DNA of 64,000 nucleotides from assembly GCF_002886045.1 (NCBI RefSeq), contig NZ_CP025791.1:3611001-3675000 (forward strand), given 5' to 3'. Within the stretch, counting starts at the first letter, position 1, and the number at the start of each line of letters is the position of its first letter. Positions 1 through 64,000 of this stretch are shown here, in pieces. The notes beneath the pieces were generated by a model. It searched no databases. It worked only from the letters and a program-made list of their open reading frames with translations, and had not been told where the DNA came from. The stretch comes from Flavivirga eckloniae. Its GTDB lineage: Bacteria; Bacteroidota; Bacteroidia; Flavobacteriales; Flavobacteriaceae. A program made the position numbers and the translations under genes.

Positions 1-144
1 AAAAACCCGTATCGTGTTAAGTTTCGATCTCCCGGGTTTTCAAATTTGTCATTACTCAATCATATAGCGGTAGGTGGGAAAATTGGTGATTTAGTGGCAA
101 CTATGGCAACATTGGATCTTGTGATACCGGATATTGATAGATGA
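1..144 (+). CDS. nuoD: NADH-quinone oxidoreductase subunit D, C-terminal end (partial)
   Basis: The first 47 codons in frame 1 encode the end of the 49-kDa subunit of complex I: a segment beginning KNPYRVKFRSPGF, then LNHIAVGGKIGDLVA, ending IPDIDR before TGA. NuoD/NuoCD proteins characteristically end with a (V/I)xxDxDR motif. The protein sits in the peripheral arm and helps form the quinone site. The gene starts outside the window, so a fused NuoCD form cannot be excluded. It is followed directly by nuoH, which says that the NADH-input genes nuoE, F and G do not lie between them. Confidence 0.85.
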   Translation, partial: KNPYRVKFRSPGFSNLSLLNHIAVGGKIGDLVATMATLDLVIPDIDR

Positions 145-280
145 GGGAAGAGCGATGACCGGTGATAGGTGTTTGATGATAGAGAAAGAAGAAATTAACT
201 AGTAGAAAAAGAGTTTAATAAATTTTATAAAGAATCATTTCATTTAATGAATGATATGATTCATTTAGAAATAAATTATA
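145..280 (+). repeat. nuoD-nuoH spacer with ACCGGTGA/CCGGTCAC-type repeat fragment
   Basis: The 136-bp spacer starts with a fragment containing GATGACCGGTGATAG (about 153-167). This belongs to the same low-complexity family as the stretch encoding residues about 13-32 of the following nuoH (CACCGGTCACC, TCTCCGGTCATCC). The rest is AT-rich with no gene. No clear ribosome binding site precedes the nuoH start, as is usual in this phylum. Confidence 0.45.
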
Positions 281-1426
281 ATGTTTAGTTTAATCATGCA
301 ATATTGGTCATTTATCATCGGTCTTCAGTCACCGGTCACCAATCTTCCGTCTTCTATCTCCGGTCATCCATCATTAAACATAACCGAAACCATACAAAAT
401 TGGCTTATTGGCACGATGTCAGAAGGAACAGCAAACATCTTAGCAATGGTCATAGTCGCTTTAATCTATTTAGGGATTTTTTCTGTTGCCGGATTGTTTT
501 TGGTACTCCTCGAACGTAGGGTGGCTGCTTGGTTTCAGTTGCGTATAGGTCCAAATCGTGTTGGCCCTCTAGGATTATTACAAACCATGGCAGATGCTTT
601 AAAACTGGTTTCAAAAGAACTAACAGGAACTGTAAAAGCTGATAAGTTTTTATACAATTTAGCGCCCTATTTTGTTATTGTAACGGCGTTGATGGCATTA
701 GCTGTTCTGCCGTTTACACAAGGTTTTCAAGCATTTGATGTTAATATAGGTATCTTCTTTTTAATAGCCGTTTCATCCATTGGGGTGATAGGTATTCTAT
801 TAGGAGGTTGGAGTAGTAATAATAAGTTTGCTCTAATTGGTGCAATGCGTAGTGGGGTTCAAACGATAAGTTATGAGTTGTCTGTTGGTTTGTCTTTATT
901 GACCATGATTTTATTGACAGGCACATTACAACTTTCAGAAATTATCGAAGTCCAGAAAGGGGGTTGGCTCATCGTACAAGGACATATTCCGGCTATCATT
1001 GCTTTTATGATTTTTATGATATCAGGAACGGCTGAAACGAACAGAGCGCCTTTTGATATGGTTGAAGCCGAATCGGAACTTGGCGCAGGTTTTCATACGG
1101 AATATTCAGGTATGAAATTCGCTTATTTCTTTTTAGCAGAGTTTATAAACATGTTTATTATAGCAGCCATTGGAGCAACTGTATTCTTTGGAGGTTGGTT
1201 ATCGCCTTTCGGAATAACAGAATCTATCCCATGGCTGGGTGTATTCTGGTTTTTAGGAAAAACATTTGTTTTAATATTCCTAATGATGTGGTTTAGATGG
1301 ACATTCCCACGATTACGGGTTGACCAATTATTGACGCTCGAATGGAAATATCTATTGCCAATCAACTTGGTGAATATCGTTGTTATGGCAATAGTGGTTT
1401 GGCTCAACTTAATTATAAGTTGGTAA
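281..1426 (+). CDS. nuoH: NADH-quinone oxidoreductase subunit H
   Basis: Membrane subunit of complex I that joins the peripheral arm to the proton-pumping arm and forms part of the quinone chamber. The family hallmarks ERRVAAWFQLRIGPNRVGP (about 77-95), the AETNRAPFD loop and the ESELGAGFHTEYSG glutamate-rich loop (about 250-280) are all present, with eight or so hydrophobic segments. At 381 residues it is some 30-50 residues longer than usual. The excess is at the N-terminus, where residues about 13-32 are encoded by an intergenic-type repeat (CGGTCACC, CTTCCGTCTTC, CCGGTCATCC). The conserved part starts near ETIQNWLIGTMSEG (residues 36-49). The ATG at 416 is an alternative start but would lose conserved residues. 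Next gene of the operon after nuoD. Confidence 0.9.
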   Translation: MFSLIMQYWSFIIGLQSPVTNLPSSISGHPSLNITETIQNWLIGTMSEGTANILAMVIVALIYLGIFSVAGLFLVLLERRVAAWFQLRIGPNRVGPLGLLQTMADALKLVSKELTGTVKADKFLYNLAPYFVIVTALMALAVLPFTQGFQAFDVNIGIFFLIAVSSIGVIGILLGGWSSNNKFALIGAMRSGVQTISYELSVGLSLLTMILLTGTLQLSEIIEVQKGGWLIVQGHIPAIIAFMIFMISGTAETNRAPFDMVEAESELGAGFHTEYSGMKFAYFFLAEFINMFIIAAIGATVFFGGWLSPFGITESIPWLGVFWFLGKTFVLIFLMMWFRWTFPRLRVDQLLTLEWKYLLPINLVNIVVMAIVVWLNLIISW

Positions 1427-1768
1427 GTAAAATGGCAGTCTGAGACCTGTGTTAAAAATTTTAACTAGTGTATGGAATGACGTCATCGGGTGTCATTCGG
1501 AAGCCTGCCTGTCGGCAGACAGGGAGGTACGACTGAAGAATCTTTAGAGATTAATTATAAAGATTCTTCGCTGCGCTCTGAATGACAAACGATTGAAAAA
1601 TTAAGTACTTATAAGAAATGTCAATGGTAGCGCAGTCGAAGACAATGTAAGTTTTAGTTTTTAAAAGCATTTCGACCGCGCTCAATGTGACAAAACAAAA
1701 TATAATGACGAACTATCGGAAACAGTTAGAGGTTTGAAAATAATATTTGATTGAAAATTTTAAAGCGT
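1427..1768. repeat. nuoH-nuoI spacer made of dispersed palindromic repeats
   Basis: No gene is visible in these 342 bp. The spacer holds the near-palindrome CCTGCCTGTCGGCAGACAGG (1504-1523) and a 10-bp-stem hairpin AGAATCTTTA/TAAAGATTCT (1537-1567). It also holds pieces such as GCTGCGCTCTGAATGACA and TTCGACCGCGCTCAATGTGACA. Similar short motifs recur at 8543-8571, 18640-18740 and 62330-62434. They look like small non-coding dispersed repeats inserted in an operon spacer. Confidence 0.6.
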
Positions 1769-2245
1769 ATGAGTTATTTTTCAGATATATACAAAGGGAT
1801 AAAGACGCTGCTTAAGGGTATGGGTGTTACTGGAAAGTACTTTATAACCTCGCGAAAAGGAGCCATAACGCAGCAATATCCAGATAACCGTAATACCTTA
1901 AAGATGTTTGAACGTTTTCGAGGAGAAGTGGTGATGCCTCATGATGAAAATAACGAGCACACATGTACAGGTTGTCAAAAATGTGAGATAGCATGCCCTA
2001 ATGGAAGTATTGAGATTATTTGGGACAGGGGTATTGATGAAACCACAGGTAAAAAGAAGAAAAAAATTGATAAACATGTTTATCATTTAGGACTATGTAC
2101 CATGTGTGGTTTATGCATAGAGGCATGTCCTACCGATGCTATCGTTTGGGCTCAGAATTATGAGAATTCCGTTTACGATAGAAGCACGCTAACAAAGGTG
2201 TTAAACAGACCAGGATCAAGAGTTAAACCAGGGACAGAAGATTAA
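1769..2245 (+). CDS. nuoI: NADH-quinone oxidoreductase subunit I
   Basis: 8Fe ferredoxin-like subunit of the complex I peripheral arm that passes electrons toward the quinone site. Two classic 4Fe-4S motifs are present: C66-x2-C69-x2-C72-x3-C76-P and C110-x2-C113-x2-C116-x3-C120-P, numbered from the chosen start. I use the ATG at 1769 (MSYFSDIYKG, 158 aa) rather than an in-frame TTG at 1751, because the protein then begins at the usual point before the amphipathic N-terminal helix. The gene is 4 bp upstream of nuoJ. Confidence 0.93.
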   Translation: MSYFSDIYKGIKTLLKGMGVTGKYFITSRKGAITQQYPDNRNTLKMFERFRGEVVMPHDENNEHTCTGCQKCEIACPNGSIEIIWDRGIDETTGKKKKKIDKHVYHLGLCTMCGLCIEACPTDAIVWAQNYENSVYDRSTLTKVLNRPGSRVKPGTED

Positions 2246-2249
2246 GCCT

Positions 2250-2792
2250 ATGGAGAAATATATATTTTACGTTTTAGCAGTTATAATGATTGTTTTTGCA
2301 TTTGCTTCGGTTACAAGTAGAAAAATGCTTCGGTCTGTTATCTATCTCCTATTTGTGCTTTGCGGTATAGCAGGGCTCTATTTTTTAATCGATTACAACT
2401 TTTTGGCGGCCATACAATTAACGGTTTATGCAGGTGGCATCATAGTGCTTATAATATTCTCTGTACTGTTGGTACATCATATTGAAATGGAGTTGGAAGT
2501 CGCAAAACGATTCAAACAAATTCTAACAGGCTTAGCCTGTTTAGCAGGATTAGGCGTTTTTCTCTACACCATATACAATCATGATTTTAATGTCATTGAA
2601 AATTCAAAAACTACGACAACAGCAGAAATAGGTTCAAAATTATTGAGCTATGAAGCTGGCGGATTCATTTTGCCGTTCGAAGTCATAAGTATTCTGTTAT
2701 TAGCTGCAATGGTTGGAGCGATAATAATTGCTAAAGGGAAAAAATTGGAATCTAGAAGTAAGGTGCTGGAAGAAGGAAGTGAAAAAGAATAA
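2250..2792 (+). CDS. nuoJ: NADH-quinone oxidoreductase subunit J
   Basis: Small membrane subunit (180 aa) with about five hydrophobic helices. The first half carries the conserved pattern with SVIYLLFVLCGIAGLYFL and the AAIQLTVYAGGIIVL segment, which holds the pi-bulge helix typical of NuoJ. A hydrophilic stretch around residues 105-130 precedes the last helix, and the C-terminus is charged. It follows nuoI by 4 bp and precedes nuoK, as in complex I operons generally. It needs no cofactor and forms part of the proton route at the base of the membrane arm. Confidence 0.92.
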   Translation: MEKYIFYVLAVIMIVFAFASVTSRKMLRSVIYLLFVLCGIAGLYFLIDYNFLAAIQLTVYAGGIIVLIIFSVLLVHHIEMELEVAKRFKQILTGLACLAGLGVFLYTIYNHDFNVIENSKTTTTAEIGSKLLSYEAGGFILPFEVISILLLAAMVGAIIIAKGKKLESRSKVLEEGSEKE

Positions 2793-2867
2793 AATGAAAG
2801 AACAAAAGAAATATAATATTATAACATCGGTCTACCATCATCGGTGGTCCGACTTAAATCAAACTTT

Positions 2868-3185
2868 ATGATTTTTGGAGTTAGCATTTACGAACTATTA
2901 ACCGTTACCTCAATTATCTTTTTTATTGGTGTTTACGGATTTATTACAAGAAAGAACTTAATCTCGATTTTAATTTCAATAGAGCTCGTCTTAAATGCGT
3001 CGGTGGTAAACTTTGTTGTCATTAACAAATATCTATATCCGGATATGTTACAAGGCGTTGTGTTCTCTATTTTTATTATAGCCGTGGCTGCGGCAGAAAC
3101 GGCTTTGGCTGTATCTATAATAATAAATCTGTATAGGCAAATTAGTTCGGTTGAGGTTAAGGATATTGAGGTTATGAAGCATTAA
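2868..3185 (+). CDS. nuoK: NADH-quinone oxidoreductase subunit K
   Basis: MrpC-like membrane subunit of 105 aa with three helices. The conserved block is NLISILISIELVLNASVVNFV, which includes the membrane glutamate, followed by FSIFIIAVAAAETALAVSI with the second one. A GTG at 2844 would add eight residues encoded by a repeat fragment (CATCGGTGGTCC). I choose the ATG at 2868 (MIFGVSIYELL), which gives the normal family length. A short repeat-bearing spacer (2793-2867) separates it from nuoJ. Confidence 0.92.
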   Translation: MIFGVSIYELLTVTSIIFFIGVYGFITRKNLISILISIELVLNASVVNFVVINKYLYPDMLQGVVFSIFIIAVAAAETALAVSIIINLYRQISSVEVKDIEVMKH

Positions 3186-3187
3186 AA

Positions 3188-3337
3188 AGTAGTACTTAAA
3201 GTTATGAGTGCGCTTAAGTATTTAAAGTTATTTGAAAACAATGGAAAATTAATATATAAATAGAAGTTGAGAAATTATAAGAGGAAGTGAGAAGCAAAAA
3301 TTTAAGCACTTTAAATACTCCCAACTTTAGGCACTAA
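3188..3337. repeat. Imperfect inverted repeat filling the nuoK-nuoL spacer
   Basis: The left arm (about 3191-3229, with ACTTAAAGTTATGAGTG and GTATTTAAAGTT) is the imperfect reverse complement of the right arm (about 3303-3335, with CACTTTAAATACTCCCAAC and TTTAGGCACT). The AT-rich loop between them is about 70 bp. Almost the whole spacer is this structure. It could fold in the operon transcript and has the look of a miniature inverted-repeat element. Confidence 0.5.
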
Positions 3338-3347
3338 TTAAAAAAAT

Positions 3348-5267
3348 ATGAATCTAAATTACATCATATTAATCCCGATAATCCCTCTAGCAGTTTTTTT
3401 ACTGTTAGGAATTTTTAATCAGAAAATTAAACCTGGGGTTTCCGGATATGTTGGTGTTTTAGGTTTAACAGTTTCAGCAATACTTTCATTTTACACAGCC
3501 TATCAGTACTTTTTTGCACATGGGAAAGTTGATGGTGTTTATCAAACTTTAGTAAGTAAAACAACCTGGATGAACTTTACGGATACCTTAAGTATCGATA
3601 TGGGTGTCCTAATTGATCCTATCTCGGTAATGATGCTCATCGTGGTGTCTGTTGTGTCTTTAATGGTTCATATTTACAGTAGAGGGTATATGAAAGGCGA
3701 TGCCGGTTACACTAAGTTTTTCGCTTTTTTAGGACTGTTTACTTTCTCTATGTTCGGATTGGTGTTGGCAACAAACCTATTCCAAATTTATATTTTTTGG
3801 GAGCTAGTTGGAGTGTCTTCTTATTTGTTGATTGGCTATTACTATACAAAACCATCGGCAGTAGCCGCTGCAAAAAAAGCATTTATAGTAACCCGTTTTG
3901 CCGATTTAGGATTTTTAATTGGCATCCTGACCGTTGGTTATTACACAGGGACCTTCGATTTCGAAACCCTTAATAACCCCGAAGGGAGTGCCATTTTAAA
4001 TTGGGCGTCAACATCATTTATGGGGTTATCAGCTTTAACTTGGGCGTTAATATTGATTTTTATTGGAGGAGCAGGAAAATCAGCCATGTTTCCATTACAC
4101 ATTTGGTTGCCAGATGCTATGGAAGGTCCTACACCGGTTTCAGCATTAATTCACGCCGCAACTATGGTGGTTGCAGGGGTGTATCTAGTAGCTCGGTTAT
4201 TCCCGATGTATTACTTTGTTGAGCATGGTTTTGCTCTAAATATTGTAGCTGTTGTAGGCGCTTTTTCGTCGCTCTTTGCTGCCATTATAGCGATCACCCA
4301 AACAGATATAAAACGTGTTTTAGCATTTTCAACCATGTCGCAATTGGGCTATATGATGTTGGGGCTTGGTGTTTCTGGTTACGAAGGACATGATGGGGTT
4401 GGCTATATGGCGTCTATGTTCCACTTGTTTACACACGCTATGTTTAAAGCGCTCTTATTTTTAGGCGCTGGTTCTGTTATTCATGCGGTACATAGTAATT
4501 ACCTAAAAGACATGGGAAGCTTACGAAAGCATATGCCCATTACAAATATTACGTTTTTAATCGCAGCTTTAGCCATTGCAGGTGTACCGCCTTTAGCTGG
4601 ATTCTGGAGTAAAGATGAAATTTTAGTTGCTGCTTTCGAACATAACAAACTCATATATTTTGTAGGGTTGTTTGTTGCAGGCTTAACCGCTTTTTATATG
4701 TTTAGATTGTACTTTGGAATTTTCTGGGGTAAAGACACCAAATATAAGCATGCACCTCACGAATCACCGCTATCAATGACATTTCCATTGATTGTTTTAG
4801 CAGTATTAAGTGTTGTTGGCGGATTCGTTCCTTTTAGTGAATTTGTTACGCCCGATAAAGTTGGTTTCGAAGCACATTTAAATTATCCGCTAGCTGGAGT
4901 AGCTGTTTTGGTTGGAGTAATAGGAATTGCTCTTGCCTGGGTGTTCTATAAAAAAGAAAATAACTTATCAGATAGATTGGTAAAAGTCTTTGGTATGTTC
5001 TACAAATGGACTTACAATAAGTTCTATTTTGATGAAATCTATCTTTTTGTAACGAAGAAAATATTGTTTAAAAGAGTGTCAGCTCCAGCGGCTTGGTTTG
5101 ATAGGCATGTTGTAGATGGTACTATGAATGTAATAGGAAATTCAACCGTATCGGCATCAAAAAAAATAAAAGGCATGCAATCTGGTAAAATTCAGGACTA
5201 TGCTTTTGCTTTTATAGGAGGTGTTGTAGTTATTGCTTTGGTGTTTATTTACTTATGGACAGTTTGA
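3348..5267 (+). CDS. nuoL: NADH-quinone oxidoreductase subunit L
   Basis: Antiporter-like proton-pumping subunit at the distal end of complex I (639 aa, close to the usual 610-660). Residues about 70-120 match the oxidoreductase N-terminal domain. The main antiporter domain has FWELVGVSSYLLIGYY with the key glutamate, MFPLHIWLPDAMEGPTPVSA with the conserved lysine/proline region just before it, and ALIHAATMVVAGVYL. The C-terminal third contains the long lateral helix region and a final transmembrane helix. It ends 22 bp before nuoM. Confidence 0.95.
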   Translation: MNLNYIILIPIIPLAVFLLLGIFNQKIKPGVSGYVGVLGLTVSAILSFYTAYQYFFAHGKVDGVYQTLVSKTTWMNFTDTLSIDMGVLIDPISVMMLIVVSVVSLMVHIYSRGYMKGDAGYTKFFAFLGLFTFSMFGLVLATNLFQIYIFWELVGVSSYLLIGYYYTKPSAVAAAKKAFIVTRFADLGFLIGILTVGYYTGTFDFETLNNPEGSAILNWASTSFMGLSALTWALILIFIGGAGKSAMFPLHIWLPDAMEGPTPVSALIHAATMVVAGVYLVARLFPMYYFVEHGFALNIVAVVGAFSSLFAAIIAITQTDIKRVLAFSTMSQLGYMMLGLGVSGYEGHDGVGYMASMFHLFTHAMFKALLFLGAGSVIHAVHSNYLKDMGSLRKHMPITNITFLIAALAIAGVPPLAGFWSKDEILVAAFEHNKLIYFVGLFVAGLTAFYMFRLYFGIFWGKDTKYKHAPHESPLSMTFPLIVLAVLSVVGGFVPFSEFVTPDKVGFEAHLNYPLAGVAVLVGVIGIALAWVFYKKENNLSDRLVKVFGMFYKWTYNKFYFDEIYLFVTKKILFKRVSAPAAWFDRHVVDGTMNVIGNSTVSASKKIKGMQSGKIQDYAFAFIGGVVVIALVFIYLWTV

Positions 5268-5289
5268 AAATTATTTAGAAAATATTTAT

Positions 5290-6777
5290 ATGGACATTTT
5301 ATCACTTTTTGTTGTAGTTCCAGTAATCACAATTCTCATATTGGTGTTTACAAAAGGGTTAAAGCAGGCTCGACACGTATCGATGGTTGGAAGTTTGGTT
5401 CAACTTGGAATGGCAATAAATTTAGTGTTTTCATATTTTAAAGAACGGGCTGTTAATGACGCTATCATGGTTTTTACCAAGGATATCGTTTGGTTCAAAC
5501 AATTCAATATCCATTACAATATTGGTGTTGATGGTGTTTCTGTTTCATTGATATTGTTGACAGCCATTGTGGTTTTAGCAGGTGTTTTTATCTCATGGAA
5601 GATGAGTGATTTACCAAAAGAGTTTTTTGTTTCCCTTATCGTATTGGCAACGGGTGTTTATGGTTTCTTTATCTCTATAGATTTATTTACCATGTTTGTT
5701 TTTTACGAAATAGCAGTTATCCCCATGTATTTGTTAATTGGTATTTGGGGGAGTGGACCAAAGGAATATTCTGCAATGAAACTAACCTTGATGTTAATGG
5801 GAGCATCAGCCATTTTGTTAGTCGGAATTTTAGGCATCTACTTTAACTCGAATGCAGATGGTGGCGCATTGACTTTTAATATATTGGAGATAGCAAAGGT
5901 TAATATTCCATTCGAAGCTCAAAAGCTATTCTTTCCCTTAACGTTTATAGGATTTGCAGTTATTGGAGCTTTATTTCCATTTCATACATGGTCTCCAGAT
6001 GGTCATGCATCGGCACCAACAGCCGTATCTATGTTGCACGCTGGTGTATTGATGAAACTTGGTGGGTATGGTGTGTTTAGAGTAGCGATGTATTTATTGC
6101 CTGAAGGGACCTTGCATTGGTCTTGGTTTTTTATAATACTATCGGTTATAGGTGTTATTTATGGCGCTTTTGCAGCCGTTAAGCAAACCGATTTAAAATA
6201 TATTAATGCTTACTCTTCTGTAAGTCACCTGGGACTGGTGTTATTTGCGTTATTGATGTTAAATAAAACGGCATGGAATGGCGCTATTTTACAGTCACTG
6301 TCTCACGGATTTATGACGGCATTATTCTTTGCCCTCATTGGTATGATTTACGGAAGAACACACACAAGGGATGTCACCAAATTAGGCGGTTTACTTAAGG
6401 TGATTCCGTTTATATCGGTTGTTTATGTTATTGCCGGTTTAGCATCATTAGGCTTACCTGGATTAAGCGGATTTGTGGCAGAGATGAACATATTTGTAGG
6501 GGCTTTTCAGCATGATGATATGTTTTATAGGATAGTGACCATTATATCGGTATCTGCAATTGTGGTAACAGCCGTTTACATCTTGCGAGTGGTTGGAATC
6601 ATGCTTATGGGACCTGTTAAAAACGATACTTATTTAGATCTTCAAAAAGCTAGTTGGTACGAGAAGGCAGGCATATTATTATTGCTAATACCTATTGTAG
6701 GGATGGGCGTTGCGCCATTATGGTTAAGTGATATGATTTTAGCAAGTTTGGAACCTTTTATTCAAAGGGTATTGTAG
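5290..6777 (+). CDS. nuoM: NADH-quinone oxidoreductase subunit M
   Basis: Second antiporter-like subunit (495 aa, about 14 helices). FYEIAVIPMYLLIGIWG carries the conserved glutamate, and FPFHTWSPDGHASAPTAVS and MLHAGVLMKLGGYG are the diagnostic Proton_antipo_M motifs. A longer in-frame TTG start at 5233 overlaps the end of nuoL. The ATG at 5290 (MDILSLFVVVPV) starts directly at the first hydrophobic helix and is preferred. Downstream lies a heptanucleotide tandem repeat before nuoN. Confidence 0.95.
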   Translation: MDILSLFVVVPVITILILVFTKGLKQARHVSMVGSLVQLGMAINLVFSYFKERAVNDAIMVFTKDIVWFKQFNIHYNIGVDGVSVSLILLTAIVVLAGVFISWKMSDLPKEFFVSLIVLATGVYGFFISIDLFTMFVFYEIAVIPMYLLIGIWGSGPKEYSAMKLTLMLMGASAILLVGILGIYFNSNADGGALTFNILEIAKVNIPFEAQKLFFPLTFIGFAVIGALFPFHTWSPDGHASAPTAVSMLHAGVLMKLGGYGVFRVAMYLLPEGTLHWSWFFIILSVIGVIYGAFAAVKQTDLKYINAYSSVSHLGLVLFALLMLNKTAWNGAILQSLSHGFMTALFFALIGMIYGRTHTRDVTKLGGLLKVIPFISVVYVIAGLASLGLPGLSGFVAEMNIFVGAFQHDDMFYRIVTIISVSAIVVTAVYILRVVGIMLMGPVKNDTYLDLQKASWYEKAGILLLLIPIVGMGVAPLWLSDMILASLEPFIQRVL

Positions 6778-6784
6778 TTGAGTT

Positions 6785-6866
<82 letters not shown>

Positions 6867-6916
6867 TAATAGTATTTAAAATAATTCCTGTATAAAGGAA
6901 AAAATATCTTAATAGT

Positions 6917-6966
6917 TGTCTGGTCTGCGCCTCGGCTACGCTCGGTATAAACCAAGGTCGAGACCT
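6917..6966. repeat. Dispersed repeat fragment (CTCGGCTACGCTCGG / AAGGTCGAGACC type)
   Basis: The segment with CTCGGCTACGCTCGGTATAAACC followed by AAGGTCGAGACC is a variant of the repeat also seen at about 8474-8513, 8937-8980, 18694-18742 and 62389-62434. The common core is CTTCGGCTATGCTCAGCATAAACTAAAGTCGA or its complement, given here in pieces. It lies between the heptamer array and nuoN. Confidence 0.55.
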
Positions 6967-6997
6967 TATTTACTAAATAATTAAAAAGAGGACTAAA

Positions 6998-8422
6998 ATG
7001 AATTTTAGTAATTTTCTGTTAATGAGACACGAAATCATCCTATTGGCAATAACCATGTTCTTGCTAATCGGTGAAATATTTATTCATGAAAAGAAAAAAA
7101 GTAGTCTCATTCATTTAGCTATATTCTTGTTCGGAATACATACTGCTGTTGGTTTTTTAGAACTTGAAGAAAGTAGCTTGTTTGGCGGAATGTTCAGGTC
7201 AAATAATATGATACACTTATTTAAAAATGTATTGAATGTAGGTGTGTTGATATTGTTATTGCAATCAGCAGATTGGTTAGAAAAGAAAATATTTAATCAA
7301 AATAGAGGTAGTGAATTCTTTATACTATTATTCGCGTCTTTATTGGGTATGTATTTTATGATTTCCGCAGGCGATTTTCTGATGTTTTATATAGGTTTGG
7401 AATTATCTACATTGCCTGTTGCCGCATTGGCTGCTTACGAAACGGTTAAAAGAATATCGAGCGAAGCAGGTATTAAGTTAATTATGTCTGCCGCATTAGC
7501 CTCAGGAGTGTCTTTATTTGGCATTTCTATGCTATATGCTACATCGGGTTCTATTTATTTTGATGCCATAGCAGAAGCCATTACAGCTAGTAATTTAACA
7601 ATATTAGGGATGCTATTGTTTTTTGCAGGTTTAGGGTTTAAAATTTCGTTAGTACCATTCCACTTCTGGACAGCAGATGTGTATGAAGGTGCCCCTATTA
7701 GTATAGCGTCTTATTTATCGGTTATCTCAAAAGGGGCAGCCGTATTTATTTTAATGATTTTGCTTTTTACAGTATTAAAACCATTAATGCATGTTTGGGA
7801 AAATGTGGTTTATGTACTGGCTATAGCAACCATGTTTATTGGTAATCTGTTTGCATTGCGACAACAAAACATGAAACGGTTTTTAGCCTTTTCGTCCATT
7901 GCGCAAGCCGGTTTTATATTATTGGGATTAATAACAGGAACACAATTAGGGGTAGCAACCATCGTACATTTTGTTATGATTTATGTTTTTTCAAACCTGG
8001 CAGCTTTTGGTGTGGTACAAGCCATATCGTTGCAAACAGGAAAAGAACATATGGATGATTATACAGGATTGTACCGAACCAATCCTAATTTAAGTTTGGT
8101 CATGATGCTAGCCTTGTTTTCTTTAGCAGGCATTCCTCCAGTAGCAGGTTTTTTTGGTAAATTCTTTTTGTTTACTGCAGCAGCCAGCAAAGGGTATTAT
8201 TTGCTTGTGTTTTTAGCCGTAGTGAATGTTACGATTTCATTATATTACTATCTGTTGGTAGTAAGAGCTATGTTTTTAAGAAAAAGCGATAACGCTATTC
8301 CCTATTTTAAGAATAAGTTATATATGCGATTAGGTTTAATAATAACAGTTGTCGGGATATTAGTCATTGGATTATATAGTCCGTTGTATGATTATATTTA
8401 TGAGTTAAGTGGTGTATTTTAG
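6998..8422 (+). CDS. nuoN: NADH-quinone oxidoreductase subunit N
   Basis: Third antiporter-like proton-pumping subunit (474 aa). The conserved segments are FYIGLELSTLPVAALAAYE with the membrane glutamate, ISLVPFHFWTADVYEGAPI, and SLAGIPPVAGFFGKFFLF. It is the last gene of the complex I operon, as in most bacteria. The spacer upstream (6778-6997) contains the heptamer array and a dispersed repeat. Downstream come further repeat pieces, then an unrelated small gene. Confidence 0.95.
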   Translation: MNFSNFLLMRHEIILLAITMFLLIGEIFIHEKKKSSLIHLAIFLFGIHTAVGFLELEESSLFGGMFRSNNMIHLFKNVLNVGVLILLLQSADWLEKKIFNQNRGSEFFILLFASLLGMYFMISAGDFLMFYIGLELSTLPVAALAAYETVKRISSEAGIKLIMSAALASGVSLFGISMLYATSGSIYFDAIAEAITASNLTILGMLLFFAGLGFKISLVPFHFWTADVYEGAPISIASYLSVISKGAAVFILMILLFTVLKPLMHVWENVVYVLAIATMFIGNLFALRQQNMKRFLAFSSIAQAGFILLGLITGTQLGVATIVHFVMIYVFSNLAAFGVVQAISLQTGKEHMDDYTGLYRTNPNLSLVMMLALFSLAGIPPVAGFFGKFFLFTAAASKGYYLLVFLAVVNVTISLYYYLLVVRAMFLRKSDNAIPYFKNKLYMRLGLIITVVGILVIGLYSPLYDYIYELSGVF

Positions 8423-8464
8423 AAATAGTGAAAAGTATTCAGCGGTTAAATATTAAATAAAAAT

Positions 8465-8572
8465 GTCTCCTCTAGTACTTCGGCTGTGCTCAGCATAAAC
8501 TGAAGTCGAGAGGTTATTGGTTAGTTCTAAGTCTGGATAGGTCTCGACTGCGCTCGACTTGACATTTTTTAA
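8465..8572. repeat. Dispersed repeat pieces between nuoN and the following small gene
   Basis: CTTCGGCTGTGCTCAGCATAAACTGAAGTCGAGA (8479-8512, written here as one repeat unit in two parts: the CTTCGGCTGTGCTCAGC part and the ATAAACTGAAGTCGAGA part) and CTCGACTGCGCTCGACTTGACA (about 8543-8564) are copies of the short repeats scattered through the window. They fill the spacer and contain no gene. Confidence 0.55.
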
Positions 8573-8582
8573 AGAAAAAACT

Positions 8583-8915
8583 ATGAGTTTATCAGGAAAA
8601 CATACATTTGGAAGCATTGGCGAGACCAGAGTCACTTTTGTTGAAAAGGGCGTGGATGAAAACAGACGAGACTTCCTAAAAAAGCTATTAGAACATAACG
8701 GTTTTGAAGTTATAATAGATGAAGATAAAAGAAAAACCGAGGAAGATCCGCAGTTATATACCGTAGCGGTAACCGATATGGTTTTCAATCCTACCATCTG
8801 GGTTTTTCATCGTAAACTAAAAACTTTTGATGGTCATAAGGTGACCCAAGATTATTGGAATCAAAAAAGTGAAGACACAAATCCTCGTTATTGGAATAAT
8901 GGTGAAAAAACCTAA
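8583..8915 (+). CDS. Conserved hypothetical protein (110 aa)
   Basis: I do not recognise a named family. The ATG at 8583 (MSLSGKHTFGSIGETRVTF) is preferred to an in-frame TTG at 8559, which lies in repeat sequence. The predicted product is soluble and mixed alpha/beta, with no signal peptide and no cysteines. A helix (DENRRDFLKKLLEHNGFEV) follows a first strand, then comes a strand (YTVAVTDMVFNPTIWVFHR) and an aromatic, Asn/Trp-rich C-terminus. The layout of strand, helix, 'GFEVIID' strand and a later beta hairpin resembles small cytosolic domains, but no function can be assigned. Confidence 0.7.
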   Translation: MSLSGKHTFGSIGETRVTFVEKGVDENRRDFLKKLLEHNGFEVIIDEDKRKTEEDPQLYTVAVTDMVFNPTIWVFHRKLKTFDGHKVTQDYWNQKSEDTNPRYWNNGEKT

Positions 8916-8934
8916 GTGTTTTTCTGTGTCAGAT

Positions 8935-8990
8935 TGAGCATTTCGACTTTAGTTTATGCTGAGGGTAGTCGAAGTATTCAAAGTAATAAA
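8935..8990. repeat. Dispersed repeat fragment (TTTCGACTTTAGTTTATGC type)
   Basis: CATTTCGACTTTAGTTTATG, CTGAGGGTAGTCGAAGTATTC is a copy of the repeat unit whose best-preserved versions are at 18694-18742 and 62389-62434. It lies downstream of the 110-aa gene. Confidence 0.55.
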
Positions 8991-9157
8991 TGCCAATATT
9001 AGAAGGTTTTACCTTAAAAGCTAGCTTGTTTTTAAAACTAACATATGTTAATAAATAAACAGAAATAGTTAAATTAATTTTTCAATCTATCATTTTTACT
9101 CTAAAATAAATCAGTTTTCTTAAATTCCTATTAAAATAGTAGGAATTACTTTTTTTA

Positions 9158-9192
9158 TTTTGAATTTAGTATTAATTTCGGCAAAAAATTTG
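9158..9192 (+). promoter_or_regulatory. Candidate promoter of the ferredoxin gene
   Basis: TTTTG at 9158-9162 is separated by 22 nt from AAAATTTG at 9185-9192. The latter matches the Bacteroidetes -7 element TAnnTTTG at all but one position. The implied start of transcription is only a few bases before the ATG at 9206, giving a very short leader. Weak evidence. Confidence 0.3.
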
Positions 9193-9205
9193 CACTAAAA
9201 CACTC

Positions 9206-9535
9206 ATGGAAGATATTAATATTAAAATAAAAGATAGAGAAGGTACATTGCATGATATTGTTGCTCCAACAGATATGGCAATGAATCTTATGGAAGTTGT
9301 AAGGTCTTACGAATTAGCCCCAGAAGGTACAATTGGAGTATGTGGAGGAATGGCCATGTGTGCATCTTGTCAATGCTACGTATTAAGTCAAACAGATTTG
9401 CCAGAAATGAGCGATGATGAAGAAGCGATGCTTGCAGAGGCTTTTGATGTAAAAAACAATAGCCGTTTGGGTTGCCAGATACAAATAACTCCAGAAATGC
9501 AGGGACTAGAGGTTGAGTTAGCACCAGAGAGTTAG
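9206..9535 (+). CDS. [2Fe-2S] ferredoxin, adrenodoxin type
   Basis: Small soluble electron carrier of 109 aa. The cluster ligands follow the adrenodoxin spacing C46-x5-C52-x2-C55-x34-C90, set in GVCGGMAMCASC and RLGC. The fold is the beta-grasp ferredoxin (two N-terminal strands DINIKIKDREG / LHDIVA, then the helix before the cluster loop). The family serves Fe-S cluster assembly or redox enzymes. It stands alone here, 784 bp after the end of the complex I operon, which itself lacks nuoE, F and G in the visible part. A link between the two is only speculation. Confidence 0.88.
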   Translation: MEDINIKIKDREGTLHDIVAPTDMAMNLMEVVRSYELAPEGTIGVCGGMAMCASCQCYVLSQTDLPEMSDDEEAMLAEAFDVKNNSRLGCQIQITPEMQGLEVELAPES

Positions 9536-9910
9536 GTAATTCCTGCGGCCTGTGCTGAACTTGTTTCAGTAAGGCAGGAGTCTCATAAATAATAACTAAA
9601 ATTAATGTGAATCTTGTTTAAGAGTTCAAGGTGTTCCTCCCTATTAAAAAGGGAGGTGGATCCCTATGAGATCGGGATTCGGAGGGTTATATATGTTTGT
9701 TATTTTTAATAAAACTCCTCTTTCTTCCTATTTTTATCAAAATCGAAATTCATTTCTCGGCTTTAAATTAAAGAGGAGAGCACTGTGACAGTAAAAAAAT
9801 AGTTCTGAAACAAGTCTGGGACACACACCGACATAAATTTTCTTATCCAGAATTCACATTAAGATTATTAAAAGCTTGAACCTGACTCTATCTAGTCTGG
9901 GCTTTAGTTT
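9536..9910. repeat. Repeat-rich convergent spacer
   Basis: 375 bp without a gene between the ferredoxin and the convergent DUF1853 gene. It contains a hairpin with stem CCTCCCT/AGGGAGG (about 9636-9657), followed by a degenerate GGGATTCGGAGGG piece, and an arm pair ACTCCTCTTTC...AAAGAGGAGAG (about 9713-9780). These are typical short inverted repeats of flavobacterial spacers and could terminate transcription from both sides. Confidence 0.5.
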
Positions 9911-10705
9911 CTACCACCAAACCAAAAACATCTTTTTCAATTCGCCATTTTTGAATTTTACCCAACACAATGGAGAGAATTGTTGCTCAAAATAATCTTT
10001 GGCGATTATTTCAAATTCATTAAAGTTCAGCCATTTTAAATTGGTATGCGGTCTTACCAACCAGTCTTTCTTTTTGGGCACGTAAAATTTACAGTCATTA
10101 AACTGGTTTAGTTGATTGCGGTTTATATAAAACCCAACAATACACTTGCTGTTTAGTGTTTTAAGTTGCACATCCTGATTTGAAAACGGTACAAACAGCT
10201 GTGCTTTAAAGTAAACTTGTTGCGAAATGTCTTCTGGTGTTAAGCTAAGGGTTTTTAAATAGTTTTCGCATTGAGGGGTGTTTAGAAGTGGGAGTTGTTT
10301 TTCTTTTAGTTTGGTGATTTTTTCTTTTAAGGAATCTTTTCTGTTCGGACCAATAAGGTGATCAATCTCATTTGCTCCAACAGAAGAATCGTAGAGGTAT
10401 AATTTATAAATAATCTCTAAATGAATTGGCTTATTGTCTTTAAGAAGTAAACAATCCAGTTCTCCTAACGTAATTTTGTTATCTTGAATTTGAACGTTTT
10501 CGGCTAAGATAGAAATGTTCTCATGCTGTTCTAGTTCAAAAGAAACGAATCGCTCAACGTATTTCCCTAAACGAAGTGTTTCGTCAATACTAATATCAAT
10601 TTTGTTAGACTTTGAAACAATTTCAAACTGATTTAAGTTAGCAACGCTATTACTTTTCCATAAAAAGGGAGTGTTTAAAAAGCCTATATATCTTTTTTGA
10701 AGCAT
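9911..10705 (-). CDS. DUF1853 family protein
   Basis: 264 aa, soluble, no signal peptide. The middle of the protein has the DUF1853 hallmarks: LGELDCLLL followed by a second acidic strand (IHLEIIYKLYLYD), then HLIGPNRKDSLKEKITKL and QLPLLNTPQ. The G-E-x-D...E-x-x-x-K layout resembles the core of PD-(D/E)XK nuclease-like folds, but the molecular function of DUF1853 is not known. It is encoded 23 bp downstream of the metallophosphoesterase gene on the same strand, so the two are probably co-transcribed. Confidence 0.75.
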   Translation of the reverse strand: MLQKRYIGFLNTPFLWKSNSVANLNQFEIVSKSNKIDISIDETLRLGKYVERFVSFELEQHENISILAENVQIQDNKITLGELDCLLLKDNKPIHLEIIYKLYLYDSSVGANEIDHLIGPNRKDSLKEKITKLKEKQLPLLNTPQCENYLKTLSLTPEDISQQVYFKAQLFVPFSNQDVQLKTLNSKCIVGFYINRNQLNQFNDCKFYVPKKKDWLVRPHTNLKWLNFNEFEIIAKDYFEQQFSPLCWVKFKNGELKKMFLVWW

Positions 10706-10728
10706 TGCTTAGTAAGTGATAGAATTAA

Positions 10729-11628
10729 TTATTCGGTTTTATAATCAATCAACTTTCTAGGGCCTTCAAGTACGGTTCTCACAATTTGTAGTGTGCCGTC
10801 TTCCTTGGTAGCAATGTGCCATTTGATTAATGAAATGTCCCCACTTTCAATTTCAATTCCTGTTATGCTTCGTGGGTGTACACAACTTCCATCATTAAAA
10901 AAGGCTATGTCTCCGGGTTCCGGAAAACGAGGTCTGTGTGTGTGGCCAACAACCGTTAATAAGTTGTTGTTTTCGCTAATCCATTTTTTGGTTCTACGTT
11001 CTACTTTAATGAGTTCTTTGTAGTTTTTTGCAGGGCTTGTAGGATCTGCAATTCCCATAACATTTAATGGTTTCCAAAGTATACGTACTAAAAAACGACT
11101 CCATTTCCAGAACAAAAAATTCCACCAGTCAGCTTGATGTCCGTGGGTTAAAAAAACTTGCTGACCGGTCCTGGTATGTTTTAAAATCAGGCCTTCGTGA
11201 TATGCGAGATCTTTAAACAGCTCAACATCTTCACCGGTTTTAGCATCAAAATAAGTAGATAAGTGTTTCTTTACATAATTAGGGTTTCTATATACCATAT
11301 CATGATTACCCCAAATCATATGTAATTTATGTTCCTTATGAAATTGCTTCATCAGCATAAACACATTTTTATGTGCGTTTAAAATGGCATTAAAAGATAT
11401 ATTTTCCCATAGTTCATCGCCATCACCAAGTTCGCAATATTGAAACCCTTCAGAATAGTAATGTTTTAGAGCGTGGAAATAAATGTTTCGGTTATTTGCA
11501 AAATCATCGGCAAAACTATTGTCCCCACGATGACAATCGCTAAATAATATAAACTTACTATTATCATCAAAGTCAATGATTTTAGCATTTTTATAAGCGT
11601 TGTCTAATCTCTTTTTGGATGAAAGCAT
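10729..11628 (-). CDS. Calcineurin-like metallophosphoesterase
   Basis: 299 aa. All the metal-binding signatures of the superfamily are visible: SDCHRGD (D31, H33), GDGDE (69-72 region), WGNHD (about 105-109), THGH (about 167) and VGHTH (about 227). It is probably a cytosolic phosphoesterase; the substrate cannot be told. A 'D-C-H' in place of the usual 'D-x-H' is within normal variation. It is separated from the upstream PEPCK gene by a strong bidirectional terminator and is followed by the DUF1853 gene. Confidence 0.85.
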   Translation of the reverse strand: MLSSKKRLDNAYKNAKIIDFDDNSKFILFSDCHRGDNSFADDFANNRNIYFHALKHYYSEGFQYCELGDGDELWENISFNAILNAHKNVFMLMKQFHKEHKLHMIWGNHDMVYRNPNYVKKHLSTYFDAKTGEDVELFKDLAYHEGLILKHTRTGQQVFLTHGHQADWWNFLFWKWSRFLVRILWKPLNVMGIADPTSPAKNYKELIKVERRTKKWISENNNLLTVVGHTHRPRFPEPGDIAFFNDGSCVHPRSITGIEIESGDISLIKWHIATKEDGTLQIVRTVLEGPRKLIDYKTE

Positions 11629-11643
11629 GAGGTAAATGTAAAC

Positions 11644-11675
11644 AAAAAAAGCGTTTCATATAGAAACGCTTTTTT
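11644..11675 (-). terminator. Rho-independent terminator after the PEPCK gene
   Basis: Stem GCGTTTC/GAAACGC (11651-11657 and 11663-11669) with loop ATATA, flanked by an A-tract on one side and a T-tract on the other. It can therefore act in both directions. On the minus strand it lies about 90 bp after the stop of the 1148-aa gene. Confidence 0.8.
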
Positions 11676-11757
11676 AAGATTTGGAAAACAAAAGGATTTA
11701 ATATAATGTGTATTGCAATCCAAAAAATTTAAGTTACGAACTATTAAGATGTTACTC

Positions 11758-14700
11758 TTACTTCTTAAAGAGTGGATCTGCTCCAATAGTACCTACCAAA
11801 CTATTTAAATAGTCTTCGGTTTTTACGTTATCGTATAACTCTTTAACAGATTCTAAACGCTCTTCAAGATTCATCTCTGTAACTAATCCGGCATTACTAG
11901 GATTCGCTATAAACGTTTCTAAATAAGAGATTTGAGAATCGTAAAAACGAATATCTTTTTGCTGTTTTAATGCTAGACGTTCTTTATACCAATCGCTATT
12001 TAATACATAGTCTCTATCAAAGTACTTTCTTAATTCAGGATCGCTAATGCTTTTCCCTTCATAATTACCATATGCCATGATATGTAATAAAATTTTCAAT
12101 GGAGGAATGGCTGCTTCAACACTTCCTTCTTCAAAGTAATTCAAGGCTACTTTTTGTTGCGCTTCCATAATGTTTTTAATACCATCAACATAATCATCTA
12201 ACCCTTGTAATTCAGGTTTTAACATTCTTTCGCTAAAAACAGCTGTTGGTTCATCGAATATACGGTTTAAACATCTCAAAGAGAAGGTGTTAGTAATTCT
12301 GTATCCTAAACGACTGGCTAAAACAGTTTCGCCATTATACTCGAAATCTTCAAGTTTTTCAAGAGAACCGTTAGTGATTAGGTGTTTAGGATCTCTGTCT
12401 TCTGGCTCCAGTCTGGCCCAAATTTCTGGAATCAATAAACTAATATCGTGGTCCATTTTGTTTTCTGAACCAATGTAACCAGCAGCCGTACTGAATCCGT
12501 TCGATTCTGTTAAGATATGCGATAACAGAGCGTTATTCAGGTCGGTTGTAGGCGTTAACATGTTAAATGGTGCTTTTGTTAATGCCCCTTCGGTTCCAGC
12601 TCCAGTTGTAGATGGTGATTTACCTGTTAAGCTAGAAATAAACTCCATAAACAATTCTGGTGTCTCCTGATAATGAATTGGATTGTACACCGCTAATGGA
12701 CGTATACCAGCCTCTTTGTCAACTGGGTTATTTCTTCTACCTGGTAATATGGCATTCACAACATGAATTACTGGGTCTTCCGATTTTATTTGTCTAGATA
12801 AACGCACCCCAATGTCTGCCAAATAAGTAGCTTCAGTCTCATTAAAAGTTCTGTTTGGTTCTAAGTAACGAGGGTTGTTTGTTGGAACTCCGTCTACAAT
12901 TCTGGTATGTGATGGTATCACGAAATTTTCTTCATCATTCGGACTATTCACAATACTGATAAGAAAGTCTTTTACAGGTTGCGTGTATTTATCAAAATTG
13001 ATGGTGTCTTCGTAAAGTGCTATAGCATCCTCTTTTTTCATTAACCTGTAATTGGTTAAGAAACGACCATCTGACACAATATCCAATTCGGCAAGTTTAT
13101 CGTAACCTCTAACGATGGCCTCATCTGGTCTTTGGAATAAATGTGCTTCACAGTTAATAAGCACTTTTACACTTTTATTGTCGAATGATGGGTTTAAGTT
13201 TTTTAACTGCTCTCTTGGTAATGTAATCGATGCAGAAATATCATCTTCTGTTTGTATTTTTTCACAAGGAGAGAAATCAGATCTTAGCTTATTAAGCATC
13301 CAGTTTCCTTTCTGATTAAAACCAAGGCGCACATAGCTACCAACTACAGGGGTGTTGTTATGTAAAAGCCCAGTACCTTTTTTACCATTTATAATTTCTA
13401 CAGACATGTAATCCTTCCAGTTTAAAACACCGTGAGCCTGTCTGTATAATCGTTTTACAAATAATACTAAAGATCGAATATGTGACGGAATGTTTTCGAG
13501 GAATTCATTGAATTCATCTGAGTTTTCTTCTGAAGGAATTAGCAATTTTACTGCAGAACTTAAGGTTCTATCTTCGCTTAAGAATGGTCTCGATTTTGGT
13601 CTGTTAGGGTCTTTAACTTTCCATCTGGTTGAGTAATCGAATTCAATAATTTCGTCTGCTTTCTTAAAATCTTCTTCTATATCCTGAATGTTAAACGGAC
13701 TATAGGTAATAGCATTTTGCATAGATTTAGAAATCTCAGACTTACCTCCACCGGATACTGTACAAGGTTTGTGGCAGAAAACACCTTCTGCAAACGTATC
13801 AACGATACGCCATAAATCGACTGATTTATGCTTTTCTAATCTAAATTTATTTCCCGTTGGGTGCACATATGTTTTATATGGAGACAATAGTAGCTTTTGC
13901 TCTTTATCGTTATGTGTCCATGTAATACTATTTGTATTGGTATTTACATATGCAAATTCTGGTATGTATACTATATTAGGGTACTTCTTATCTATCGCAT
14001 AGTTTTCTGGTTTAACCTCTATTCTATCTCCTAATAATTCTTTTACGTTTTCGAAACTATGACGATAATTATGGAATTCGGAATAGTCTTTTCCATCTAA
14101 TGTATCTCCCATCACCCTTCTTGCAAAAGCGATTGCTCCACCAGCATGCTCTTCTTCAACTAAACCAAATAAATTTGCAGAATAGCTTATTTGTGTTTTA
14201 ATCTCTTTTTTAGAATAACCGTAATAGTTATCGGCGATAAGTGTTACTACAACACCACTGTCGTCTCTACAAGTTATTTTAAAGGCACCTCCATCGTTGT
14301 ACAATTCATTTTCATCTTTCCAGCACATACCATCTTTTCTTTGACGCTCTGTTGCATCATCAAAATGAGGTAGTCCTACAGCTTTCTTTTTTAAGGTTTT
14401 TAGTTGAGGAGCTAAAACAATACAACCAGTGTGTCCTGTCCAGTGTTCAATATCTAATGCAGCATCGTTTTGTGCTAGATTTGGATCGCCTGCATTTCCA
14501 AATATGGATTCAACAAAGTCTAAATTACTTACCAAACTACCTGGGGCAAAGAAACGGACTTCTAAAGATTTTTTTGAGGATACTCCTTTTACTTCAGGGC
14601 ATACTGTGGGTCTCAATAACATAGAGATCATAGTTTTAGCCTGATCTTTTTGATTTGATGTAAATGGCAATGTTTTTAATTCGTCGGACGGACTAAAAGC

Positions 14701-15204
14701 TGCTTTTAAGAAGTGACTTAAAACAACTTTAGGAACTTCTTTTTTGTTTAAAGGTACAGGTAGTGGGCCTTCTACTATATGGAAGGTTCCTTTTGTGGTT
14801 CTTTTGTCGTGTAATGGGTTGTTTAAAATCCCTTGTTTTATACGATGCGACGTAACAAGATCACTTTTAAAGGAATTTCCGTTAGGAGGCAAACTTACCT
14901 CTCTTGCCTGTCCTTTTTTTGATAAAATTAACGTATCGTTTGGCAATACGAATGGTTTATCAATAGAAACATCTTTTAAATACTCATTGATGAAGTTTTG
15001 AATTCTGGAATCTGCAGGCGAGAGGTGATTTCCTAAAAGTCTCGATTTTTCTTGAATACTTTTAATTAAATCGCTAGTTAATTCCTCAAACTTCGGATTA
15101 CAGAACTTCTCCGTGCTATTCGCTTCATCTATAAAAGTTGGCTGCCCTAATGACGCTAGTTGTAAATTGATAAATTGGATAATGTCTTTTCTTGATTCTT
15201 GCAT
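11758..15204 (-). CDS. Probable PPi-type phosphoenolpyruvate carboxykinase
   Basis: Very large soluble protein of 1148 aa. I assign it to the PPi-dependent PEPCK family, which is around 1100-1150 aa and interconverts PEP and oxaloacetate with PPi/Pi instead of a nucleotide. The features I rely on are the N-terminal pattern LSPADSRIQNFINEYL, the block HDKRTTKGTFHIVEGPLPVP, LLRPTVCPEV, NLDFVESIFGNAGDP, WTGHTGCIVLAPQ, DDATERQRKDG, and a phosphate-loop-like SGGGKSEISKS near residues 480-492. This is recognition from memory of the family, not a search result. The gene is monocistronic, with its own terminator. A TAACTTTG -7-like element lies at 15248-15255 (minus strand), but its -33 partner is 26 nt away. 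Confidence 0.65.
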   Translation of the reverse strand: MQESRKDIIQFINLQLASLGQPTFIDEANSTEKFCNPKFEELTSDLIKSIQEKSRLLGNHLSPADSRIQNFINEYLKDVSIDKPFVLPNDTLILSKKGQAREVSLPPNGNSFKSDLVTSHRIKQGILNNPLHDKRTTKGTFHIVEGPLPVPLNKKEVPKVVLSHFLKAAFSPSDELKTLPFTSNQKDQAKTMISMLLRPTVCPEVKGVSSKKSLEVRFFAPGSLVSNLDFVESIFGNAGDPNLAQNDAALDIEHWTGHTGCIVLAPQLKTLKKKAVGLPHFDDATERQRKDGMCWKDENELYNDGGAFKITCRDDSGVVVTLIADNYYGYSKKEIKTQISYSANLFGLVEEEHAGGAIAFARRVMGDTLDGKDYSEFHNYRHSFENVKELLGDRIEVKPENYAIDKKYPNIVYIPEFAYVNTNTNSITWTHNDKEQKLLLSPYKTYVHPTGNKFRLEKHKSVDLWRIVDTFAEGVFCHKPCTVSGGGKSEISKSMQNAITYSPFNIQDIEEDFKKADEIIEFDYSTRWKVKDPNRPKSRPFLSEDRTLSSAVKLLIPSEENSDEFNEFLENIPSHIRSLVLFVKRLYRQAHGVLNWKDYMSVEIINGKKGTGLLHNNTPVVGSYVRLGFNQKGNWMLNKLRSDFSPCEKIQTEDDISASITLPREQLKNLNPSFDNKSVKVLINCEAHLFQRPDEAIVRGYDKLAELDIVSDGRFLTNYRLMKKEDAIALYEDTINFDKYTQPVKDFLISIVNSPNDEENFVIPSHTRIVDGVPTNNPRYLEPNRTFNETEATYLADIGVRLSRQIKSEDPVIHVVNAILPGRRNNPVDKEAGIRPLAVYNPIHYQETPELFMEFISSLTGKSPSTTGAGTEGALTKAPFNMLTPTTDLNNALLSHILTESNGFSTAAGYIGSENKMDHDISLLIPEIWARLEPEDRDPKHLITNGSLEKLEDFEYNGETVLASRLGYRITNTFSLRCLNRIFDEPTAVFSERMLKPELQGLDDYVDGIKNIMEAQQKVALNYFEEGSVEAAIPPLKILLHIMAYGNYEGKSISDPELRKYFDRDYVLNSDWYKERLALKQQKDIRFYDSQISYLETFIANPSNAGLVTEMNLEERLESVKELYDNVKTEDYLNSLVGTIGADPLFKK

Positions 15205-15348
15205 GATATTTAAAAGTTAGAATACATATCGTATTCAAGTTCACGCACAAAGTTAAAATGCGAATTATTTTAAAAACATGTCAAAAGTCAGTATTCCTAT
15301 AATTTTTATAAGAAAACGTTTTCGTAAAATAGAAAAGAGAAATTATAA

Positions 15349-16527
15349 TTATTTAAAAGCGTTTAAGCCCGTAATATCTAACCCTGTGATAAGCAAATGG
15401 ATATCGTGAGTGCCCTCGTAGGTAATAACGCTCTCTAAATTCATAGAGTGGCGCATAATACTATATTCGCCGGTTATACCCATACCGCCAAGCATTTGCC
15501 TTGCTTCTCGTGCAATATTTATGGCCATATCTACATTGTTACGTTTTGCCATAGATATTTGCGCCGATGTAGCTTTGTCATCATTACGTAAAACACCAAG
15601 CCTCCAGGTTAAAAGTTGTGCTTTAGTAATTTCAGTAATCATTTCTGCTAATTTTTTTTGCTGTAGCTGAAATTGACCAATAGGTTTTCCAAATTGAATA
15701 CGTTCTTTGCTGTATCTTAGAGCGGTATCGTAACAGTCCATTGCTGCACCAATAGCGCCCCAGGCTATGCCATAACGAGCAGAGTCTAAACAGCCTAGCG
15801 GAGCTCCCAAACCAGATTTATTAGGTAATAAATTTTCTTTTGGAACCTTTACATTATCGAAAATGAGCTCGCCGGTTGAGGAAGCACGAAGCGACCATTT
15901 GTTATGAGTTTCTGGTGTTGTAAACCCTTCCATGCCACGCTCAACGATTAAGCCGTGTATACGTCCTTCTTCATTTTTTGCCCAAACAACTGCCACTTGA
16001 GCAAAAGGTGCATTACTAATCCACATTTTGGCACCATTTAAAAGATAGTGGTCTCCCATATCTTTAAAATTAGTAATCATACCTCCTGGGTTACTGCCAT
16101 GGTCTGGCTCTGTTAAGCCAAAACAGCCAATCCATTCACCGCTTGCTAATTTTGGTAAATATTTTTCACGTTGTTCTTCGTTACCATATTTCCAAATAGG
16201 ATACATAACTAATGAAGATTGTACCGATGCCGTACTCCTAACTCCAGAATCTCCACGTTCAATTTCCTGCATGATTAAACCGTAAGAAATTTGATCCAGA
16301 CCAGCACCACCATACTCCATGGGGATGTAGGGGCCAAATGCACCAATTTCTGCTAATCCGTTAATAATTTGCGTTGGGAATTCTGCTTTTTGTGCATAGT
16401 CTTCTATAATTGGAGAGACTTCACGTTTTACCCATTCACGAGCTGCATCACGCACTAATTTATGTTCGTCTGTAAGTAACTCATCAAGGTTATAGTAATC
16501 CGGTGCTTCAAATAGGTCAGGTCGCAT
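15349..16527 (-). CDS. gcdH: Glutaryl-CoA dehydrogenase (acyl-CoA dehydrogenase family)
   Basis: 392-aa FAD enzyme that oxidatively decarboxylates glutaryl-CoA to crotonyl-CoA in lysine/tryptophan breakdown. Family features are GCFGLTEPDHGSNPGGM (substrate/FAD loop, about 135-151), the Arg-rich helix LRYSKERIQFGKPIGQFQLQQ, QMLGGMGITGEYSIMRH, and the catalytic glutamate in TYEGTHDIH near residue 372. The YEGTHDIH form and the short N-terminus (LFEAPDYYNLDELLTDE) are characteristic of GcdH rather than short-chain acyl-CoA dehydrogenases. It is transcribed alone, downstream of trmN6. Confidence 0.88.
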   Translation of the reverse strand: MRPDLFEAPDYYNLDELLTDEHKLVRDAAREWVKREVSPIIEDYAQKAEFPTQIINGLAEIGAFGPYIPMEYGGAGLDQISYGLIMQEIERGDSGVRSTASVQSSLVMYPIWKYGNEEQREKYLPKLASGEWIGCFGLTEPDHGSNPGGMITNFKDMGDHYLLNGAKMWISNAPFAQVAVVWAKNEEGRIHGLIVERGMEGFTTPETHNKWSLRASSTGELIFDNVKVPKENLLPNKSGLGAPLGCLDSARYGIAWGAIGAAMDCYDTALRYSKERIQFGKPIGQFQLQQKKLAEMITEITKAQLLTWRLGVLRNDDKATSAQISMAKRNNVDMAINIAREARQMLGGMGITGEYSIMRHSMNLESVITYEGTHDIHLLITGLDITGLNAFK

Positions 16528-16635
16528 AAAGATTAAATTTAAGTGTGTTTTAAATAAAGTTTTTAATAAAAATGCTGTTTTTTTGTTAATTCAACATTTT
16601 AAGGGCTTAAATTTACTTAATTCTTACTGATTCAA

Positions 16636-17379
16636 TTACATTTTTAGGTAAAAATCTTTAGTAAGATTTATATAATCTTCTGTGTATTGATGTCTCGATG
16701 TTTCAATAACTAAACAGTTGGTTTCTACATCACTTTTTTGTTTGTTTACAGGCGCGTCTGCTGTTTCGAAAGTGAATTCGATTAAACTTCGTTTAATTTC
16801 AGAGGTTGGAGTGCCTTTTACATGTAGTTTTCTATTAGGAACAAGTTTAAACTTTGCAGCCAAATCTATAAACTTTTCTTCTTCTTTAAATGGGATAATT
16901 ATAGAAAATATACCGTTTTCAGATAGCAGTTTTGATACACTTTCTATTAAATGATCGAAAGGCATGGCATCTTGAAATCTTGCCATATCACGCTGTTTGT
17001 TATCTGTTTTGCAGTCTTCGGAATAAAAAGGAGGATTAGAAACAATAAGATCGTAAGTATCGTCAATTTCGTCGGCGAATTCTTCCAGAGAAGCGTGGTA
17101 ACAAAATAAGCGGTCTCCCCAGGGGGATTGCTCAAAATTATCAACACATTGTTCGTAGGCATAATCGTCAATTTCAATCGCATCAATGACTTCAGCATGA
17201 CTCCGTTGCGCTAGCATAAGTGATAAAATACCTGTGCCTGCACCAATGTCTAATGTAGAAAAAAGTTTATCTTTAACCGAAATCCAAGCACCAAGTAAAA
17301 CGCTATCGGTACCTATTTTCATGGCGCATTGTTCTTGGTTTACGGAAAATTGTTTGAAAACAAAGGGTTTTTTAGGCAT
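16636..17379 (-). CDS. trmN6: tRNA1(Val) (adenine(37)-N6)-methyltransferase
   Basis: Class I SAM-dependent methyltransferase of the YfiC/TrmN6 group (247 aa), which makes m6A37 in tRNA1-Val. Motifs are FKQFSVNQEQCAMKIGTDSVLLGAW (the family's N-terminal signature, shown in part), LDIGAGTGILSLML (motif I) and the catalytic IVSNPPFY (motif IV, N6-adenine type). I chose the ATG at 17379 (MPKKPFVFK). The longer form from 17436 adds 19 residues with no family counterpart. Confidence 0.88.
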   Translation of the reverse strand: MPKKPFVFKQFSVNQEQCAMKIGTDSVLLGAWISVKDKLFSTLDIGAGTGILSLMLAQRSHAEVIDAIEIDDYAYEQCVDNFEQSPWGDRLFCYHASLEEFADEIDDTYDLIVSNPPFYSEDCKTDNKQRDMARFQDAMPFDHLIESVSKLLSENGIFSIIIPFKEEEKFIDLAAKFKLVPNRKLHVKGTPTSEIKRSLIEFTFETADAPVNKQKSDVETNCLVIETSRHQYTEDYINLTKDFYLKM

Positions 17380-17525
17380 GAAATTATGTTTGAAGTTTAC
17401 GGCAATAGTATGAAATAAAAAGAAAGGATGAAGCAAAAATTATAACGTATATAAAAAAATAATGTCAAAGATATCCGTTAGTATTATAGCTAACGTATAT
17501 GAAAATAGTGGCTTAATTGTAAATA

Positions 17526-17975
17526 ATGAAAAAAGAAGATAAAATTTTAGTGAAATTAAACGATGTTTTTTTAATGAATGAGGCTATTGAAAAAACTTAT
17601 GAAAAAACATGCGAAAAAGCTTCCAATACAAGTACAAAAGCTTTTTTAAAAGAAAAAAGCTTAGAGCGACATAATTTTGGTGAAATGTTGCAAGATGAAA
17701 TTAAAAAGTTTGATACAAATGTTGAGGAATCGATAATGACAAGAAGACGGTATCATCTTTATATGAAAAGCTTTAGTAGTTTATTACAAATAGAGAATAA
17801 TAGAGATTTGCTAAATGCTATTTATGATGTTGAGCTATTATGTATAGAAAAATATAACAAACTACTTAGGGAAATTAATCTCTCTTTATCCTTGTGTAGA
17901 TTATTGGTAAAGCAACAGGATAATATCCAAAATGGAATGCGTTTAATAAAAAAAGAATTGGTTTTTATTAAATAG
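17526..17975 (+). CDS. Four-helix-bundle protein, DUF2383/PA2169-like
   Basis: 149 aa, almost entirely predicted helix. The N-terminal half (VKLNDVFLMNEAIEKTYEKTCEKA, then LKEKSLERHNFGEMLQDEIKKFD) resembles the ferritin-like bundle called DUF2383/PA2169. In that family the first helix begins with 'LNDL' and an E-R-x-x-F sequence occurs in the second. No metal site is obvious: a single His and scattered Glu are present. Function unknown. It is convergent with rimM, 15 bp apart. Assignment is by pattern only. Confidence 0.55.
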   Translation: MKKEDKILVKLNDVFLMNEAIEKTYEKTCEKASNTSTKAFLKEKSLERHNFGEMLQDEIKKFDTNVEESIMTRRRYHLYMKSFSSLLQIENNRDLLNAIYDVELLCIEKYNKLLREINLSLSLCRLLVKQQDNIQNGMRLIKKELVFIK

Positions 17976-17990
17976 CCTCTCGTTAAACGC

Positions 17991-18515
17991 TTATAGGTAT
18001 AGGTCGATTAGCCCTTCTGGTGTTTTAACCAAAATAGTTTTATTATCCCTGTCTACTTTCACTATAAATTCATCATTCATAGGAATTAAAACTTCAATAC
18101 CATCTCGGTCGATTTCAAAAAGCGATTGCGCTGTTGAATCGTTTACGGCTTTAATGGTTCCTACTTTTCCGTAATTGGAATCTTCAATAGTAAATCCAAT
18201 AACTTCATGGAAATAAAATTTATTACCTTCCAGTTTTGGGAGCAGGTCAAGCGGTAAATATAATTCGCTTTTCATTATGGCATCTGCATCAGCTTCTTCA
18301 TCTACATCCTCAAACTTAATGCGTAGTAATTCGGATTTATGCAATTGCGAGTGCTCTATAAAAAACGGTACGAGGTTATTCCTTAGATTTAAAAAAATGG
18401 CATCAAGGTTTTCATAAAGTTCAGGTTGATCTGTATCGAGTTTAGCTAAAACTTCACCTTTAAAGCTATATTTTTTTACAATTTTACCTAAGTAAAAACA
18501 ATCTTCTTTTTGCAT
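17991..18515 (-). CDS. rimM: Ribosome maturation factor RimM
   Basis: 174 aa, normal length for RimM, which binds S19 and assists 16S rRNA 3'-domain maturation in the 30S subunit. The N-terminal beta-barrel contains YLGKIVKKYSFKGEV, the family's G-x-I-x-x-x-x-G-x-x-G-E-V. The C-terminal PRC-barrel contains the segment FYFHEVIGFTIED, YGKVGTIKAV, LIPMNDEFI and KTPEGLIDLYL. It lies downstream of rpsP, as in the usual rpsP-rimM order, but here a terminator and a repeat element sit between the two genes. Confidence 0.95.
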   Translation of the reverse strand: MQKEDCFYLGKIVKKYSFKGEVLAKLDTDQPELYENLDAIFLNLRNNLVPFFIEHSQLHKSELLRIKFEDVDEEADADAIMKSELYLPLDLLPKLEGNKFYFHEVIGFTIEDSNYGKVGTIKAVNDSTAQSLFEIDRDGIEVLIPMNDEFIVKVDRDNKTILVKTPEGLIDLYL

Positions 18516-18606
18516 GACAAATGTTTTTTGTCATTCCGGCCTTTCGACTATCGCTCAAGATAACTTTGGCAGGAATCTTTTTAAAATTTATTTCAAAGTT
18601 TATGAG

Positions 18607-18767
18607 GAGGACGTCTAAAAAGTGTCATTCAGAACACCCGCCTGCCCGGGAATCTTATAAAAATTAAACACCTGTTTATTAAAGTGTTTAGATTTTTCGA
18701 CTTTAGTTTATGCTGAGCATAGCCGAAGTACTCAAAATGACAATTCAAAAACTTTTTAGACACCCTC
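18607..18767. repeat. Short inverted-repeat element, GAGGGTGTCTAAAAAGT family, copy 1
   Basis: 161 bp between rimM and rpsP. The left end GAGGACGTCTAAAAAGT (18607-18623) is the inverted complement of the right end ACTTTTTAGACACCCTC (18751-18767) with 15 of 17 matches. Inside are CCCGCCTGCCCGGGAAT and TTCGACTTTAGTTTATGC/GCATAGCCGAAG. About 125 bp of it recur in the same orientation, nearly identical, at 62338-62460. A shorter relative is at 45128-45254. It contains no gene and resembles a MITE-like element. Confidence 0.7.
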
Positions 18768-18816
18768 TTGTTCAATAACGTGTTTTGCTTTTTGGAAAAA
18801 TACTGTTTCACAAAAA

Positions 18817-18842
18817 AACTCCGATAAAAATATCGGAGTTTA
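18817..18842 (-). terminator. Rho-independent terminator after rpsP
   Basis: AACTCCGATA, AAAA loop, TATCGGAGTT: a 10-bp perfect stem flanked by A- and T-tracts, 22 bp past the rpsP stop on the minus strand. It would reduce read-through into rimM. Confidence 0.8.
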
Positions 18843-18863
18843 AAAGTATAAAAAAATCTATTT

Positions 18864-19421
18864 TTATTCTTCTTCTTTTGCAGCAGGAGCTTCTTCGGCC
18901 ACAGCCTCAGTTGTTTCCTCAGCAGCCTCTTCTGTAGTTTCGGCAGCTTCTTCAGTAGCTTCCTCTTCCACAACAGGAGTTGCAGCAGCAATACGTGCTT
19001 CGTTAGCAGCTTTTTCTGCTTCTAAAGCCTTTGCTCTAGCTTCAGCTTCAGCCTTTGCTAAATCATCTGTTTTAGCATTAACTTTGTTAGCTTTTTCTTC
19101 TAACCAAGCATTAAACTTTGCTTCTGCTTGTTCTTCAGTTAAAGCTCCTTTTTTAACACCACCTGCAAGGTGATTTTTTAGTAAGGCTCCTTTGTAAGAT
19201 AAAATAGCTTTAGCAGTATCAGTTGGTTGTGCACCATTCTGTAACCACTGTACAGCTCCATCAACATTTAATTCAATAGTTGCTGGGTTCGTGTTAGGAT
19301 TGTAAGCACCTAATTTTTCTAGGTATCTACCATCTCTTTTCGAACGTGAATCTGCTGCTACGATCCAGTAGTAAGGTTTTCCTTTTTTACCGTGTCTTTG
19401 TAATCTAATTTTTACTGGCAT
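18864..19421 (-). CDS. rpsP: 30S ribosomal protein S16 with long acidic C-terminal tail
   Basis: Residues 1-80 are canonical bS16: MPVKIRLQRHGKKGKPYYWIV, AADSRSKRDGRYLEKLGAYNP (each shown in part) and the WLQNGAQPTDTAKAIL motif. The protein continues to 185 aa, about twice the usual length. A Lys/Ala helix is followed by an Ala/Glu/Thr-rich tail from about residue 140 (repeats of EEAAE, TEEA). Such extensions occur in Bacteroidetes S16. The promoter at 19469-19497 and the terminator at 18817-18842 make it a discrete unit. Confidence 0.95.
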   Translation of the reverse strand: MPVKIRLQRHGKKGKPYYWIVAADSRSKRDGRYLEKLGAYNPNTNPATIELNVDGAVQWLQNGAQPTDTAKAILSYKGALLKNHLAGGVKKGALTEEQAEAKFNAWLEEKANKVNAKTDDLAKAEAEARAKALEAEKAANEARIAAATPVVEEEATEEAAETTEEAAEETTEAVAEEAPAAKEEE

Positions 19422-19468
19422 AATAATTAATTATTTGAGGTTCTCGACCTCGGTTATTAATGAGGGCG

Positions 19469-19497
19469 CAAAGATACTATATTTTTTTAATTATCAA
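19469..19497 (-). promoter_or_regulatory. Bacteroidetes-type promoter of rpsP
   Basis: Read on the minus strand: TTG (19497-19495), an 18-nt spacer, then TATCTTTG (19476-19469). This is a perfect match to the TAnnTTTG -7 consensus. It lies 48 bp upstream of the rpsP ATG. Confidence 0.65.
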
Positions 19498-19532
19498 TGC
19501 TTTATTTTGTGTAGAAATTTTGCGAATATATC

Positions 19533-20594
19533 TTAGAATAACAGGCAAACTGGTTCTGGTGAATTTATTGAATGCAAGAAAGATAGTTTCCCAGATTCCT
19601 GGTCTATCTTAAATACACTTATGTTGTTGCTTTTTTTGTTTGCCACTAAAAGGAATTTACCAGTAGGATCCAATGAAAAGTTTCGTGGCCAATCACCATG
19701 AACACTCATGTTTTGAATTCTGTTTAAAGTCCCGTTTTTGCTATTTCGTTTAAAAACTGCAATGGAATTTTCGCCACGGTTAGAACCGTATAAAAAGCGT
19801 TCATCTTTAGATAAATGAATATCGGCACATTTGTTTTTGCCTTTATATGTTTCTTCTAGAGTAGCATCGAAATCTATTTGCTCGAAACCTTTTTTCGTTT
19901 TTTTAATCGATGTAATGGAACCGCCGTACTCGTTAATAACATATAGGTACTCGCTTTTTTTATCTAATAAAAAATGACGAGGTCCTGGATTGCCTTCCAT
20001 TTTAACAATAGAGGGCGATTCAAGTTTATAATCATTATTTTTTAATTTATAATGGTATATAGCATTTCTGCCTAAATCTGCAACAAACAGATCATCATTA
20101 GAAAACTTAGCAGAATGTGCATGTGATGCTTCGTTTTCCGAATTGTGGTTAAAAACTTGAGAAGCCTCACTTAAGCTGCCATCTTTATTAATAGGATAAA
20201 TGGATACAGAACCGCCTACATAATTAGAAACAACAACTTTGTCTCCACTTTTATTTACCGAAATATGGCAAGGCCCTTTTCCGTTACTGCTAACTCGGGT
20301 TAAAAGAGATAGGGAGCCGTCGGTATTAATGTTGTACGAGGATACAAATCCGTTTCCACTTTGATTTACAGAATATAGATGTTTTTTGTCTGGAGAATAA
20401 GCAAGAAACGAAGGGCTATCAATATTTATAGCAAGCTGTTTGTTGGTTAGATCGCCGGTTTCTGTATTGAATTCAAACCGATAAATACCATGGCTGTCAC
20501 CATGGGTATATGTGCCAACGTATAAAGGTATATTCTGAGCTTGAATATTTAGAAAAGTAAAAGCAAAACCAAGAAAAAATAATTTAAGTTTCAT
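19533..20594 (-). CDS. Secreted lactonase-family beta-propeller protein (6-phosphogluconolactonase-like)
   Basis: 353 aa with an N-terminal signal peptide (MKLKLFFLGFAFTFLNIQAQ), so probably periplasmic or exported. The rest is a seven-bladed propeller of the YbhE/lactonase_7 type: YVGTYTHGDSHGIYRF at the start, then repeats such as SPSFLAYSPDKKHLYSVN, GKGPCHISVNKSGDKVVVSN, SHAHSAKFS and GPRHFLLDKKSEYLYVIN. The family includes cytosolic 6-phosphogluconolactonase, but exported members probably act on other lactones. The start at 20594 places the signal peptide at the N-terminus; 20621 is an alternative. It is divergent from dnaE. Confidence 0.8.
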   Translation of the reverse strand: MKLKLFFLGFAFTFLNIQAQNIPLYVGTYTHGDSHGIYRFEFNTETGDLTNKQLAINIDSPSFLAYSPDKKHLYSVNQSGNGFVSSYNINTDGSLSLLTRVSSNGKGPCHISVNKSGDKVVVSNYVGGSVSIYPINKDGSLSEASQVFNHNSENEASHAHSAKFSNDDLFVADLGRNAIYHYKLKNNDYKLESPSIVKMEGNPGPRHFLLDKKSEYLYVINEYGGSITSIKKTKKGFEQIDFDATLEETYKGKNKCADIHLSKDERFLYGSNRGENSIAVFKRNSKNGTLNRIQNMSVHGDWPRNFSLDPTGKFLLVANKKSNNISVFKIDQESGKLSFLHSINSPEPVCLLF

Positions 20595-20794
20595 GTAAAT
20601 GAAAGTTTTAAGTGCTTTCAAAAATAAGGTATTTTAAATCAAGCTCATAACTAACCGTTTGAAATAAATAAGCGCAGAATTTTTTGTTTAAAACTCTTAA
20701 TAACTTCGCTTTAAAGATGTGTGATTTCTATGTATTTTTATAAACTGCGTTTAATAATTCTAAACGACTTAACATCAAATATCTAGCTTAAAGA

Positions 20795-23700
20795 ATGTAC
20801 TTAATTTTCGATACAGAGACTACCGGATTGCCTAAACGTTGGGATGCACCCATTACAGATACTGATAACTGGCCAAGGTGTATTCAAATAGCATGGCAAT
20901 TGCATGATGCCATGGGTAACTGTATCGATCATCAAGATTATTTAGTACAGCCAGAAGGGTTTAATATTCCTTATGATGCCGAGAAAATTCATGGTATTTC
21001 TACCGAGCTGGCTCAAGAACAAGGTATTCCGTTGGCAGAGGTTTTAGAAAAGTTTAATGAGGCATTAGGTAAAACGAAATTCATTGTAGGGCAAAATGTA
21101 AAGTTCGATTTAAACATTATGGGAGCCGAATTTGTTCGGGGTGATGTTGCGAATGCGTTACAAGAATTACCGGTTTTAGATACCTGTACAGAGCATACGG
21201 CAAGTTTGTGTCAGATTCCCGGAGGACGAGGAGGCAAATTTAAACTACCTACGCTTACAGAGCTACACGAGTTTTTATTTAAAGTGCCTTTTGCCGAAGC
21301 GCATAATGCAACAGCCGATGTTGAAGCTACTACACGATGTTTTTTCGAATTGGTTCGTTTGGGGGAGTATACCAAAGAACAACTTGATGTAGAGGTTGAT
21401 TATTTTCAGAGTTTTAATGAGGCGAATCCGAAGGAAATTGAGCTCATTAATTTAAAGCATGTTAACCTTAAACAAGAAAGTGCTAAAATTAGAGAACGTC
21501 TTAAAAGTCTTAACGAAGAGACGATTTCTAATGAAGATATTGAGCAAAATGCTTCCGATTTGGCAGAAGCCAATTTTGTACACCTTCATAATCATTCGCA
21601 ATTTTCCGTATTACAGTCTACCATGAGTGTGGGCGATATTGTGGCAGCAGCAGCATCGCATAATATGTCGGCAGTAGCGCTTACCGATCATGCAAATATG
21701 ATGGGAGCATTCCATTTTATTAATGCAGTTAACAAACAAAACAGTGCCATAAAGGCGACTATTGCAGAAGCAGAAGAAAGAGGCGAGGCTTCAGAAAAAC
21801 AACTAATAAAACCTATTATTGGTTGCGAATTCTTTGTATGTGAAGATCATCAGGATAAATCGAGAAAAGATAACGGCTATCAAATTGTATTAATAGCGAA
21901 AAACAAAAACGGTTATCATAATCTGGCCAAATTATCGTCGCATGCCTTTGTTGATGGGTTTTACTATGTTCCTAGAATAGACAAAAAGCTTATACAGCAA
22001 TATAAAGAAGATGTTATTGTGCTTACAGGGAATTTATATGGCGAGGTGCCTAGTAAAGTCCTAAATATTGGAGAGAAACAGGCCGAGGAAGCATTGTTGT
22101 GGTGGAAAAATGAGTTTGGAGAAGACCTGTATATGGAGCTTATGCGGCATGATCAGGAAGATGAAAACCGGGTTAACACAACTTTAATAGCATTGGCTAA
22201 AAAGCACGATGTAAATTTGGTAGCTACCAATAATACTTACTATCAAAAGAAAGATGATGCTAATGCTCACGATATTTTATTGTGTGTGAAAGATGGGGAA
22301 AAGCAAGCTACGCCTATAGGTAGAGGAAGGGGGTATCGTTACGGATTACCTAATCAGGAATACTATTTTAAGTCTTCCGAAGAAATGAAAAAATTGTTTC
22401 GAGACGTACCTCAAGCCATTTTAAATATTCAACAATTAGTAGATAAAATAGAAGGGTTTCAATTAGCGCGTGACGTCCTGTTGCCGGCCTTCGATATCCC
22501 CGATGAATTTAAGCACGAGGAAGATTTGGTTGATGGAGGAAAACGCGGTGAGAATGCCTATTTAAGACATTTAACTTACGAAGGTGCTAAAAAACGCTAT
22601 GGAGAACCGCTTAGTGAAGAAGTTATTGAACGTGTTGATTTTGAGTTGAGCGTTATAGAAAATACTGGATATCCGGGATATTTCTTAATTGTTGAGGATT
22701 TTATTCGCGAAGCCAGAAATATGGATGTGTCTGTAGGACCTGGGCGTGGATCGGCTGCCGGATCGGTAGCAGCATACTGTTTGTGGATTACCAACATCGA
22801 TCCTATGAAGTACGACTTGCTTTTTGAGCGTTTCTTAAATCCGGATCGTATTAGTATGCCCGATATCGATATTGATTTTGATGATGAGGGGAGAAGCCGG
22901 GTTATGGATTATGTAATCAATAAATACGGTGCAAATCAGGTAGCACAAATTATCACCTATGGTACCATGGCGGCTAAATCATCTATTCGAGATACAGCCC
23001 GTGTATTGGATTTACCTTTGTTTGATGCCGATAGAATTGCCAAGTTGATACCTAACATGTCTAAACTCAATAAAATTTTTGGTTTAGATGAAAAGGCGTT
23101 AGCTGGTAAGTTTAGAGCAGAAGAATTAGAAAAAGTTAATGAGCTTTTAAATATTTCTGAAGGGTCTGGTTTAGAAGCAGAGACCGTTAATACGGCAAGA
23201 GCTCTGGAAGGTTCGGTAAGAAATACTGGAATTCATGCATGTGGGGTGATTATAACGCCAGACGATATTACGAAGTTCGTACCAGTTTCTGTTGCAAAAG
23301 ATTCCGATTTATATGTAACCCAGTTCGATAACTCGGTTGTTGAGGATGCCGGTTTGCTGAAAATGGATTTCCTTGGGTTAAAAACGTTGACCCTAATTAA
23401 GGATACGGTAAAAATTGTTAAGGCAAAACACGATATTCAGCTTGATCCGGAATCTTTTCCTTTAGATGATGAAAAAACGTATGCTTTATTCCAGCGAGGT
23501 GAAACAGTAGGGGTGTTCCAATACGAATCCCCCGGTATGCAAAAACACCTTAGAGATTTAAAGCCAACGGTTTTTGAGGATTTAATTGCCATGAATGCTC
23601 TGTACCGTCCAGGGCCTATGGAATATATTCCAAGTTTTGTTAGGAGAAAGCATGGGGATGAAGATATTGAGTACGATTTACCAGCCATGGAAGAGTACTT

Positions 23701-25180
23701 AAAAGAAACCTATGGTATTACGGTATATCAGGAGCAGGTGATGTTGTTGTCTCAAAAATTAGCTGGATTTACAAAAGGTGAAGCCGATGTATTGCGTAAG
23801 GCGATGGGGAAAAAACAAATTGCGGTACTGGATAAAATGAAACCAAAATTTATTGAGCAAGCTAGTGCCAACGGACATGATGCTAAGGTGTTGGAAAAAG
23901 TCTGGAAAGACTGGGAGGCTTTTGCAAGTTATGCTTTTAATAAATCGCACTCTACTTGTTATGCATGGATAGCCTATCAAACAGCCTATTTAAAAGCGCA
24001 TTATCCAGCCGAATATATGGCAGCCGTATTATCCAACAACATGAACGATATTAAGCAAGTTACCTTCTTTATGGAAGAATGTAAGCGTATGAAGCTAGAT
24101 GTATTAGGGCCAGATATTAATGAATCGTATTATAAGTTTTCTGTAAACCAAGATTATGCGGTGCGTTTTGGTATGGGAGCGATTAAAGGGGTTGGTCATG
24201 GAGCTGTAATGACTATTGTAGACAATAGAAAAGATGGTCCATATAAGTCTATTTTCGATTTAGCCAAACGAATCGATTTAAGGGCGGCAAATAAAAAAGC
24301 TTTTGAGAATTTGGCCTTGGCTGGAGGTTTTGATTGTTTTGGAGATACACACCGTGCACAGTACTTTCATCAAGATGGTGATAGTGGCACTTTTTTAGAA
24401 AAAGCAGTTAAATACGGAAGTAAGCATCAGGAAAATGAGAATTCGGCGCAAGTGAGTTTGTTTGGTGAGGCTAGCGAAGTTCAAATAGAAGAACCTCTGG
24501 TACCGCCATGTGAAGAGTGGGGAACCATGGAAAAGCTGAGTAAAGAGCGTGAAGTTGTGGGTATTTATATTTCCGGACATCCGCTAGATGACTTTAAAAC
24601 AGAAATGAAAACCTTTTGCAATGGTAATATTGCTTTGTTCAACGATTTAGAGCCCTATGTTAACAGAGAGATTGTTTTTGGAGGCGTAGTTACCGATGTG
24701 CAACACCGTGTAAGTAAGCAAGGGAAAGGATGGGGAATGTTTACCATTGAAGATTATACCGATAGTTTTGAGTTTAGGATTTTTGGAGAAGAGTACTTGA
24801 AATTCAGGCACTTTTTAATGAAGAACAATTTTGTGTTTGTAAAAGCTTTTATTCGAGAAGGTTGGGTAAATAAAGACACGGGTAAGAAGAGCGACCCTAG
24901 ATTACAGTTCAATAGTTTTCAATTACTACATGACGTTATGGAAAACTATGCTAAGAAATTGTCTATTCAGCTTAATATTAAAGATTTAAAAGAGGAAGAT
25001 ATCGTTCGATTAAAAGATTTGTTGCAAATGCACCCTGGAAATCAGGTGCTCAATTTTGTGGTGTACGACAACAAAGAACAAATAAAACTACAAATGAACA
25101 GTAGGCGACAAAAAGTTAAAGTGTCTCAAGAATTACTTAGTGAGCTGGAAAGTCAGGATGTATTGTTTAAATTGAACTAA
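20795..25180 (+). CDS. dnaE: DNA polymerase III alpha subunit with fused N-terminal 3'-5' exonuclease
   Basis: 1461 aa, about 300 longer than E. coli DnaE. Residues 1-190 form a DnaQ-type exonuclease with IFDTETTG (ExoI, 4-11), a conserved middle VGQNVKFDLN (ExoII) and HNATADVEAT (ExoIII). A linker is followed by the PHP domain (VHLHNHSQFSVLQ near 263, TDHANMMGA). The polymerase core has the catalytic PDIDIDFDDEGR near 688-699 and GRGSAAGS. Tandem HhH and an OB-fold domain (VVTDVQHRVSKQGKGW) follow. It is the replicative polymerase catalytic subunit. A fused exonuclease would put synthesis and proofreading in one chain and is known in Bacteroidetes. Confidence 0.95.
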   Translation: MYLIFDTETTGLPKRWDAPITDTDNWPRCIQIAWQLHDAMGNCIDHQDYLVQPEGFNIPYDAEKIHGISTELAQEQGIPLAEVLEKFNEALGKTKFIVGQNVKFDLNIMGAEFVRGDVANALQELPVLDTCTEHTASLCQIPGGRGGKFKLPTLTELHEFLFKVPFAEAHNATADVEATTRCFFELVRLGEYTKEQLDVEVDYFQSFNEANPKEIELINLKHVNLKQESAKIRERLKSLNEETISNEDIEQNASDLAEANFVHLHNHSQFSVLQSTMSVGDIVAAAASHNMSAVALTDHANMMGAFHFINAVNKQNSAIKATIAEAEERGEASEKQLIKPIIGCEFFVCEDHQDKSRKDNGYQIVLIAKNKNGYHNLAKLSSHAFVDGFYYVPRIDKKLIQQYKEDVIVLTGNLYGEVPSKVLNIGEKQAEEALLWWKNEFGEDLYMELMRHDQEDENRVNTTLIALAKKHDVNLVATNNTYYQKKDDANAHDILLCVKDGEKQATPIGRGRGYRYGLPNQEYYFKSSEEMKKLFRDVPQAILNIQQLVDKIEGFQLARDVLLPAFDIPDEFKHEEDLVDGGKRGENAYLRHLTYEGAKKRYGEPLSEEVIERVDFELSVIENTGYPGYFLIVEDFIREARNMDVSVGPGRGSAAGSVAAYCLWITNIDPMKYDLLFERFLNPDRISMPDIDIDFDDEGRSRVMDYVINKYGANQVAQIITYGTMAAKSSIRDTARVLDLPLFDADRIAKLIPNMSKLNKIFGLDEKALAGKFRAEELEKVNELLNISEGSGLEAETVNTARALEGSVRNTGIHACGVIITPDDITKFVPVSVAKDSDLYVTQFDNSVVEDAGLLKMDFLGLKTLTLIKDTVKIVKAKHDIQLDPESFPLDDEKTYALFQRGETVGVFQYESPGMQKHLRDLKPTVFEDLIAMNALYRPGPMEYIPSFVRRKHGDEDIEYDLPAMEEYLKETYGITVYQEQVMLLSQKLAGFTKGEADVLRKAMGKKQIAVLDKMKPKFIEQASANGHDAKVLEKVWKDWEAFASYAFNKSHSTCYAWIAYQTAYLKAHYPAEYMAAVLSNNMNDIKQVTFFMEECKRMKLDVLGPDINESYYKFSVNQDYAVRFGMGAIKGVGHGAVMTIVDNRKDGPYKSIFDLAKRIDLRAANKKAFENLALAGGFDCFGDTHRAQYFHQDGDSGTFLEKAVKYGSKHQENENSAQVSLFGEASEVQIEEPLVPPCEEWGTMEKLSKEREVVGIYISGHPLDDFKTEMKTFCNGNIALFNDLEPYVNREIVFGGVVTDVQHRVSKQGKGWGMFTIEDYTDSFEFRIFGEEYLKFRHFLMKNNFVFVKAFIREGWVNKDTGKKSDPRLQFNSFQLLHDVMENYAKKLSIQLNIKDLKEEDIVRLKDLLQMHPGNQVLNFVVYDNKEQIKLQMNSRRQKVKVSQELLSELESQDVLFKLN

Positions 25181-25208
25181 ATCCCTGCGGAAGCAGGGAT
25201 CTCATATT

Positions 25209-25430
25209 ATGAAAAAGATAATATCCTATCACATATTAGCTTTTTTAGTTTTAGAAATAGTTTTTTTCTTTTCTTCCGAGGCGTTATTGAAATTAATAGC
25301 GCCAGAAATTCATAATGTGATTTTGTGGATTTATTTAAATCTCTTTGGATTAGTGATTCTTTTTATAGTAGTCCTTATTTCATTTTTAATCTACAGAAGA
25401 AAATATAAAAAGAACCGTAGCTTGAAATAA
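25209..25430 (+). CDS. Small two-helix membrane protein (hypothetical)
   Basis: 73 aa. Two hydrophobic helices (about 6-30 and 38-63) are separated by a short loop (APEIHN), followed by a basic tail (YRRKYKKNRSLK), which suggests the C-terminus faces the cytosol. It starts 28 bp after dnaE on the same strand. No family recognised. A hairpin formed by ACCGTAGC / GCTACGGT overlaps the end of the gene (about 25413-25445) and may end the dnaE transcript. Confidence 0.6.
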   Translation: MKKIISYHILAFLVLEIVFFFSSEALLKLIAPEIHNVILWIYLNLFGLVILFIVVLISFLIYRRKYKKNRSLK

Positions 25431-25519
25431 ACAGATCGCTACGGTTGTTCCACCCTTACAATGTTGTTTTATTTTCTGTTCTCCAAAAAATCTTTCAAAC
25501 TTTTTGTTATAAATCGATC

Positions 25520-25915
25520 TCATGTAGTTGAACAAATTTCATAGCAATGAAGCTGTGGGGTAAGGCCAATCTGATGAAAATTGATTAAACTTTTACCGTT
25601 AGTTTCTTCAATTTCCCAATGCAATACATGGCCTATCCATTCCTTATTAAAATCAGGTTCGCCATCAACACATTTCCAAACCAATTCATGGTTTGGAGTA
25701 TATTCCATAATTTTAAAAGTCCACCAATAACCAGGGTCAAAATTAATAGTGAATTGACCGTCCGTTTTAAACTCAGAGTTGGTTATGTTTCCCCACCAGG
25801 TGTTGAGTCCTTCATTTAATGCAGAAAACACTTGTTCGGCACTGGCATTTACCTCTAACTCCTTTTTGTAGTTCATGATATCCTGTGTATCTATTTGTTT
25901 CGTGTGATCAGGCAT
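25520..25915 (-). CDS. SRPBCC/AHSA1-type protein, C-terminus cut by an in-frame TGA
   Basis: 131 aa of the START/SRPBCC fold (YKKELEVNASAEQVFSALNEG, WWGN, WKCVDGEPDF, HVLHWEIEE). The product stops at CYEICSTT followed by TGA (25522-25520). Reading through that codon in the same frame continues with DRFITKSLKDFLENRK and TAA at 25471-25469. That is the expected final helix of the family, in which a Trp stands where the TGA is, so a TGG to TGA change is likely. Third gene of an operon with ArsR; its ATG overlaps the ArsR stop by 8 bp. A start at 25876 (MNYKKELEV) is also possible. Confidence 0.75.
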   Translation of the reverse strand: MPDHTKQIDTQDIMNYKKELEVNASAEQVFSALNEGLNTWWGNITNSEFKTDGQFTINFDPGYWWTFKIMEYTPNHELVWKCVDGEPDFNKEWIGHVLHWEIEETNGKSLINFHQIGLTPQLHCYEICSTT

Positions 25916-26237
25916 CTTTTGAATTGTTTAAATAGTGTTCCAGGTCTTGTAATGAGTTATCCCAGAATTGTGAGTAAAATTGAACCCATTTGTTAATTTC
26001 TTTTAATGGTTTTGCATTAGCGTAACAAAAGCGCTCACGTCCATCAGCATTAATATTAACTAAGCCGGCTTCTTCCAGTGTTTTGATGTGTTTAGTAATA
26101 CCTTGTCTGCTAATATCAAACTGACTTGATATTTGTGTAATAGATAAGGCCGAAGTTGCTATGACCAAGGCGTGAAAAATATCACGCCTTGTTGGGTCTG
26201 CAATGGCCTTAAATAGTTTTGTTATCTTATCCTGCAT
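25908..26237 (-). CDS. ArsR/SmtB-family winged-helix regulator
   Basis: 109 aa. Typical features are LFKAIADPTRRDIFHAL at the start, SITQISSQFDISRQGITKHIKTLEEAGLV as helix-turn-helix (shown in part), and a GRERFCYAN wing. It lacks the metal-binding cysteine set of ArsR/SmtB sensors; the single Cys near residue 70 is not in a known metal motif. It belongs to the group encoded together with SRPBCC/AHSA1 proteins. It overlaps both neighbours by 8-11 bp, so the three genes are translationally coupled. Probable autoregulation through the dyads at 26684-26699 and 26726-26741. Confidence 0.88.
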   Translation of the reverse strand: MQDKITKLFKAIADPTRRDIFHALVIATSALSITQISSQFDISRQGITKHIKTLEEAGLVNINADGRERFCYANAKPLKEINKWVQFYSQFWDNSLQDLEHYLNNSKDA

Positions 26238-26658
26238 CGACTAATTCTTTTAAGTATCCGGTTAGTCCTTCTATACAATTATTCCAACCACCATTAAAGC
26301 TCTCAAACATTTTTACAGCTGTTTCGCCTTCGTAATTTGAAATGCCAGAATGTTCCAGATATAATTTGGTGCCTCCTTCAATAGATTCTAATTCCCATGT
26401 TACGGTAGTTTCTGTTTTCATTTCGGCTACTACCCAGGTATAAACCAATTTGTAGGGATTGGATTCTTTAACCTCTCCACTAATTATTGTGCAACCTTTT
26501 TCATTAGGTTCCGCGGTAAACGTGTATTTATAGCCCTTTTCAGCTTTAAAATCGGCTTGAATAAACCAGGCAGATATTTCTTCGGCTTTAGAAATGGCGT
26601 TCCATACTTTGTCTATGGAGTGATTGAATACTCTTTCTTTTTTAATAACATCATTCAT
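26227..26658 (-). CDS. SRPBCC/AHSA1 domain protein
   Basis: 143 aa, full-length member of the Activator-of-Hsp90-homologue-1-like SRPBCC family. Features are FNHSIDKVWNAISKAEEISAWF at the start, a central beta-sheet ending LVYTWVVAEMKTETTVTWEL, then LYLEHSGISNYEG and a long C-terminal helix with GGWNNCIEGLTGYL. This W-x-x-x-I-x-x-L-x-x-Y-L ending is the part lost in the paralogous third gene. The ligand is unknown; proteins of this fold bind hydrophobic molecules. First gene of the operon, just downstream of the operator-like dyads. Confidence 0.85.
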   Translation of the reverse strand: MNDVIKKERVFNHSIDKVWNAISKAEEISAWFIQADFKAEKGYKYTFTAEPNEKGCTIISGEVKESNPYKLVYTWVVAEMKTETTVTWELESIEGGTKLYLEHSGISNYEGETAVKMFESFNGGWNNCIEGLTGYLKELVDAG

Positions 26659-26683
26659 AATTATTCGTTTTTTTGATTAATAT

Positions 26684-26741
26684 GCAACTTAGAGGTTGCT
26701 AAACTAAAACAAATATTTTTAATACGCAACTATTTGGTTGC
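26684..26741 (-). promoter_or_regulatory. Two ArsR operator-like dyads upstream of the SRPBCC-ArsR operon
   Basis: GCAACTTAGAGGTTGC (26684-26699) and GCAACTATTTGGTTGC (26726-26741) share arms GCAAC/GTTGC and a 6-bp centre. The centres are 42 bp apart, four helical turns. They lie 26-83 bp upstream of the first gene of an operon that encodes a winged-helix repressor, the expected place for autoregulatory sites. The rest of the 342-bp spacer up to trxA holds the trxA promoter and no gene. Confidence 0.65.
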
Positions 26742-26927
26742 TTATTTTGGTTTTTTGTTTTAGTTGATTTATGTAAAGTGTTGATAATCTTATGTTTGTA
26801 TTTTAAGAGAGTGTGTTGTTTTTTATAAAGAAGATAAGTCTAAGAGTCTGATTATGCTTGTTTTATATAGGTTTTAAAGCTATAATAACGCGAAACAATA
26901 TTGATATAAGCAAAACAAATTGTTACA

Positions 26928-26961
26928 TTGTAAGCTTTAGGAAATTTTTTGACTAATTTTG
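26928..26961 (+). promoter_or_regulatory. Bacteroidetes-type promoter of trxA
   Basis: TTG (26928-26930), 23 nt, then TAATTTTG (26954-26961), a perfect TAnnTTTG -7 element. The trxA ATG is 39 bp further on. Confidence 0.5.
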
Positions 26962-27000
26962 TGATATTAAAAATAAAATAAGAATTAAAACATAAATATT

Positions 27001-27318
27001 ATGGCATTAGAAATAACAGATGCAACATTTGAGGAAACTGTGTTAAAAAGTGATAAACCGGTAATGGTTGATTTTTGGGCAGCTTGGTGTGGACCTTGTA
27101 GAATGGTTGGACCAATTATAGAAGAAATTAGTGGTGAATACGATGGTAAAGCTGTTGTTGGTAAGGTAGATGTAGATGCAAATCAGGAATTTGCAGCAAA
27201 ATACGGCGTACGTAATATCCCTACTGTTTTGGTTTTTAAAGATGGAGAAGTTGTAAACAGACAAGTTGGTGTTGCACCAAAAAACACATACACAGAAGCG
27301 ATAGATTCGTTATTGTAA
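27001..27318 (+). CDS. trxA: Thioredoxin
   Basis: 105-aa cytosolic dithiol-disulfide reductant. The active site W29-C30-G31-P32-C33 sits in VMVDFWAAWCGPC. Other conserved features are the cis-proline in RNIPTVLVFKDGE and VDVDANQ...KYGV. Full normal length. It is preceded by a good promoter and followed by a terminator whose loop contains a spurious ATG. Confidence 0.97.
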   Translation: MALEITDATFEETVLKSDKPVMVDFWAAWCGPCRMVGPIIEEISGEYDGKAVVGKVDVDANQEFAAKYGVRNIPTVLVFKDGEVVNRQVGVAPKNTYTEAIDSLL

Positions 27319-27339
27319 TAATATAGACTAAAGAAAATT

Positions 27340-27372
27340 AAAAAGGTTTGTCGTAATGGCAAACCTTTTTTT
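27340..27372 (+). terminator. Rho-independent terminator after trxA
   Basis: AAAAAGGTTTG (27340-27350), 9-nt loop, CAAACCTTTTT (27360-27370) with further T residues. The ATG at 27356 lies in the loop, so it is not a credible start for the next gene. Confidence 0.85.
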
Positions 27373-27400
27373 TATTTTAGATGCAAATAAAAAAATAGAT

Positions 27401-27946
27401 ATGAGCGAACAAATAAAAATGCAAAATGTTATCGATAGCAAATTAATAGAAGAACGCAAAGTGTTTTTGTGGGGTCAAGTAGATGACGATTCTGCAAAGC
27501 ACGTTATTGAGCGTTTAATGTATTTAGATGCTTTAGAAACTAAGGATATTCATTTATATGTTAATAGTCCTGGAGGGTATGTAACTTCTGGTTTTGCTAT
27601 TTACGATTGCATGAAGTCACTTAAAAGCGATGTGTCTACAATATGTACAGGATTTGCAGCATCTATGGGATCATTAATACTATCTGCAGGTGAAAAAGGT
27701 AAGCGTTATATACAACCACATGCCCGTGTTATGATTCATCAACCAAGTGGAGGTGCCCGTGGCCAAGCCAGTGATATTGAAATTACGGCAAAAGAGATTA
27801 TAATTACGAAGGAATTAAGTGCACAGATCTTGGCTGATAATTGTGGACAGGCTTTCGATAAAATTATGAAGGATTTTAATCGCGACCATTGGATGGGAGC
27901 AGACGAGTCTGTTGCTTATGGTATTGTTGATGGTGTTTTAAAATAA
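27401..27946 (+). CDS. clpP: ATP-dependent Clp protease proteolytic subunit (ClpP family)
   Basis: 181-aa serine peptidase of the ClpP family. The catalytic triad is S88 in GFAASMGSL, H113 in MIHQP and D162 in NRDHWMGADE. The segment VNSPGGYVTSGFAIYD is the oxyanion/handle-side signature. I start at the ATG at 27401 (MSEQIKMQNV) because the upstream in-frame ATG at 27356 is inside the trxA terminator. Compared with the usual clpP-clpX pair, no chaperone gene is adjacent and the N-terminal axial loop is short. It may be a second ClpP paralogue rather than the main one. Confidence 0.85.
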   Translation: MSEQIKMQNVIDSKLIEERKVFLWGQVDDDSAKHVIERLMYLDALETKDIHLYVNSPGGYVTSGFAIYDCMKSLKSDVSTICTGFAASMGSLILSAGEKGKRYIQPHARVMIHQPSGGARGQASDIEITAKEIIITKELSAQILADNCGQAFDKIMKDFNRDHWMGADESVAYGIVDGVLK

Positions 27947-27962
27947 GTTATACCTAATATCC

Positions 27963-28892
27963 ATGAACTTACAAGCAGAACTTAATAAAGCCGAAGGTTT
28001 TAAAAATCTGGAATTACTTGCAAAACAAGTAGTAGAAGGCTTTATTGCTGGAATGCATAAAAGTCCGTTTCATGGTTTTTCGGCAGAATTTGCTGAACAT
28101 AAAATTTACAATCAGGGAGAAAGCACGCGCCATATCGATTGGAAACTATATGCTAAAACAGATAAGCTTTACACGAAGCGCTATGATGATGAGACTAATT
28201 TACGTTGTCATATCATTATAGATAATAGTAGTTCGATGCATTACCCAAAAATGGATACATTTTCAATCGATAATCTAAATAAAATAGCATTTTCGGCTTT
28301 GGCTTCAGCATGCTTAATGCAAATCCTTAAAAAACAACGGGACGCTGTTGGTTTAAGTATTTATAGTAATGATTATGATTATTATGCGCCGGAAAAAGGT
28401 AGTGAGCGCCATCATCAAATGCTATTAAATCATTTAAGTGATGCCGTAGTTTCTAAATCTTTAAATAAAGAAACCGAAACATATAAATATTTACATGAAA
28501 TAGCAGAGAAGATTCATAGACGATCTATGATATTCTTGTTTACCGATATGTTTCAAACCTCAGAAAACGAGGCAAAGTTGTTTGAAGCCTTACGCCATTT
28601 AAAATATAACAAGCATGAAGTCATCCTATTTCATGTGTTTGATAAAGAAAAGGAGTTAGCTTTTGATTTTGATAATAAACCAAAACGTTTTATTGATGTT
28701 GAAACAGGGGAGTATATTAATTTATATGCCGATAACATAAAAGACAGTTATAGTAAATCTGTAAGTCGTTATTTTGATGCTTTACGATTAAAGTGTGCGC
28801 AATACAAGATAAAATATGTAGAAGCAGATATTAATAAAGGTTTTAATAATATTCTGACTACGTATATGATGGAGCGTCAAAAATTTGTTTAG
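27963..28892 (+). CDS. DUF58 domain protein (vWA-like)
   Basis: 309 aa, cytosolic. The N-terminal half matches DUF58: RHIDWKLYAKTDKLYTKRY followed by HIIIDNSSSM. The latter has the MIDAS-like D-x-S-x-S of von Willebrand A folds. The C-terminal half is an alpha/beta sheet (MIFLFTDMFQ, HEVILFHVFD). In Bacteroidetes such proteins are often found with MoxR ATPases; none is adjacent here. It is 16 bp after clpP and probably co-transcribed. Confidence 0.82.
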   Translation: MNLQAELNKAEGFKNLELLAKQVVEGFIAGMHKSPFHGFSAEFAEHKIYNQGESTRHIDWKLYAKTDKLYTKRYDDETNLRCHIIIDNSSSMHYPKMDTFSIDNLNKIAFSALASACLMQILKKQRDAVGLSIYSNDYDYYAPEKGSERHHQMLLNHLSDAVVSKSLNKETETYKYLHEIAEKIHRRSMIFLFTDMFQTSENEAKLFEALRHLKYNKHEVILFHVFDKEKELAFDFDNKPKRFIDVETGEYINLYADNIKDSYSKSVSRYFDALRLKCAQYKIKYVEADINKGFNNILTTYMMERQKFV

Positions 28893-29015
28893 CTTCTCGT
28901 TTAAGCTAGTCTTTGTAGATGCTTAAAAATGAGAATGATAGTTTAAATTGAAACTTGGACGTAAAATAGTCAAGCCTTCTTTTTAAAAATATTTTCAAAA
29001 AACTTAGAAAAAACA

Positions 29016-29046
29016 TTTGAGATATTAAAAAAGGCGTGTATATTTG
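29016..29046 (+). promoter_or_regulatory. Bacteroidetes-type promoter of tRNA-Asp
   Basis: TTTG (29016-29019), 19-nt spacer, TATATTTG (29039-29046), which matches TAnnTTTG perfectly. It lies 18 bp upstream of the mature tRNA 5' end. Confidence 0.65.
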
Positions 29047-29064
29047 CAACCGCAATAACGCAAC

Positions 29065-29138
29065 GGTCTGGTAGTTCAGTTGGTTAGAATATCTGCCTGT
29101 CACGCAGGGGGTCGCGGGTTCGAGTCCCGTCCAGACCG
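29065..29138 (+). tRNA. tRNA-Asp (anticodon GTC)
   Basis: 74 nt, full cloverleaf. Acceptor stem GGTCTGG/CCAGACC, D-arm GTTC/GAAT with AGTTGGTTA loop, anticodon stem TCTGC/GCAGG with loop CTGTCAC (anticodon GTC), T-arm with GGGTTCGAGTCCC, and discriminator G. CCA is not encoded (GCAA follows). The last 9 nt and the following terminator are repeated 9.9 kb downstream. Confidence 0.97.
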
Positions 29139-29154
29139 CAAAATTGCAAAAAGA

Positions 29155-29181
29155 AAGCTCTGAGAAATTAGGGCTTTTTTT
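29155..29181 (+). terminator. tRNA-Asp terminator
   Basis: AAGCTCT (29155-29161), loop GAGAAATT, AGGGCTT (29170-29176, with one G-T pair), then a run of T. An identical copy is at 39056-39082. Confidence 0.8.
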
Positions 29182-29261
29182 GGCAATAAAAAGAAGTTGT
29201 GTTGTTCACGTCTTAGACGTGATGTAGAAATACCAGATTATATTTGGTATTCCAATGAGAA

Positions 29262-29305
29262 GCTTTCCTTTTTTCTTTTTTAGAAGATTGGGATGCTTTT
29301 TTGTT
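29262..29305 (+). terminator. Second terminator-like stem after tRNA-Asp
   Basis: AAGCTTTCC near 29261 can pair with GGGATGCTT (eight of nine positions), followed by a T-run. The same structure recurs at about 39196-39240. Confidence 0.45.
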
Positions 29306-29471
29306 TAGGGCATATTTATTCGACTTTTCAATCTTAGAAGAACATTTATTAAGAAATAAGAAAGCTAACAAAAAAAGGGTCATTGATTCAAACAACAACC
29401 CTTTATGCGTTCTTAATAAGAATGACTAACTCAAATTAACAATGAACACTATTTTATAATAGTTTTATTTT

Positions 29472-30860
29472 TTAAATGCCTAATTCATCAAACAGTTCAA
29501 TTAGTTTTTCATCTGAAGGTCTAGGAGCATTATTATTTACAATATTTCCATGAGGATCAATTAAAATAAAGCGAGGAATACCAGCTATTGAATACCCTTT
29601 TATAAAATCTGATTCTAAGGCATTGTCTGCGAGTAACTGAATACCATCTAATTTTTCTTTATCAATAAAAGCTCTCCATTTTTCGTAATTCTTTCTCTCA
29701 TCAACCGAAATCGTAACAAACTGAATATTTTTACCATGGTATTTTTTTTCAACTTTATCTAAAAAAGGCATTTGGTAAATGCAAGGCCCACACCATGTGG
29801 CCCACACGTCTATATATACGTATTTGCCTTTAAAGTCATCTAAAGAATTAGTGCCACCAGCATAATTTTCGTAATCCACAAATTTAGGAGAAGGAGAACC
29901 AGCTGCAACGCGTTTTAAAATATTATATTTTTCGGTGACTTTTGCTATATGTTTTTCGTTTGTAGATGTTGTTTTGAAGGCACTATAATAACCATCCAGA
30001 TCTTCGAAATAATCCATATACATAATCGCATTTTCAAACAATAAGCTGTCTTTTATAAACGTATTGTTAAGTGTTGCTAGTTCTTTTAAATAAGCAACTT
30101 CATCTGATATTCCTTCAGATTCAACTATTTTTTGAGCTTTTTTTCTGTAATGAAACTTAATAAGCTCTTTATAAGATTCTGAGAATAAAAAATCGGCATC
30201 ATTGGTATAGGAAAGACCTTCTAACTCATAATGAAGATCTTTTGATTCTTCGAAATTAGGTGTCTTTATCATAATATGAAGATCTTCTAATAATGTAAGA
30301 TCTAACAAGTATTCATAATTGATGTTTCTTTTTTCTTGGGTCTTGAAAACTTCAGAAAGACCTTCGGTTGAGGCCAATACTTTCATAATAGACTTTTTCA
30401 ATTCTATTTGCTTAGCTTTAAAAGTAGCTTGGTCTAATTGATAAATAGATGAAATACTATCTGTTTGCACAGATTTATCAAGAGCAGTTTTTAACTGTTC
30501 TTTTTTCAACAAATAGTTGTTAGCCGCACTACCCTCACCAGAAAACGTTATCGTATTTTTAAAATCACTTGCATCGTAAGTCATATTAATATCATTACCG
30601 TTTTCTAGATACAATTCCATTCTGTTTTTTTTTGCATCAACAAACATGTAGTGTCCTGTGTTTTTGATCTTAATAGTATCAACAAAACGACCATCTTCTT
30701 TTAAGATAATAGGGCCTAAACCAGTTATATGAAGGTTTATTTTATTATCAGCGTGGTTTTCAATTTTTCCTGAAAACACTATGTAATCTCTGGGTGTAGT
30801 TATTTTTTCACAGGACATAACTGTAATAGTAATACTTAAAAGGTATATTATTTTTTTCAT
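29472..30860 (-). CDS. TlpA-like thioredoxin-fold lipoprotein
   Basis: 462 aa. A lipoprotein signal peptide (SITITVMSC) is followed by a DUF4369-like beta domain (GKIENHADNKINLHITG, then DGRFVDTIKIKNTGHY), a long helical middle, and a C-terminal AhpC/TSA-type thioredoxin domain with VWATWCGPCIYQMPFL (W-C-G-P-C near residue 353-357) and a cis-Pro in IAGIPRFILID. It probably reduces disulfides at the periplasmic face. Last gene of the first SusCD locus, separated from the lipoprotein gene by a strong hairpin. It lies inside the tRNA-Asp island. Confidence 0.85.
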   Translation of the reverse strand: MKKIIYLLSITITVMSCEKITTPRDYIVFSGKIENHADNKINLHITGLGPIILKEDGRFVDTIKIKNTGHYMFVDAKKNRMELYLENGNDINMTYDASDFKNTITFSGEGSAANNYLLKKEQLKTALDKSVQTDSISSIYQLDQATFKAKQIELKKSIMKVLASTEGLSEVFKTQEKRNINYEYLLDLTLLEDLHIMIKTPNFEESKDLHYELEGLSYTNDADFLFSESYKELIKFHYRKKAQKIVESEGISDEVAYLKELATLNNTFIKDSLLFENAIMYMDYFEDLDGYYSAFKTTSTNEKHIAKVTEKYNILKRVAAGSPSPKFVDYENYAGGTNSLDDFKGKYVYIDVWATWCGPCIYQMPFLDKVEKKYHGKNIQFVTISVDERKNYEKWRAFIDKEKLDGIQLLADNALESDFIKGYSIAGIPRFILIDPHGNIVNNNAPRPSDEKLIELFDELGI

Positions 30861-31006
30861 TTTAATTATTGATTATAAATAGATTAGTAGATTACGGAAC
30901 AATAGCTATACAAGCTCATACTCTTACAACGAAGTGAGATTTATAAAACAGAATATAGTATCGTTATATTGTTGTTTTTTTGTTGAAGAACAGAAATTAT
31001 TTAAAT

Positions 31007-31035
31007 AGTATAGCTTCTTAAAAAGAAGCTATACT
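31007..31035 (-). terminator. Strong hairpin downstream of the lipoprotein gene
   Basis: AGTATAGCTTCTT (31007-31019), AAA loop, AAGAAGCTATACT (31023-31035): a 13-bp perfect stem 18 bp past the stop of the minus-strand lipoprotein gene. There is no good T-run on the minus strand, so it may protect the susC-D transcript 3' end rather than terminate. Confidence 0.55.
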
Positions 31036-31053
31036 AGCTTATCATTTTAATAA

Positions 31054-31794
31054 TTATTCTTTGGGAGTAATGACTTTTGTTCCACTAATAGGAAAACTAC
31101 CAGAATATGTAAAATCTAAAGTAATCACTTTAGTGACAGTGTTGTATGTACCTGTACCTTCCATAGTCTCTGATCCACCATAACATGGGAAATTCTGCTT
31201 CTCTACAGTAACAGGGCCTTCAGTGGCGGATGTTAGCTGTCCAAATTTTATAATGACCGTGGGTGTACCTGCAGAACAGAAAAAATCAAAAGGATCTCCT
31301 CCAGATAATTCCAGTATTCCATTATCTAAATCACTTGTAGGAACTTCTACCATTGACACAAAAAAACCGAGATCTTCAGTTACTACTACTGTGCCTACCC
31401 AAGGAGAAATATCTACAGGAGGAGGGACTACGGTAATCTCTACGTTTGAAATTTGAGAAACACCTTCTTTACTGACGCTAACTTCAAGAGTGACCTTAGA
31501 ATCAATGGGTAAATTGGCAACGGCATCAGAGGCAACAATAAGCTCACCGTAAGTTTGCCCAATTGTAAAAATTCCTTCAGGTGTTTGAGAGTTGATACTA
31601 TAGTTTATTGTTCCTTGGTTAGAAGTCCCAGGAACAATGCCAATGGTATCTCCAACTATTGCCGATATGGCCAATTCTGCAAAAAAATCGTCAGTTTGTA
31701 CAATTAATGGGCTTGCATCATCATTACTACAGGCTACAAAAAAGCCTATCGTAAGTATTGCTATTATGGATACTATTTTTTTCATAATTTTCAT
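31054..31794 (-). CDS. Putative surface lipoprotein of the SusCD locus
   Basis: 246 aa. Signal peptide and lipobox are MKKIVSIIAILTIGFFVACSND (shown in part; Cys at about 22). The next 80 residues look like a cadherin/Ig-like strand repeat (GTINYSINSQTPEGIFTIG, then SKVTLEVSVSKEGVSQISNVEIT). The C-terminal half is beta-rich with two Cys (CSAGTP, FPCYGG). It has the position of SusE/SusF-type accessory lipoproteins, 3 bp after susD, but no recognisable ligand-binding family. Start ATG at 31794 or 31785. Confidence 0.7.
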   Translation of the reverse strand: MKIMKKIVSIIAILTIGFFVACSNDDASPLIVQTDDFFAELAISAIVGDTIGIVPGTSNQGTINYSINSQTPEGIFTIGQTYGELIVASDAVANLPIDSKVTLEVSVSKEGVSQISNVEITVVPPPVDISPWVGTVVVTEDLGFFVSMVEVPTSDLDNGILELSGGDPFDFFCSAGTPTVIIKFGQLTSATEGPVTVEKQNFPCYGGSETMEGTGTYNTVTKVITLDFTYSGSFPISGTKVITPKE

Positions 31795-31797
31795 GTT

Positions 31798-33210
31798 TTA
31801 GTCTCTTGGGTTTTGAATAATTTCAGGGTTGATTTGAATGTATTTTAACCCGATAGGTAATACAAAATTTTGGCTGTTAGGGGGTAGTGTAACGGTTTGA
31901 TCCCCAAAGGTATGTGTTACTGAAATGTTGTCGTTATCCAAAAGATTGTAACGTTTAATATCAAAAAGGCGATCTATACTTCCTCCAGACTCCCTTCTGC
32001 GTTCTTCTTTTACAAATTGGAGTAATTCTGTCTGATCGGTAATAGAAATAGGAGTATAGGTTTCTGGAGTAAACCTGTTTGATCGTAGCGTGTTTAAAGC
32101 ATCATTGGCCGATTGTATGTTGCCTAATCTTGCATTAACTTCTGCTTGTATTAAATATAATTCGGGAGTGTTTAAACCTGAAGCCCCGCCTTGAAAATAC
32201 CTAGCGCCATAGTAAACACCATCTAGATCAGCGATATTTGGTCTTAAATCGGCATACCATTGTCTGCGAACATCTCCATCTTCATAAAGATTGATTAGTG
32301 CATCTGTTGGGGCGTTTTGCAGAAAGAATCCCACTGTTTTGTACCAAACAACTTGAGGATTATCTAAAACAAAAGGAACAACACGTAAGCTAGGGTCGGA
32401 AAAGCTAGTTTCATCGGTATTAATATCTCTCAAATCGTTCTTTAAAGACAAGGCGTTATTAACAGCAACTAATGCCTCTTCGTAATGACCTTGGTACAGG
32501 TATACTTTTGCTAATAACCCATAAGCTGCAGCCTTAGATGGTCTAAAAATAAGGTCTTGGGGTTGGGTGTCTGGTAAAATCTGAATTCCAAACTGAATTT
32601 CACTAAGAACAAGGTCGTAAACTTCTTGTACAGATGCCCGGATTAAATCCAATCCTGTTAAAGCAACACCCTCTCTAATTGGAACTCCTAAATCTGAACT
32701 TGCTGTGGCACTGTTATAATGAGTTGCGTATAAATTTACAAGATTAAAGTATGCATATGCCCTATGTAACTTGGCTTCTGCTTCTAAAACATTTTTCTCT
32801 GACATACTCCCTTCTGCCGATTCCAGACCATCTAAAATTACGTTGGCTGCATAAATTTGTGAATAATAAGCATTAAAATCTGTATCGTCTTGGGATGCGT
32901 TATAGATTGTAGGGTCAAATAAGTAAGCTCTAATATCTGTATCTTGATTAAAGAATGCGGCTGCTAAAGCAGGACTTAGTCTAATATCATCACTAAAAAA
33001 CTGACTTATGGTGTGCGTTTTTTGAAAGCCATCAACCAGCCCTCCATCGAAAAAACTAAGTGCCGTATTATCTAACAACAACCTAAAATCGGCAAGTGTT
33101 TCTGGAACAATCACATTTTTGGGCTGTATGTCTAGGTACTCTTCTCGGTCACATGCTGTAATCGCTACAAAGCAAATTACTGTTAGTGCTATATATTTTA
33201 TATTTTTCAT
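31798..33210 (-). CDS. RagB/SusD family nutrient-uptake outer-membrane lipoprotein
   Basis: 470 aa with lipobox (VICFVAITACDREEYLD). SusD hallmarks are ACDREEYLDIQPKN, LDNTALSFFDGG, a TPR-like helical scaffold (LHRAYAYFNLVNLYA, AAAYGLLAKVYLYQGHYEEAL), and the C-terminal LYLIQAEVNARLG and RRRESGGSIDRLFDIKRYNLL. It forms the surface lid over the SusC barrel and binds the substrate. The substrate cannot be read from the sequence, and no glycosidase or peptidase is encoded nearby. Confidence 0.92.
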   Translation of the reverse strand: MKNIKYIALTVICFVAITACDREEYLDIQPKNVIVPETLADFRLLLDNTALSFFDGGLVDGFQKTHTISQFFSDDIRLSPALAAAFFNQDTDIRAYLFDPTIYNASQDDTDFNAYYSQIYAANVILDGLESAEGSMSEKNVLEAEAKLHRAYAYFNLVNLYATHYNSATASSDLGVPIREGVALTGLDLIRASVQEVYDLVLSEIQFGIQILPDTQPQDLIFRPSKAAAYGLLAKVYLYQGHYEEALVAVNNALSLKNDLRDINTDETSFSDPSLRVVPFVLDNPQVVWYKTVGFFLQNAPTDALINLYEDGDVRRQWYADLRPNIADLDGVYYGARYFQGGASGLNTPELYLIQAEVNARLGNIQSANDALNTLRSNRFTPETYTPISITDQTELLQFVKEERRRESGGSIDRLFDIKRYNLLDNDNISVTHTFGDQTVTLPPNSQNFVLPIGLKYIQINPEIIQNPRD

Positions 33211-33258
33211 TTTTATTCTTTTGATTTATTACTTTTTTTAGATTAAACCTAAGTTTAT

Positions 33259-36200
33259 TTAAAAGGAAGCAGAAATGTTTAATGTATAAGTAGCTTGCCT
33301 AGGAATAAAAGCACTTTCTGGATCAACGTCCCATTTATTAAAGTTCCAAACGACCATATTATCTGCTTGAAATCCTATTTGAAGGCTATTCATGCCTAAT
33401 CTTTCTAAAGTTTTTGTTGGGAATACATAGCCAAAACTTAGCTGGCTTAAACGGATATGTGATGCGTCATCCACAAATTTATTAGAGTCTCTGTAATAGG
33501 CATATCCTAATATTCCCCTATCTTGAAAAGCAGGTATTGCGGGAATATCTGTATTGTTTTCATCTCCAGGGTTTTGCCATCGATTAACATAATCTGCAGG
33601 TACATTTTCTAAAGGACTAACTCTGTTTGCAGGTATAAAAGAAGCGTTTCGATATCTAAATACATGACCAGCTTTAAATGTGGTCAATGTTCTTAGATAA
33701 AAGTTTTTATATTCTAAATTATTAACCCATGAGCCATAGTATTTAGGCAATAAAGAACCTTCTTCTACCAAAGCATCTGGTTCAAAGATGTTAGCTCTGA
33801 AATCGACAATTCGATTATTTTCATTTAAAAACTGAGGTGCACCATTACGATCTAACCCTTGATAATTATAGCTATAAATGGTTCTTAACGGTAGATCTGG
33901 AATTGCCAAATTACCATTTACATAATCGAATATCTGTGCGTTGCTTTGAACATCTACCTTTATTAAAGTATTTGTATTTACGCTAAAATTACCTGTAGTA
34001 GTATATCTGAAATTATCGCCTCGTAAGGGTCTTAAAGTTAAATTAATGTCAAAGCCTTCGTTACGTAATGTACCATTATTTATTCGAGCGCCGTTTACTC
34101 CAGAAATAGGATTAACCGACGTAAAAGCTAGTAAATCTTCACTATCCTTTTTATAATATTCTACGCTACCACTGATTAGATTGCCAAACAATCCAAAGTC
34201 TAATCCTAAATTCAATGCATTGGTCCGTTCTAAACGTAATTCTGGGTTAGGGAGCCCTGTAATATCTGCATTTGTGCCATTTACAAAAGGAAACGAAATA
34301 TTTTTTGGGGTGATTAACAATTGCGGACTGGTAGATCTATCCACGTTACCATTAATACCATATGTGGCGCGTAGTTGCAGCCTGTTTATGTTTTGGTTAC
34401 CAGTAAAAAACTCATTGGCAATGTTCCATTTAGCACCAACAGAATATAGAGGTATATTTCTATATTCGTCCGATGCACCAAATAAGTTGGTGTCGTCTAA
34501 ACGTGTACTTCCAGATATGGTATATTTATTATCGAAAGTATAGGAAGCATTTGCAAAATAAGAGATAAAACGATTTTCGACAAATACATTTTCATTAAAG
34601 TCAGGAATTAAACTTGCAAACCTTAGTGGCAAACTTTCTGTAAAATCGGTCGTAAAATCAACAAGCTTAGCATCTAAAGAGCGTTCATCATAACCATATT
34701 GTCTGCTCGTAGCCCTCTCAGCAATGGTTTTACGTACTTCATAACCTGCTATAGCGGTTACTTGGTGTTTTTCATTAAAAAGCTTATCGAAGTTTAATTG
34801 TGTCCTAAAGGTATGTGCTCTTTGATTGCGGGTATCTATATCTAAAATAGCGCCTACTGGAATAGCATTAGACACCGGTAATTGTGTGCTAGGGTCTAAT
34901 TGTGTAAAAAGATTTACCCGAAACCTCGTATAAAAAGATTGCTCGTTATGAAAGTCTCTTATATTTTGCTGTTGCCATTCATATTGATAAGTGACGCTTG
35001 CATCCAACCCATCAATAATATTATAATTCAGACCCGTATTTAATCGTAAGGCTGTTTCTCGTAAAATATTATCTGCATTATCTAACTCTTGTTTTAAATT
35101 ATAGGTCCAATCATACGGAAATCCACGCTCCAACGCTAAATTTGAAGCTTCCTGATTTAAAGCTAGAAAATTTTGCATAGGTAAATAATTGCCATTGTCA
35201 TCTAAAATTCTACTGTTTATAGAAGTACTTAAAAGGTTTTGCGCACTACTAGCTCTAGGGGTTTCAAAACTATCGCTACCTGAAAATCTACCAAAATCAT
35301 CATTAACTGAAGTAGATCCAAAACTTTCCTTAGATTGTGAAAAGTTAATAGAACCACTTACTTTTAATTTTGATGATATATTGAAGGAATTGGCAAAATT
35401 GATTAGATACTGATTTGCCTTAGTGTTTATTAATTCTTTCTGGTTGTCATTGTAGCTTATCGATGATCTAAAATCGTATTTTTCACTACCCCCGTTTATA
35501 GAGAAATTATATTGTGTCCATATTTCTGGACGCTGAATAAGACGGGAATATTCTCTTCTGATATCTGTATTTTCAAGTTGTTCTAACCTTGATTGAGCCT
35601 CCTCTGATGAAATATCGCCACGGTCTTGTAGCAAAAGGGTCTGTACTACTGGATTCAATACCTGACCAGAAGCTACATTAAGATTACCATTGAATAAATT
35701 AGTTTGATCATGGAACCCTCCTCTTTCGAAAACCTCTCGTTGATAGGCCACTTGTGTTGCTGCATCTGCAATTGGCGCGGCAAACAAATCTGGTTCTGGA
35801 GTAATAGAAGTATTTACTGAAGCGTTAATAGTTAGCTTACCATTTCTATTTCCTTTTTTAGTAACGATAACTATAACACCATTTGCAGCTCTTATACCCC
35901 AAATAGAGGCTGCAGCAGCATCTTTTAATATGGTAATGCTTTCAACATCATTTGGGTTTATAGTATTTTGGTTTTGCTCAATGGGGAAACCGTCTACAAC
36001 AATTAGTGGGTCACTATTAGCACTTATCGTACTGAGTCCACGAATAATAAAATTACCGTCAGTATCTGTGGTAACACCAGCGACTTCTCCTTCAATCTTA
36101 GAGAAAATATTTTGATTGATTTTTAAATCTAATGTTTTCTCATTGACACGTTCAAAAGAACCCGTAGAGCGCTCTTTGGAAATGGTTTGGTAACCTGTTG

Positions 36201-36834
36201 AAACTATTTCTACGGTATCAAGTTCGAAAGAAGATGGTGCCATTTGCACATTGTAAGTAGTGCCTTGCCCAATGATAACTTCAGAATCAAGATAGCCAAG
36301 GTAGCTTAAGACTAATGTTTCTCCTTCTTGAGCGTCTATTTTATAAATCCCATCAAAACTAGTAGTTGCTCCACGTAACGTTCCTTTAACAATTACAACA
36401 ACCCCAATTAATGGCTCACCATTCTCGTCTGTTACTTTGCCTTGTATTTTTTGTTGTACAATAGCAGGTTTCCTTTTTATAACAATGGTATTCTTGCCAG
36501 AAATGTTGAATTTAAAATTTCCTTTTGGTAAAATTTCTTGCAACAGCTTGTTGGCTCGAATAGTTCCTCTTTTAAGATTTACACTTGGAAAACCTTTAAA
36601 CATGTCTTCTTGATAAATAAATCTGTAATCAGTTTGGGCTTTAATAATTTTAAAAATTTCATCTACTGTAACAGTCTTATCTGCATCAATATTGATTTTT
36701 ACTCTTTGAGAAAATACATTATTGGGAGCAAGACTAAATGCAGTGGTGCATATGAAAAAAATAAAAGCTCTCATAAGATGGATTAAAAATTTCTTTCTAA
36801 AATAGAATAGAAGGTTAGTTAATTTAATTTCCAT
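33259..36834 (-). CDS. SusC/RagA family TonB-linked outer-membrane protein with STN domain
   Basis: 1191 aa. Signal peptide to about residue 43 (FSQ). The STN (secretin/TonB short N-terminal) domain is at about 46-120 (DKTVTVDEIFKIIKAQTDYRF), the carboxypeptidase-D regulatory-like domain at about 129-213 (IQGKVTDENGEPLIGV), and the plug at about 225-335 (GGDG-less form with PNDVESITILKDAAAASIWG). A 22-strand-type barrel ends in the aromatic SASF. The STN domain marks receptors that signal to an anti-sigma factor, in line with the fecR gene just upstream. Confidence 0.93.
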   Translation of the reverse strand: MEIKLTNLLFYFRKKFLIHLMRAFIFFICTTAFSLAPNNVFSQRVKINIDADKTVTVDEIFKIIKAQTDYRFIYQEDMFKGFPSVNLKRGTIRANKLLQEILPKGNFKFNISGKNTIVIKRKPAIVQQKIQGKVTDENGEPLIGVVVIVKGTLRGATTSFDGIYKIDAQEGETLVLSYLGYLDSEVIIGQGTTYNVQMAPSSFELDTVEIVSTGYQTISKERSTGSFERVNEKTLDLKINQNIFSKIEGEVAGVTTDTDGNFIIRGLSTISANSDPLIVVDGFPIEQNQNTINPNDVESITILKDAAAASIWGIRAANGVIVIVTKKGNRNGKLTINASVNTSITPEPDLFAAPIADAATQVAYQREVFERGGFHDQTNLFNGNLNVASGQVLNPVVQTLLLQDRGDISSEEAQSRLEQLENTDIRREYSRLIQRPEIWTQYNFSINGGSEKYDFRSSISYNDNQKELINTKANQYLINFANSFNISSKLKVSGSINFSQSKESFGSTSVNDDFGRFSGSDSFETPRASSAQNLLSTSINSRILDDNGNYLPMQNFLALNQEASNLALERGFPYDWTYNLKQELDNADNILRETALRLNTGLNYNIIDGLDASVTYQYEWQQQNIRDFHNEQSFYTRFRVNLFTQLDPSTQLPVSNAIPVGAILDIDTRNQRAHTFRTQLNFDKLFNEKHQVTAIAGYEVRKTIAERATSRQYGYDERSLDAKLVDFTTDFTESLPLRFASLIPDFNENVFVENRFISYFANASYTFDNKYTISGSTRLDDTNLFGASDEYRNIPLYSVGAKWNIANEFFTGNQNINRLQLRATYGINGNVDRSTSPQLLITPKNISFPFVNGTNADITGLPNPELRLERTNALNLGLDFGLFGNLISGSVEYYKKDSEDLLAFTSVNPISGVNGARINNGTLRNEGFDINLTLRPLRGDNFRYTTTGNFSVNTNTLIKVDVQSNAQIFDYVNGNLAIPDLPLRTIYSYNYQGLDRNGAPQFLNENNRIVDFRANIFEPDALVEEGSLLPKYYGSWVNNLEYKNFYLRTLTTFKAGHVFRYRNASFIPANRVSPLENVPADYVNRWQNPGDENNTDIPAIPAFQDRGILGYAYYRDSNKFVDDASHIRLSQLSFGYVFPTKTLERLGMNSLQIGFQADNMVVWNFNKWDVDPESAFIPRQATYTLNISASF

Positions 36835-36887
36835 AAATTTGCTTGTTTTAATTGATTAAACATTAATTAGTTAATACACACTATAGA

Positions 36888-36927
36888 GGGGCGAAGATCG
36901 ATACCGCAAAATGTCTTCTTCGTTCCC
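36888..36927 (-). promoter_or_regulatory. Intercistronic hairpin between fecR and susC, locus 1
   Basis: On the transcribed strand: GGGAACGAAGA (36927-36917), a 19-nt loop, then TCTTCGCCCC (36897-36888). This is a 3+6 bp stem with a small internal loop, starting 9 nt after the fecR stop. The second locus has the same layout with different bases (55021-55061). No T-run follows, so it is more likely a processing, stability or attenuation structure than a terminator. Confidence 0.5.
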
Positions 36928-36935
36928 TTTCTATG

Positions 36936-38087
36936 TTATTTTAGGACTATTTTTTTATTGTTAATTTCATAAGAATTTATAAATCCCAAGTCTGTTATAG
37001 TATTCAAAATTTCTTCTATTTTTTGTTCTTTGCCTAATACGCCAATAAACCTAACATCTTCAAGTTCGGCGTTATTAAAAGTAACATCCATGTCATACCA
37101 TCTGGATAAAACTTTCATAATAGACTTTAAAGATTTACCCTCAAAACTAAAGACTCCTTCTCTCCATGAAATCTCATTGTATATGTCTATGTTTTTTGTT
37201 TCTATATCTTTTGAATCTCCTACAATAGATTGTTCTTTAGGTTTTAAGACCACAGTTTCTGCCCCATTAGATACTCCAACTTTGCCTTCTACTAATGTTG
37301 TGTAAACATGCACTTCGTCTTGATATGCTTTTATATTGAATTCTGTACCTAAAACCTCTACTTCTTGCATGTTATGTGCTACTTTAAATTTGGCTCCGTG
37401 GTGTTTGGTGCTAGATGTTACATCAAAATAGGCTTCACCGTAGATCAATTCTACTTCTCTGGTTTGACCTTTTATAAAAGCAACGGGGTATTTAATTTGA
37501 GATTCTGAGTTTAACCATATTTGGGTGCCATCTGATAACTTTACAGAAAATTGTCCGCCTCTTGGTATGGTTAAATAATTGTATGCTATTTTAGGGCTAG
37601 TAGCGGGTTGCGAATTATAAATTATTTCTTCGCCATTACTATTTAAATTATCTGTAGTATATTTTTTGCCTTTTTCTAAATTAATGGAAGAACCTTCACT
37701 TAAGGTTAAAGTTGCTTTATCTGTACCTATTTTTATTTTGTTGTTTACTATTATAGGAGTGTTGTCTTTAACGGGTTTATCCTTAGTTAAGAAAAAGTAA
37801 CCTGCTGATACAAAGATTAAAATTGCAGCAGCGTACTTGAAAATAGGTGTTAAAAACAATTTTCTTGCTTTCTTGGTAGAGGTATCTTTATTTGAGAAAT
37901 TCTCATAAGCAGCTAGAGAATCAAATATCAGGTCACTATTTAATGTGTGGTGTATGGTTAAATACTCTTTAAAGATTTTAAGATTTTCTTTTTTATCTAA
38001 CCATTTACTTAAACCGTCTATTTCAGATACAGAGGCTTCATTATTTATATATTTGGAGATGATTTTCTCCATATCTTTTTTTGTCAT
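36936..38087 (-). CDS. FecR-family anti-sigma factor (DUF4974 C-terminus)
   Basis: 383 aa. The cytosolic N-terminus (about 1-80) has the sigma-binding-type helix KYINNEASVSEIDGLSKWL. One transmembrane helix (83-100, KYAAAILIFVSAGYFFL) follows. The periplasmic FecR domain contains NYLTIPRGGQFSVKLSDGT, IWLNSESQIKYP, EVELIYGEAYFDV and VLGTEFNIKAY. The C-terminal DUF4974 contains SLKSIMKVLSRWYDMDVTF. It should receive the signal from the STN domain of SusC and hold or release the divergently encoded ECF sigma factor. Confidence 0.93.
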   Translation of the reverse strand: MTKKDMEKIISKYINNEASVSEIDGLSKWLDKKENLKIFKEYLTIHHTLNSDLIFDSLAAYENFSNKDTSTKKARKLFLTPIFKYAAAILIFVSAGYFFLTKDKPVKDNTPIIVNNKIKIGTDKATLTLSEGSSINLEKGKKYTTDNLNSNGEEIIYNSQPATSPKIAYNYLTIPRGGQFSVKLSDGTQIWLNSESQIKYPVAFIKGQTREVELIYGEAYFDVTSSTKHHGAKFKVAHNMQEVEVLGTEFNIKAYQDEVHVYTTLVEGKVGVSNGAETVVLKPKEQSIVGDSKDIETKNIDIYNEISWREGVFSFEGKSLKSIMKVLSRWYDMDVTFNNAELEDVRFIGVLGKEQKIEEILNTITDLGFINSYEINNKKIVLK

Positions 38088-38214
38088 GAGTTTAAAATTT
38101 AATACAAGGTAATTTAGGACTATTGACGATATGACGTTTTATTTTTTGAAAACCACCATTATTTATTTAAATTTCTTTCTTTTGTAAACATATTTGCAGA
38201 GAAATCCAGTTATT

Positions 38215-38808
38215 TTGAAGAATCTTTCATATACCAACGAGGCACTTATTGATGCTTTTAAGAATGGTGATAAGGAGGTGTATAAATACATATACTTAAC
38301 TTATTATCAGGATCTGTGCGTATATATTAAAGGTTATACTAATGATAAGCAGGCAGCAGAAGATATTGTGCAAAATGTACTATTAAAGCTATGGGAGAAT
38401 AGAGATGAAATTCAAATTCATTCTTCTTTTAAAGGTTTTCTCTATAAGTCTGTTTATTACTCTTTTATGGATCTTTACAGGAAAAAGAAAAGAATAAATG
38501 AGAAGTTAGAATCTTTGAGATATAATATTTTAAATGAATTGATTGAAGATGATAATGAATTGAAGGAAAAAAGGCTACTGGCTTTAAGAAAGGCAATAGA
38601 AGAACTACCTACTAAATGCAAGGAAATATTTGTTTTAAGTAAGTTTGAAGGATTGAAATATAAAGAGATAGCGGATGCTTTAGGTATTTCAATAAATACT
38701 GTAGAGAATCAGGTAGGTAAAGCATTTAAGATCTTAAGAAAAAAAATGTTCGAAAATAAATATTTAAATCTTTTTATCAATTTTTTTGCAGGAGGTAAGC
38801 GGGTTTAA
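38215..38808 (+). CDS. ECF RNA polymerase sigma factor (FecI/Bacteroidetes type)
   Basis: 197 aa. Region 2 is EDIVQNVLLKLWENRDEI and FLYKSVYYSFMDLYRKKKRINEK (shown in part). Region 4 is LPTKCKEIFVLSKFEGLKYKEIAD and SINTVENQVGKAFKILRK (shown in part). No ATG precedes the conserved part. The TTG at 38215 (product start KNLSYTNEALIDAF) fits the length of the paralogue at 53146-53751, and a TTG at 38194 is also possible. It is divergent from fecR across a 127-bp spacer. It presumably directs transcription of the fecR-susCD-tlpA genes. Confidence 0.9.
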   Translation: MKNLSYTNEALIDAFKNGDKEVYKYIYLTYYQDLCVYIKGYTNDKQAAEDIVQNVLLKLWENRDEIQIHSSFKGFLYKSVYYSFMDLYRKKKRINEKLESLRYNILNELIEDDNELKEKRLLALRKAIEELPTKCKEIFVLSKFEGLKYKEIADALGISINTVENQVGKAFKILRKKMFENKYLNLFINFFAGGKRV

Positions 38809-39030
38809 TTTTAAGAGATAATCTATTCAAAGTTAAAAATGGTTCATTAAATTTATTTGACAATTGTATTGTTTTGTCACACCACAAATTATATATTTGA
38901 ATCTTAAGAGTTATTTTGACATTATAAGAAATCATATAAAAGTTCACAAATCGTCAACACAAGTTTGTAAAATACAGAGAGTGTTAGGTTTTATATGATT
39001 TACAAGCATAAGATAAGGTTTGGATTCCTA
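38809..39030. other. Gene-free stretch at the right edge of the tRNA-Asp island, with tRNA remnant
   Basis: AT-rich, with no gene. Its last bases (39015-39030) read AAGGTTTGGATTCCTA, followed directly by TCCAGACCGCA of the right repeat. Laid on tRNA-Asp, this resembles a decayed T-arm (GGGTTCGAGTCCCG) joined to an intact acceptor 3' strand. It is what a degenerate tRNA 3' end would look like. Confidence 0.5.
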
Positions 39031-39241
39031 TCCAGACCGCAAAATTGCAAAAAGAAAGCTCTGAGAAATTAGGGCTTTTTTTGGCAATAAAAAGAAGTTG
39101 TGTTGTTTATCTCAATGAAAATTGAGGTAAAAAGGTAGAGTTGCTGAGTGATACTGAAATAAATTCAGTACTAGAGTTCAGCACACGCCAATGAGAAGCT
39201 TTCCTTTTTTCTTAATTGAAGATTGGGATGCTTTTTTGTTT
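39031..39241. repeat. Right copy of the tRNA-Asp 3'-end direct repeat (attR-like)
   Basis: 39031-39107 equals 29130-29206 exactly (77 bp), including the tRNA 3' end TCCAGACCG and its terminator. The middle (39108-39187) differs from the left copy and is made of inverted repeats: CTCAAT/ATTGAG, TGCTGA/TCAGCA and TACTGAA/TTCAGTA. The end (39188-39241) again matches, including GAAGATTGGGATGC and the T-run at 39218-39241. Confidence 0.9.
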
Positions 39242-39296
39242 TGTAGGATTTTGTTTCTATTTTAGATTATTTATTAATTTTCAAATAATTAGAGAT

Positions 39297-40160
39297 ATGA
39301 CAGACAAAACAGTAGGTAAAGTTATACCTGATGAATTTTATAAAGCATCTAATTTTTTTACATTAAGTGGAGCAGCTGGTGCTGTGTGGTTATTTTGCTT
39401 AGTTTTAGCAAATCTAGACCCTGATGCAAAACTCTTTACCCCTGCCTATTACAGGTTGATAGCTTTAGGTTTGAGTGAGACCATTGCAATAGTAATGTTA
39501 ATGAGGGTTAGACGAAAAAAAAAGTTTGAACTATGGCTTTTTGCTTTTTTCAATGGGTTGCTGATATTCATAAATGCTTCTGGATTAAACGCAATTTCTT
39601 CAAAGCTTTCTTTTGAAAATACTAGTTCAATTCAAAGTAAAATCATTACAAACAATACACCACAAAAAGCATCATTTGTATCAAATTTTTTCAAACGTGA
39701 AATAAGTTGGTGGATTGAGGATACTTATTATTCAGATAAAAGACAGGTTTTAGAGAAAAATGAGTTCTTAAATAAAAAGAACAAACAATTTTCTGAAAAT
39801 ATAAATCTTCTTAAAATCAAGTATGATTCAATTCATAAAGTTAATGATTCATTGAGAAAAATCATTTCAGTAAAAGAGAAGCCTGTAAAGGAAATTATAA
39901 AATTGAAAACTAACGATTGTAAGCCAGAGATAGATAAACTTAATGATAAAATAATAAAGTTGAGGAATCTGAATAATTCTATAACTAAAGGGCTTACAGG
40001 AAAAATAAACAAGTTGGAGAATGAACTCAATAAGTACAAGAAATTAGAGAAATCTAAAATGATTAAAGTAGGAGAAACTCCTTATTCTACTTTAATTGTT
40101 GAAATAGATAGATTGAGAAAAAAGCTAATTGAATGTGAATCAAAATATGACCAAAATTAA
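39297..40160 (+). CDS. Membrane protein with C-terminal coiled coil (unknown)
   Basis: 287 aa from the ATG at 39297 (MTDKTVGKVIPDEFY); the longer reading from 39216 lies in the duplicated repeat. There are three hydrophobic helices at about 22-42, 55-72 and 80-98, with a cytosolic RVRRKKKFE loop. A linker and a long Lys/Glu/Asn-rich coiled coil (about 150-285, with heptads such as LNDKIIKLRNLNNSITKGL) follow. No enzymatic motif and no family recognised. It stands immediately right of the tRNA-derived repeat and ends in its own terminator. Confidence 0.75.
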   Translation: MTDKTVGKVIPDEFYKASNFFTLSGAAGAVWLFCLVLANLDPDAKLFTPAYYRLIALGLSETIAIVMLMRVRRKKKFELWLFAFFNGLLIFINASGLNAISSKLSFENTSSIQSKIITNNTPQKASFVSNFFKREISWWIEDTYYSDKRQVLEKNEFLNKKNKQFSENINLLKIKYDSIHKVNDSLRKIISVKEKPVKEIIKLKTNDCKPEIDKLNDKIIKLRNLNNSITKGLTGKINKLENELNKYKKLEKSKMIKVGETPYSTLIVEIDRLRKKLIECESKYDQN

Positions 40161-40186
40161 TATTAATTAATTCAATTATATGTTAT

Positions 40187-40218
40187 GAGCTACAAGAAAT
40201 TGTAGCTCTTTTTTTTTG
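40187..40218 (+). terminator. Rho-independent terminator
   Basis: GAGCTACAA (40187-40195), GAAA loop, TTGTAGCTC (40200-40208), then nine or ten T residues. It ends the coiled-coil membrane protein gene. Confidence 0.85.
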
Positions 40219-40279
40219 TCATAAACTTAATTCCTAAGTTATCAATTTTGATGGCTTTTTTTATATAAAGCTTTAAAAA

Positions 40280-40317
40280 GTAAGGATAAACCTTACAAAG
40301 TGTAAGGGCAAACCTTA
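40280..40317. promoter_or_regulatory. Tandem dyads in the spacer before the tail-fibre-like gene
   Basis: GTAAGG-ATAAA-CCTTAC (40280-40296) and TAAGG-GCAAA-CCTTA (40303-40317) have the same arms, with centres 22 bp apart (two helical turns). They lie about 200 bp upstream of the ATG at 40511. They could be an operator pair or two small hairpins. The rest of the 350-bp spacer (40161-40510) holds the terminator and AT-rich DNA. Confidence 0.4.
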
Positions 40318-40510
40318 GCAGTTTTTCAGTTATATTCTATAATTTTATAATGTTCTAAACCACAGAAAGATATGGTGTGTTTGTAAACGTGTTATTTCGT
40401 TTATTCGGAGGTCTTAAATATCTGGTGTAGGTATGTTAATCATTTTAAAATAGTGCGATAAAAAATAATCAAAGAGTAAAACAACTATAATTAATCTAAA
40501 AATTTATAAA

Positions 40511-41410
40511 ATGAAAACAATTATTTTAGGAATTTCATTACTCGTAATGAGTTTTGGAATGCAGGCACAGAATACAAATGTAGCTATTGGAATTGGGGGT
40601 ACAACTACAGCATCTGATTTTTATTATAATACTACAAATAATAATATTGGTATAGGGACTATTCCTACTAATAGTGAACAACTCACTATTGATTCAGGAT
40701 CTTCTAGTGGTATTTTACGTATGAAAAGTACAAATGAAAGCGGATATGCTTTCTTTTTGGGCGCAGGAAATTCATTTAGTTTAGTTGACTACTCAAACTA
40801 TAATACAGTTTGGGCAGTTAAAAATGGTAGACTAGGATTGGGTACTACTCCTAGTTTAGGATGGCTTCATATAAGAGCTGTTGGAGAAGATATATTGGCT
40901 CTACAATCTTATAATACTCCTGCCTCTTATATTTTTAAAATAGATGGAAATGGTTTAAAACTATGGAATAACCTTAATTCTAATACACCATTCGAAGTTA
41001 AAAATAACGGGGATTTTATTGCAAATGGTAATGTAGGAGTTGGAACTACAACAATGGGCTCCCACAAATTGGCAGTCGAAGGTAGTATAGGAGCCAGAGA
41101 AGTTAAAGTAGAAGTAGGATCATGGTCCGATTTTGTTTTTGAGGAAGCATATAATTTACCTGCTTTGGAAGAGGTTGAAAAATATATTTTGGAAAAAGGG
41201 CACTTGGAAAACATTCCTTCTGAGAAACAAGTATTAGAAAATGGGATTTATTTAGGAGATATGAATGCTAAACTGTTACAGAAAATAGAAGAGTTAACAT
41301 TGTATACTATTGATCAAGAAAAACAATTAAAAGCTCAAAATACTACAATCGATACTTTGGCAACTAAATTATTAGAATTGCAATTAGAGATTGAGAAATT
41401 AAAAGAATAA
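40511..41410 (+). CDS. Secreted tail-fibre-domain-like protein
   Basis: 299 aa with signal peptide (MKTIILGISLLVMSFGMQAQ). The middle is built of short Gly-rich strand repeats (NIGIGTIPTNSEQLTI, RLGLGTTPSLGWLHI, GNVGVGTTTMGSHKLAVEG). The C-terminus has the widespread Bacteroidetes ending LPALEEVEKYILEKGHLENIPSE, then GIYLGDMNAKLLQKIEELTLYTI, and a trimer-type coiled coil. This matches exported proteins annotated as tail fibre domain proteins. It is probably a trimeric surface fibre; partner and role unknown. Confidence 0.78.
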   Translation: MKTIILGISLLVMSFGMQAQNTNVAIGIGGTTTASDFYYNTTNNNIGIGTIPTNSEQLTIDSGSSSGILRMKSTNESGYAFFLGAGNSFSLVDYSNYNTVWAVKNGRLGLGTTPSLGWLHIRAVGEDILALQSYNTPASYIFKIDGNGLKLWNNLNSNTPFEVKNNGDFIANGNVGVGTTTMGSHKLAVEGSIGAREVKVEVGSWSDFVFEEAYNLPALEEVEKYILEKGHLENIPSEKQVLENGIYLGDMNAKLLQKIEELTLYTIDQEKQLKAQNTTIDTLATKLLELQLEIEKLKE

Positions 41411-41529
41411 TTAGTTTTAGATTTTATATAGCAAATTTCTATACCGATTTATTCGTAATTATACTAAAGTAAATTAGGTGTTTCAATAAGGAAGAAACTT
41501 TTCTTGTGTATTGGAATTGAGATGCATGT

Positions 41530-41854
41530 CTAATACAGCTACGGTGTACCCACAAATATGGCAGCATATTAAATAATAATTTTACAAAGATAGACACTAA
41601 TTTCACGAATTATCACAAATGGTTCTAAATATAAATTATTTACAAATAAGTAATTCAAGTTTACTTATCAATAAATTAGAGTGCAGGAATATAATAGAAT
41701 TAAATCGGGTTTGGATTGTAAAAACAGACTGAAAGTCTGATTCGTGATTATGAATAGTATAGAGAGTTATCCACCATATTGAGGTTTTATTCGTGTAAAT
41801 CTGTGTAATTCGTGGCTTGATTAAAAAGATGTGGGTACACCGTAGCTAATACAG
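41530..41854. mobile_element. MITE-like element, copy 1, with 9-bp target duplication
   Basis: The 307-bp element at 41539-41845 has perfect 16-bp terminal inverted repeats, CTACGGTGTACCCACA and TGTGGGTACACCGTAG. It is bracketed by CTAATACAG at 41530-41538 and 41846-41854. Internal inverted repeats are CACGAATTA/TAATTCGTG and the hairpin CAGACT-GAA-AGTCTG (41725-41739). There is no open reading frame, so it is non-autonomous. A copy of identical length is at 62021-62327. The remainder of the 41411-41916 spacer shows nothing else. Confidence 0.85.
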
Positions 41855-41916
41855 ACAGGCTTTTTGTTCTACAAGGTTTTGTGTTTTTCAACAAGCATAT
41901 CTTTTGGCAGCTGAAA

Positions 41917-43386
41917 TCAACGAATAGAGTCCCCCTGATGTATAGTCATTTCAAGCAATTCATACTTTTGACTTATTTTTTTTGGATCAGCGATATAATT
42001 GTTTTTTAAATGTCTGTCAAAGAAAGCTGTTACAAGCTCATTAGTAATTTTAATGCCTAATTCGGCATCTACAGCCCCCGTTTGTGCAAGTTCTTTAATA
42101 GGTATCATAAAAGGTATATCCATGAAATTTGGATGTGCCGAAGTAAGTATTTTACTTTCATAAAAATAGTCAGTACTTTTATTTTTATATACGTGCGAGT
42201 TTATGTCCTCATGTTCTGCCGGCCAATCTGCCGAAATATATAGGAATGGAACATGATAAATAGTATCCATCATTTCTCCCCATTGTACGCCATCAATATT
42301 AGCCGCGGCTTTTATTCTGGTATCTTTTATGGCCGTTTGACCTGCCGCACCACCACCGCGAGAGTGCCCAAAAACACCTATTCGATTTAGGTCTAACTTA
42401 TCTTTTAAAAACCCTGTACTGTTCCAATTTTCTAATTGATCTATGGTATAAATAATATCTGTAGTCCATCTTTTTATCATATTAGTCACAGAATAGCCTT
42501 TGGAAGCCTCTCTTATAATGGCATGTCGCTCTTCAAAAGAGAGCTCTTTTTTAAAAGCTTCTTTTACAGGTTTCATACGTTCCAATACATTCACTGTTTG
42601 GTTGGCTTGAAATTCATAATCGAAAAACTTCTCACGCCCATCAGGAAATGTAGACCCTAAACTTTCGTAAGTATGATTTAAATTTAAAATGATATAGCCC
42701 TGACTGGCAATCTCGGTTAAAAGAGAATAATACCCCAAAGCATTAGAGCCATACCCGTGAGAAAAAATCAAAACAGGAAAATTTTTTTCAACGATCGGTA
42801 CATTTTCATAAACATAGGTATCTACATGATCTAAATAATTTAATAGATTAGGGTTTATACCTCCTAGATATTTATTTATAAAACTTACTCTGTTTGCCCG
42901 ATCTAGATATGGCTCTTGTTTTCCGGAAACAATAGAGGACGAAGGGTACCAAACTTTGACCATAAATTCTCTTTTGTCGTTTTCGTCTTTGGTAATAATT
43001 TCGTCAATATTTGTTTTTAGATGGATAGAATGAGTTCCTACAGGGTATTCTCCGGTGGGTTTGGGTAGTGAAAATACAGGAAGTAAATTCGGTAAAAACC
43101 AGCTAGGAATTAGTAATATTATAATGAAGATATAGCCAAGACCTCTTAAAAAGGTTAATTTATTAGTCTTTGTTTGGTCAATAGAAATAATCCTCCACAT
43201 TAAAACAAGCATTAAGAGATATGCAGGAATTAGCTGCCAGCGACAACTTTCAATAACTGTATGTAAAATTAAAATTGTGGCTAAAGCAATTAACAAATAT
43301 TTTTTGTTTATAATTTTAAGTAAGGGCCGTTTTACAAAAGGTAAAATAGTTACTATTAGTAATAATATAATTTCTAGAATTCTCAT
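41917..43386 (-). CDS. Membrane-anchored alpha/beta hydrolase, PAF-acetylhydrolase-like
   Basis: 489 aa. Four N-terminal hydrophobic helices (about 3-112) are followed by a hydrolase domain: PTGEYPVGTHSIHL, MVKVWYPS, FPVLIFSHGYGSNALGYYSLLTEIASQGYI (oxyanion region, shown in part) and the nucleophile elbow FGHSRGGGAA near residue 342-351. A catalytic Asp (INLDGVQWG area reads NIDGVQWG) and a His (SAHPNF) are in the usual order. The layout and the G-x-x-x-VG-x-H/Y-type start match the platelet-activating-factor acetylhydrolase/dienelactone group. Its ATG overlaps the upstream gene's TGA by 4 bp. Confidence 0.78.
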   Translation of the reverse strand: MRILEIILLLIVTILPFVKRPLLKIINKKYLLIALATILILHTVIESCRWQLIPAYLLMLVLMWRIISIDQTKTNKLTFLRGLGYIFIIILLIPSWFLPNLLPVFSLPKPTGEYPVGTHSIHLKTNIDEIITKDENDKREFMVKVWYPSSSIVSGKQEPYLDRANRVSFINKYLGGINPNLLNYLDHVDTYVYENVPIVEKNFPVLIFSHGYGSNALGYYSLLTEIASQGYIILNLNHTYESLGSTFPDGREKFFDYEFQANQTVNVLERMKPVKEAFKKELSFEERHAIIREASKGYSVTNMIKRWTTDIIYTIDQLENWNSTGFLKDKLDLNRIGVFGHSRGGGAAGQTAIKDTRIKAAANIDGVQWGEMMDTIYHVPFLYISADWPAEHEDINSHVYKNKSTDYFYESKILTSAHPNFMDIPFMIPIKELAQTGAVDAELGIKITNELVTAFFDRHLKNNYIADPKKISQKYELLEMTIHQGDSIR

Positions 43387-43772
43387 TTCGTTTTTATGTT
43401 TAATGCATTTAATTTAATCTTTAATAATAGCCAGGATAGATAGGATAGTATAAATATGCCTAGCCCATAAAGTGTTGTGATTGTAGAAACTTTAAATCCT
43501 GCAAAGAGAAGATCGGAATCGACATTACCCCAATTTTCGATGGATTCGAATGCTTCATAAAGAGCAATAATTTGCCCAAAAAGACCAAAGGCTAAAGCAA
43601 ACACACCAAGATATCTTATATAATCAATCTCCTTTTTTGCAGCCTTTTTTGACGAGAATTTATTAGCAAAAAGAAAAGAAGCGCTTCTTGCTACCATAAC
43701 GATGTTTATTAATAACATTAATGTTAGTGGTAGTGTAAATATGAGGCCGCCATTTTTGATAAAATCTATCAT
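43383..43772 (-). CDS. MotA/TolQ/ExbB-like small membrane protein
   Basis: 129 aa with three hydrophobic helices (about 9-34, 52-72 and 89-120). The stretch FGLFGQIIALYEAFESI, followed by SDLLFAGFKVSTITTLYGLGIFI, reproduces the last two helices of the ExbB/TolQ proton-channel fold (L-G-x-x-G-T-x-x-G-x-x-x-A-F, then A-L-x-T-T-x-x-G). No ExbD/TolR partner is nearby. The gene is translationally coupled to the hydrolase (ATGA overlap). Confidence 0.72.
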   Translation of the reverse strand: MIDFIKNGGLIFTLPLTLMLLINIVMVARSASFLFANKFSSKKAAKKEIDYIRYLGVFALAFGLFGQIIALYEAFESIENWGNVDSDLLFAGFKVSTITTLYGLGIFILSYLSWLLLKIKLNALNIKTK

Positions 43773-43926
43773 GTCTTTATTAATTGTTTTTTAAAAAAAT
43801 TATCAGTTTAAAATTAGAAATATTATAGGTTTCTGGGCATGTTAAATCCGATGTTAAACTAGTTATTCATCGACAAAAAATATTGTTTTTAAAAATTAAT
43901 GAGATCTTTATGCTAAATTTACTTAC

Positions 43927-44646
43927 ATGCGCATACTTTTACATGTTTTGTTTTGGATATTTAGTAGTTTTCTAATTGTATTCTTTATTGGAAAAAAGGG
44001 GAGTTTATCTTTTACACTTGCTTTTACTGGTTTTTTACTTCCAGTAGTTATAACAATTTCTTATCTTTTTAATTATTGGTTGTTTCCGCAATACTTGTTT
44101 AAAAAACAACTGTTTAAATTTGTTTTGTACGGATTGCTCGTTGTTGTACTTTCTGTATATCTGGAAACTCTTATTGTTTTATGGGCACTTGTTAATTTAG
44201 GTAATTATTCTTTTAATAACATGACTCCTGCAAGTCATAACATTGAGCAATTAGCTGTTGCTTTGTTTTTTGTTGTTTTTCTGAGCAATCTGATTTATCT
44301 GGTTAGAAGGTGGTCTGTAAAAGAAAAAGACTCTGAGACATTAATTCAATTTAGATCTAATAGAGAGACTGTACAGCTATCAGAAAAGGCAATTGATTAT
44401 ATTGAAAGCCTAGGGGATTATGTTAAAATACATAGTGAAGCAAAAGTGTTTACCAGCAGAGAAAAGATTAGTAAATTGGAAAATAGATTACCTTCTAACT
44501 TTATTAGAGTCCACAGATCATACCTTATAAATACTTCGAAAATTGAGTCTTTTAATAATACAAAAATTGAAATACAAGGAAATAAGATTCCCATTAGTAG
44601 AAAATACAAACCTGAGGTTTTAGAAAAACTAAAAATAATCAAGTAA
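43927..44646 (+). CDS. Membrane-anchored LytTR transcriptional regulator
   Basis: 239 aa. Four hydrophobic helices (about 3-24, 30-50, 60-86 and 104-126) are followed by a LytTR DNA-binding domain from about 140: LSEKAIDYIESLGDYVKIH, FTSREKISKLENRLP and FIRVHRSYLINTSKIESF. There is no receiver domain, so the signal is probably sensed in the membrane part. It is divergent from the TolQ-like/hydrolase pair across 154 bp, the natural target region. Confidence 0.88.
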   Translation: MRILLHVLFWIFSSFLIVFFIGKKGSLSFTLAFTGFLLPVVITISYLFNYWLFPQYLFKKQLFKFVLYGLLVVVLSVYLETLIVLWALVNLGNYSFNNMTPASHNIEQLAVALFFVVFLSNLIYLVRRWSVKEKDSETLIQFRSNRETVQLSEKAIDYIESLGDYVKIHSEAKVFTSREKISKLENRLPSNFIRVHRSYLINTSKIESFNNTKIEIQGNKIPISRKYKPEVLEKLKIIK

Positions 44647-44761
44647 CCATATTCTTAATTACTGTTTACCTATTTTTTATTTTGGAATATTTAAATAAGA
44701 TGTGACCTTTTGTTTTTGCCAGTGTCTTAATACCAAACTTAATATTTAAAATCTGGTAAAC

Positions 44762-45091
44762 ATGGCAAAGTTTGAAATTTATAAAGACAAAAGAAAAGAA
44801 TTTAGATTTAGATTAAAAGCAGGGAATGGTCAAAATATATTGGCTAGCGAAGGTTATGCATCCAAAGCTGGGTGTACTAATGGCATTGAATCCGTAAAAA
44901 AGAATTCAACAGACGATACTAGATATTCTCGATTAGAGTCTAAAGGCGGTAGTCCTTATTTTAACTTAAAAGCTTCAAATGGACAAGTTATAGGAACTAG
45001 CGAAATGTACTCATCTACTAGCGCTATGGAGAATGGTATCGCTTCGGTTAAGAAGAATGCTTCAGAAGCCTCTGTAGAGGATTTATCATAG
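44762..45091 (+). CDS. YegP/DUF1508 family protein
   Basis: 109 aa made of two copies of the roughly 50-residue DUF1508 repeat: KFEIYKDKRKEFRFRLKAGNG...GIESVKKN and YFNLKASNGQVIGTSEMY...GIASVKKN. Each gives a three-stranded sheet plus helix. It is a small soluble protein of unknown function, common in bacteria. Confidence 0.88.
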   Translation: MAKFEIYKDKRKEFRFRLKAGNGQNILASEGYASKAGCTNGIESVKKNSTDDTRYSRLESKGGSPYFNLKASNGQVIGTSEMYSSTSAMENGIASVKKNASEASVEDLS

Positions 45092-45127
45092 TGCATAATT
45101 AGTAACCATTCATAATTATATTGTTTT

Positions 45128-45254
45128 GAGGGTGACTTAAAAGTGTCATTCAGAGTGTAGCGAAGAATCTTGTTGAATTACAACCTATCAGTTTAAAGGT
45201 TTATAAGGTTTCTCATTTCATTCAGAATGACAAAATTACTTTTAAGTCATCCTC
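45128..45254. repeat. Short inverted-repeat element, GAGGGTG family, copy 2
   Basis: Ends GAGGGTGACTTAAAAG (45128-45143) and CTTTTAAGTCATCCTC (45239-45254) pair at 15 of 16 positions. GTGTCATTCAGAG and TTCAGAATGACA sit just inside. It is related to 18607-18767 by its ends and the TCATTCAGA motif, but with a different core. It lies in the 364-bp spacer 45092-45455, which otherwise shows only AT-rich DNA. Confidence 0.65.
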
Positions 45255-45455
45255 TTTTTTTGTTTGAATACTTAAATGGGGCAATTTAAAAAAACCGCCT
45301 AGTGGTTACAAGTTTAAAATGATTATTAATAGGTTGAATGTAATACGTTTATGTGATTGTGTGAATTTATTTGTTAAATTTGAAAATGTAGGAATAGTAG
45401 TAAGCGAAACAATCACTCTATAAATTGTAGTAATATTTAAATCATTAAAATAGTT

Positions 45456-46088
45456 ATGAAAAGCATTATCCCATTAGCAATAATTTTAATTTCCTCCTTT
45501 ATTAATGCGCAAAACACTAACGATTCAAAGTTTGTTTATGGCGAAAACGGACTTGAGCCGAGACATATTACTATAGATATAAAAGGCATGGACATGGATG
45601 AAATGCAAACGAAGGCAGAAGAATGGCTTAATGAAAAGTATGAAGCCCCAAAAGGTAAAAGTGATAGTAATAATGATAAAAAAATAAAGCCAGGTAAAAG
45701 TATTACGGCTTATGAAATATATGAAGACAACGAAGGTGATGCAACAGGGAAAGCAAATAATAACAAAAAACTACGTTTTACTGGGTTTACAAATAATGCT
45801 ATTTGTATAGGTAAAGGAGCCGATTACAGTTGTGAGACTGTGGAATATACTATTGAGCTTAGGTTGCGAGATGGGGACTTAAGATTTAAACCTATAAAGC
45901 TAACTTATAAAGGAGCCTCTGATAAGAAAGAGCAGACTATAAACTTGAAGAAAAATAAATTTGCTAAGAATGGAGCAATCATAGATGGTTATGAGAAGGC
46001 TTCTTCTCAAATAGAGACTTTACTTAACAGTTTAAGAAGAAGCATTGTGAATTATTTAACCGGAAAAGCACAGGAAGAAGAGTGGTAA
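45456..46088 (+). CDS. Secreted protein, DUF4468-like (hypothetical)
   Basis: 210 aa with signal peptide (IPLAIILISSFINAQ). The mature part has YGENGLEPRHITIDIKGMDMDEMQTKAEEWL (shown in part), a Lys/Asn/Asp-rich linker, then KLRFTGFTNNAICIG, CETVEYTIELRLRDGDLRF and a C-terminal helix. The strand-helix-strand arrangement recalls DUF4468 TBP-like periplasmic domains, with moderate certainty. A perfect palindromic terminator follows. Confidence 0.65.
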   Translation: MKSIIPLAIILISSFINAQNTNDSKFVYGENGLEPRHITIDIKGMDMDEMQTKAEEWLNEKYEAPKGKSDSNNDKKIKPGKSITAYEIYEDNEGDATGKANNNKKLRFTGFTNNAICIGKGADYSCETVEYTIELRLRDGDLRFKPIKLTYKGASDKKEQTINLKKNKFAKNGAIIDGYEKASSQIETLLNSLRRSIVNYLTGKAQEEEW

Positions 46089-46133
46089 TTTAAACGACAA
46101 CGTTTTGAATTTATACAAATCGAAAAATTTGTT

Positions 46134-46166
46134 AAAAGCTTCAATTTAAATTGAAGCTTTTTTATT
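46134..46166 (+). terminator. Palindromic rho-independent terminator
   Basis: AAAAGCTTCAATTT (46134-46147) followed directly by its complement AAATTGAAGCTTTT (46148-46161) and more T residues. It ends the DUF4468-like gene. Confidence 0.8.
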
Positions 46167-46184
46167 TTTAAGAAGTTGAAAAAT

Positions 46185-46356
46185 GACAAAATTTGCCCCT
46201 AAAATGCACTTAATCAATTTAATTGTGCAGTTAAACTAATAATTTTTAGTAGTTACCTTGTAATCAATTAAATTGGCATCACCATAACATAAGTAGGTTA
46301 AGTTCATGGTAGATTTGGGGCAAAAAAAGGTGAACATTCTGTTCGCCTTTTTTTTG
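46185..46356 (+). ncRNA. Candidate structured RNA with closing stem and terminator
   Basis: TTTGCCCC (46192-46199) pairs with GGGGCAAA (46317-46324) to enclose about 117 nt. Inside are hairpins TGCAC/GTGCA (46205-46229), ACTAA/TTAGT near 46234-46250 and ACCAT/ATGGT near 46281-46310. Right after the closing stem is a true terminator: GGTGAAC/GTTCGCC with a T8 tract (46329-46355). No promoter was identified. It could instead be a degenerate repeat element. The rest of the 562-bp spacer (to 46650) is AT-rich with no gene. Confidence 0.35.
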
Positions 46357-46650
46357 TTTATAACATTCGCTTAAAAACTTTATGCTAACAAATCAGGATA
46401 GAGTTAATATTTTAATTTAAACTTTAGTAAATCTTACTAAGTATTAAATCCATTAAGCTTAGCCGATTTCGTAAACTTCAAATTAGTTCTATTCATTTTT
46501 TTATAGGGATTAAATATTATTTTCATTAGTTAAATATTATTAAAACAAGCTTTAATGCTAAATAGGACAGTTTGTGCTATTTTTTGAACATTCTATGTAA
46601 TAATTTTAAAGCAGGTTAGATTACATTTGGTAGCCACTTGATCTAGAAAA

Positions 46651-47391
46651 ATGAAATATTGCCTGCCCTTATTATTTTTAACCTCTATTTATTTTAGTTT
46701 TTCTCAAACTAAGTCTTCAACAGAAACATATTATAAGTTATTCGACTCGCATTTCGATTATAAGAATCATGAGGTTTTTAATGGTTTGGAGTACGTAGAT
46801 GTGTTCCCGGAATTAAGCAGAACCAAGGAAACTAATAATAAGTTTTATGGTTCATTTGGTTTTAAAAAGGGATTCATTATTTACGATGAGCAACCTTACT
46901 ACGATTTAGAAATGAAGTATGATTTACTAAATGATTGTGTGCTTTTAAATTATGTGAGTAAGAAGACAAATTATTTAAGGCTTAGCCCAGAAAGAGTTTC
47001 CCAATTTAAGTTGAAAGAACACAAGTTTGTAAGGTTACAGAATAGTCCGTCATTACATGCTATTTACGAAAATGGATTTTTTAAAGAAGGTTATAAAGGA
47101 GGAAAATTTTCACTATACATAAAATATAGAAAGGATAGGCAAGAAGACTTAAGTGAAGGCATGGTTGTTAATGTTTTTAAAGAGCACAAAACATTTATAG
47201 TGCATCATAAAGATGTGTTTCATGAAATAGGTTCCAGAAAAGATATGTTAAAAGCCTTTTCGTTTAGAGGAAAAGAAATTCGAACGTTTTACAAAAATAA
47301 TTCTCGTGTGTTAAAAAGTAACAAAGAACAATTTTTTGTAAGGCTTGTCAAGTATTTAGATACAATGAATTATTTAAATACAGATGGGTAA
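46651..47391 (+). CDS. Secreted protein of unknown function
   Basis: 246 aa with signal peptide (LPLLFLTSIYFSFSQ). The mature protein is beta-rich in its first half (NHEVFNGLEYVDVFPEL, GFKKGFIIYDEQPYYDLEMKYD) and basic/helical at the end. No family recognised, although the 'ngleY...G...Y.F....w..G...YdGq.Y.dv.l.YD...d.v' type pattern recalls the N-terminal parts of proteins encoded next to TonB receptors in Bacteroidetes. It overlaps the TonB receptor gene by 8 bp and is probably its operon partner. Confidence 0.72.
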   Translation: MKYCLPLLFLTSIYFSFSQTKSSTETYYKLFDSHFDYKNHEVFNGLEYVDVFPELSRTKETNNKFYGSFGFKKGFIIYDEQPYYDLEMKYDLLNDCVLLNYVSKKTNYLRLSPERVSQFKLKEHKFVRLQNSPSLHAIYENGFFKEGYKGGKFSLYIKYRKDRQEDLSEGMVVNVFKEHKTFIVHHKDVFHEIGSRKDMLKAFSFRGKEIRTFYKNNSRVLKSNKEQFFVRLVKYLDTMNYLNTDG

Positions 47392-50158
47392 AATGAGGAC
47401 AATAAAAATAATTGGAATGACCAGTTTCTTTGCTTTTTTTTCGCAAATAGCCTATTGCCAATCTAAAGAGAAAATTTCTGTTGCTTTTGAAAATAAAGGA
47501 ATAGTTGAAGTCTTAATTGAATTGGAAAACATTTCCGATTACCAATTCTATTTTAATAAAGATTGGTTTCCCGATTCATTGATTTCAAAATCATTCACTA
47601 ATGCTAGTATTGAAGCCATTTTAAGTGAGATTTTAGAAGAAACTTCAATTAATTTTTTTATGTTAAACAATCGGGTTATCCTAACTAAGAATAATGCGAT
47701 TAGAGATAACATATCACTTTTCTATTACGATCAAAAGGGAGATGAGGTCGTCCCCTTGAATGATGAGAAGGCTCCGGTACTGCAAAAAGAGTACGTTAAT
47801 GCATCTAAAGTTAAAAACGTTGAGATTTTTCATATAGGCAAAGAAAATAAAAGATTATCCCAAAAAGCGTTTAACATATCCGGGTATATTAAAGATGCCA
47901 AAACTAAAAGACCCATAGAGAGTTTAGTTGTATTTATTCAGGGAACATCTATTAACACGGTAACCAATAACCTTGGATACTATAATATGAAAGTGCCTGC
48001 CGGATTTAGTATTTTGGAAACAGCCTCGATGGAATATGGCAAACATAAAAAGCAAATAGTTGTTTATGGTGATGGTACATTAAGCTTTGATTTATTTGAG
48101 GAGATTGAAGAGCTAGAAGAGATAGTGGTTGAATCTGATAGAGATAGGAATATTAAAAGTGCCAACGTTGGTGTAACAAAAGTAGACATTGAAGGTATAA
48201 AAAACATACCATTGGTTCTTGGTGAACGAGATGTTTTAAAGGTCGCCACGACAATGCCGGGTGTAAAAACAGCAGGGGAAGGGACTTTAGGTTACAATGT
48301 TAGAGGAGGGAAGGTCGATCAAAATTTAATTCTTTTTGATGATGCAGTAATTTATAATCCGTCGCATTTTTTTGGAATATTTTCGGCTATAAATCCTTTT
48401 GCAACAGGAAGTGTAGATATTTATAAAGGCAGTATTCCTGCTGAATTTGGCGGACGGTTATCTTCTGTAATAGACATTTCAACAAAAGAGGCAAACATGA
48501 AAGCGTTTTCGGGAGAAGGTAATATTGGTCCAGTAACTGGAAATTTAATGCTAGAAGCCCCAATTGTTAAAGATAAAGCGGCAGTTTTAATAGGTGGTAG
48601 GGCTACATATTCAGACTGGGTTTTAAAAACAATTTCCGAGGAATCTATAAAAAACAGTAAAGCGTCATTTTATGATGGGGTAATAAAATACAATCATAAT
48701 ATTAATGATAAGAATTCGTTACAAGCAACAGCTTATTACAGTAAGGATAAGTTTAGTATAACTTCAGATTCTGTTTTTGATTATAGTAATAGGTTAGCTT
48801 CAATAAAATGGCATCATAGGTTTAATGAAAAAAACAGAGCATCGGTTCAATTAGCAACCAGCCAATATAAATTCAACATAATCTATGATGGCATATTTAA
48901 TAGAAATTTTGATTTTGGTTATAGCATTGATGAAACTCAATTAAAGCTAAAAGCGAGATACCGGTACAACAAGAAACATAAATTCACTTACGGATTAAGT
49001 GGTAAATCATATGTTATCAGACCCGGAAATATTTATCCTATAGGAGATAAATCTGTTATTGAAAGTAAAACTGTAGAAAAAGAAAAGGGATTTGAGTCGG
49101 CTGTTTTTATCTCAGATTTATTTGAAGTTAATGAAAAATTACTTTTCGATTTAGGCTTTAGATATTCTTTTTATGCAGCTCTTGGACCAGGAACCCAGAA
49201 AGTTTATGCTTCAGGTGTACCGTTGAGTTCAGAATCGGTTATAGAAACGAAACAATATAAAAATAATGAAGTCATAAAAACACATGGCGGTCCGGAATTT
49301 AGGTTTTCTGCAAGGTACTTTTTATCGCCTACCCTTTCAATAAAGGGTGGTTATAATAAGACCATTCAATATTCTCACTTATTATCTTCTAATACAACGG
49401 CTTCTCCAATCGATTCCTGGAAGTTATCCGATTTAAATATAGAACCTCAAAGAGCAGAACAGTACTCTTTAGGAGTATTTAAAAATTTTGATAGCGGTGT
49501 GTATGAGGCTAGTTTAGAAGGCTATTATAAGAAAATGAATAATCTTTTAGATTTTAAAGTGGGTGCCGAATTACTGCTTAATCAGGATATTGAAACAGAG
49601 TTGTTGCAGGGAGAAGGAAAAGCCTATGGTATAGAGTTTTTATTGAAAAAGAAAAAAGGAAAGTTTAATGGCTGGCTTGGGTACTCTTATTCAAGAACAT
49701 TAGTGAAATTGGATAGTGAGTTTTTAACAAATCAAGTAAATAATGGAGATTACTTTTCGGCCAATCAAGATAGGCCCCATGATGTTAGTCTCATATCAAA
49801 TTATAAATTAACCAAGCGCTATAGTTTTTCTTTAAATTTTAATTATCAATCTGGAAGGCCCATTACATATCCTGTGGGTAAATACATTTATAATGGATCA
49901 GAACAATTGATATATAGTGATAGAAACAAGTTTAGAGTACCAGACTATTATCGATTAGATCTCGGAATTAATATTGAAGGAAACCATAAAAACGCAAAGC
50001 TTGCTCATAGTTTTTGGAATATTTCTGTTTATAATGTTTTGGGGAGAAATAATCCGTTATCGGTCTTTTTTGTAAATGAGAATGGAGAAGTAAAAGGTTA
50101 TAAATCGTCTGTTTTTGCAATCCCAGTGCCTACTATAACTTATAATTTTAAATTTTAA
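47384..50158 (+). CDS. TonB-dependent receptor with STN-like and carboxypeptidase-like N-terminal domains
   Basis: 924 aa. Signal peptide (IIGMTSFFAFFSQIAYCQ) is followed by an STN-like module at about 30-105 (ISVAFENKGIVEVLIELENI, then IEAILSEILEETSINFF). The CarboxypepD_reg-like domain is near 168-250 (ISGYIKDAKTKRPIESLVVF), and the plug from about 265 (LGERDVLKVATTMPGVK, YNVRGGKVDQNLILFDDA, DIYKGSIPAEFGGRLSSVIDI in part). The barrel ends YNFKF. It is unlike SusC in lacking a SusD partner; DUF4249 follows 1 bp later. The ATG at 47393 (MRTIKIIG) is an equally good start. Confidence 0.9.
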   Translation: MGKMRTIKIIGMTSFFAFFSQIAYCQSKEKISVAFENKGIVEVLIELENISDYQFYFNKDWFPDSLISKSFTNASIEAILSEILEETSINFFMLNNRVILTKNNAIRDNISLFYYDQKGDEVVPLNDEKAPVLQKEYVNASKVKNVEIFHIGKENKRLSQKAFNISGYIKDAKTKRPIESLVVFIQGTSINTVTNNLGYYNMKVPAGFSILETASMEYGKHKKQIVVYGDGTLSFDLFEEIEELEEIVVESDRDRNIKSANVGVTKVDIEGIKNIPLVLGERDVLKVATTMPGVKTAGEGTLGYNVRGGKVDQNLILFDDAVIYNPSHFFGIFSAINPFATGSVDIYKGSIPAEFGGRLSSVIDISTKEANMKAFSGEGNIGPVTGNLMLEAPIVKDKAAVLIGGRATYSDWVLKTISEESIKNSKASFYDGVIKYNHNINDKNSLQATAYYSKDKFSITSDSVFDYSNRLASIKWHHRFNEKNRASVQLATSQYKFNIIYDGIFNRNFDFGYSIDETQLKLKARYRYNKKHKFTYGLSGKSYVIRPGNIYPIGDKSVIESKTVEKEKGFESAVFISDLFEVNEKLLFDLGFRYSFYAALGPGTQKVYASGVPLSSESVIETKQYKNNEVIKTHGGPEFRFSARYFLSPTLSIKGGYNKTIQYSHLLSSNTTASPIDSWKLSDLNIEPQRAEQYSLGVFKNFDSGVYEASLEGYYKKMNNLLDFKVGAELLLNQDIETELLQGEGKAYGIEFLLKKKKGKFNGWLGYSYSRTLVKLDSEFLTNQVNNGDYFSANQDRPHDVSLISNYKLTKRYSFSLNFNYQSGRPITYPVGKYIYNGSEQLIYSDRNKFRVPDYYRLDLGINIEGNHKNAKLAHSFWNISVYNVLGRNNPLSVFFVNENGEVKGYKSSVFAIPVPTITYNFKF

Positions 50159-50159
50159 A

Positions 50160-51338
50160 ATGAGATTAAATAAGCATATATTTTTACTTGTTTTGGTAGT
50201 TAATTTTAGTTGTACGGAACCATTTAACCTGGTCACGGAATCTTTTGAAGATACTTTGGTAGTTGAGGCAACTATAACTGATGAGCTGAAAACGCAAAAA
50301 ATAAAAATTTCTCGTACATACCGACTAGAAAACGATACGCCCGTTTTAGAGGAAAAGGCAAAGGTTAAAATAGTAGATAGTAACAACAATGAATACGATT
50401 TTAGGTATGAAGGATCAGGTATATACAATTCAATTCAGGAATTTCAAGCGGTAGAAGGTGTTTCTTATAAATTATTCATAACAGCATCAGATGGAAAAGA
50501 ATATATTTCTGATGAAGAGTCGCTAGCTCCCAAAGCAGAAATGGATTTGTATGTAGAAGCAATTAATGCGAATGGTACGACTGGTGCACAGGTTTTTGTT
50601 AATACTAATGATAATTTAGGTGATGCCAACTATTTTAGATATGAATATGAAGAAACCTATAAGGTTGTGGCTCCACTTTTTACAACCAATAATATTATAC
50701 CTGTTAATGTTGTGTATACAGAATATGATATACATTTTGATACATTAGATGTTTTGAGATCTAGAGATAAGCAAGTTTGTTACTCTACTAAATATTCAAA
50801 TCAAATTTTAATTACAAGTGTTAACGGTTTAAGTGAGGATAAAATATCCAGATTTCCTATTCGCTTTTTATCTTCTGAAACCGCTTTTTTAAGAGAACGG
50901 TATAGTATTTTAGTAAGACAATATGTGCAATCTGCAAACGCAAATAATTTCTATAAAATATTAAAAGAATTGGGCTCAGATGGAAGCCTGTTAATAGACA
51001 ATCAACCAGGTTTTATACGAGGAAATATCTTTTCAAAAGAAAACCGTAAAGAAAAAATTGTTGGTTTTTTTGATGTCTCTTCAGTAACGTCTAAAAGAAT
51101 TTACTTCAATTATAAAGATTTCGATTTTGATTATCCATTTTATTTTTTTCGTTGCGATGAAATTACTTTAAATTATGGTAAAATGGAGGAAAGATTTCGG
51201 ATGTTTAAATGGCTAAATAGCCCAAGTGCTTATATGTACGTTTCTGGTGGTAAGTTTTCGCCTAGATTTGTTTCATCAAAATGTGTAGATTGTACAACGT
51301 TTTCTTCAAACATAAAACCAGAATTTTGGGAAGATTAA
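50160..51338 (+). CDS. DUF4249 domain lipoprotein
   Basis: 392 aa. A lipobox (LLVLVVNFSC-type: VLVVNFSCTEPF) is followed by the DUF4249 beginning FEDTLVVEATITDELKTQKIKISRTY (shown in part), KVKIVDSNNNEYDF and VEGVSYKLFITASDGKEYIS. The C-terminus has the four-Cys/aromatic region (CVDCTTF). DUF4249 proteins are regularly encoded right after a TonB receptor, as here. They are presumed to be surface partners of that receptor, analogous to SusD, with substrate unknown. Confidence 0.88.
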   Translation: MRLNKHIFLLVLVVNFSCTEPFNLVTESFEDTLVVEATITDELKTQKIKISRTYRLENDTPVLEEKAKVKIVDSNNNEYDFRYEGSGIYNSIQEFQAVEGVSYKLFITASDGKEYISDEESLAPKAEMDLYVEAINANGTTGAQVFVNTNDNLGDANYFRYEYEETYKVVAPLFTTNNIIPVNVVYTEYDIHFDTLDVLRSRDKQVCYSTKYSNQILITSVNGLSEDKISRFPIRFLSSETAFLRERYSILVRQYVQSANANNFYKILKELGSDGSLLIDNQPGFIRGNIFSKENRKEKIVGFFDVSSVTSKRIYFNYKDFDFDYPFYFFRCDEITLNYGKMEERFRMFKWLNSPSAYMYVSGGKFSPRFVSSKCVDCTTFSSNIKPEFWED

Positions 51339-53101
51339 TAAAATATTTAACAGCCATAAACAGCATTATACTGTGTTTCTCTCATGGTGTTGCTTTTGGA
51401 CAAATTAAAGATGACATTCAAAATGTCATGATAAAAACAGTCCCAAAAGAAAAAGTAGTAGTGCACATAAATGATAAATTGCTATTAGCTGGAGAAACAT
51501 TTTATTATAAAGTTTTTTGTTTATTAGAACAAACAAGTGAATTAAGTAGTATAAGTAAAATAGCATATGTTGAATTAGTAGGAGAAAACAATACTATTTT
51601 ATTTAATCAGAAGCTCAAGTTAGTAGACGGTATGGCAAGTGGAGATTATTTTATACCATCTGATGTTGAAACCGGTAATTACAAACTTATTGCCTATACT
51701 AAATGGACGATTAACGGTCCTAGAAACCCTTTTTTTGTTAAAGATATTTACGTTGTTAACCCTTATGTTTTAACTCCGGATTCGGTAAATAACACGTCTG
51801 AAAATAATAACCCAGCTAAGATTCAAATTAATAAAACTGGGCATACTCAATCGGGGACGACTCATGATGTAAAGGTACAATTAGAAACAGATTTTGGTGT
51901 GTATAAACCCAGAAGTAAAGTTTCGTTAAAGCTGATTAATATGCTTGGTGCGTCAATGTATGGTAACTATACTCTATCGGTTAGGAAAACGGATTCATTG
52001 GAGATTAAAACAGACAGTAATATTGAAATAAAAGAGATTGTTAAAACCGATAGCACATTTTATTTACCAGAACTTAGAGGAGAAATTATATCCGGATATG
52101 TGGTATCTAAAGACCATGATTCGGTTATACCAAATAAAATAGTAGCACTATCTATTGCTGGTAAAAACTATATATACAAAAATGTCTTAACTAATAAATT
52201 TGGTGAGTTTTATTTCCATTTAGAAGAAAACTACGCCAAATCTGAATGTGTTTTACAAATTTTAGATTCAGATAGAGCGGCCTACAAAATAGTTTTAAAC
52301 GATACTTCATTTAAATATTATGATGTTTTAAAATTTCAAAACGTTCAACTAAACTCAAGTATTCACGATTGGGTGCAAAATCAAAGTATTTATAACCAAA
52401 TTGAGAACGCATATAGTACTTCTAAATTAGACAGTATAATGTCTCCTGATTTTACAAAACCGTTTTATAGTAAACCAAGTATTACTTATGTGTTAGATGA
52501 TTATAAACGTTTTCCAACAACAAGAGAGACCTTTGTTGAGGTAGTTGAAGGGGCATTTATAAGAAAGCATAAAGGTTTAGATAAGCTAGGGGTTCGAAGA
52601 AATAATACATCTACATTTAACCCTTTTGACGATCGGGAAACACTAGTGCTTTTAGATGGCTTGTTAATTCAGGATAGCGAGTATGTATTAAATTACAATC
52701 CTTATAAAATAGAATCGGTGAGTTTATTAAAAGAAATTTATTTTTATGGACCAAGTATATTTAAAGGAATTATTGACATAAGAACAAAAAGAGGAGACTT
52801 TAATGTGCCATCAGGGGTTGATGATGTAAGTCGTTTAAATCTTACCATTCCTAAAGAAAGAAGAATATATTACCAACCCAATTATAACGATGATGTAGAG
52901 AAGTTAAAGAGAATCCCAGATTATAGAAGTCAGTTATTATGGAAGCCTGATATTGCTTTAAAGTCCGAATCCAAATCAATCGAATTTTATACGTCAGATT
53001 TGGAAGGCGTATTTGAGGTTTTATTTGAAGGTTATACTTTAAATGGAGTATATGTAAATTCAAAAAGGTACTTTAAAGTAAAAAGCGAACAGACTAAATA
53101 A
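51326..53101 (+). CDS. MG2-like exported protein with C-terminal plug-like domain
   Basis: 591 aa from a TTG at 51326 (signal RLIKYLTAINSIILCFSHGVAFGQ, shown in part). The ATG at 51281 gives an unusually long N-region and overlaps DUF4249 by 58 bp. The first domain (VPKEKVVVHINDKLLLAGETFYYKVF, shown in part; then MASGDYFIPSDVETGNYKLIAYT) is like the macroglobulin MG2 fold. The C-terminal part (ETLVLLDGLLIQDSEYVLNYNPYKIESVSLLKEIY, in part; GIIDIRTKRGDF) resembles a TonB receptor plug without a barrel. It follows the receptor and DUF4249 genes and may be an exported partner of that system. Confidence 0.7.
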   Translation: MGRLIKYLTAINSIILCFSHGVAFGQIKDDIQNVMIKTVPKEKVVVHINDKLLLAGETFYYKVFCLLEQTSELSSISKIAYVELVGENNTILFNQKLKLVDGMASGDYFIPSDVETGNYKLIAYTKWTINGPRNPFFVKDIYVVNPYVLTPDSVNNTSENNNPAKIQINKTGHTQSGTTHDVKVQLETDFGVYKPRSKVSLKLINMLGASMYGNYTLSVRKTDSLEIKTDSNIEIKEIVKTDSTFYLPELRGEIISGYVVSKDHDSVIPNKIVALSIAGKNYIYKNVLTNKFGEFYFHLEENYAKSECVLQILDSDRAAYKIVLNDTSFKYYDVLKFQNVQLNSSIHDWVQNQSIYNQIENAYSTSKLDSIMSPDFTKPFYSKPSITYVLDDYKRFPTTRETFVEVVEGAFIRKHKGLDKLGVRRNNTSTFNPFDDRETLVLLDGLLIQDSEYVLNYNPYKIESVSLLKEIYFYGPSIFKGIIDIRTKRGDFNVPSGVDDVSRLNLTIPKERRIYYQPNYNDDVEKLKRIPDYRSQLLWKPDIALKSESKSIEFYTSDLEGVFEVLFEGYTLNGVYVNSKRYFKVKSEQTK

Positions 53102-53145
53102 CCAATACCGATTGGGTTTTCAAAATCAGAAACATGTTTACGTAT

Positions 53146-53751
53146 TCAAGATTCCCAGAGAAGTTTAGTCTTGAAAAAATTAACGAAGAAAAGTAAAAAC
53201 TTTTTAGATGTCATTTTTCCTCTTAGTAGCTTAAAAGCATGTGCAATATGGTTTTCTACTGTTTTAACAGAAATATTCATCACCTCGGCTATTTCTTTAT
53301 ATTTATAGCCCTCAATTTTACTTAGTAATAAGGCCTCTTTACACTTGGGAGGGAGCTCATCTATAGCAGATTTTAAATATAACAAGCGCTGTTCCATTAT
53401 TTTAATATCCTCTATTTTGTTCTCCATTTGATTAAGTTTCGTAAACTTTATCGCTTCTAATTTTTCATTAATACGCTTACGGGATTTATAATTATTAATA
53501 AAAGCATTATACGCCGATTTATAAAGATAGCTCTTTAGTGAAGAGTGAATTTTTAATTGTTCCCTTTTTTCCCAGAGTTTCAACAATATATCTTGAGCTA
53601 TATCTTCAGCCAATTGATCATTATTGGTAAAACTGTACAGATACACGCACAAATTATCGTAGTAATTTGTGTATATAAATCTATAAGCTTTTTTGTCACT
53701 TTTAGAAAGCTTTAGTAGAAGATCAATGTCGTTAGTATACGTGTTGTCCAA
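53146..53751 (-). CDS. ECF RNA polymerase sigma factor (FecI/Bacteroidetes type), locus 2
   Basis: 201 aa. Region 2 has LAEDIAQDILLKLWEKREQL and SAYNAFINNYKSRKRINEK. Region 4 has LPPKCKEALLLSKIEGYKYKEIAEV and SVKTVENHIAHAFKLLR (shown in part). Strongly similar throughout to the sigma factor at 38215-38808 (shared IHSS.K.YLYKS, RKRINEKLE). It is divergent from fecR across 111 bp and expected to control the fecR-susCD-thioredoxin genes. Confidence 0.92.
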   Translation of the reverse strand: MDNTYTNDIDLLLKLSKSDKKAYRFIYTNYYDNLCVYLYSFTNNDQLAEDIAQDILLKLWEKREQLKIHSSLKSYLYKSAYNAFINNYKSRKRINEKLEAIKFTKLNQMENKIEDIKIMEQRLLYLKSAIDELPPKCKEALLLSKIEGYKYKEIAEVMNISVKTVENHIAHAFKLLRGKMTSKKFLLFFVNFFKTKLLWES

Positions 53752-53862
53752 TGTTTTTTTGTGCCCAAATGGTTAATAGTTAGGTTACAAAAATGAAAAA
53801 AAATAAATTAAGACTAGGGGATTTAAAAAAACTGTTGTCATAAAGTTATAATATAGTTAATA

Positions 53863-55014
53863 ATGTCAAAAGAAAAAATAGAGAATATTATCTCAAAATA
53901 TATTAACCATGAAGCTTCAGAAGCTGAGATAGAAGAGCTTTTAGTTTGGTTAGAAGACCCTAAAAATGAAAAAGCATTTAAAGAGAATATAGCTGTAAGC
54001 CACTATTTAAACAAGAGCTTTAAAAAGTTTGATTCTGCAAAGGCTTATAAAAACACTTTACAAATTTATAAGACCTCAAAAAAGAAGAAAAGAATATCGG
54101 CTTACTTCGCATATGCTGTTGCAGCATCTTTAGTACTTCTAATTTCTTTAACCATTATTTTTAATAAGGACAATAACACAGTAATTAACGATTCTAGTGT
54201 TGTTAATAATATTACTCAAGGTACAGACAAGGCAACATTAACATTAGAAGATGGAACGGATATAATCTTAGAAAAAGGACAGGATTATGTTGCCAATAAT
54301 GTAATTAGTAATGGCGAAGAACTAGTATACAATTCTAATGCTAATTCAAAAACAGAGATCGTTTATAATTACTTAACTGTTCCGCGAGGCGGTCAGTACA
54401 TGGTTAAACTATCAGATGGCACACAAGTATGGTTAAATTCTGAATCTAAACTTAAATACCCTGTGAATTTTGTTGCAAATGCAGATAGAGAGGTTGAACT
54501 GTTATACGGCGAAGCTTATTTTGATGTGTCACCTAGCGAAAATCATAATGGTTCAGTATTTAAAGTGTATAGCCAGCAACAAGAAATAAATGTGCTAGGC
54601 ACCGAGTTTAATGTGAAATCTTATAAAGATGAAGATATTATACAAACTACTTTGGTAGAAGGTAAGATAACACTTGATGTAAGTACATTTAAGAACATCC
54701 TGAATCCAGCAGAGCAATTAACTTTTAACACCACGAATAAATCTATAAATAAAAAGGTAGTAGATGTTAAGAGGTACGTGTCTTGGAAAGATGGGTATTT
54801 CACGTTCGAAGACAAATCACTCGAAGAAGTATGTAAAATAATGTCGAGATGGTACGATGTTGATTTTGAAATTTCTAACTCAGAAATTAAAAATATTGAA
54901 CTTTCGGGTTCAGTTAGAAAAAATCAAAATATAGAAAACATCCTCATGTCACTATATAATTTAAAGGATATTCAATATGAAATAAAAGAAAATAAAAAGG
55001 TTTATCTAAAATAA
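53863..55014 (+). CDS. FecR-family anti-sigma factor (DUF4974 C-terminus), locus 2
   Basis: 383 aa, the same length as its paralogue at 36936-38087. The cytosolic helix is IENIISKYINHEASEAEIEE, and the single membrane helix is 81-100 (YFAYAVAASLVLLISLTIIF). The FecR domain has NYLTVPRGGQYMVKLSDGT, VWLNSESKLKYP, LLYGEAYFDV and VLGTEFNVKSY. The DUF4974 end has SLEEVCKIMSRWYDVDFEI. It couples the STN domain of the downstream SusC to the sigma factor. Confidence 0.93.
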   Translation: MSKEKIENIISKYINHEASEAEIEELLVWLEDPKNEKAFKENIAVSHYLNKSFKKFDSAKAYKNTLQIYKTSKKKKRISAYFAYAVAASLVLLISLTIIFNKDNNTVINDSSVVNNITQGTDKATLTLEDGTDIILEKGQDYVANNVISNGEELVYNSNANSKTEIVYNYLTVPRGGQYMVKLSDGTQVWLNSESKLKYPVNFVANADREVELLYGEAYFDVSPSENHNGSVFKVYSQQQEINVLGTEFNVKSYKDEDIIQTTLVEGKITLDVSTFKNILNPAEQLTFNTTNKSINKKVVDVKRYVSWKDGYFTFEDKSLEEVCKIMSRWYDVDFEISNSEIKNIELSGSVRKNQNIENILMSLYNLKDIQYEIKENKKVYLK

Positions 55015-55020
55015 AAAAAA

Positions 55021-55061
55021 GGGTACAAAGCCTCGGTCGTCCAAAACTAAAACTTTGTCCC
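55021..55061 (+). promoter_or_regulatory. Intercistronic hairpin between fecR and susC, locus 2
   Basis: GGGTACAAAG (55021-55030), a 22-nt loop, CTTTGTCCC (55053-55061). This is a 3+6 bp stem with one bulged T, starting 7 nt after the fecR stop. The paired positions differ from those of the locus 1 hairpin (36888-36927), yet pairing and placement are kept. The sequence just before susC (CAAATTTATG) is shared by both loci. Confidence 0.5.
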
Positions 55062-55103
55062 TAAGTACATTAATTATTAATCAATAACTAACTCAACAAA
55101 TTT

Positions 55104-58100
55104 ATGAAATTAAAACTAACCCAATTTCTATTTCCGAGGAAAATAGATCTCTTGAAAATTATGATTAGATCTTTCATTTTTTTATTCTGTTTTACGGCAT
55201 TCGCTTTTACCCCTAAAAATGGGTTTACACAGAATGAGAAAATACTTATTGATCAAGATAAAACCTATGCAATAACAGAAATTTTTGAATTGATTATTAA
55301 TCAAACAGACTATAACTTTATTTATGCAAAGGATTTATTTGAAGCAGATAATAAAATTACTCTAAAAAAAGGAGTGATTAGGGCCAGCAAGCTTTTAAAC
55401 AGATGTCTTGAAAAAACGGCTTATACATATGATTTTACCAATGATAAAACAATTATTTTGGTAAAAAAGAATAAAGCCATAAAAAAGCCCCAGCAAGAAG
55501 AATTTACTATGTCTGGGAAGATTATAGATAAATCAGGAAATCCTTTACCTGGTATTACTGTTTACATCACAGAACAAAACCCATTAACAGTTGGAACACC
55601 AGGAGTAAACTCTGGAGACTTTGTAATTAGAGGAACTAGTACCGATTTTGATGGTAGTTATTCTATTCGTTTAAAACCAGGAGATTTTATTGCTATAACA
55701 GGTATTGGTTTTAAGTTTTATATGGACCAGATAATGGTGCAAACAGAAACCTACGATGTAACTCTTGAAGAAGAAATAAGCGAGTTAGAAGAGGTCGTAT
55801 TAATTGGTTATGGTCAACAAACCAGAAAAGAAGTTACAGGAGCCATATCATCTGTAAGAGCTGAGGATATTAGCAAAAACAGCATTGGTAATCAGAGTTT
55901 TGATAGAGCCTTAAGCGGTCTTTTAAAAGGTGTAAACATTGTTCAAAATAATGGTAGGCCTGGAGCAGGTGTCGATATTAATGTTAGAGGTATTACTTCT
56001 CCTTTTGCATCTGGATCAGACAATAATCCGCTTTTTGTAATTGATGGTGTGCCCTTTCAAACCAATCCAGCAAACAATCTTGCTAATTTCGGACAATCCC
56101 AGAATCCTTTATTAGCCATAAACCCTAATGATATTGAAAGTATCGACGTTTTAAAAGATGCTGCTGCAACTGCCATTTATGGATCTCGCGGCGCTAATGG
56201 GGTTATTTTAGTAAAAACTAAAACAGGCAAAAAGAACCAAAAAAATAAAATTAGGTTATCCACTACAACTACTTTTGCAAGACCTATAGCAGAACGGAGC
56301 TATTTAGGTACGGAAGATTGGAGGGTTTTTGTTGATAATTTTTTTAGTAATTCGGTTGCTGCCTATAATACAGATCCTGCAAATAGTGGCGTATCTCGAG
56401 GCAGTTTATTTGCTTCTCAATATGCTGCTAATATATCTGGAGACCCAGATACTTTTTCATTAGATCCTATAGGTTATAATGGTTTAGTGGATTCATTTTT
56501 CGGTAATACCAATACAAATTGGGCAGATGTTATTTATAGAGACCCTGCACATACACAACAATATGATTTATCCTTGTCTGGAGGTAATCAAAATACAACA
56601 TATTATATTTCTTTATTACATTCAAATCAAGAAGGCTTAGTAAAAGGTGATAAATTTAAACGATACAATGTAAGAACTAGTATAGATAGTGATATTAGCA
56701 AAACTTTAAAATTAGGGTTAACGTCAAATATTGGGTATACTGATAGTAATAGTGGCTTTCAACGAGAGGACTTAAATAGAATACTTAATACAAGACCTGA
56801 CGTTTCTGTATTTGATGAAAATGGCGAGTTCTTACAATATACAGATGCCATAAACGAACAAACTAGTGAACTTGTAAATCATGCAAATCCTTTAGCAAAG
56901 ACCACAGGATTTAGTAATGAAGGGCAGTCTTTTACCTTAATAGGTAATATGTATGCGGAAGCCAAACTTTTTAAAGGGTTTAAGTTAAGATACGATATAA
57001 ACATTTCTAGATTCAATACTAAAAATAGACTTTTTGAGCCTGTTGCTGTAGTTAGAGGAACGCCCATATCATCGTTTTTTGCGCTTGAAAATGCCAATTT
57101 AAACTTATCTGAATCAACAAACACAAATATTATTTCTAATATTACTTCGAGCTATGATAGGGTTTTTAATGCTCACAAAATATCTGCGATTCTAGGTTTT
57201 TCATGGGACAGAAGTAAAACCGAAATATTGGCATCTAGTTTTTCTGGTTTTCCAGACACTTCTGTGTTAATTAGTGCTAGTAATGCCAAAAACAGACTGT
57301 CTACTCAAGACCAAACTATTGATTCTGGTTTAAACTCTATATTTTCTCGTTTAGCATACAACTACAATAATAAGTATTATGTAACTGCTAATTTTAGAAC
57401 AGATAAATCCAGTAGGTTTGGACCTAACAATCAACGCGCCTATTTTCCTTCGGTTTCAGCGAGTTGGGATATTGCCAACGAAAAATTCTTAATAAATAAC
57501 GATATTATAAACAACCTTCGCTTACGGTTCGGTATAGGTAGAACAGGATCAAATAACATTGGAAATTTTCGCTATTTACAATTCTTTAATAGTGGTGAGG
57601 GTCTCGATGGTTTATATGGGGGTATCCCTTCAGTAGAGTTGCTTGGAACACTACCAAACCCGGATGTTAAATGGGAAATAACAGATGAAACAAATATTGG
57701 TTTAAATTATGAGTTGTTTAACAACCGATTAAGAGGTAGTATAGATGTTTACAATAGAAAAACTACTGGGGCACTTATTCCTGGCTTTTTTCCTTTAGAA
57801 ACTGGTGCTTCAGATTTCATAGCCAATTTTGCAGATTTAACAAATAAAGGTTTTGAAATAGATTTGGGGGGTGATATTATTAATTCCTCAAATTTTAAAT
57901 GGACTGCTAATTTTAATATCTCTAAAAATAAGAATACGTTAGATAAGTTTGTTTCCGAATTTATCGATGAAGGACAGATTGATAGTTACGAAGTAGGTAG
58001 GGAAGTTAACTTAATAAGAGGTTATGAAGTTGAATATATCTTTCAAGACCAAACAGAAATAGACGGCTTAAATGCCACAGCAGACGACGGTTTTTATCAA

Positions 58101-58700
58101 GAACCAGGTACAGGTGTTGGCGATTACAAGTACAGAGATATAAATGGTGACGGAGAGATAACGCTAGATGATAGGAAAATTCTGGGAAGTTCTCAACCAG
58201 ACTTTTTTGGTGGTTTCAATACCTCATTTGAATACAAGGGATTTCAATTATCAGCATTTTTTAACTACTCAGTAGGTGGAGAAGCCTGGGATTTAGGACA
58301 GCTAAATGCAAGTAACATAAATCTAGGTCCTTTAAACAATATATTATCTGATTACGCAGATGTTTGGACGCCTACCAATACAGATGCTCAATACCCAAGA
58401 GCTATTTTAAGCGACCCTAACGATAACACAAGATTGTCAGATAGAAATGTTTACAAGACGTCTTTTGTTAGGCTAAAAACCCTACAGTTAAACTATGCTT
58501 TCCCGCAAAGTATATTAAGTCACATCGGGTTTTCTGGAGCAAATATATTTGTATCTGCCTCTAACTTATGGACATCTACAGATTTCCCTGGGATAGATCC
58601 AGAATCTGTTGGTCCGATAGCTGGAACGAGTAGTACGCGTGGACAGAACTTTTATCCCATTGCAAAGACATGGTCTGTTGGATTAAACATGAACTTTTAA
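55104..58700 (+). CDS. SusC/RagA family TonB-linked outer-membrane protein with STN domain, locus 2
   Basis: 1198 aa. Signal peptide to about residue 43 (GFTQ). The STN domain is at about 45-122 (DKTYAITEIFELIINQTDYNF). The carboxypeptidase-like domain starts near 135 (MSGKIIDKSGNPLPGITVYI) and is longer than usual, with a PGVNSGDFVIRGTST insert. The junction LEEVVLIGYGQQTRKEVTGA (part) and the plug with NPNDIESIDVLKDAAATAIYG, SRGANGVILVKTK follow. The barrel ends GLNMNF. The A-x-IYGSRGANGV motif is the classic SusC signature. It pairs with the SusD 11 bp downstream. Confidence 0.95.
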   Translation: MKLKLTQFLFPRKIDLLKIMIRSFIFLFCFTAFAFTPKNGFTQNEKILIDQDKTYAITEIFELIINQTDYNFIYAKDLFEADNKITLKKGVIRASKLLNRCLEKTAYTYDFTNDKTIILVKKNKAIKKPQQEEFTMSGKIIDKSGNPLPGITVYITEQNPLTVGTPGVNSGDFVIRGTSTDFDGSYSIRLKPGDFIAITGIGFKFYMDQIMVQTETYDVTLEEEISELEEVVLIGYGQQTRKEVTGAISSVRAEDISKNSIGNQSFDRALSGLLKGVNIVQNNGRPGAGVDINVRGITSPFASGSDNNPLFVIDGVPFQTNPANNLANFGQSQNPLLAINPNDIESIDVLKDAAATAIYGSRGANGVILVKTKTGKKNQKNKIRLSTTTTFARPIAERSYLGTEDWRVFVDNFFSNSVAAYNTDPANSGVSRGSLFASQYAANISGDPDTFSLDPIGYNGLVDSFFGNTNTNWADVIYRDPAHTQQYDLSLSGGNQNTTYYISLLHSNQEGLVKGDKFKRYNVRTSIDSDISKTLKLGLTSNIGYTDSNSGFQREDLNRILNTRPDVSVFDENGEFLQYTDAINEQTSELVNHANPLAKTTGFSNEGQSFTLIGNMYAEAKLFKGFKLRYDINISRFNTKNRLFEPVAVVRGTPISSFFALENANLNLSESTNTNIISNITSSYDRVFNAHKISAILGFSWDRSKTEILASSFSGFPDTSVLISASNAKNRLSTQDQTIDSGLNSIFSRLAYNYNNKYYVTANFRTDKSSRFGPNNQRAYFPSVSASWDIANEKFLINNDIINNLRLRFGIGRTGSNNIGNFRYLQFFNSGEGLDGLYGGIPSVELLGTLPNPDVKWEITDETNIGLNYELFNNRLRGSIDVYNRKTTGALIPGFFPLETGASDFIANFADLTNKGFEIDLGGDIINSSNFKWTANFNISKNKNTLDKFVSEFIDEGQIDSYEVGREVNLIRGYEVEYIFQDQTEIDGLNATADDGFYQEPGTGVGDYKYRDINGDGEITLDDRKILGSSQPDFFGGFNTSFEYKGFQLSAFFNYSVGGEAWDLGQLNASNINLGPLNNILSDYADVWTPTNTDAQYPRAILSDPNDNTRLSDRNVYKTSFVRLKTLQLNYAFPQSILSHIGFSGANIFVSASNLWTSTDFPGIDPESVGPIAGTSSTRGQNFYPIAKTWSVGLNMNF

Positions 58701-58711
58701 AAACGTAAAAC

Positions 58712-60181
58712 ATGAAAATTAAAAATATATTAGTAGCAATTTGCTTGAGCGTTTTTCTTAGCAATTGTAGTATAGACAAGATAGAGCCTAATAATTTATT
58801 AGTAGAAGACAATGTCGTTCGAGATGGAGAATCGGCTAGCTTATTATTAAATAGTGCCTATGTATTATTTAGAACAAACGGCGATTCTGCTGGAGCTCTG
58901 GAAATAAATCAAGAAATTATTTATGCCCTTAATGTAGCAGGCGAGCAATTTAGTGCTTTCCCTGTAGGGTTTGTAGAAGATTTTATCACCAATACGGTTG
59001 AAGCCGATGATCCCGATTTAAAAGCGATCTATATCAATCAATACAAAGTAATTAATACCGTTAATTTTTTAATCGAAGCATTAGAAGCAGGAAAAGCATC
59101 GGATCTTAACGACGATGAAACCAATGCTATGATAGCAGAAGCCAGAACAATAAGAGCGATAGCTCATTTTAAATTACTACGTATTTTTGGTCAGTTTTAT
59201 GATCTCAATTCAATCTACGGGATTGTAGTAAGAACAGAACCGGCAAGAGGTGCTGTTTTTTCTGCAAGGAATACAGTGCAGGAAACTTACGATGCCATCG
59301 TAGGAGACCTTGAGTTTGCAGCAGCAAATGGGCCTTCTGGAATACCCCATTACAGAGTGAGTGCTGTAACTGCACAAGCTTATTTGGCAAAAGTGCAATT
59401 ATACATCGGAGACTATACTAATGCAGCCAATACAGCAACTGCCGTAATAAATAATAGTGATGGTTACACGCTTGAGCAAACCTATGATGATATATTCTTT
59501 AACAGATGGGACTCATCAGAAGTGTTATTTGCTTTGTTCTCAGGAGATGGTAGAACAACAGAGGCCGCTCCAACTGCATTTCTTCCTGCAATATATTCCC
59601 CTTTCTTTTTACCACCATCTGAGTCATTTTTAACATTGGCAGATGCGCAAGACGGGGTTATAGGAGATGCAGAACTTTTTACATTTTCTAGTGGATTAGA
59701 TACTAGGTTTTCATTTGGTTATAACTTTAACAATCCAAATAATCAAAATAATCCAAGTGTAGTAGGCGTGCCTGGAAATGTGAAATATCCATACGACATT
59801 AGTGCTCCTAATGGTAACACGACCTATTTATTACGTCTTGCAGAAGTGTACCTGATTTTTGCTGAAGCAGAAGCCAGACGAGATGGAGGCGATTTAAATG
59901 CTGCCCTAGCTAGACTTAATGAACTACGTACAAGAGCTACAGGCATTGAATTAAAAACACTTACCGATAAAGCAACTTTACTGGCAGATATTCGAAATGA
60001 AAAACGATTAGAATTATATATAGAAAATGCTGAACCATGGTTTGATTTAGTACGCTATGATATTTTAGGAGATCTAGATGCATCTACCCTAAAACCTACA
60101 TTAACATCCCAAAATAAGTTTATTTATCCTATTCCGCAATCGGCATTGGCAAGTAATAACTTATTAAAACAAAATCCTTAA
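58712..60181 (+). CDS. RagB/SusD family lipoprotein, locus 2
   Basis: 489 aa with lipobox (CLSVFLSNCS, Cys at 19). SusD features are AEARTIRAIAHFKLLRIFGQFY, TAQAYLAKVQLYIGDYTNAAN, the LLRLAEVYLIFAEAEARRDGG block, and RNEKRLELYIENAEPWFDLVRYD near the C-terminus. It is the substrate-binding lid of the SusC transporter. Substrate not predictable; no degradative enzyme is encoded in the locus. Confidence 0.93.
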   Translation: MKIKNILVAICLSVFLSNCSIDKIEPNNLLVEDNVVRDGESASLLLNSAYVLFRTNGDSAGALEINQEIIYALNVAGEQFSAFPVGFVEDFITNTVEADDPDLKAIYINQYKVINTVNFLIEALEAGKASDLNDDETNAMIAEARTIRAIAHFKLLRIFGQFYDLNSIYGIVVRTEPARGAVFSARNTVQETYDAIVGDLEFAAANGPSGIPHYRVSAVTAQAYLAKVQLYIGDYTNAANTATAVINNSDGYTLEQTYDDIFFNRWDSSEVLFALFSGDGRTTEAAPTAFLPAIYSPFFLPPSESFLTLADAQDGVIGDAELFTFSSGLDTRFSFGYNFNNPNNQNNPSVVGVPGNVKYPYDISAPNGNTTYLLRLAEVYLIFAEAEARRDGGDLNAALARLNELRTRATGIELKTLTDKATLLADIRNEKRLELYIENAEPWFDLVRYDILGDLDASTLKPTLTSQNKFIYPIPQSALASNNLLKQNP

Positions 60182-60204
60182 CAATTTGAGTTAGTCTCTC
60201 TACG

Positions 60205-60243
60205 AAGGATTGTCTTATAACATTATATAATAAGGCAATCCTT
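60205..60243 (+). terminator. Hairpin between susD and the thioredoxin gene
   Basis: AAGGATTG (60205-60212) pairs with CAATCCTT (60236-60243), with inner CTTAT/ATAAG pairs. It is followed by TTC and AT-rich DNA. It could be a weak terminator or an attenuator that lowers expression of the two distal genes. Confidence 0.6.
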
Positions 60244-60282
60244 TTCAAATTCATATAATAATAAAAAAGAAAGTTTAAGAAA

Positions 60283-61482
60283 ATGAAAAAAATAAATATA
60301 AATATCCTAATCCTGTTTTTGCTAACCTCCATATGCTCTTGTGCGCAAGAAAAAGCTACGGGAATTCATTTCTTTAAAGGATCTTTTGAAGAAGCAAAGA
60401 CATTGGCAAAAGCAGAAAATAAAAAAATATTTGTAGATGTTTATACCACATGGTGTGCTCCTTGTAAAAAAATGACAAAAGAAGTCTTTCCAGATAAAGC
60501 ATTAGGGGCGTATTATAATGCACATTTTATATCTATAAAAATAGATGCAGAAAAAGGAGAGGGTATTAAAATTGCTAAAGATTATAATGTTGGCGGATAC
60601 CCTACTTTAATATATGTAGATAGTGAAGGTAAAACCATTAATAAAATGACTAGCTATCTAGGTATAGAAGAGATGCAACGTATAGGAGAAAGCGTACTTC
60701 AAGGTGATAGTAACTTTGAAGAATTAGAATTGAAATATAATCAAAAATCCATTTCGCAAGAAGAGCTATTTCATTACATGACGGCTCTAAAGGGAAAAGG
60801 ATTGTATGATAGAGCAGAAAAAGCTTTTGAGCAGTATTTCTTAGCAGAAGTAAAAAGTGGTGTTACATTAGATATGTTTGAACAAATTTTTCAATACATA
60901 AGATCTTCTGAAGATGTTCCTTTCCAATATCTTATTGAAAACAAAGAAAAGTTTTATCAATTTAAAAATAAGGAAAAGGTCGACGAAATTATTCGTAATT
61001 ATTATTTAGACGAATTCATGTACGCTAAGATACCAGAAACCGAGGCCGATTATTTTGCTGCTAAAAAAGAATTAGCTAAAAAGGTTGAAATTGATGATTT
61101 TTTAAGTGTGAATCTTGACAATAATTACTATTATAAAAAGCAAAATGAGGATAAATATATGGAGACGGCTAAAGTATTGTTTGATAGACATTCTAAAGAA
61201 GAAGACCAGCTAAAAATTTCTTATATAGTAGGAGGAGCTGTTAAGTTTAAAAACCCAGACCATATTAAAACCTTATTAACTTGGGCAAAAAGAGCCTTAG
61301 AAATAGATGATAATTCCATAAATATAGCAAGTGTCTCAGTTTATTATGCCAAACTTAATGATAGGGCTAAAGCTCAGGAATATTATGATAAAGCTATAGC
61401 AAAGTCACTAAGTGATAAAGATAATTATCATGAAAGTATTAAGCTAGGGATGGATGAATATTTATCTAATATTAAAGATTAA
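60283..61482 (+). CDS. Thioredoxin-fold lipoprotein with TPR-like C-terminus
   Basis: 399 aa. Lipoprotein-type signal (LILFLLTSICSCAQ) is followed by a thioredoxin_7/DUF255-like domain with FVDVYTTWCAPCKKMTKEVF (W57-C58-A-P-C61), VGGYPTLIYVDSEGK and cis-Pro. After about residue 145 the protein is helical with TPR-like pairs (GLYDRAEKAFEQYFLAEV, IASVSVYYAKLNDRAKAQEYYDKAI in part). It corresponds in position to the TlpA-like gene of locus 1, but the architecture is different (thioredoxin domain first). Confidence 0.87.
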   Translation: MKKININILILFLLTSICSCAQEKATGIHFFKGSFEEAKTLAKAENKKIFVDVYTTWCAPCKKMTKEVFPDKALGAYYNAHFISIKIDAEKGEGIKIAKDYNVGGYPTLIYVDSEGKTINKMTSYLGIEEMQRIGESVLQGDSNFEELELKYNQKSISQEELFHYMTALKGKGLYDRAEKAFEQYFLAEVKSGVTLDMFEQIFQYIRSSEDVPFQYLIENKEKFYQFKNKEKVDEIIRNYYLDEFMYAKIPETEADYFAAKKELAKKVEIDDFLSVNLDNNYYYKKQNEDKYMETAKVLFDRHSKEEDQLKISYIVGGAVKFKNPDHIKTLLTWAKRALEIDDNSINIASVSVYYAKLNDRAKAQEYYDKAIAKSLSDKDNYHESIKLGMDEYLSNIKD

Positions 61483-61513
61483 TTATATTTTTAGGTAAAA
61501 CAATATAAATAGA

Positions 61514-61963
61514 ATGAAAAAAATAGCGCTAATTACTTTTGTCCTTTTTGGCTTTTTATTGAATGCACAAATTCATGATCCGGTAACATGGAAAACTTCC
61601 GTAAACAAAATATCTGATACTGAATATGAGTTAACAGCGACTGCTACTATAGAAGAAGGCTGGCATTTATATTCACAGTCTGTTCCTGAGGATGGACCAA
61701 GACCCACTGTTTTTACTTTTGAATCTAGCCCCAATTTTTTAAAAAAAGGAAATACCAAAGAAGGGAAAGGACATGAGGTAAATGATCCCATTTTTGAAAT
61801 GCTTATAAAATATTTTGATACAAAAGCAGCGTTTAAACAACGTATAAAGCTAAAAACTGATAATAAAACCTTTGAAATTAAAGGGACTGTTGAATTTATG
61901 GTTTGTAATGATACCATGTGCCTACCGCCCAAAGAAGTCGATTTAGTATTTAATATTAACTAA
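61514..61963 (+). CDS. Stand-alone DsbD N-terminal (alpha) domain, exported
   Basis: 149 aa with signal peptide (ALITFVLFGFLLNAQ). HDPVTWKTSVNKISDTEYEL, EEGWHLYSQSVPEDGPRPT and the end VEFMVCNDTMCLPPKEVDL match the immunoglobulin-like alpha domain of the disulfide reductase DsbD, including the Cys pair C-N-D-T-M-C that exchanges disulfides. A full DsbD continues with an eight-helix membrane domain and a thioredoxin domain. Here the gene stops right at the domain boundary, 58 bp before a mobile element. It is either a natural single-domain partner of the thioredoxin gene upstream or a remnant. Confidence 0.82.
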   Translation: MKKIALITFVLFGFLLNAQIHDPVTWKTSVNKISDTEYELTATATIEEGWHLYSQSVPEDGPRPTVFTFESSPNFLKKGNTKEGKGHEVNDPIFEMLIKYFDTKAAFKQRIKLKTDNKTFEIKGTVEFMVCNDTMCLPPKEVDLVFNIN

Positions 61964-61972
61964 AATAGTATA

Positions 61973-62460
61973 GAGAGATATTACTAAAAAATTCATTCAA
62001 AAACACCCGCCTGCCGGAAGCTACGGTATACCCACAAATATGGCTGCATATTAAATAATAGTTTTATAAAGATAGACACTAATTTCACGAATTATCACAA
62101 ATGGTTCTAAATATAAATTATTTACTAATAAGTAATTTGTGTTTACTTATTAGTAAATTAAAATACAGAAATATAATAGAAATAAATCGGGCTTGAATTG
62201 TAAAAACAGACTGAAAGTCTGATTCGTGATTATGAATAGCATCGAGAGCTATCCGTTATATTGAGGTTTTATTCGTGTAAATCCGTGTAATTCGTGTCTT
62301 GATTAAAAACATGTGGGTACATCGTAGCTGCCGGCAGGCAGGGAATCTCATAAAAATTAAACATCTGTTTATTAAAGTGTTGAGATTTTTCGACTTTAGT
62401 TTATGCTGAGCATAGCCGAAGTACTCAAAATGACAATTCAAGAACTTTTTAGACACCTTC
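61973..62460. repeat. Short inverted-repeat element, GAGGGTG family, copy 3, split by the MITE
   Basis: The left part (61973-62020, ending CACCCGCCTGCCGGAAG) and the right part (62338-62460, ending ACTTTTTAGACACCTTC) together match the 161-bp element at 18607-18767. The right part differs at only a few positions. The MITE at 62021-62327 lies between them. The 536-bp spacer 61964-62499 is almost entirely these two elements. Confidence 0.75.
62011..62337. mobile_element. MITE-like element, copy 2, with imperfect 10-bp target duplication
   Basis: The element at 62021-62327 is 307 bp, the same length and orientation as the copy at 41539-41845, with about 27 base differences by my hand count. Ends are CTACGGTATACCCACA and TGTGGGTACATCGTAG. 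It is flanked by CTGCCGGAAG (62011-62020) and CTGCCGGCAG (62328-62337), a 10-bp duplication with one mismatch. No coding capacity. Confidence 0.85.
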
Positions 62461-62499
62461 TTTTACTATGATTGTATTTAATTTTAAATCAGAGATAAG

Positions 62500-63114
62500 T
62501 TAGAACAACCCGTTAATTTCGGCATCAATAGTATTTATAACACTTCCTAAATCTTCAGGGTTATCTACAAAGTTGAGGTTATCTACATCTATAATTAAAA
62601 GCTTTCCCTTATCGTAACCATGAATCCAGGCTTCATAACGCTCATTTAATCGACTTAAGTAATCAATACTAATTGTGTTTTCGTAATCACGACCACGTTT
62701 GTGTATTTGCGATACTAAATTAGGAATAGAACTTCGTAAATAAATCAATACATCAGGCCCTTTAACTAAAGATTCCATTAACTCGAAAAGCGATTTGTAG
62801 TTTTCATAATCGCGATTCGTCATTAAGCCCATAGCGTGTAGATTTGGTGCGAAAATATGAGCATCTTCATATATGGTTCTATCTTGAATGATGTCTTTTC
62901 CACTTTGACGAATTTGTAATACCTGACGAAACCTACTATTTAAAAAGTATACTTGCAAATTGAAACTCCAACGTTCCATTTGGTTATAAAAATCATCTAA
63001 ATAAGGATTGTCTACAACATCTTCCAGTTGAACTTCCCATTTATAATGTTTTGCTAATAGTTTTGAGAGAGTGGTTTTTCCTGCGCCTATGTTTCCAGCA
63101 ATAGCAATATGCAT
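62500..63114 (-). CDS. Deoxynucleoside kinase
   Basis: 204 aa of the dNK/dGK family that phosphorylates deoxynucleosides in salvage. Features are a P-loop AGNIGAGKTTLSKLLA (G7-x4-GKT), the substrate-side EDVVDNPYLDDFY, WSFNLQVYFLNSRF, the catalytic DR motif in IIQDRTIYEDAHIF, and the LID with IHKRGRDYE. Normal length. It lies 5 bp downstream of the gene for a secreted protein on the same strand. Confidence 0.92.
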   Translation of the reverse strand: MHIAIAGNIGAGKTTLSKLLAKHYKWEVQLEDVVDNPYLDDFYNQMERWSFNLQVYFLNSRFRQVLQIRQSGKDIIQDRTIYEDAHIFAPNLHAMGLMTNRDYENYKSLFELMESLVKGPDVLIYLRSSIPNLVSQIHKRGRDYENTISIDYLSRLNERYEAWIHGYDKGKLLIIDVDNLNFVDNPEDLGSVINTIDAEINGLF

Positions 63115-63119
63115 AATTT

Positions 63120-63899
63120 TTAGTCGATTTTTATTTTAAATTTATGGAGGACTTCGTTTGCGTAAATATACAAGGTTTCATTGGTTACAAAAAACGCATC
63201 TATTAAAAAATTTGGGATGGAAATTGGAATTGGAATGTCACTGTTTTTTTTCAAATAAACCAGAGAATTATTCTTTTTTAAAATGATATTTCCGTCACTC
63301 TCAATAAGTTCCGTGTATCCCTTGTTTTCTAGCTTTTTTGCCAAGCTGCCAAAATAATTATAAATATATAAGTAGTTTTCGGTAAGCAAATAACAAAAAT
63401 TATAGTTACTTTTTAAGTCCAAAATAACACTCTGAATGGGAACTGTTTGGGCACGCGTTGTTCGTGTTTTATAATCGAAAAGTTCTAGTTTCTGATTATC
63501 CTGATTAAATACCCATATCGTATTATCATGTCCTGTAGAAACGTGAGATATGTTTTTATATTTCACGAGCGCATTAAAATCAATTTTAAATATTTCCGCC
63601 AATCGGTTGTCAAGAATGATAACACTGTTAAAATCTTTGTAAAAGAGATTAATCTTTAAAGTGTTAAAAGCATTTGCAGTAGTTATGTTGCCAAGTTGTA
63701 AATTGTTATAGGTAATAGTTTTATCAGTGCTTTTTTTATTAAAAACATTATCGTTTATAAAGTATTTTGTGTCAAAGTTGTCAATAGCGACTAACAGGTC
63801 CGTTTTAAAATCTACTTTATTTAAAAAAGAAGTCTCAATAGCGTTTTGAGCACGTATTGAACAAGATACAAGTAAAAAGAGATATATCGTATATTTCAT
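63120..63899 (-). CDS. Secreted beta-rich protein of unknown function
   Basis: 259 aa with signal peptide (LFLLVSCSIRAQ). The mature protein is a run of short strands with alternating hydrophobics (SVIILDNRLAEIFKIDF, ISHVSTGHDNTIWVFNQDNQKLELFDYK in part, FCYLLTENYLYIYNYFGSLAKKL). This is the look of an incomplete beta-propeller. No family recognised. Its stop is 5 bp from the start of the deoxynucleoside kinase gene, so the two form an operon. Confidence 0.78.
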   Translation of the reverse strand: MKYTIYLFLLVSCSIRAQNAIETSFLNKVDFKTDLLVAIDNFDTKYFINDNVFNKKSTDKTITYNNLQLGNITTANAFNTLKINLFYKDFNSVIILDNRLAEIFKIDFNALVKYKNISHVSTGHDNTIWVFNQDNQKLELFDYKTRTTRAQTVPIQSVILDLKSNYNFCYLLTENYLYIYNYFGSLAKKLENKGYTELIESDGNIILKKNNSLVYLKKNSDIPIPISIPNFLIDAFFVTNETLYIYANEVLHKFKIKID

Positions 63900-63933
63900 A
63901 CCGACACGAAAAGTACAAAAACCTAGCCACTTT

Positions 63934-64000
63934 TTAACAAATTAATTTGTAGCCAAACCCGCGAACATTTATAATCTGTATTGTATCGTCTAGGTTTAAT
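63934..64000 (-). CDS. OmpR/PhoB-type response regulator, C-terminal end (partial)
   Basis: The last 21 codons on the minus strand read LNLDDTIQIINVRGFGYKLIC then TAA. The (I/V)-x-N-V-R-G-x-G-Y-K/R-L ending is the diagnostic C-terminal wing of the OmpR/PhoB winged-helix output domain. The rest lies beyond the window. It is 34 bp upstream of the secreted-protein gene on the same strand. Confidence 0.8.
   Translation of the reverse strand, partial: LNLDDTIQIINVRGFGYKLIC

Follow-up and report, generated by a model that had tools for sequence, protein, structure and literature searches.

The CIMEs of streptococcal ICEs are characterized, in the part of a review that treats them, by the loss of integration and transfer genes, the retention of attL and attR and their occurrence in tandem (PMC5704250). 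In Dehalococcoides, the islands at ssrA are also arranged in tandem, repeats of the tmRNA 3' end mark their boundaries, and for 15 islands without integration modules the authors suggest, in the sections drawn on here, that they may be cis-mobilizable elements (PMC3146451). Among flavobacteria, the corresponding extracts of another report describe the ICEs ICEEaIII and ICECspPOL2 as integrating at tRNA genes, which for ICEEaIII include tRNA-Asp-GTC (PMC8694125), and a study of gut Bacteroidetes, as excerpted, reports 47 SusC/SusD loci on chromosomal mobile elements (PMC6907783). By their titles, the best 12 of 9,908 matching papers describe no genomic island of Flavivirga, and within the collection searched the review PMC5704250 alone brings together cis-mobilizable, Bacteroidetes and genomic island.

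The locus described here lies in a 64,000-nucleotide stretch of the Flavivirga eckloniae genome (hereafter the window; 3.611-3.675 Mb of a 5.67-Mb single-contig genome, G000) and is an island between two copies of a tRNA-Asp 3' end, the right one preceded by a conserved module that we call R1. That the island is of a known kind, an ICE-derived island without an integrase, is well supported by sequence comparison. It differs from the CIMEs above in that it is flavobacterial, in that its right arm alone is recognizable and in that its cargo is a SusCD uptake locus. Whereas the Dehalococcoides islands involve a serine recombinase and an ssrA target, R1 elements have tyrosine-recombinase relatives and use tRNA-Asp or tRNA-Lys. 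In contrast to ICEEaIII and ICECspPOL2, the island yielded no integrase, relaxase or transfer gene in our searches, and unlike the SusC/SusD loci noted in the excerpts of PMC6907783, which belong to gut elements, its locus sits on an integrase-less island of Flavivirga. What we had least expected was a single conserved right end, together with an ICE at the same tRNA-Asp gene that carries SusCD cargo.

A first-pass annotation had described a 77-bp perfect direct repeat around a complete sigma/FecR/SusCD/TlpA locus, with the geometry of attL and attR at a tRNA gene. We confirmed the repeat (29130-29206 equals 39031-39107, 9901 bp from start to start), and over an extended 91 nt the pair is 95% identical. 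The left copy does begin inside the tRNA gene, but its start falls one base before the acceptor-stem strand and not within it as had been stated. Because ARAGORN finds a single tRNA in the window, tRNA-Asp(GTC), the right repeat is a tRNA tail and not a second tRNA. The locus itself was borne out by Pfam for the thioredoxin-like, SusD, SusC, FecR and ECF sigma proteins. The target gene, repeats, cargo and right flank are as follows.

29065-29139, plus strand: tRNA-Asp (GTC), the target gene (ARAGORN)
29130-29206, plus strand: left copy of the 77-bp repeat, tRNA 3' end and terminator (attL core)
29472-30860, minus strand: TlpA-type thioredoxin-like protein, cargo (PF08534, PF00578)
31054-31794, minus strand: ORF with a lipoprotein-like start (by eye), cargo (no Pfam family)
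31798-33210, minus strand: SusD, cargo (PF14322, PF07980)
33259-36834, minus strand: SusC, TonB-dependent receptor, cargo (Pfam)
36936-38087, minus strand: FecR anti-sigma factor, cargo (PF04773, PF16344)
38194-38808, plus strand: ECF sigma factor, cargo (PF08281, PF04542)
39031-39107, plus strand: right copy of the 77-bp repeat (attR core)
39242-44690, no strand: further DNA missing from empty sites, from the right repeat to the DUF1508 gene
44762-45091, plus strand: DUF1508 (YegP-like) gene, right chromosomal flank (PF07411)

The claim that the 9,901-bp period contains the uptake locus and nothing else did not stand, since the interval also holds the R1 module at 38889-39048. With a GC content of 0.29-0.37, the island does not contrast with its surroundings, and its SusC has a paralogue with 62% identity elsewhere in the same genome.

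We compared the site across 12 Flavivirga genomes, among them the window's own, F. aquimarina (G004), F. jejuensis (G005), F. rizhaonensis (G006) and Flavivirga sp. 57AJ16 (G007). The DUF1508 gene directly follows tRNA-Asp in G002 and G010, at distances of 254 and 260 bp, and lies 762 bp away in G003, 1,438 bp in G009 and 1,898 bp in G001. Larger distances separate the two in G006 (7.65 kb), the window (15.6 kb), G011 (28.7 kb) and G008 (67 kb); DUF1508 was not found within the fetched stretches of G004, G005 and G007. Since these distances vary so widely among genomes of one genus, we regard the interval between tRNA-Asp and DUF1508 as a hot spot. The earlier suggestion that relatives might show an empty site, or other cargo between the same repeats, proved apt: G002 and G010 are truly empty, with a single repeat copy, and G004-G008 carry different cargo at the same tRNA. 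Relative to the two empty sites, the extra DNA in the window extends to about 44690, ahead of the DUF1508 gene. SusC/SusD-family proteins occur in or behind the interval in G000, G004, G007, G008 (where the pair lies beyond R1) and G011, with full sigma/FecR/SusCD sets at the site in G000, G004 and G011. To this extent the proposal of a point at which surface-receptor loci are swapped finds support, but such genes are common in the genus.

The islands of F. aquimarina (L030) and F. jejuensis (L022-L023) have eight consecutive proteins in common that are 93-100% identical, which points to recent transfer of cargo between species; their other cargo differs. In G011, the 28.7 kb between tRNA-Asp and DUF1508 contain two SusCD-type loci, and we found neither R1 nor a second repeat at this site, so not every such locus arrived by the route of R1 elements. 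F. aquimarina also has an inner degenerate core, which is without R1, and 0.7 kb from the degenerate core a 49-aa stretch is 53% identical to a MobC-like protein. A protein near attR in G004-G006 was considered as a new recombinase and set aside, its G006 copy being an AraC-family regulator by Pfam.

Similarity beyond the 77 bp, in what had been called further blocks, was likewise confirmed: past the perfect stretch comes a spacer that differs in sequence and length, and then a second matching block that reaches 29306 on the left and 39241 on the right. In relatives, tRNA-Asp is followed by one downstream unit with the order GTTGTGTTGTT, variable spacer, terminator, and 4 of the 17 pairs of the predicted terminator are changed on both sides among 15 sequences. 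Given this single unit in relatives and the covariation of its terminator, we interpret the further blocks as a conserved transcript end and not as extra att sequence. The window holds two such units and a decayed third.

29191-29306, plus strand: left copy of the tRNA-Asp downstream unit, variable spacer and terminator (spacer resembling those of G002 and G009, by eye)
39092-39241, plus strand: right copy of the tRNA-Asp downstream unit (spacer resembling those of G001 and G003, by eye)
41447-41525, plus strand: decayed third downstream unit

The left unit is akin to those of G002 and G009 and the right unit to those of G001 and G003. In G001, moreover, the unit is followed by a gene that is partly homologous: around ORF 40511-41410 of the window, three stretches of DNA share 76-82% identity with the G001 gene at the same place. 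For the decayed unit, the alignment score was reached by 0 of 500 shuffles against the G010 unit, by 0 of 500 against the left unit and by 15 of 500 against the right unit. Units of this kind, with variable hairpins and a terminator as at 29191-29306 and 39092-39241, are present in several flavobacterial genera. They had no Rfam match in the loci scanned and are possibly an unnamed small RNA or a 3' trailer.

The feature that sets filled sites apart is R1, about 145 bp that are conserved ahead of the right core.

38889-39048, plus strand: R1 module, right end of the element, with promoter-like box, conserved stretch, arm site and T-arm-like core (105.6 bits)
38941-38959, plus strand: integrase arm-type site AGTTCACAAATCGTCAACA (sequence motif)

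Its box, TATATTTG, is what we take to be the flavobacterial promoter consensus. The arm motif is found again between the tRNA and the integrase gene in integrase-bearing elements. No paper in the collection searched contains TTCACAAATCGTCAACA. R1 stands at the filled sites of G000, G004, G005, G006, G007 (two copies) and G008, and G000 has a third copy in addition. A BLAST-type search of whole genomes with the G006 copy reported 7 of the 12 genus genomes; once two short matches were set aside (one of 29 bases, E 9e-4, in G002 and one of 37 bases, E 3e-4, elsewhere in G006), R1 was present in six of 12, always at a filled tRNA-Asp site, in a search that may miss diverged copies. Profile scores in the fetched stretches of G001, G002, G003, G009, G010 and G011 were only 11-16 bits, with E above 0.003, and a PF00589 search had no match between the ends of the filled sites in G000 and G004-G008. 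Across the family, a sequence-only profile built from 11 copies (E up to 1e-6) detected R1 in 20 of 397 genomes and 18 of 237 genera. Most copies that we read out run into a tail like that of tRNA-Asp or tRNA-Lys(TTT); a few have tails too diverged to assign. Of 60 family genomes, 6 contained the exact 19-mer arm site and none its reversed control, and the R1 pattern had no match in viral contigs.

We also considered R1 as a structured RNA and rejected this idea: among 11 sequences, 0 of 20 predicted pairs had changes on both sides, and in 16 loci no Rfam match at E up to 1 covered R1. Folding z-scores were -4.4 for the window copy, -2.8 for that of G006 and between -0.2 and -1.8 for the other four tested. 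The third copy of R1 and core in the F. eckloniae genome is inverted and lies outside the window (genome positions 3682103-3682284, minus strand, 78 bits; repeat part 3682103-3682167), near tRNA-Tyr and followed by genes without counterpart in the fetched stretches of relatives. We count this copy against a simple picture. In another family genome, G405, four copies of a tRNA-Lys tail are spaced 103 bp apart at and after R1 (L065, about 9960-10285).

In at least 4 of the 20 genomes with R1, both ends could be seen: the module forms the far end of an element of 11-136 kb that has an integrase at its tRNA side. Such an element at the orthologous tRNA-Asp, for which the first-pass annotation had proposed a search, is carried by G059, orthology being indicated by DUF58 and Clp protease genes alongside, as in the window. 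There, tRNA-Asp is followed by three ATCGTCAACA sites and then by a 412-aa tyrosine integrase (PF00589, PF13102, PF17293, with Arm-DNA-bind_5 present). By pattern, the 157 kb contain two Asp tails, the second of which lies in R1, 136 kb off and in the same orientation, and between the tails is a Pfam-confirmed sigma/FecR/SusC/SusD set. A MobB relaxase scores 368 bits (cut-off 200), and MobC- and TraK-like matches are significant but under their cut-offs. By its gene content, this element is a predicted 136-kb ICE with a SusCD locus among its cargo. G235 follows the same plan at tRNA-Lys over 39 kb, with TraG (322 bits, cut-off 262) and MobB (410 bits) above and TraK, TraM and MobC below their cut-offs. 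Ten of its proteins have relatives in the G059 element at 41-79% identity, including the integrase, a VirB4/TraG-type ATPase and the relaxase. With conjugation and MobB genes and integration at a tRNA gene, both resemble the flavobacterial ICEs. The remaining two elements are at tRNA-Lys, one of 68 kb in G405 and one in G182, where the tRNA is followed by an arm site and a 417-aa integrase, with R1 11 kb away. G042 appears from its sequence to be an integrase-less form at tRNA-Lys: the tRNA and R1 are 5.5 kb apart, and the 20-kb stretch has no match to three integrases. In G018, a 176-aa integrase fragment lies at tRNA-Arg, the arm motif flanks 5.2 kb at both ends and the R1 profile matches weakly (18.5 and 15.5 bits).

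That the island lacks an integrase, as first noted, is upheld by a PF00589 search (E up to 0.001) that had no hit in the window. A protein search found no integrase of the G059 type there either, Pfam revealed no serine recombinase in the 10 window ORFs scanned, and neither blastp nor tblastn (E up to 1e-4) matched any of 21 proteins from the G235 and G059 elements to the window region. Elsewhere in the genome, PF00589 matches lie at 1.42, 4.94, 5.20 and 5.29 Mb, and the protein search added one broken 86-aa integrase fragment at 3.06 Mb. The 5.29-Mb integrase was examined as a potential helper and rejected; it follows an mnmE/trmE-like gene (by eye), there is no tRNA in 17 kb, and its matched part is 31% identical to the G059 integrase. 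A search up to 1.5 kb from the left repeat, with up to 1 mismatch allowed, yielded no arm site ATCGTCAACA in the window or in G004-G008, which makes stand-alone excision look unlikely.

We consider it very likely that the island is a CIME-like remnant that retained its attachment cores and lost its integration and transfer genes. The geometry first described holds, with identical core repeats, R1 at the right copy and no integrase. The definition of a CIME, as worded in the relevant part of PMC5704250, fits the island because it has cores at both ends, a right arm and no integrase or transfer gene that our window searches could find; the attachment sites at both ends are represented by the core repeats, the arm site being at the right end only. 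A related ICE, with R1 at its far end, occupies the same site in G059. Neither the integrase and conjugation genes of an ICE nor the integrase and relaxase of an IME were found in the island. Several observations count against the remnant: the left repeat has no arm site nearby and is followed by a full chromosomal-type unit, where G004-G006 and G008 have an element-specific end; G011 has SusCD-type loci at the site, with neither R1 nor a second repeat found; the inner degenerate core of G004 has no R1; and the third R1 copy is inverted near tRNA-Tyr. The crossover would lie immediately before TCCAGACC, the point at which identity begins, and an ancestral ICE would have lost its left part. An incoming ICE of the R1 family could then integrate at tRNA-Asp beside the island, and the composite could carry the island out by using the island's right end, that is, cis-mobilization by accretion. 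The two R1 copies of G007, the degenerate core and MobC-like remnant of G004 and the decayed unit of the window all fit serial accretion and decay.

An unlikely competitor is homologous recombination, in which conserved flanks and units exchange cassettes without site-specific recombination and the repeat is a by-product. The two window copies of the 77-bp repeat are identical to each other and agree with the ten listed copies of other species at 67 of 78 to 76 of 78 positions, as expected from gene conversion or recent copying, and G011 has cargo without a repeat; against this, 6 of the 12 genomes have R1 with its arm site at the outer repeat of their filled sites, and R1 is at the far end of four integrase-bearing elements. 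Somewhat less probable still is a cargo-only island that continues to move by itself, excised in trans by the integrase of another element. The apparently intact core and right arm, the near-identical eight-protein block of G004 and G005 and an integrase-family frame with one stop at tRNA-Lys of F. jejuensis, with the same arm motif, would suit such movement, but the left repeat has no nearby arm site and, for the G059 integrase, the top match in the F. eckloniae genome is 31% identical. Of the first-pass proposal of a cargo-only island moved in trans, the first half is the best supported reading and the second is unlikely. Insertion between two ancient tandem tRNA-Asp copies, to which the repetition of the unit downstream of the core might point, can be set aside almost entirely, since the window has one full tRNA-Asp, G002 and G010 have a single copy, and the right copy carries, in place of the remaining tRNA, an R1 that is found also with tRNA-Lys tails.

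Beyond the CIME-like remnant in the window, we tentatively propose that R1 could be a signature of mobility that marks a class of cargo-only islands in flavobacteria which has gone unrecognized. One right end of about 150 bp, with promoter-like box, arm site and tRNA tail, might let successive ICEs of the same family at tRNA-Asp or tRNA-Lys shuttle adjoining cargo such as SusCD loci, hydrolases and transporters, and, once the element is circular, its outward promoter may activate the integrase. The comparison as a whole links SusC/SusD surface uptake loci to a definable conjugative element family at the same tRNA gene, and R1 provides a marker of about 150 bp for finding and comparing integrase-less islands that integrase searches miss.

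Two further observations concern the rest of the window. A second sigma/FecR/SusCD-like locus, recognized by its similarity to the first, spans 53146-61963, without a tRNA repeat, between genes that are adjacent in G002, where the locus is absent between the same neighbours. Separately, a 311-bp pair (41537-41847 and 62019-62329) is 91% identical, has inverted terminal repeats of about 18 bp (AGCTACGGTGTACCCACA) and is probably a MITE; its first copy (41537-41847) lies just after the decayed third downstream unit.
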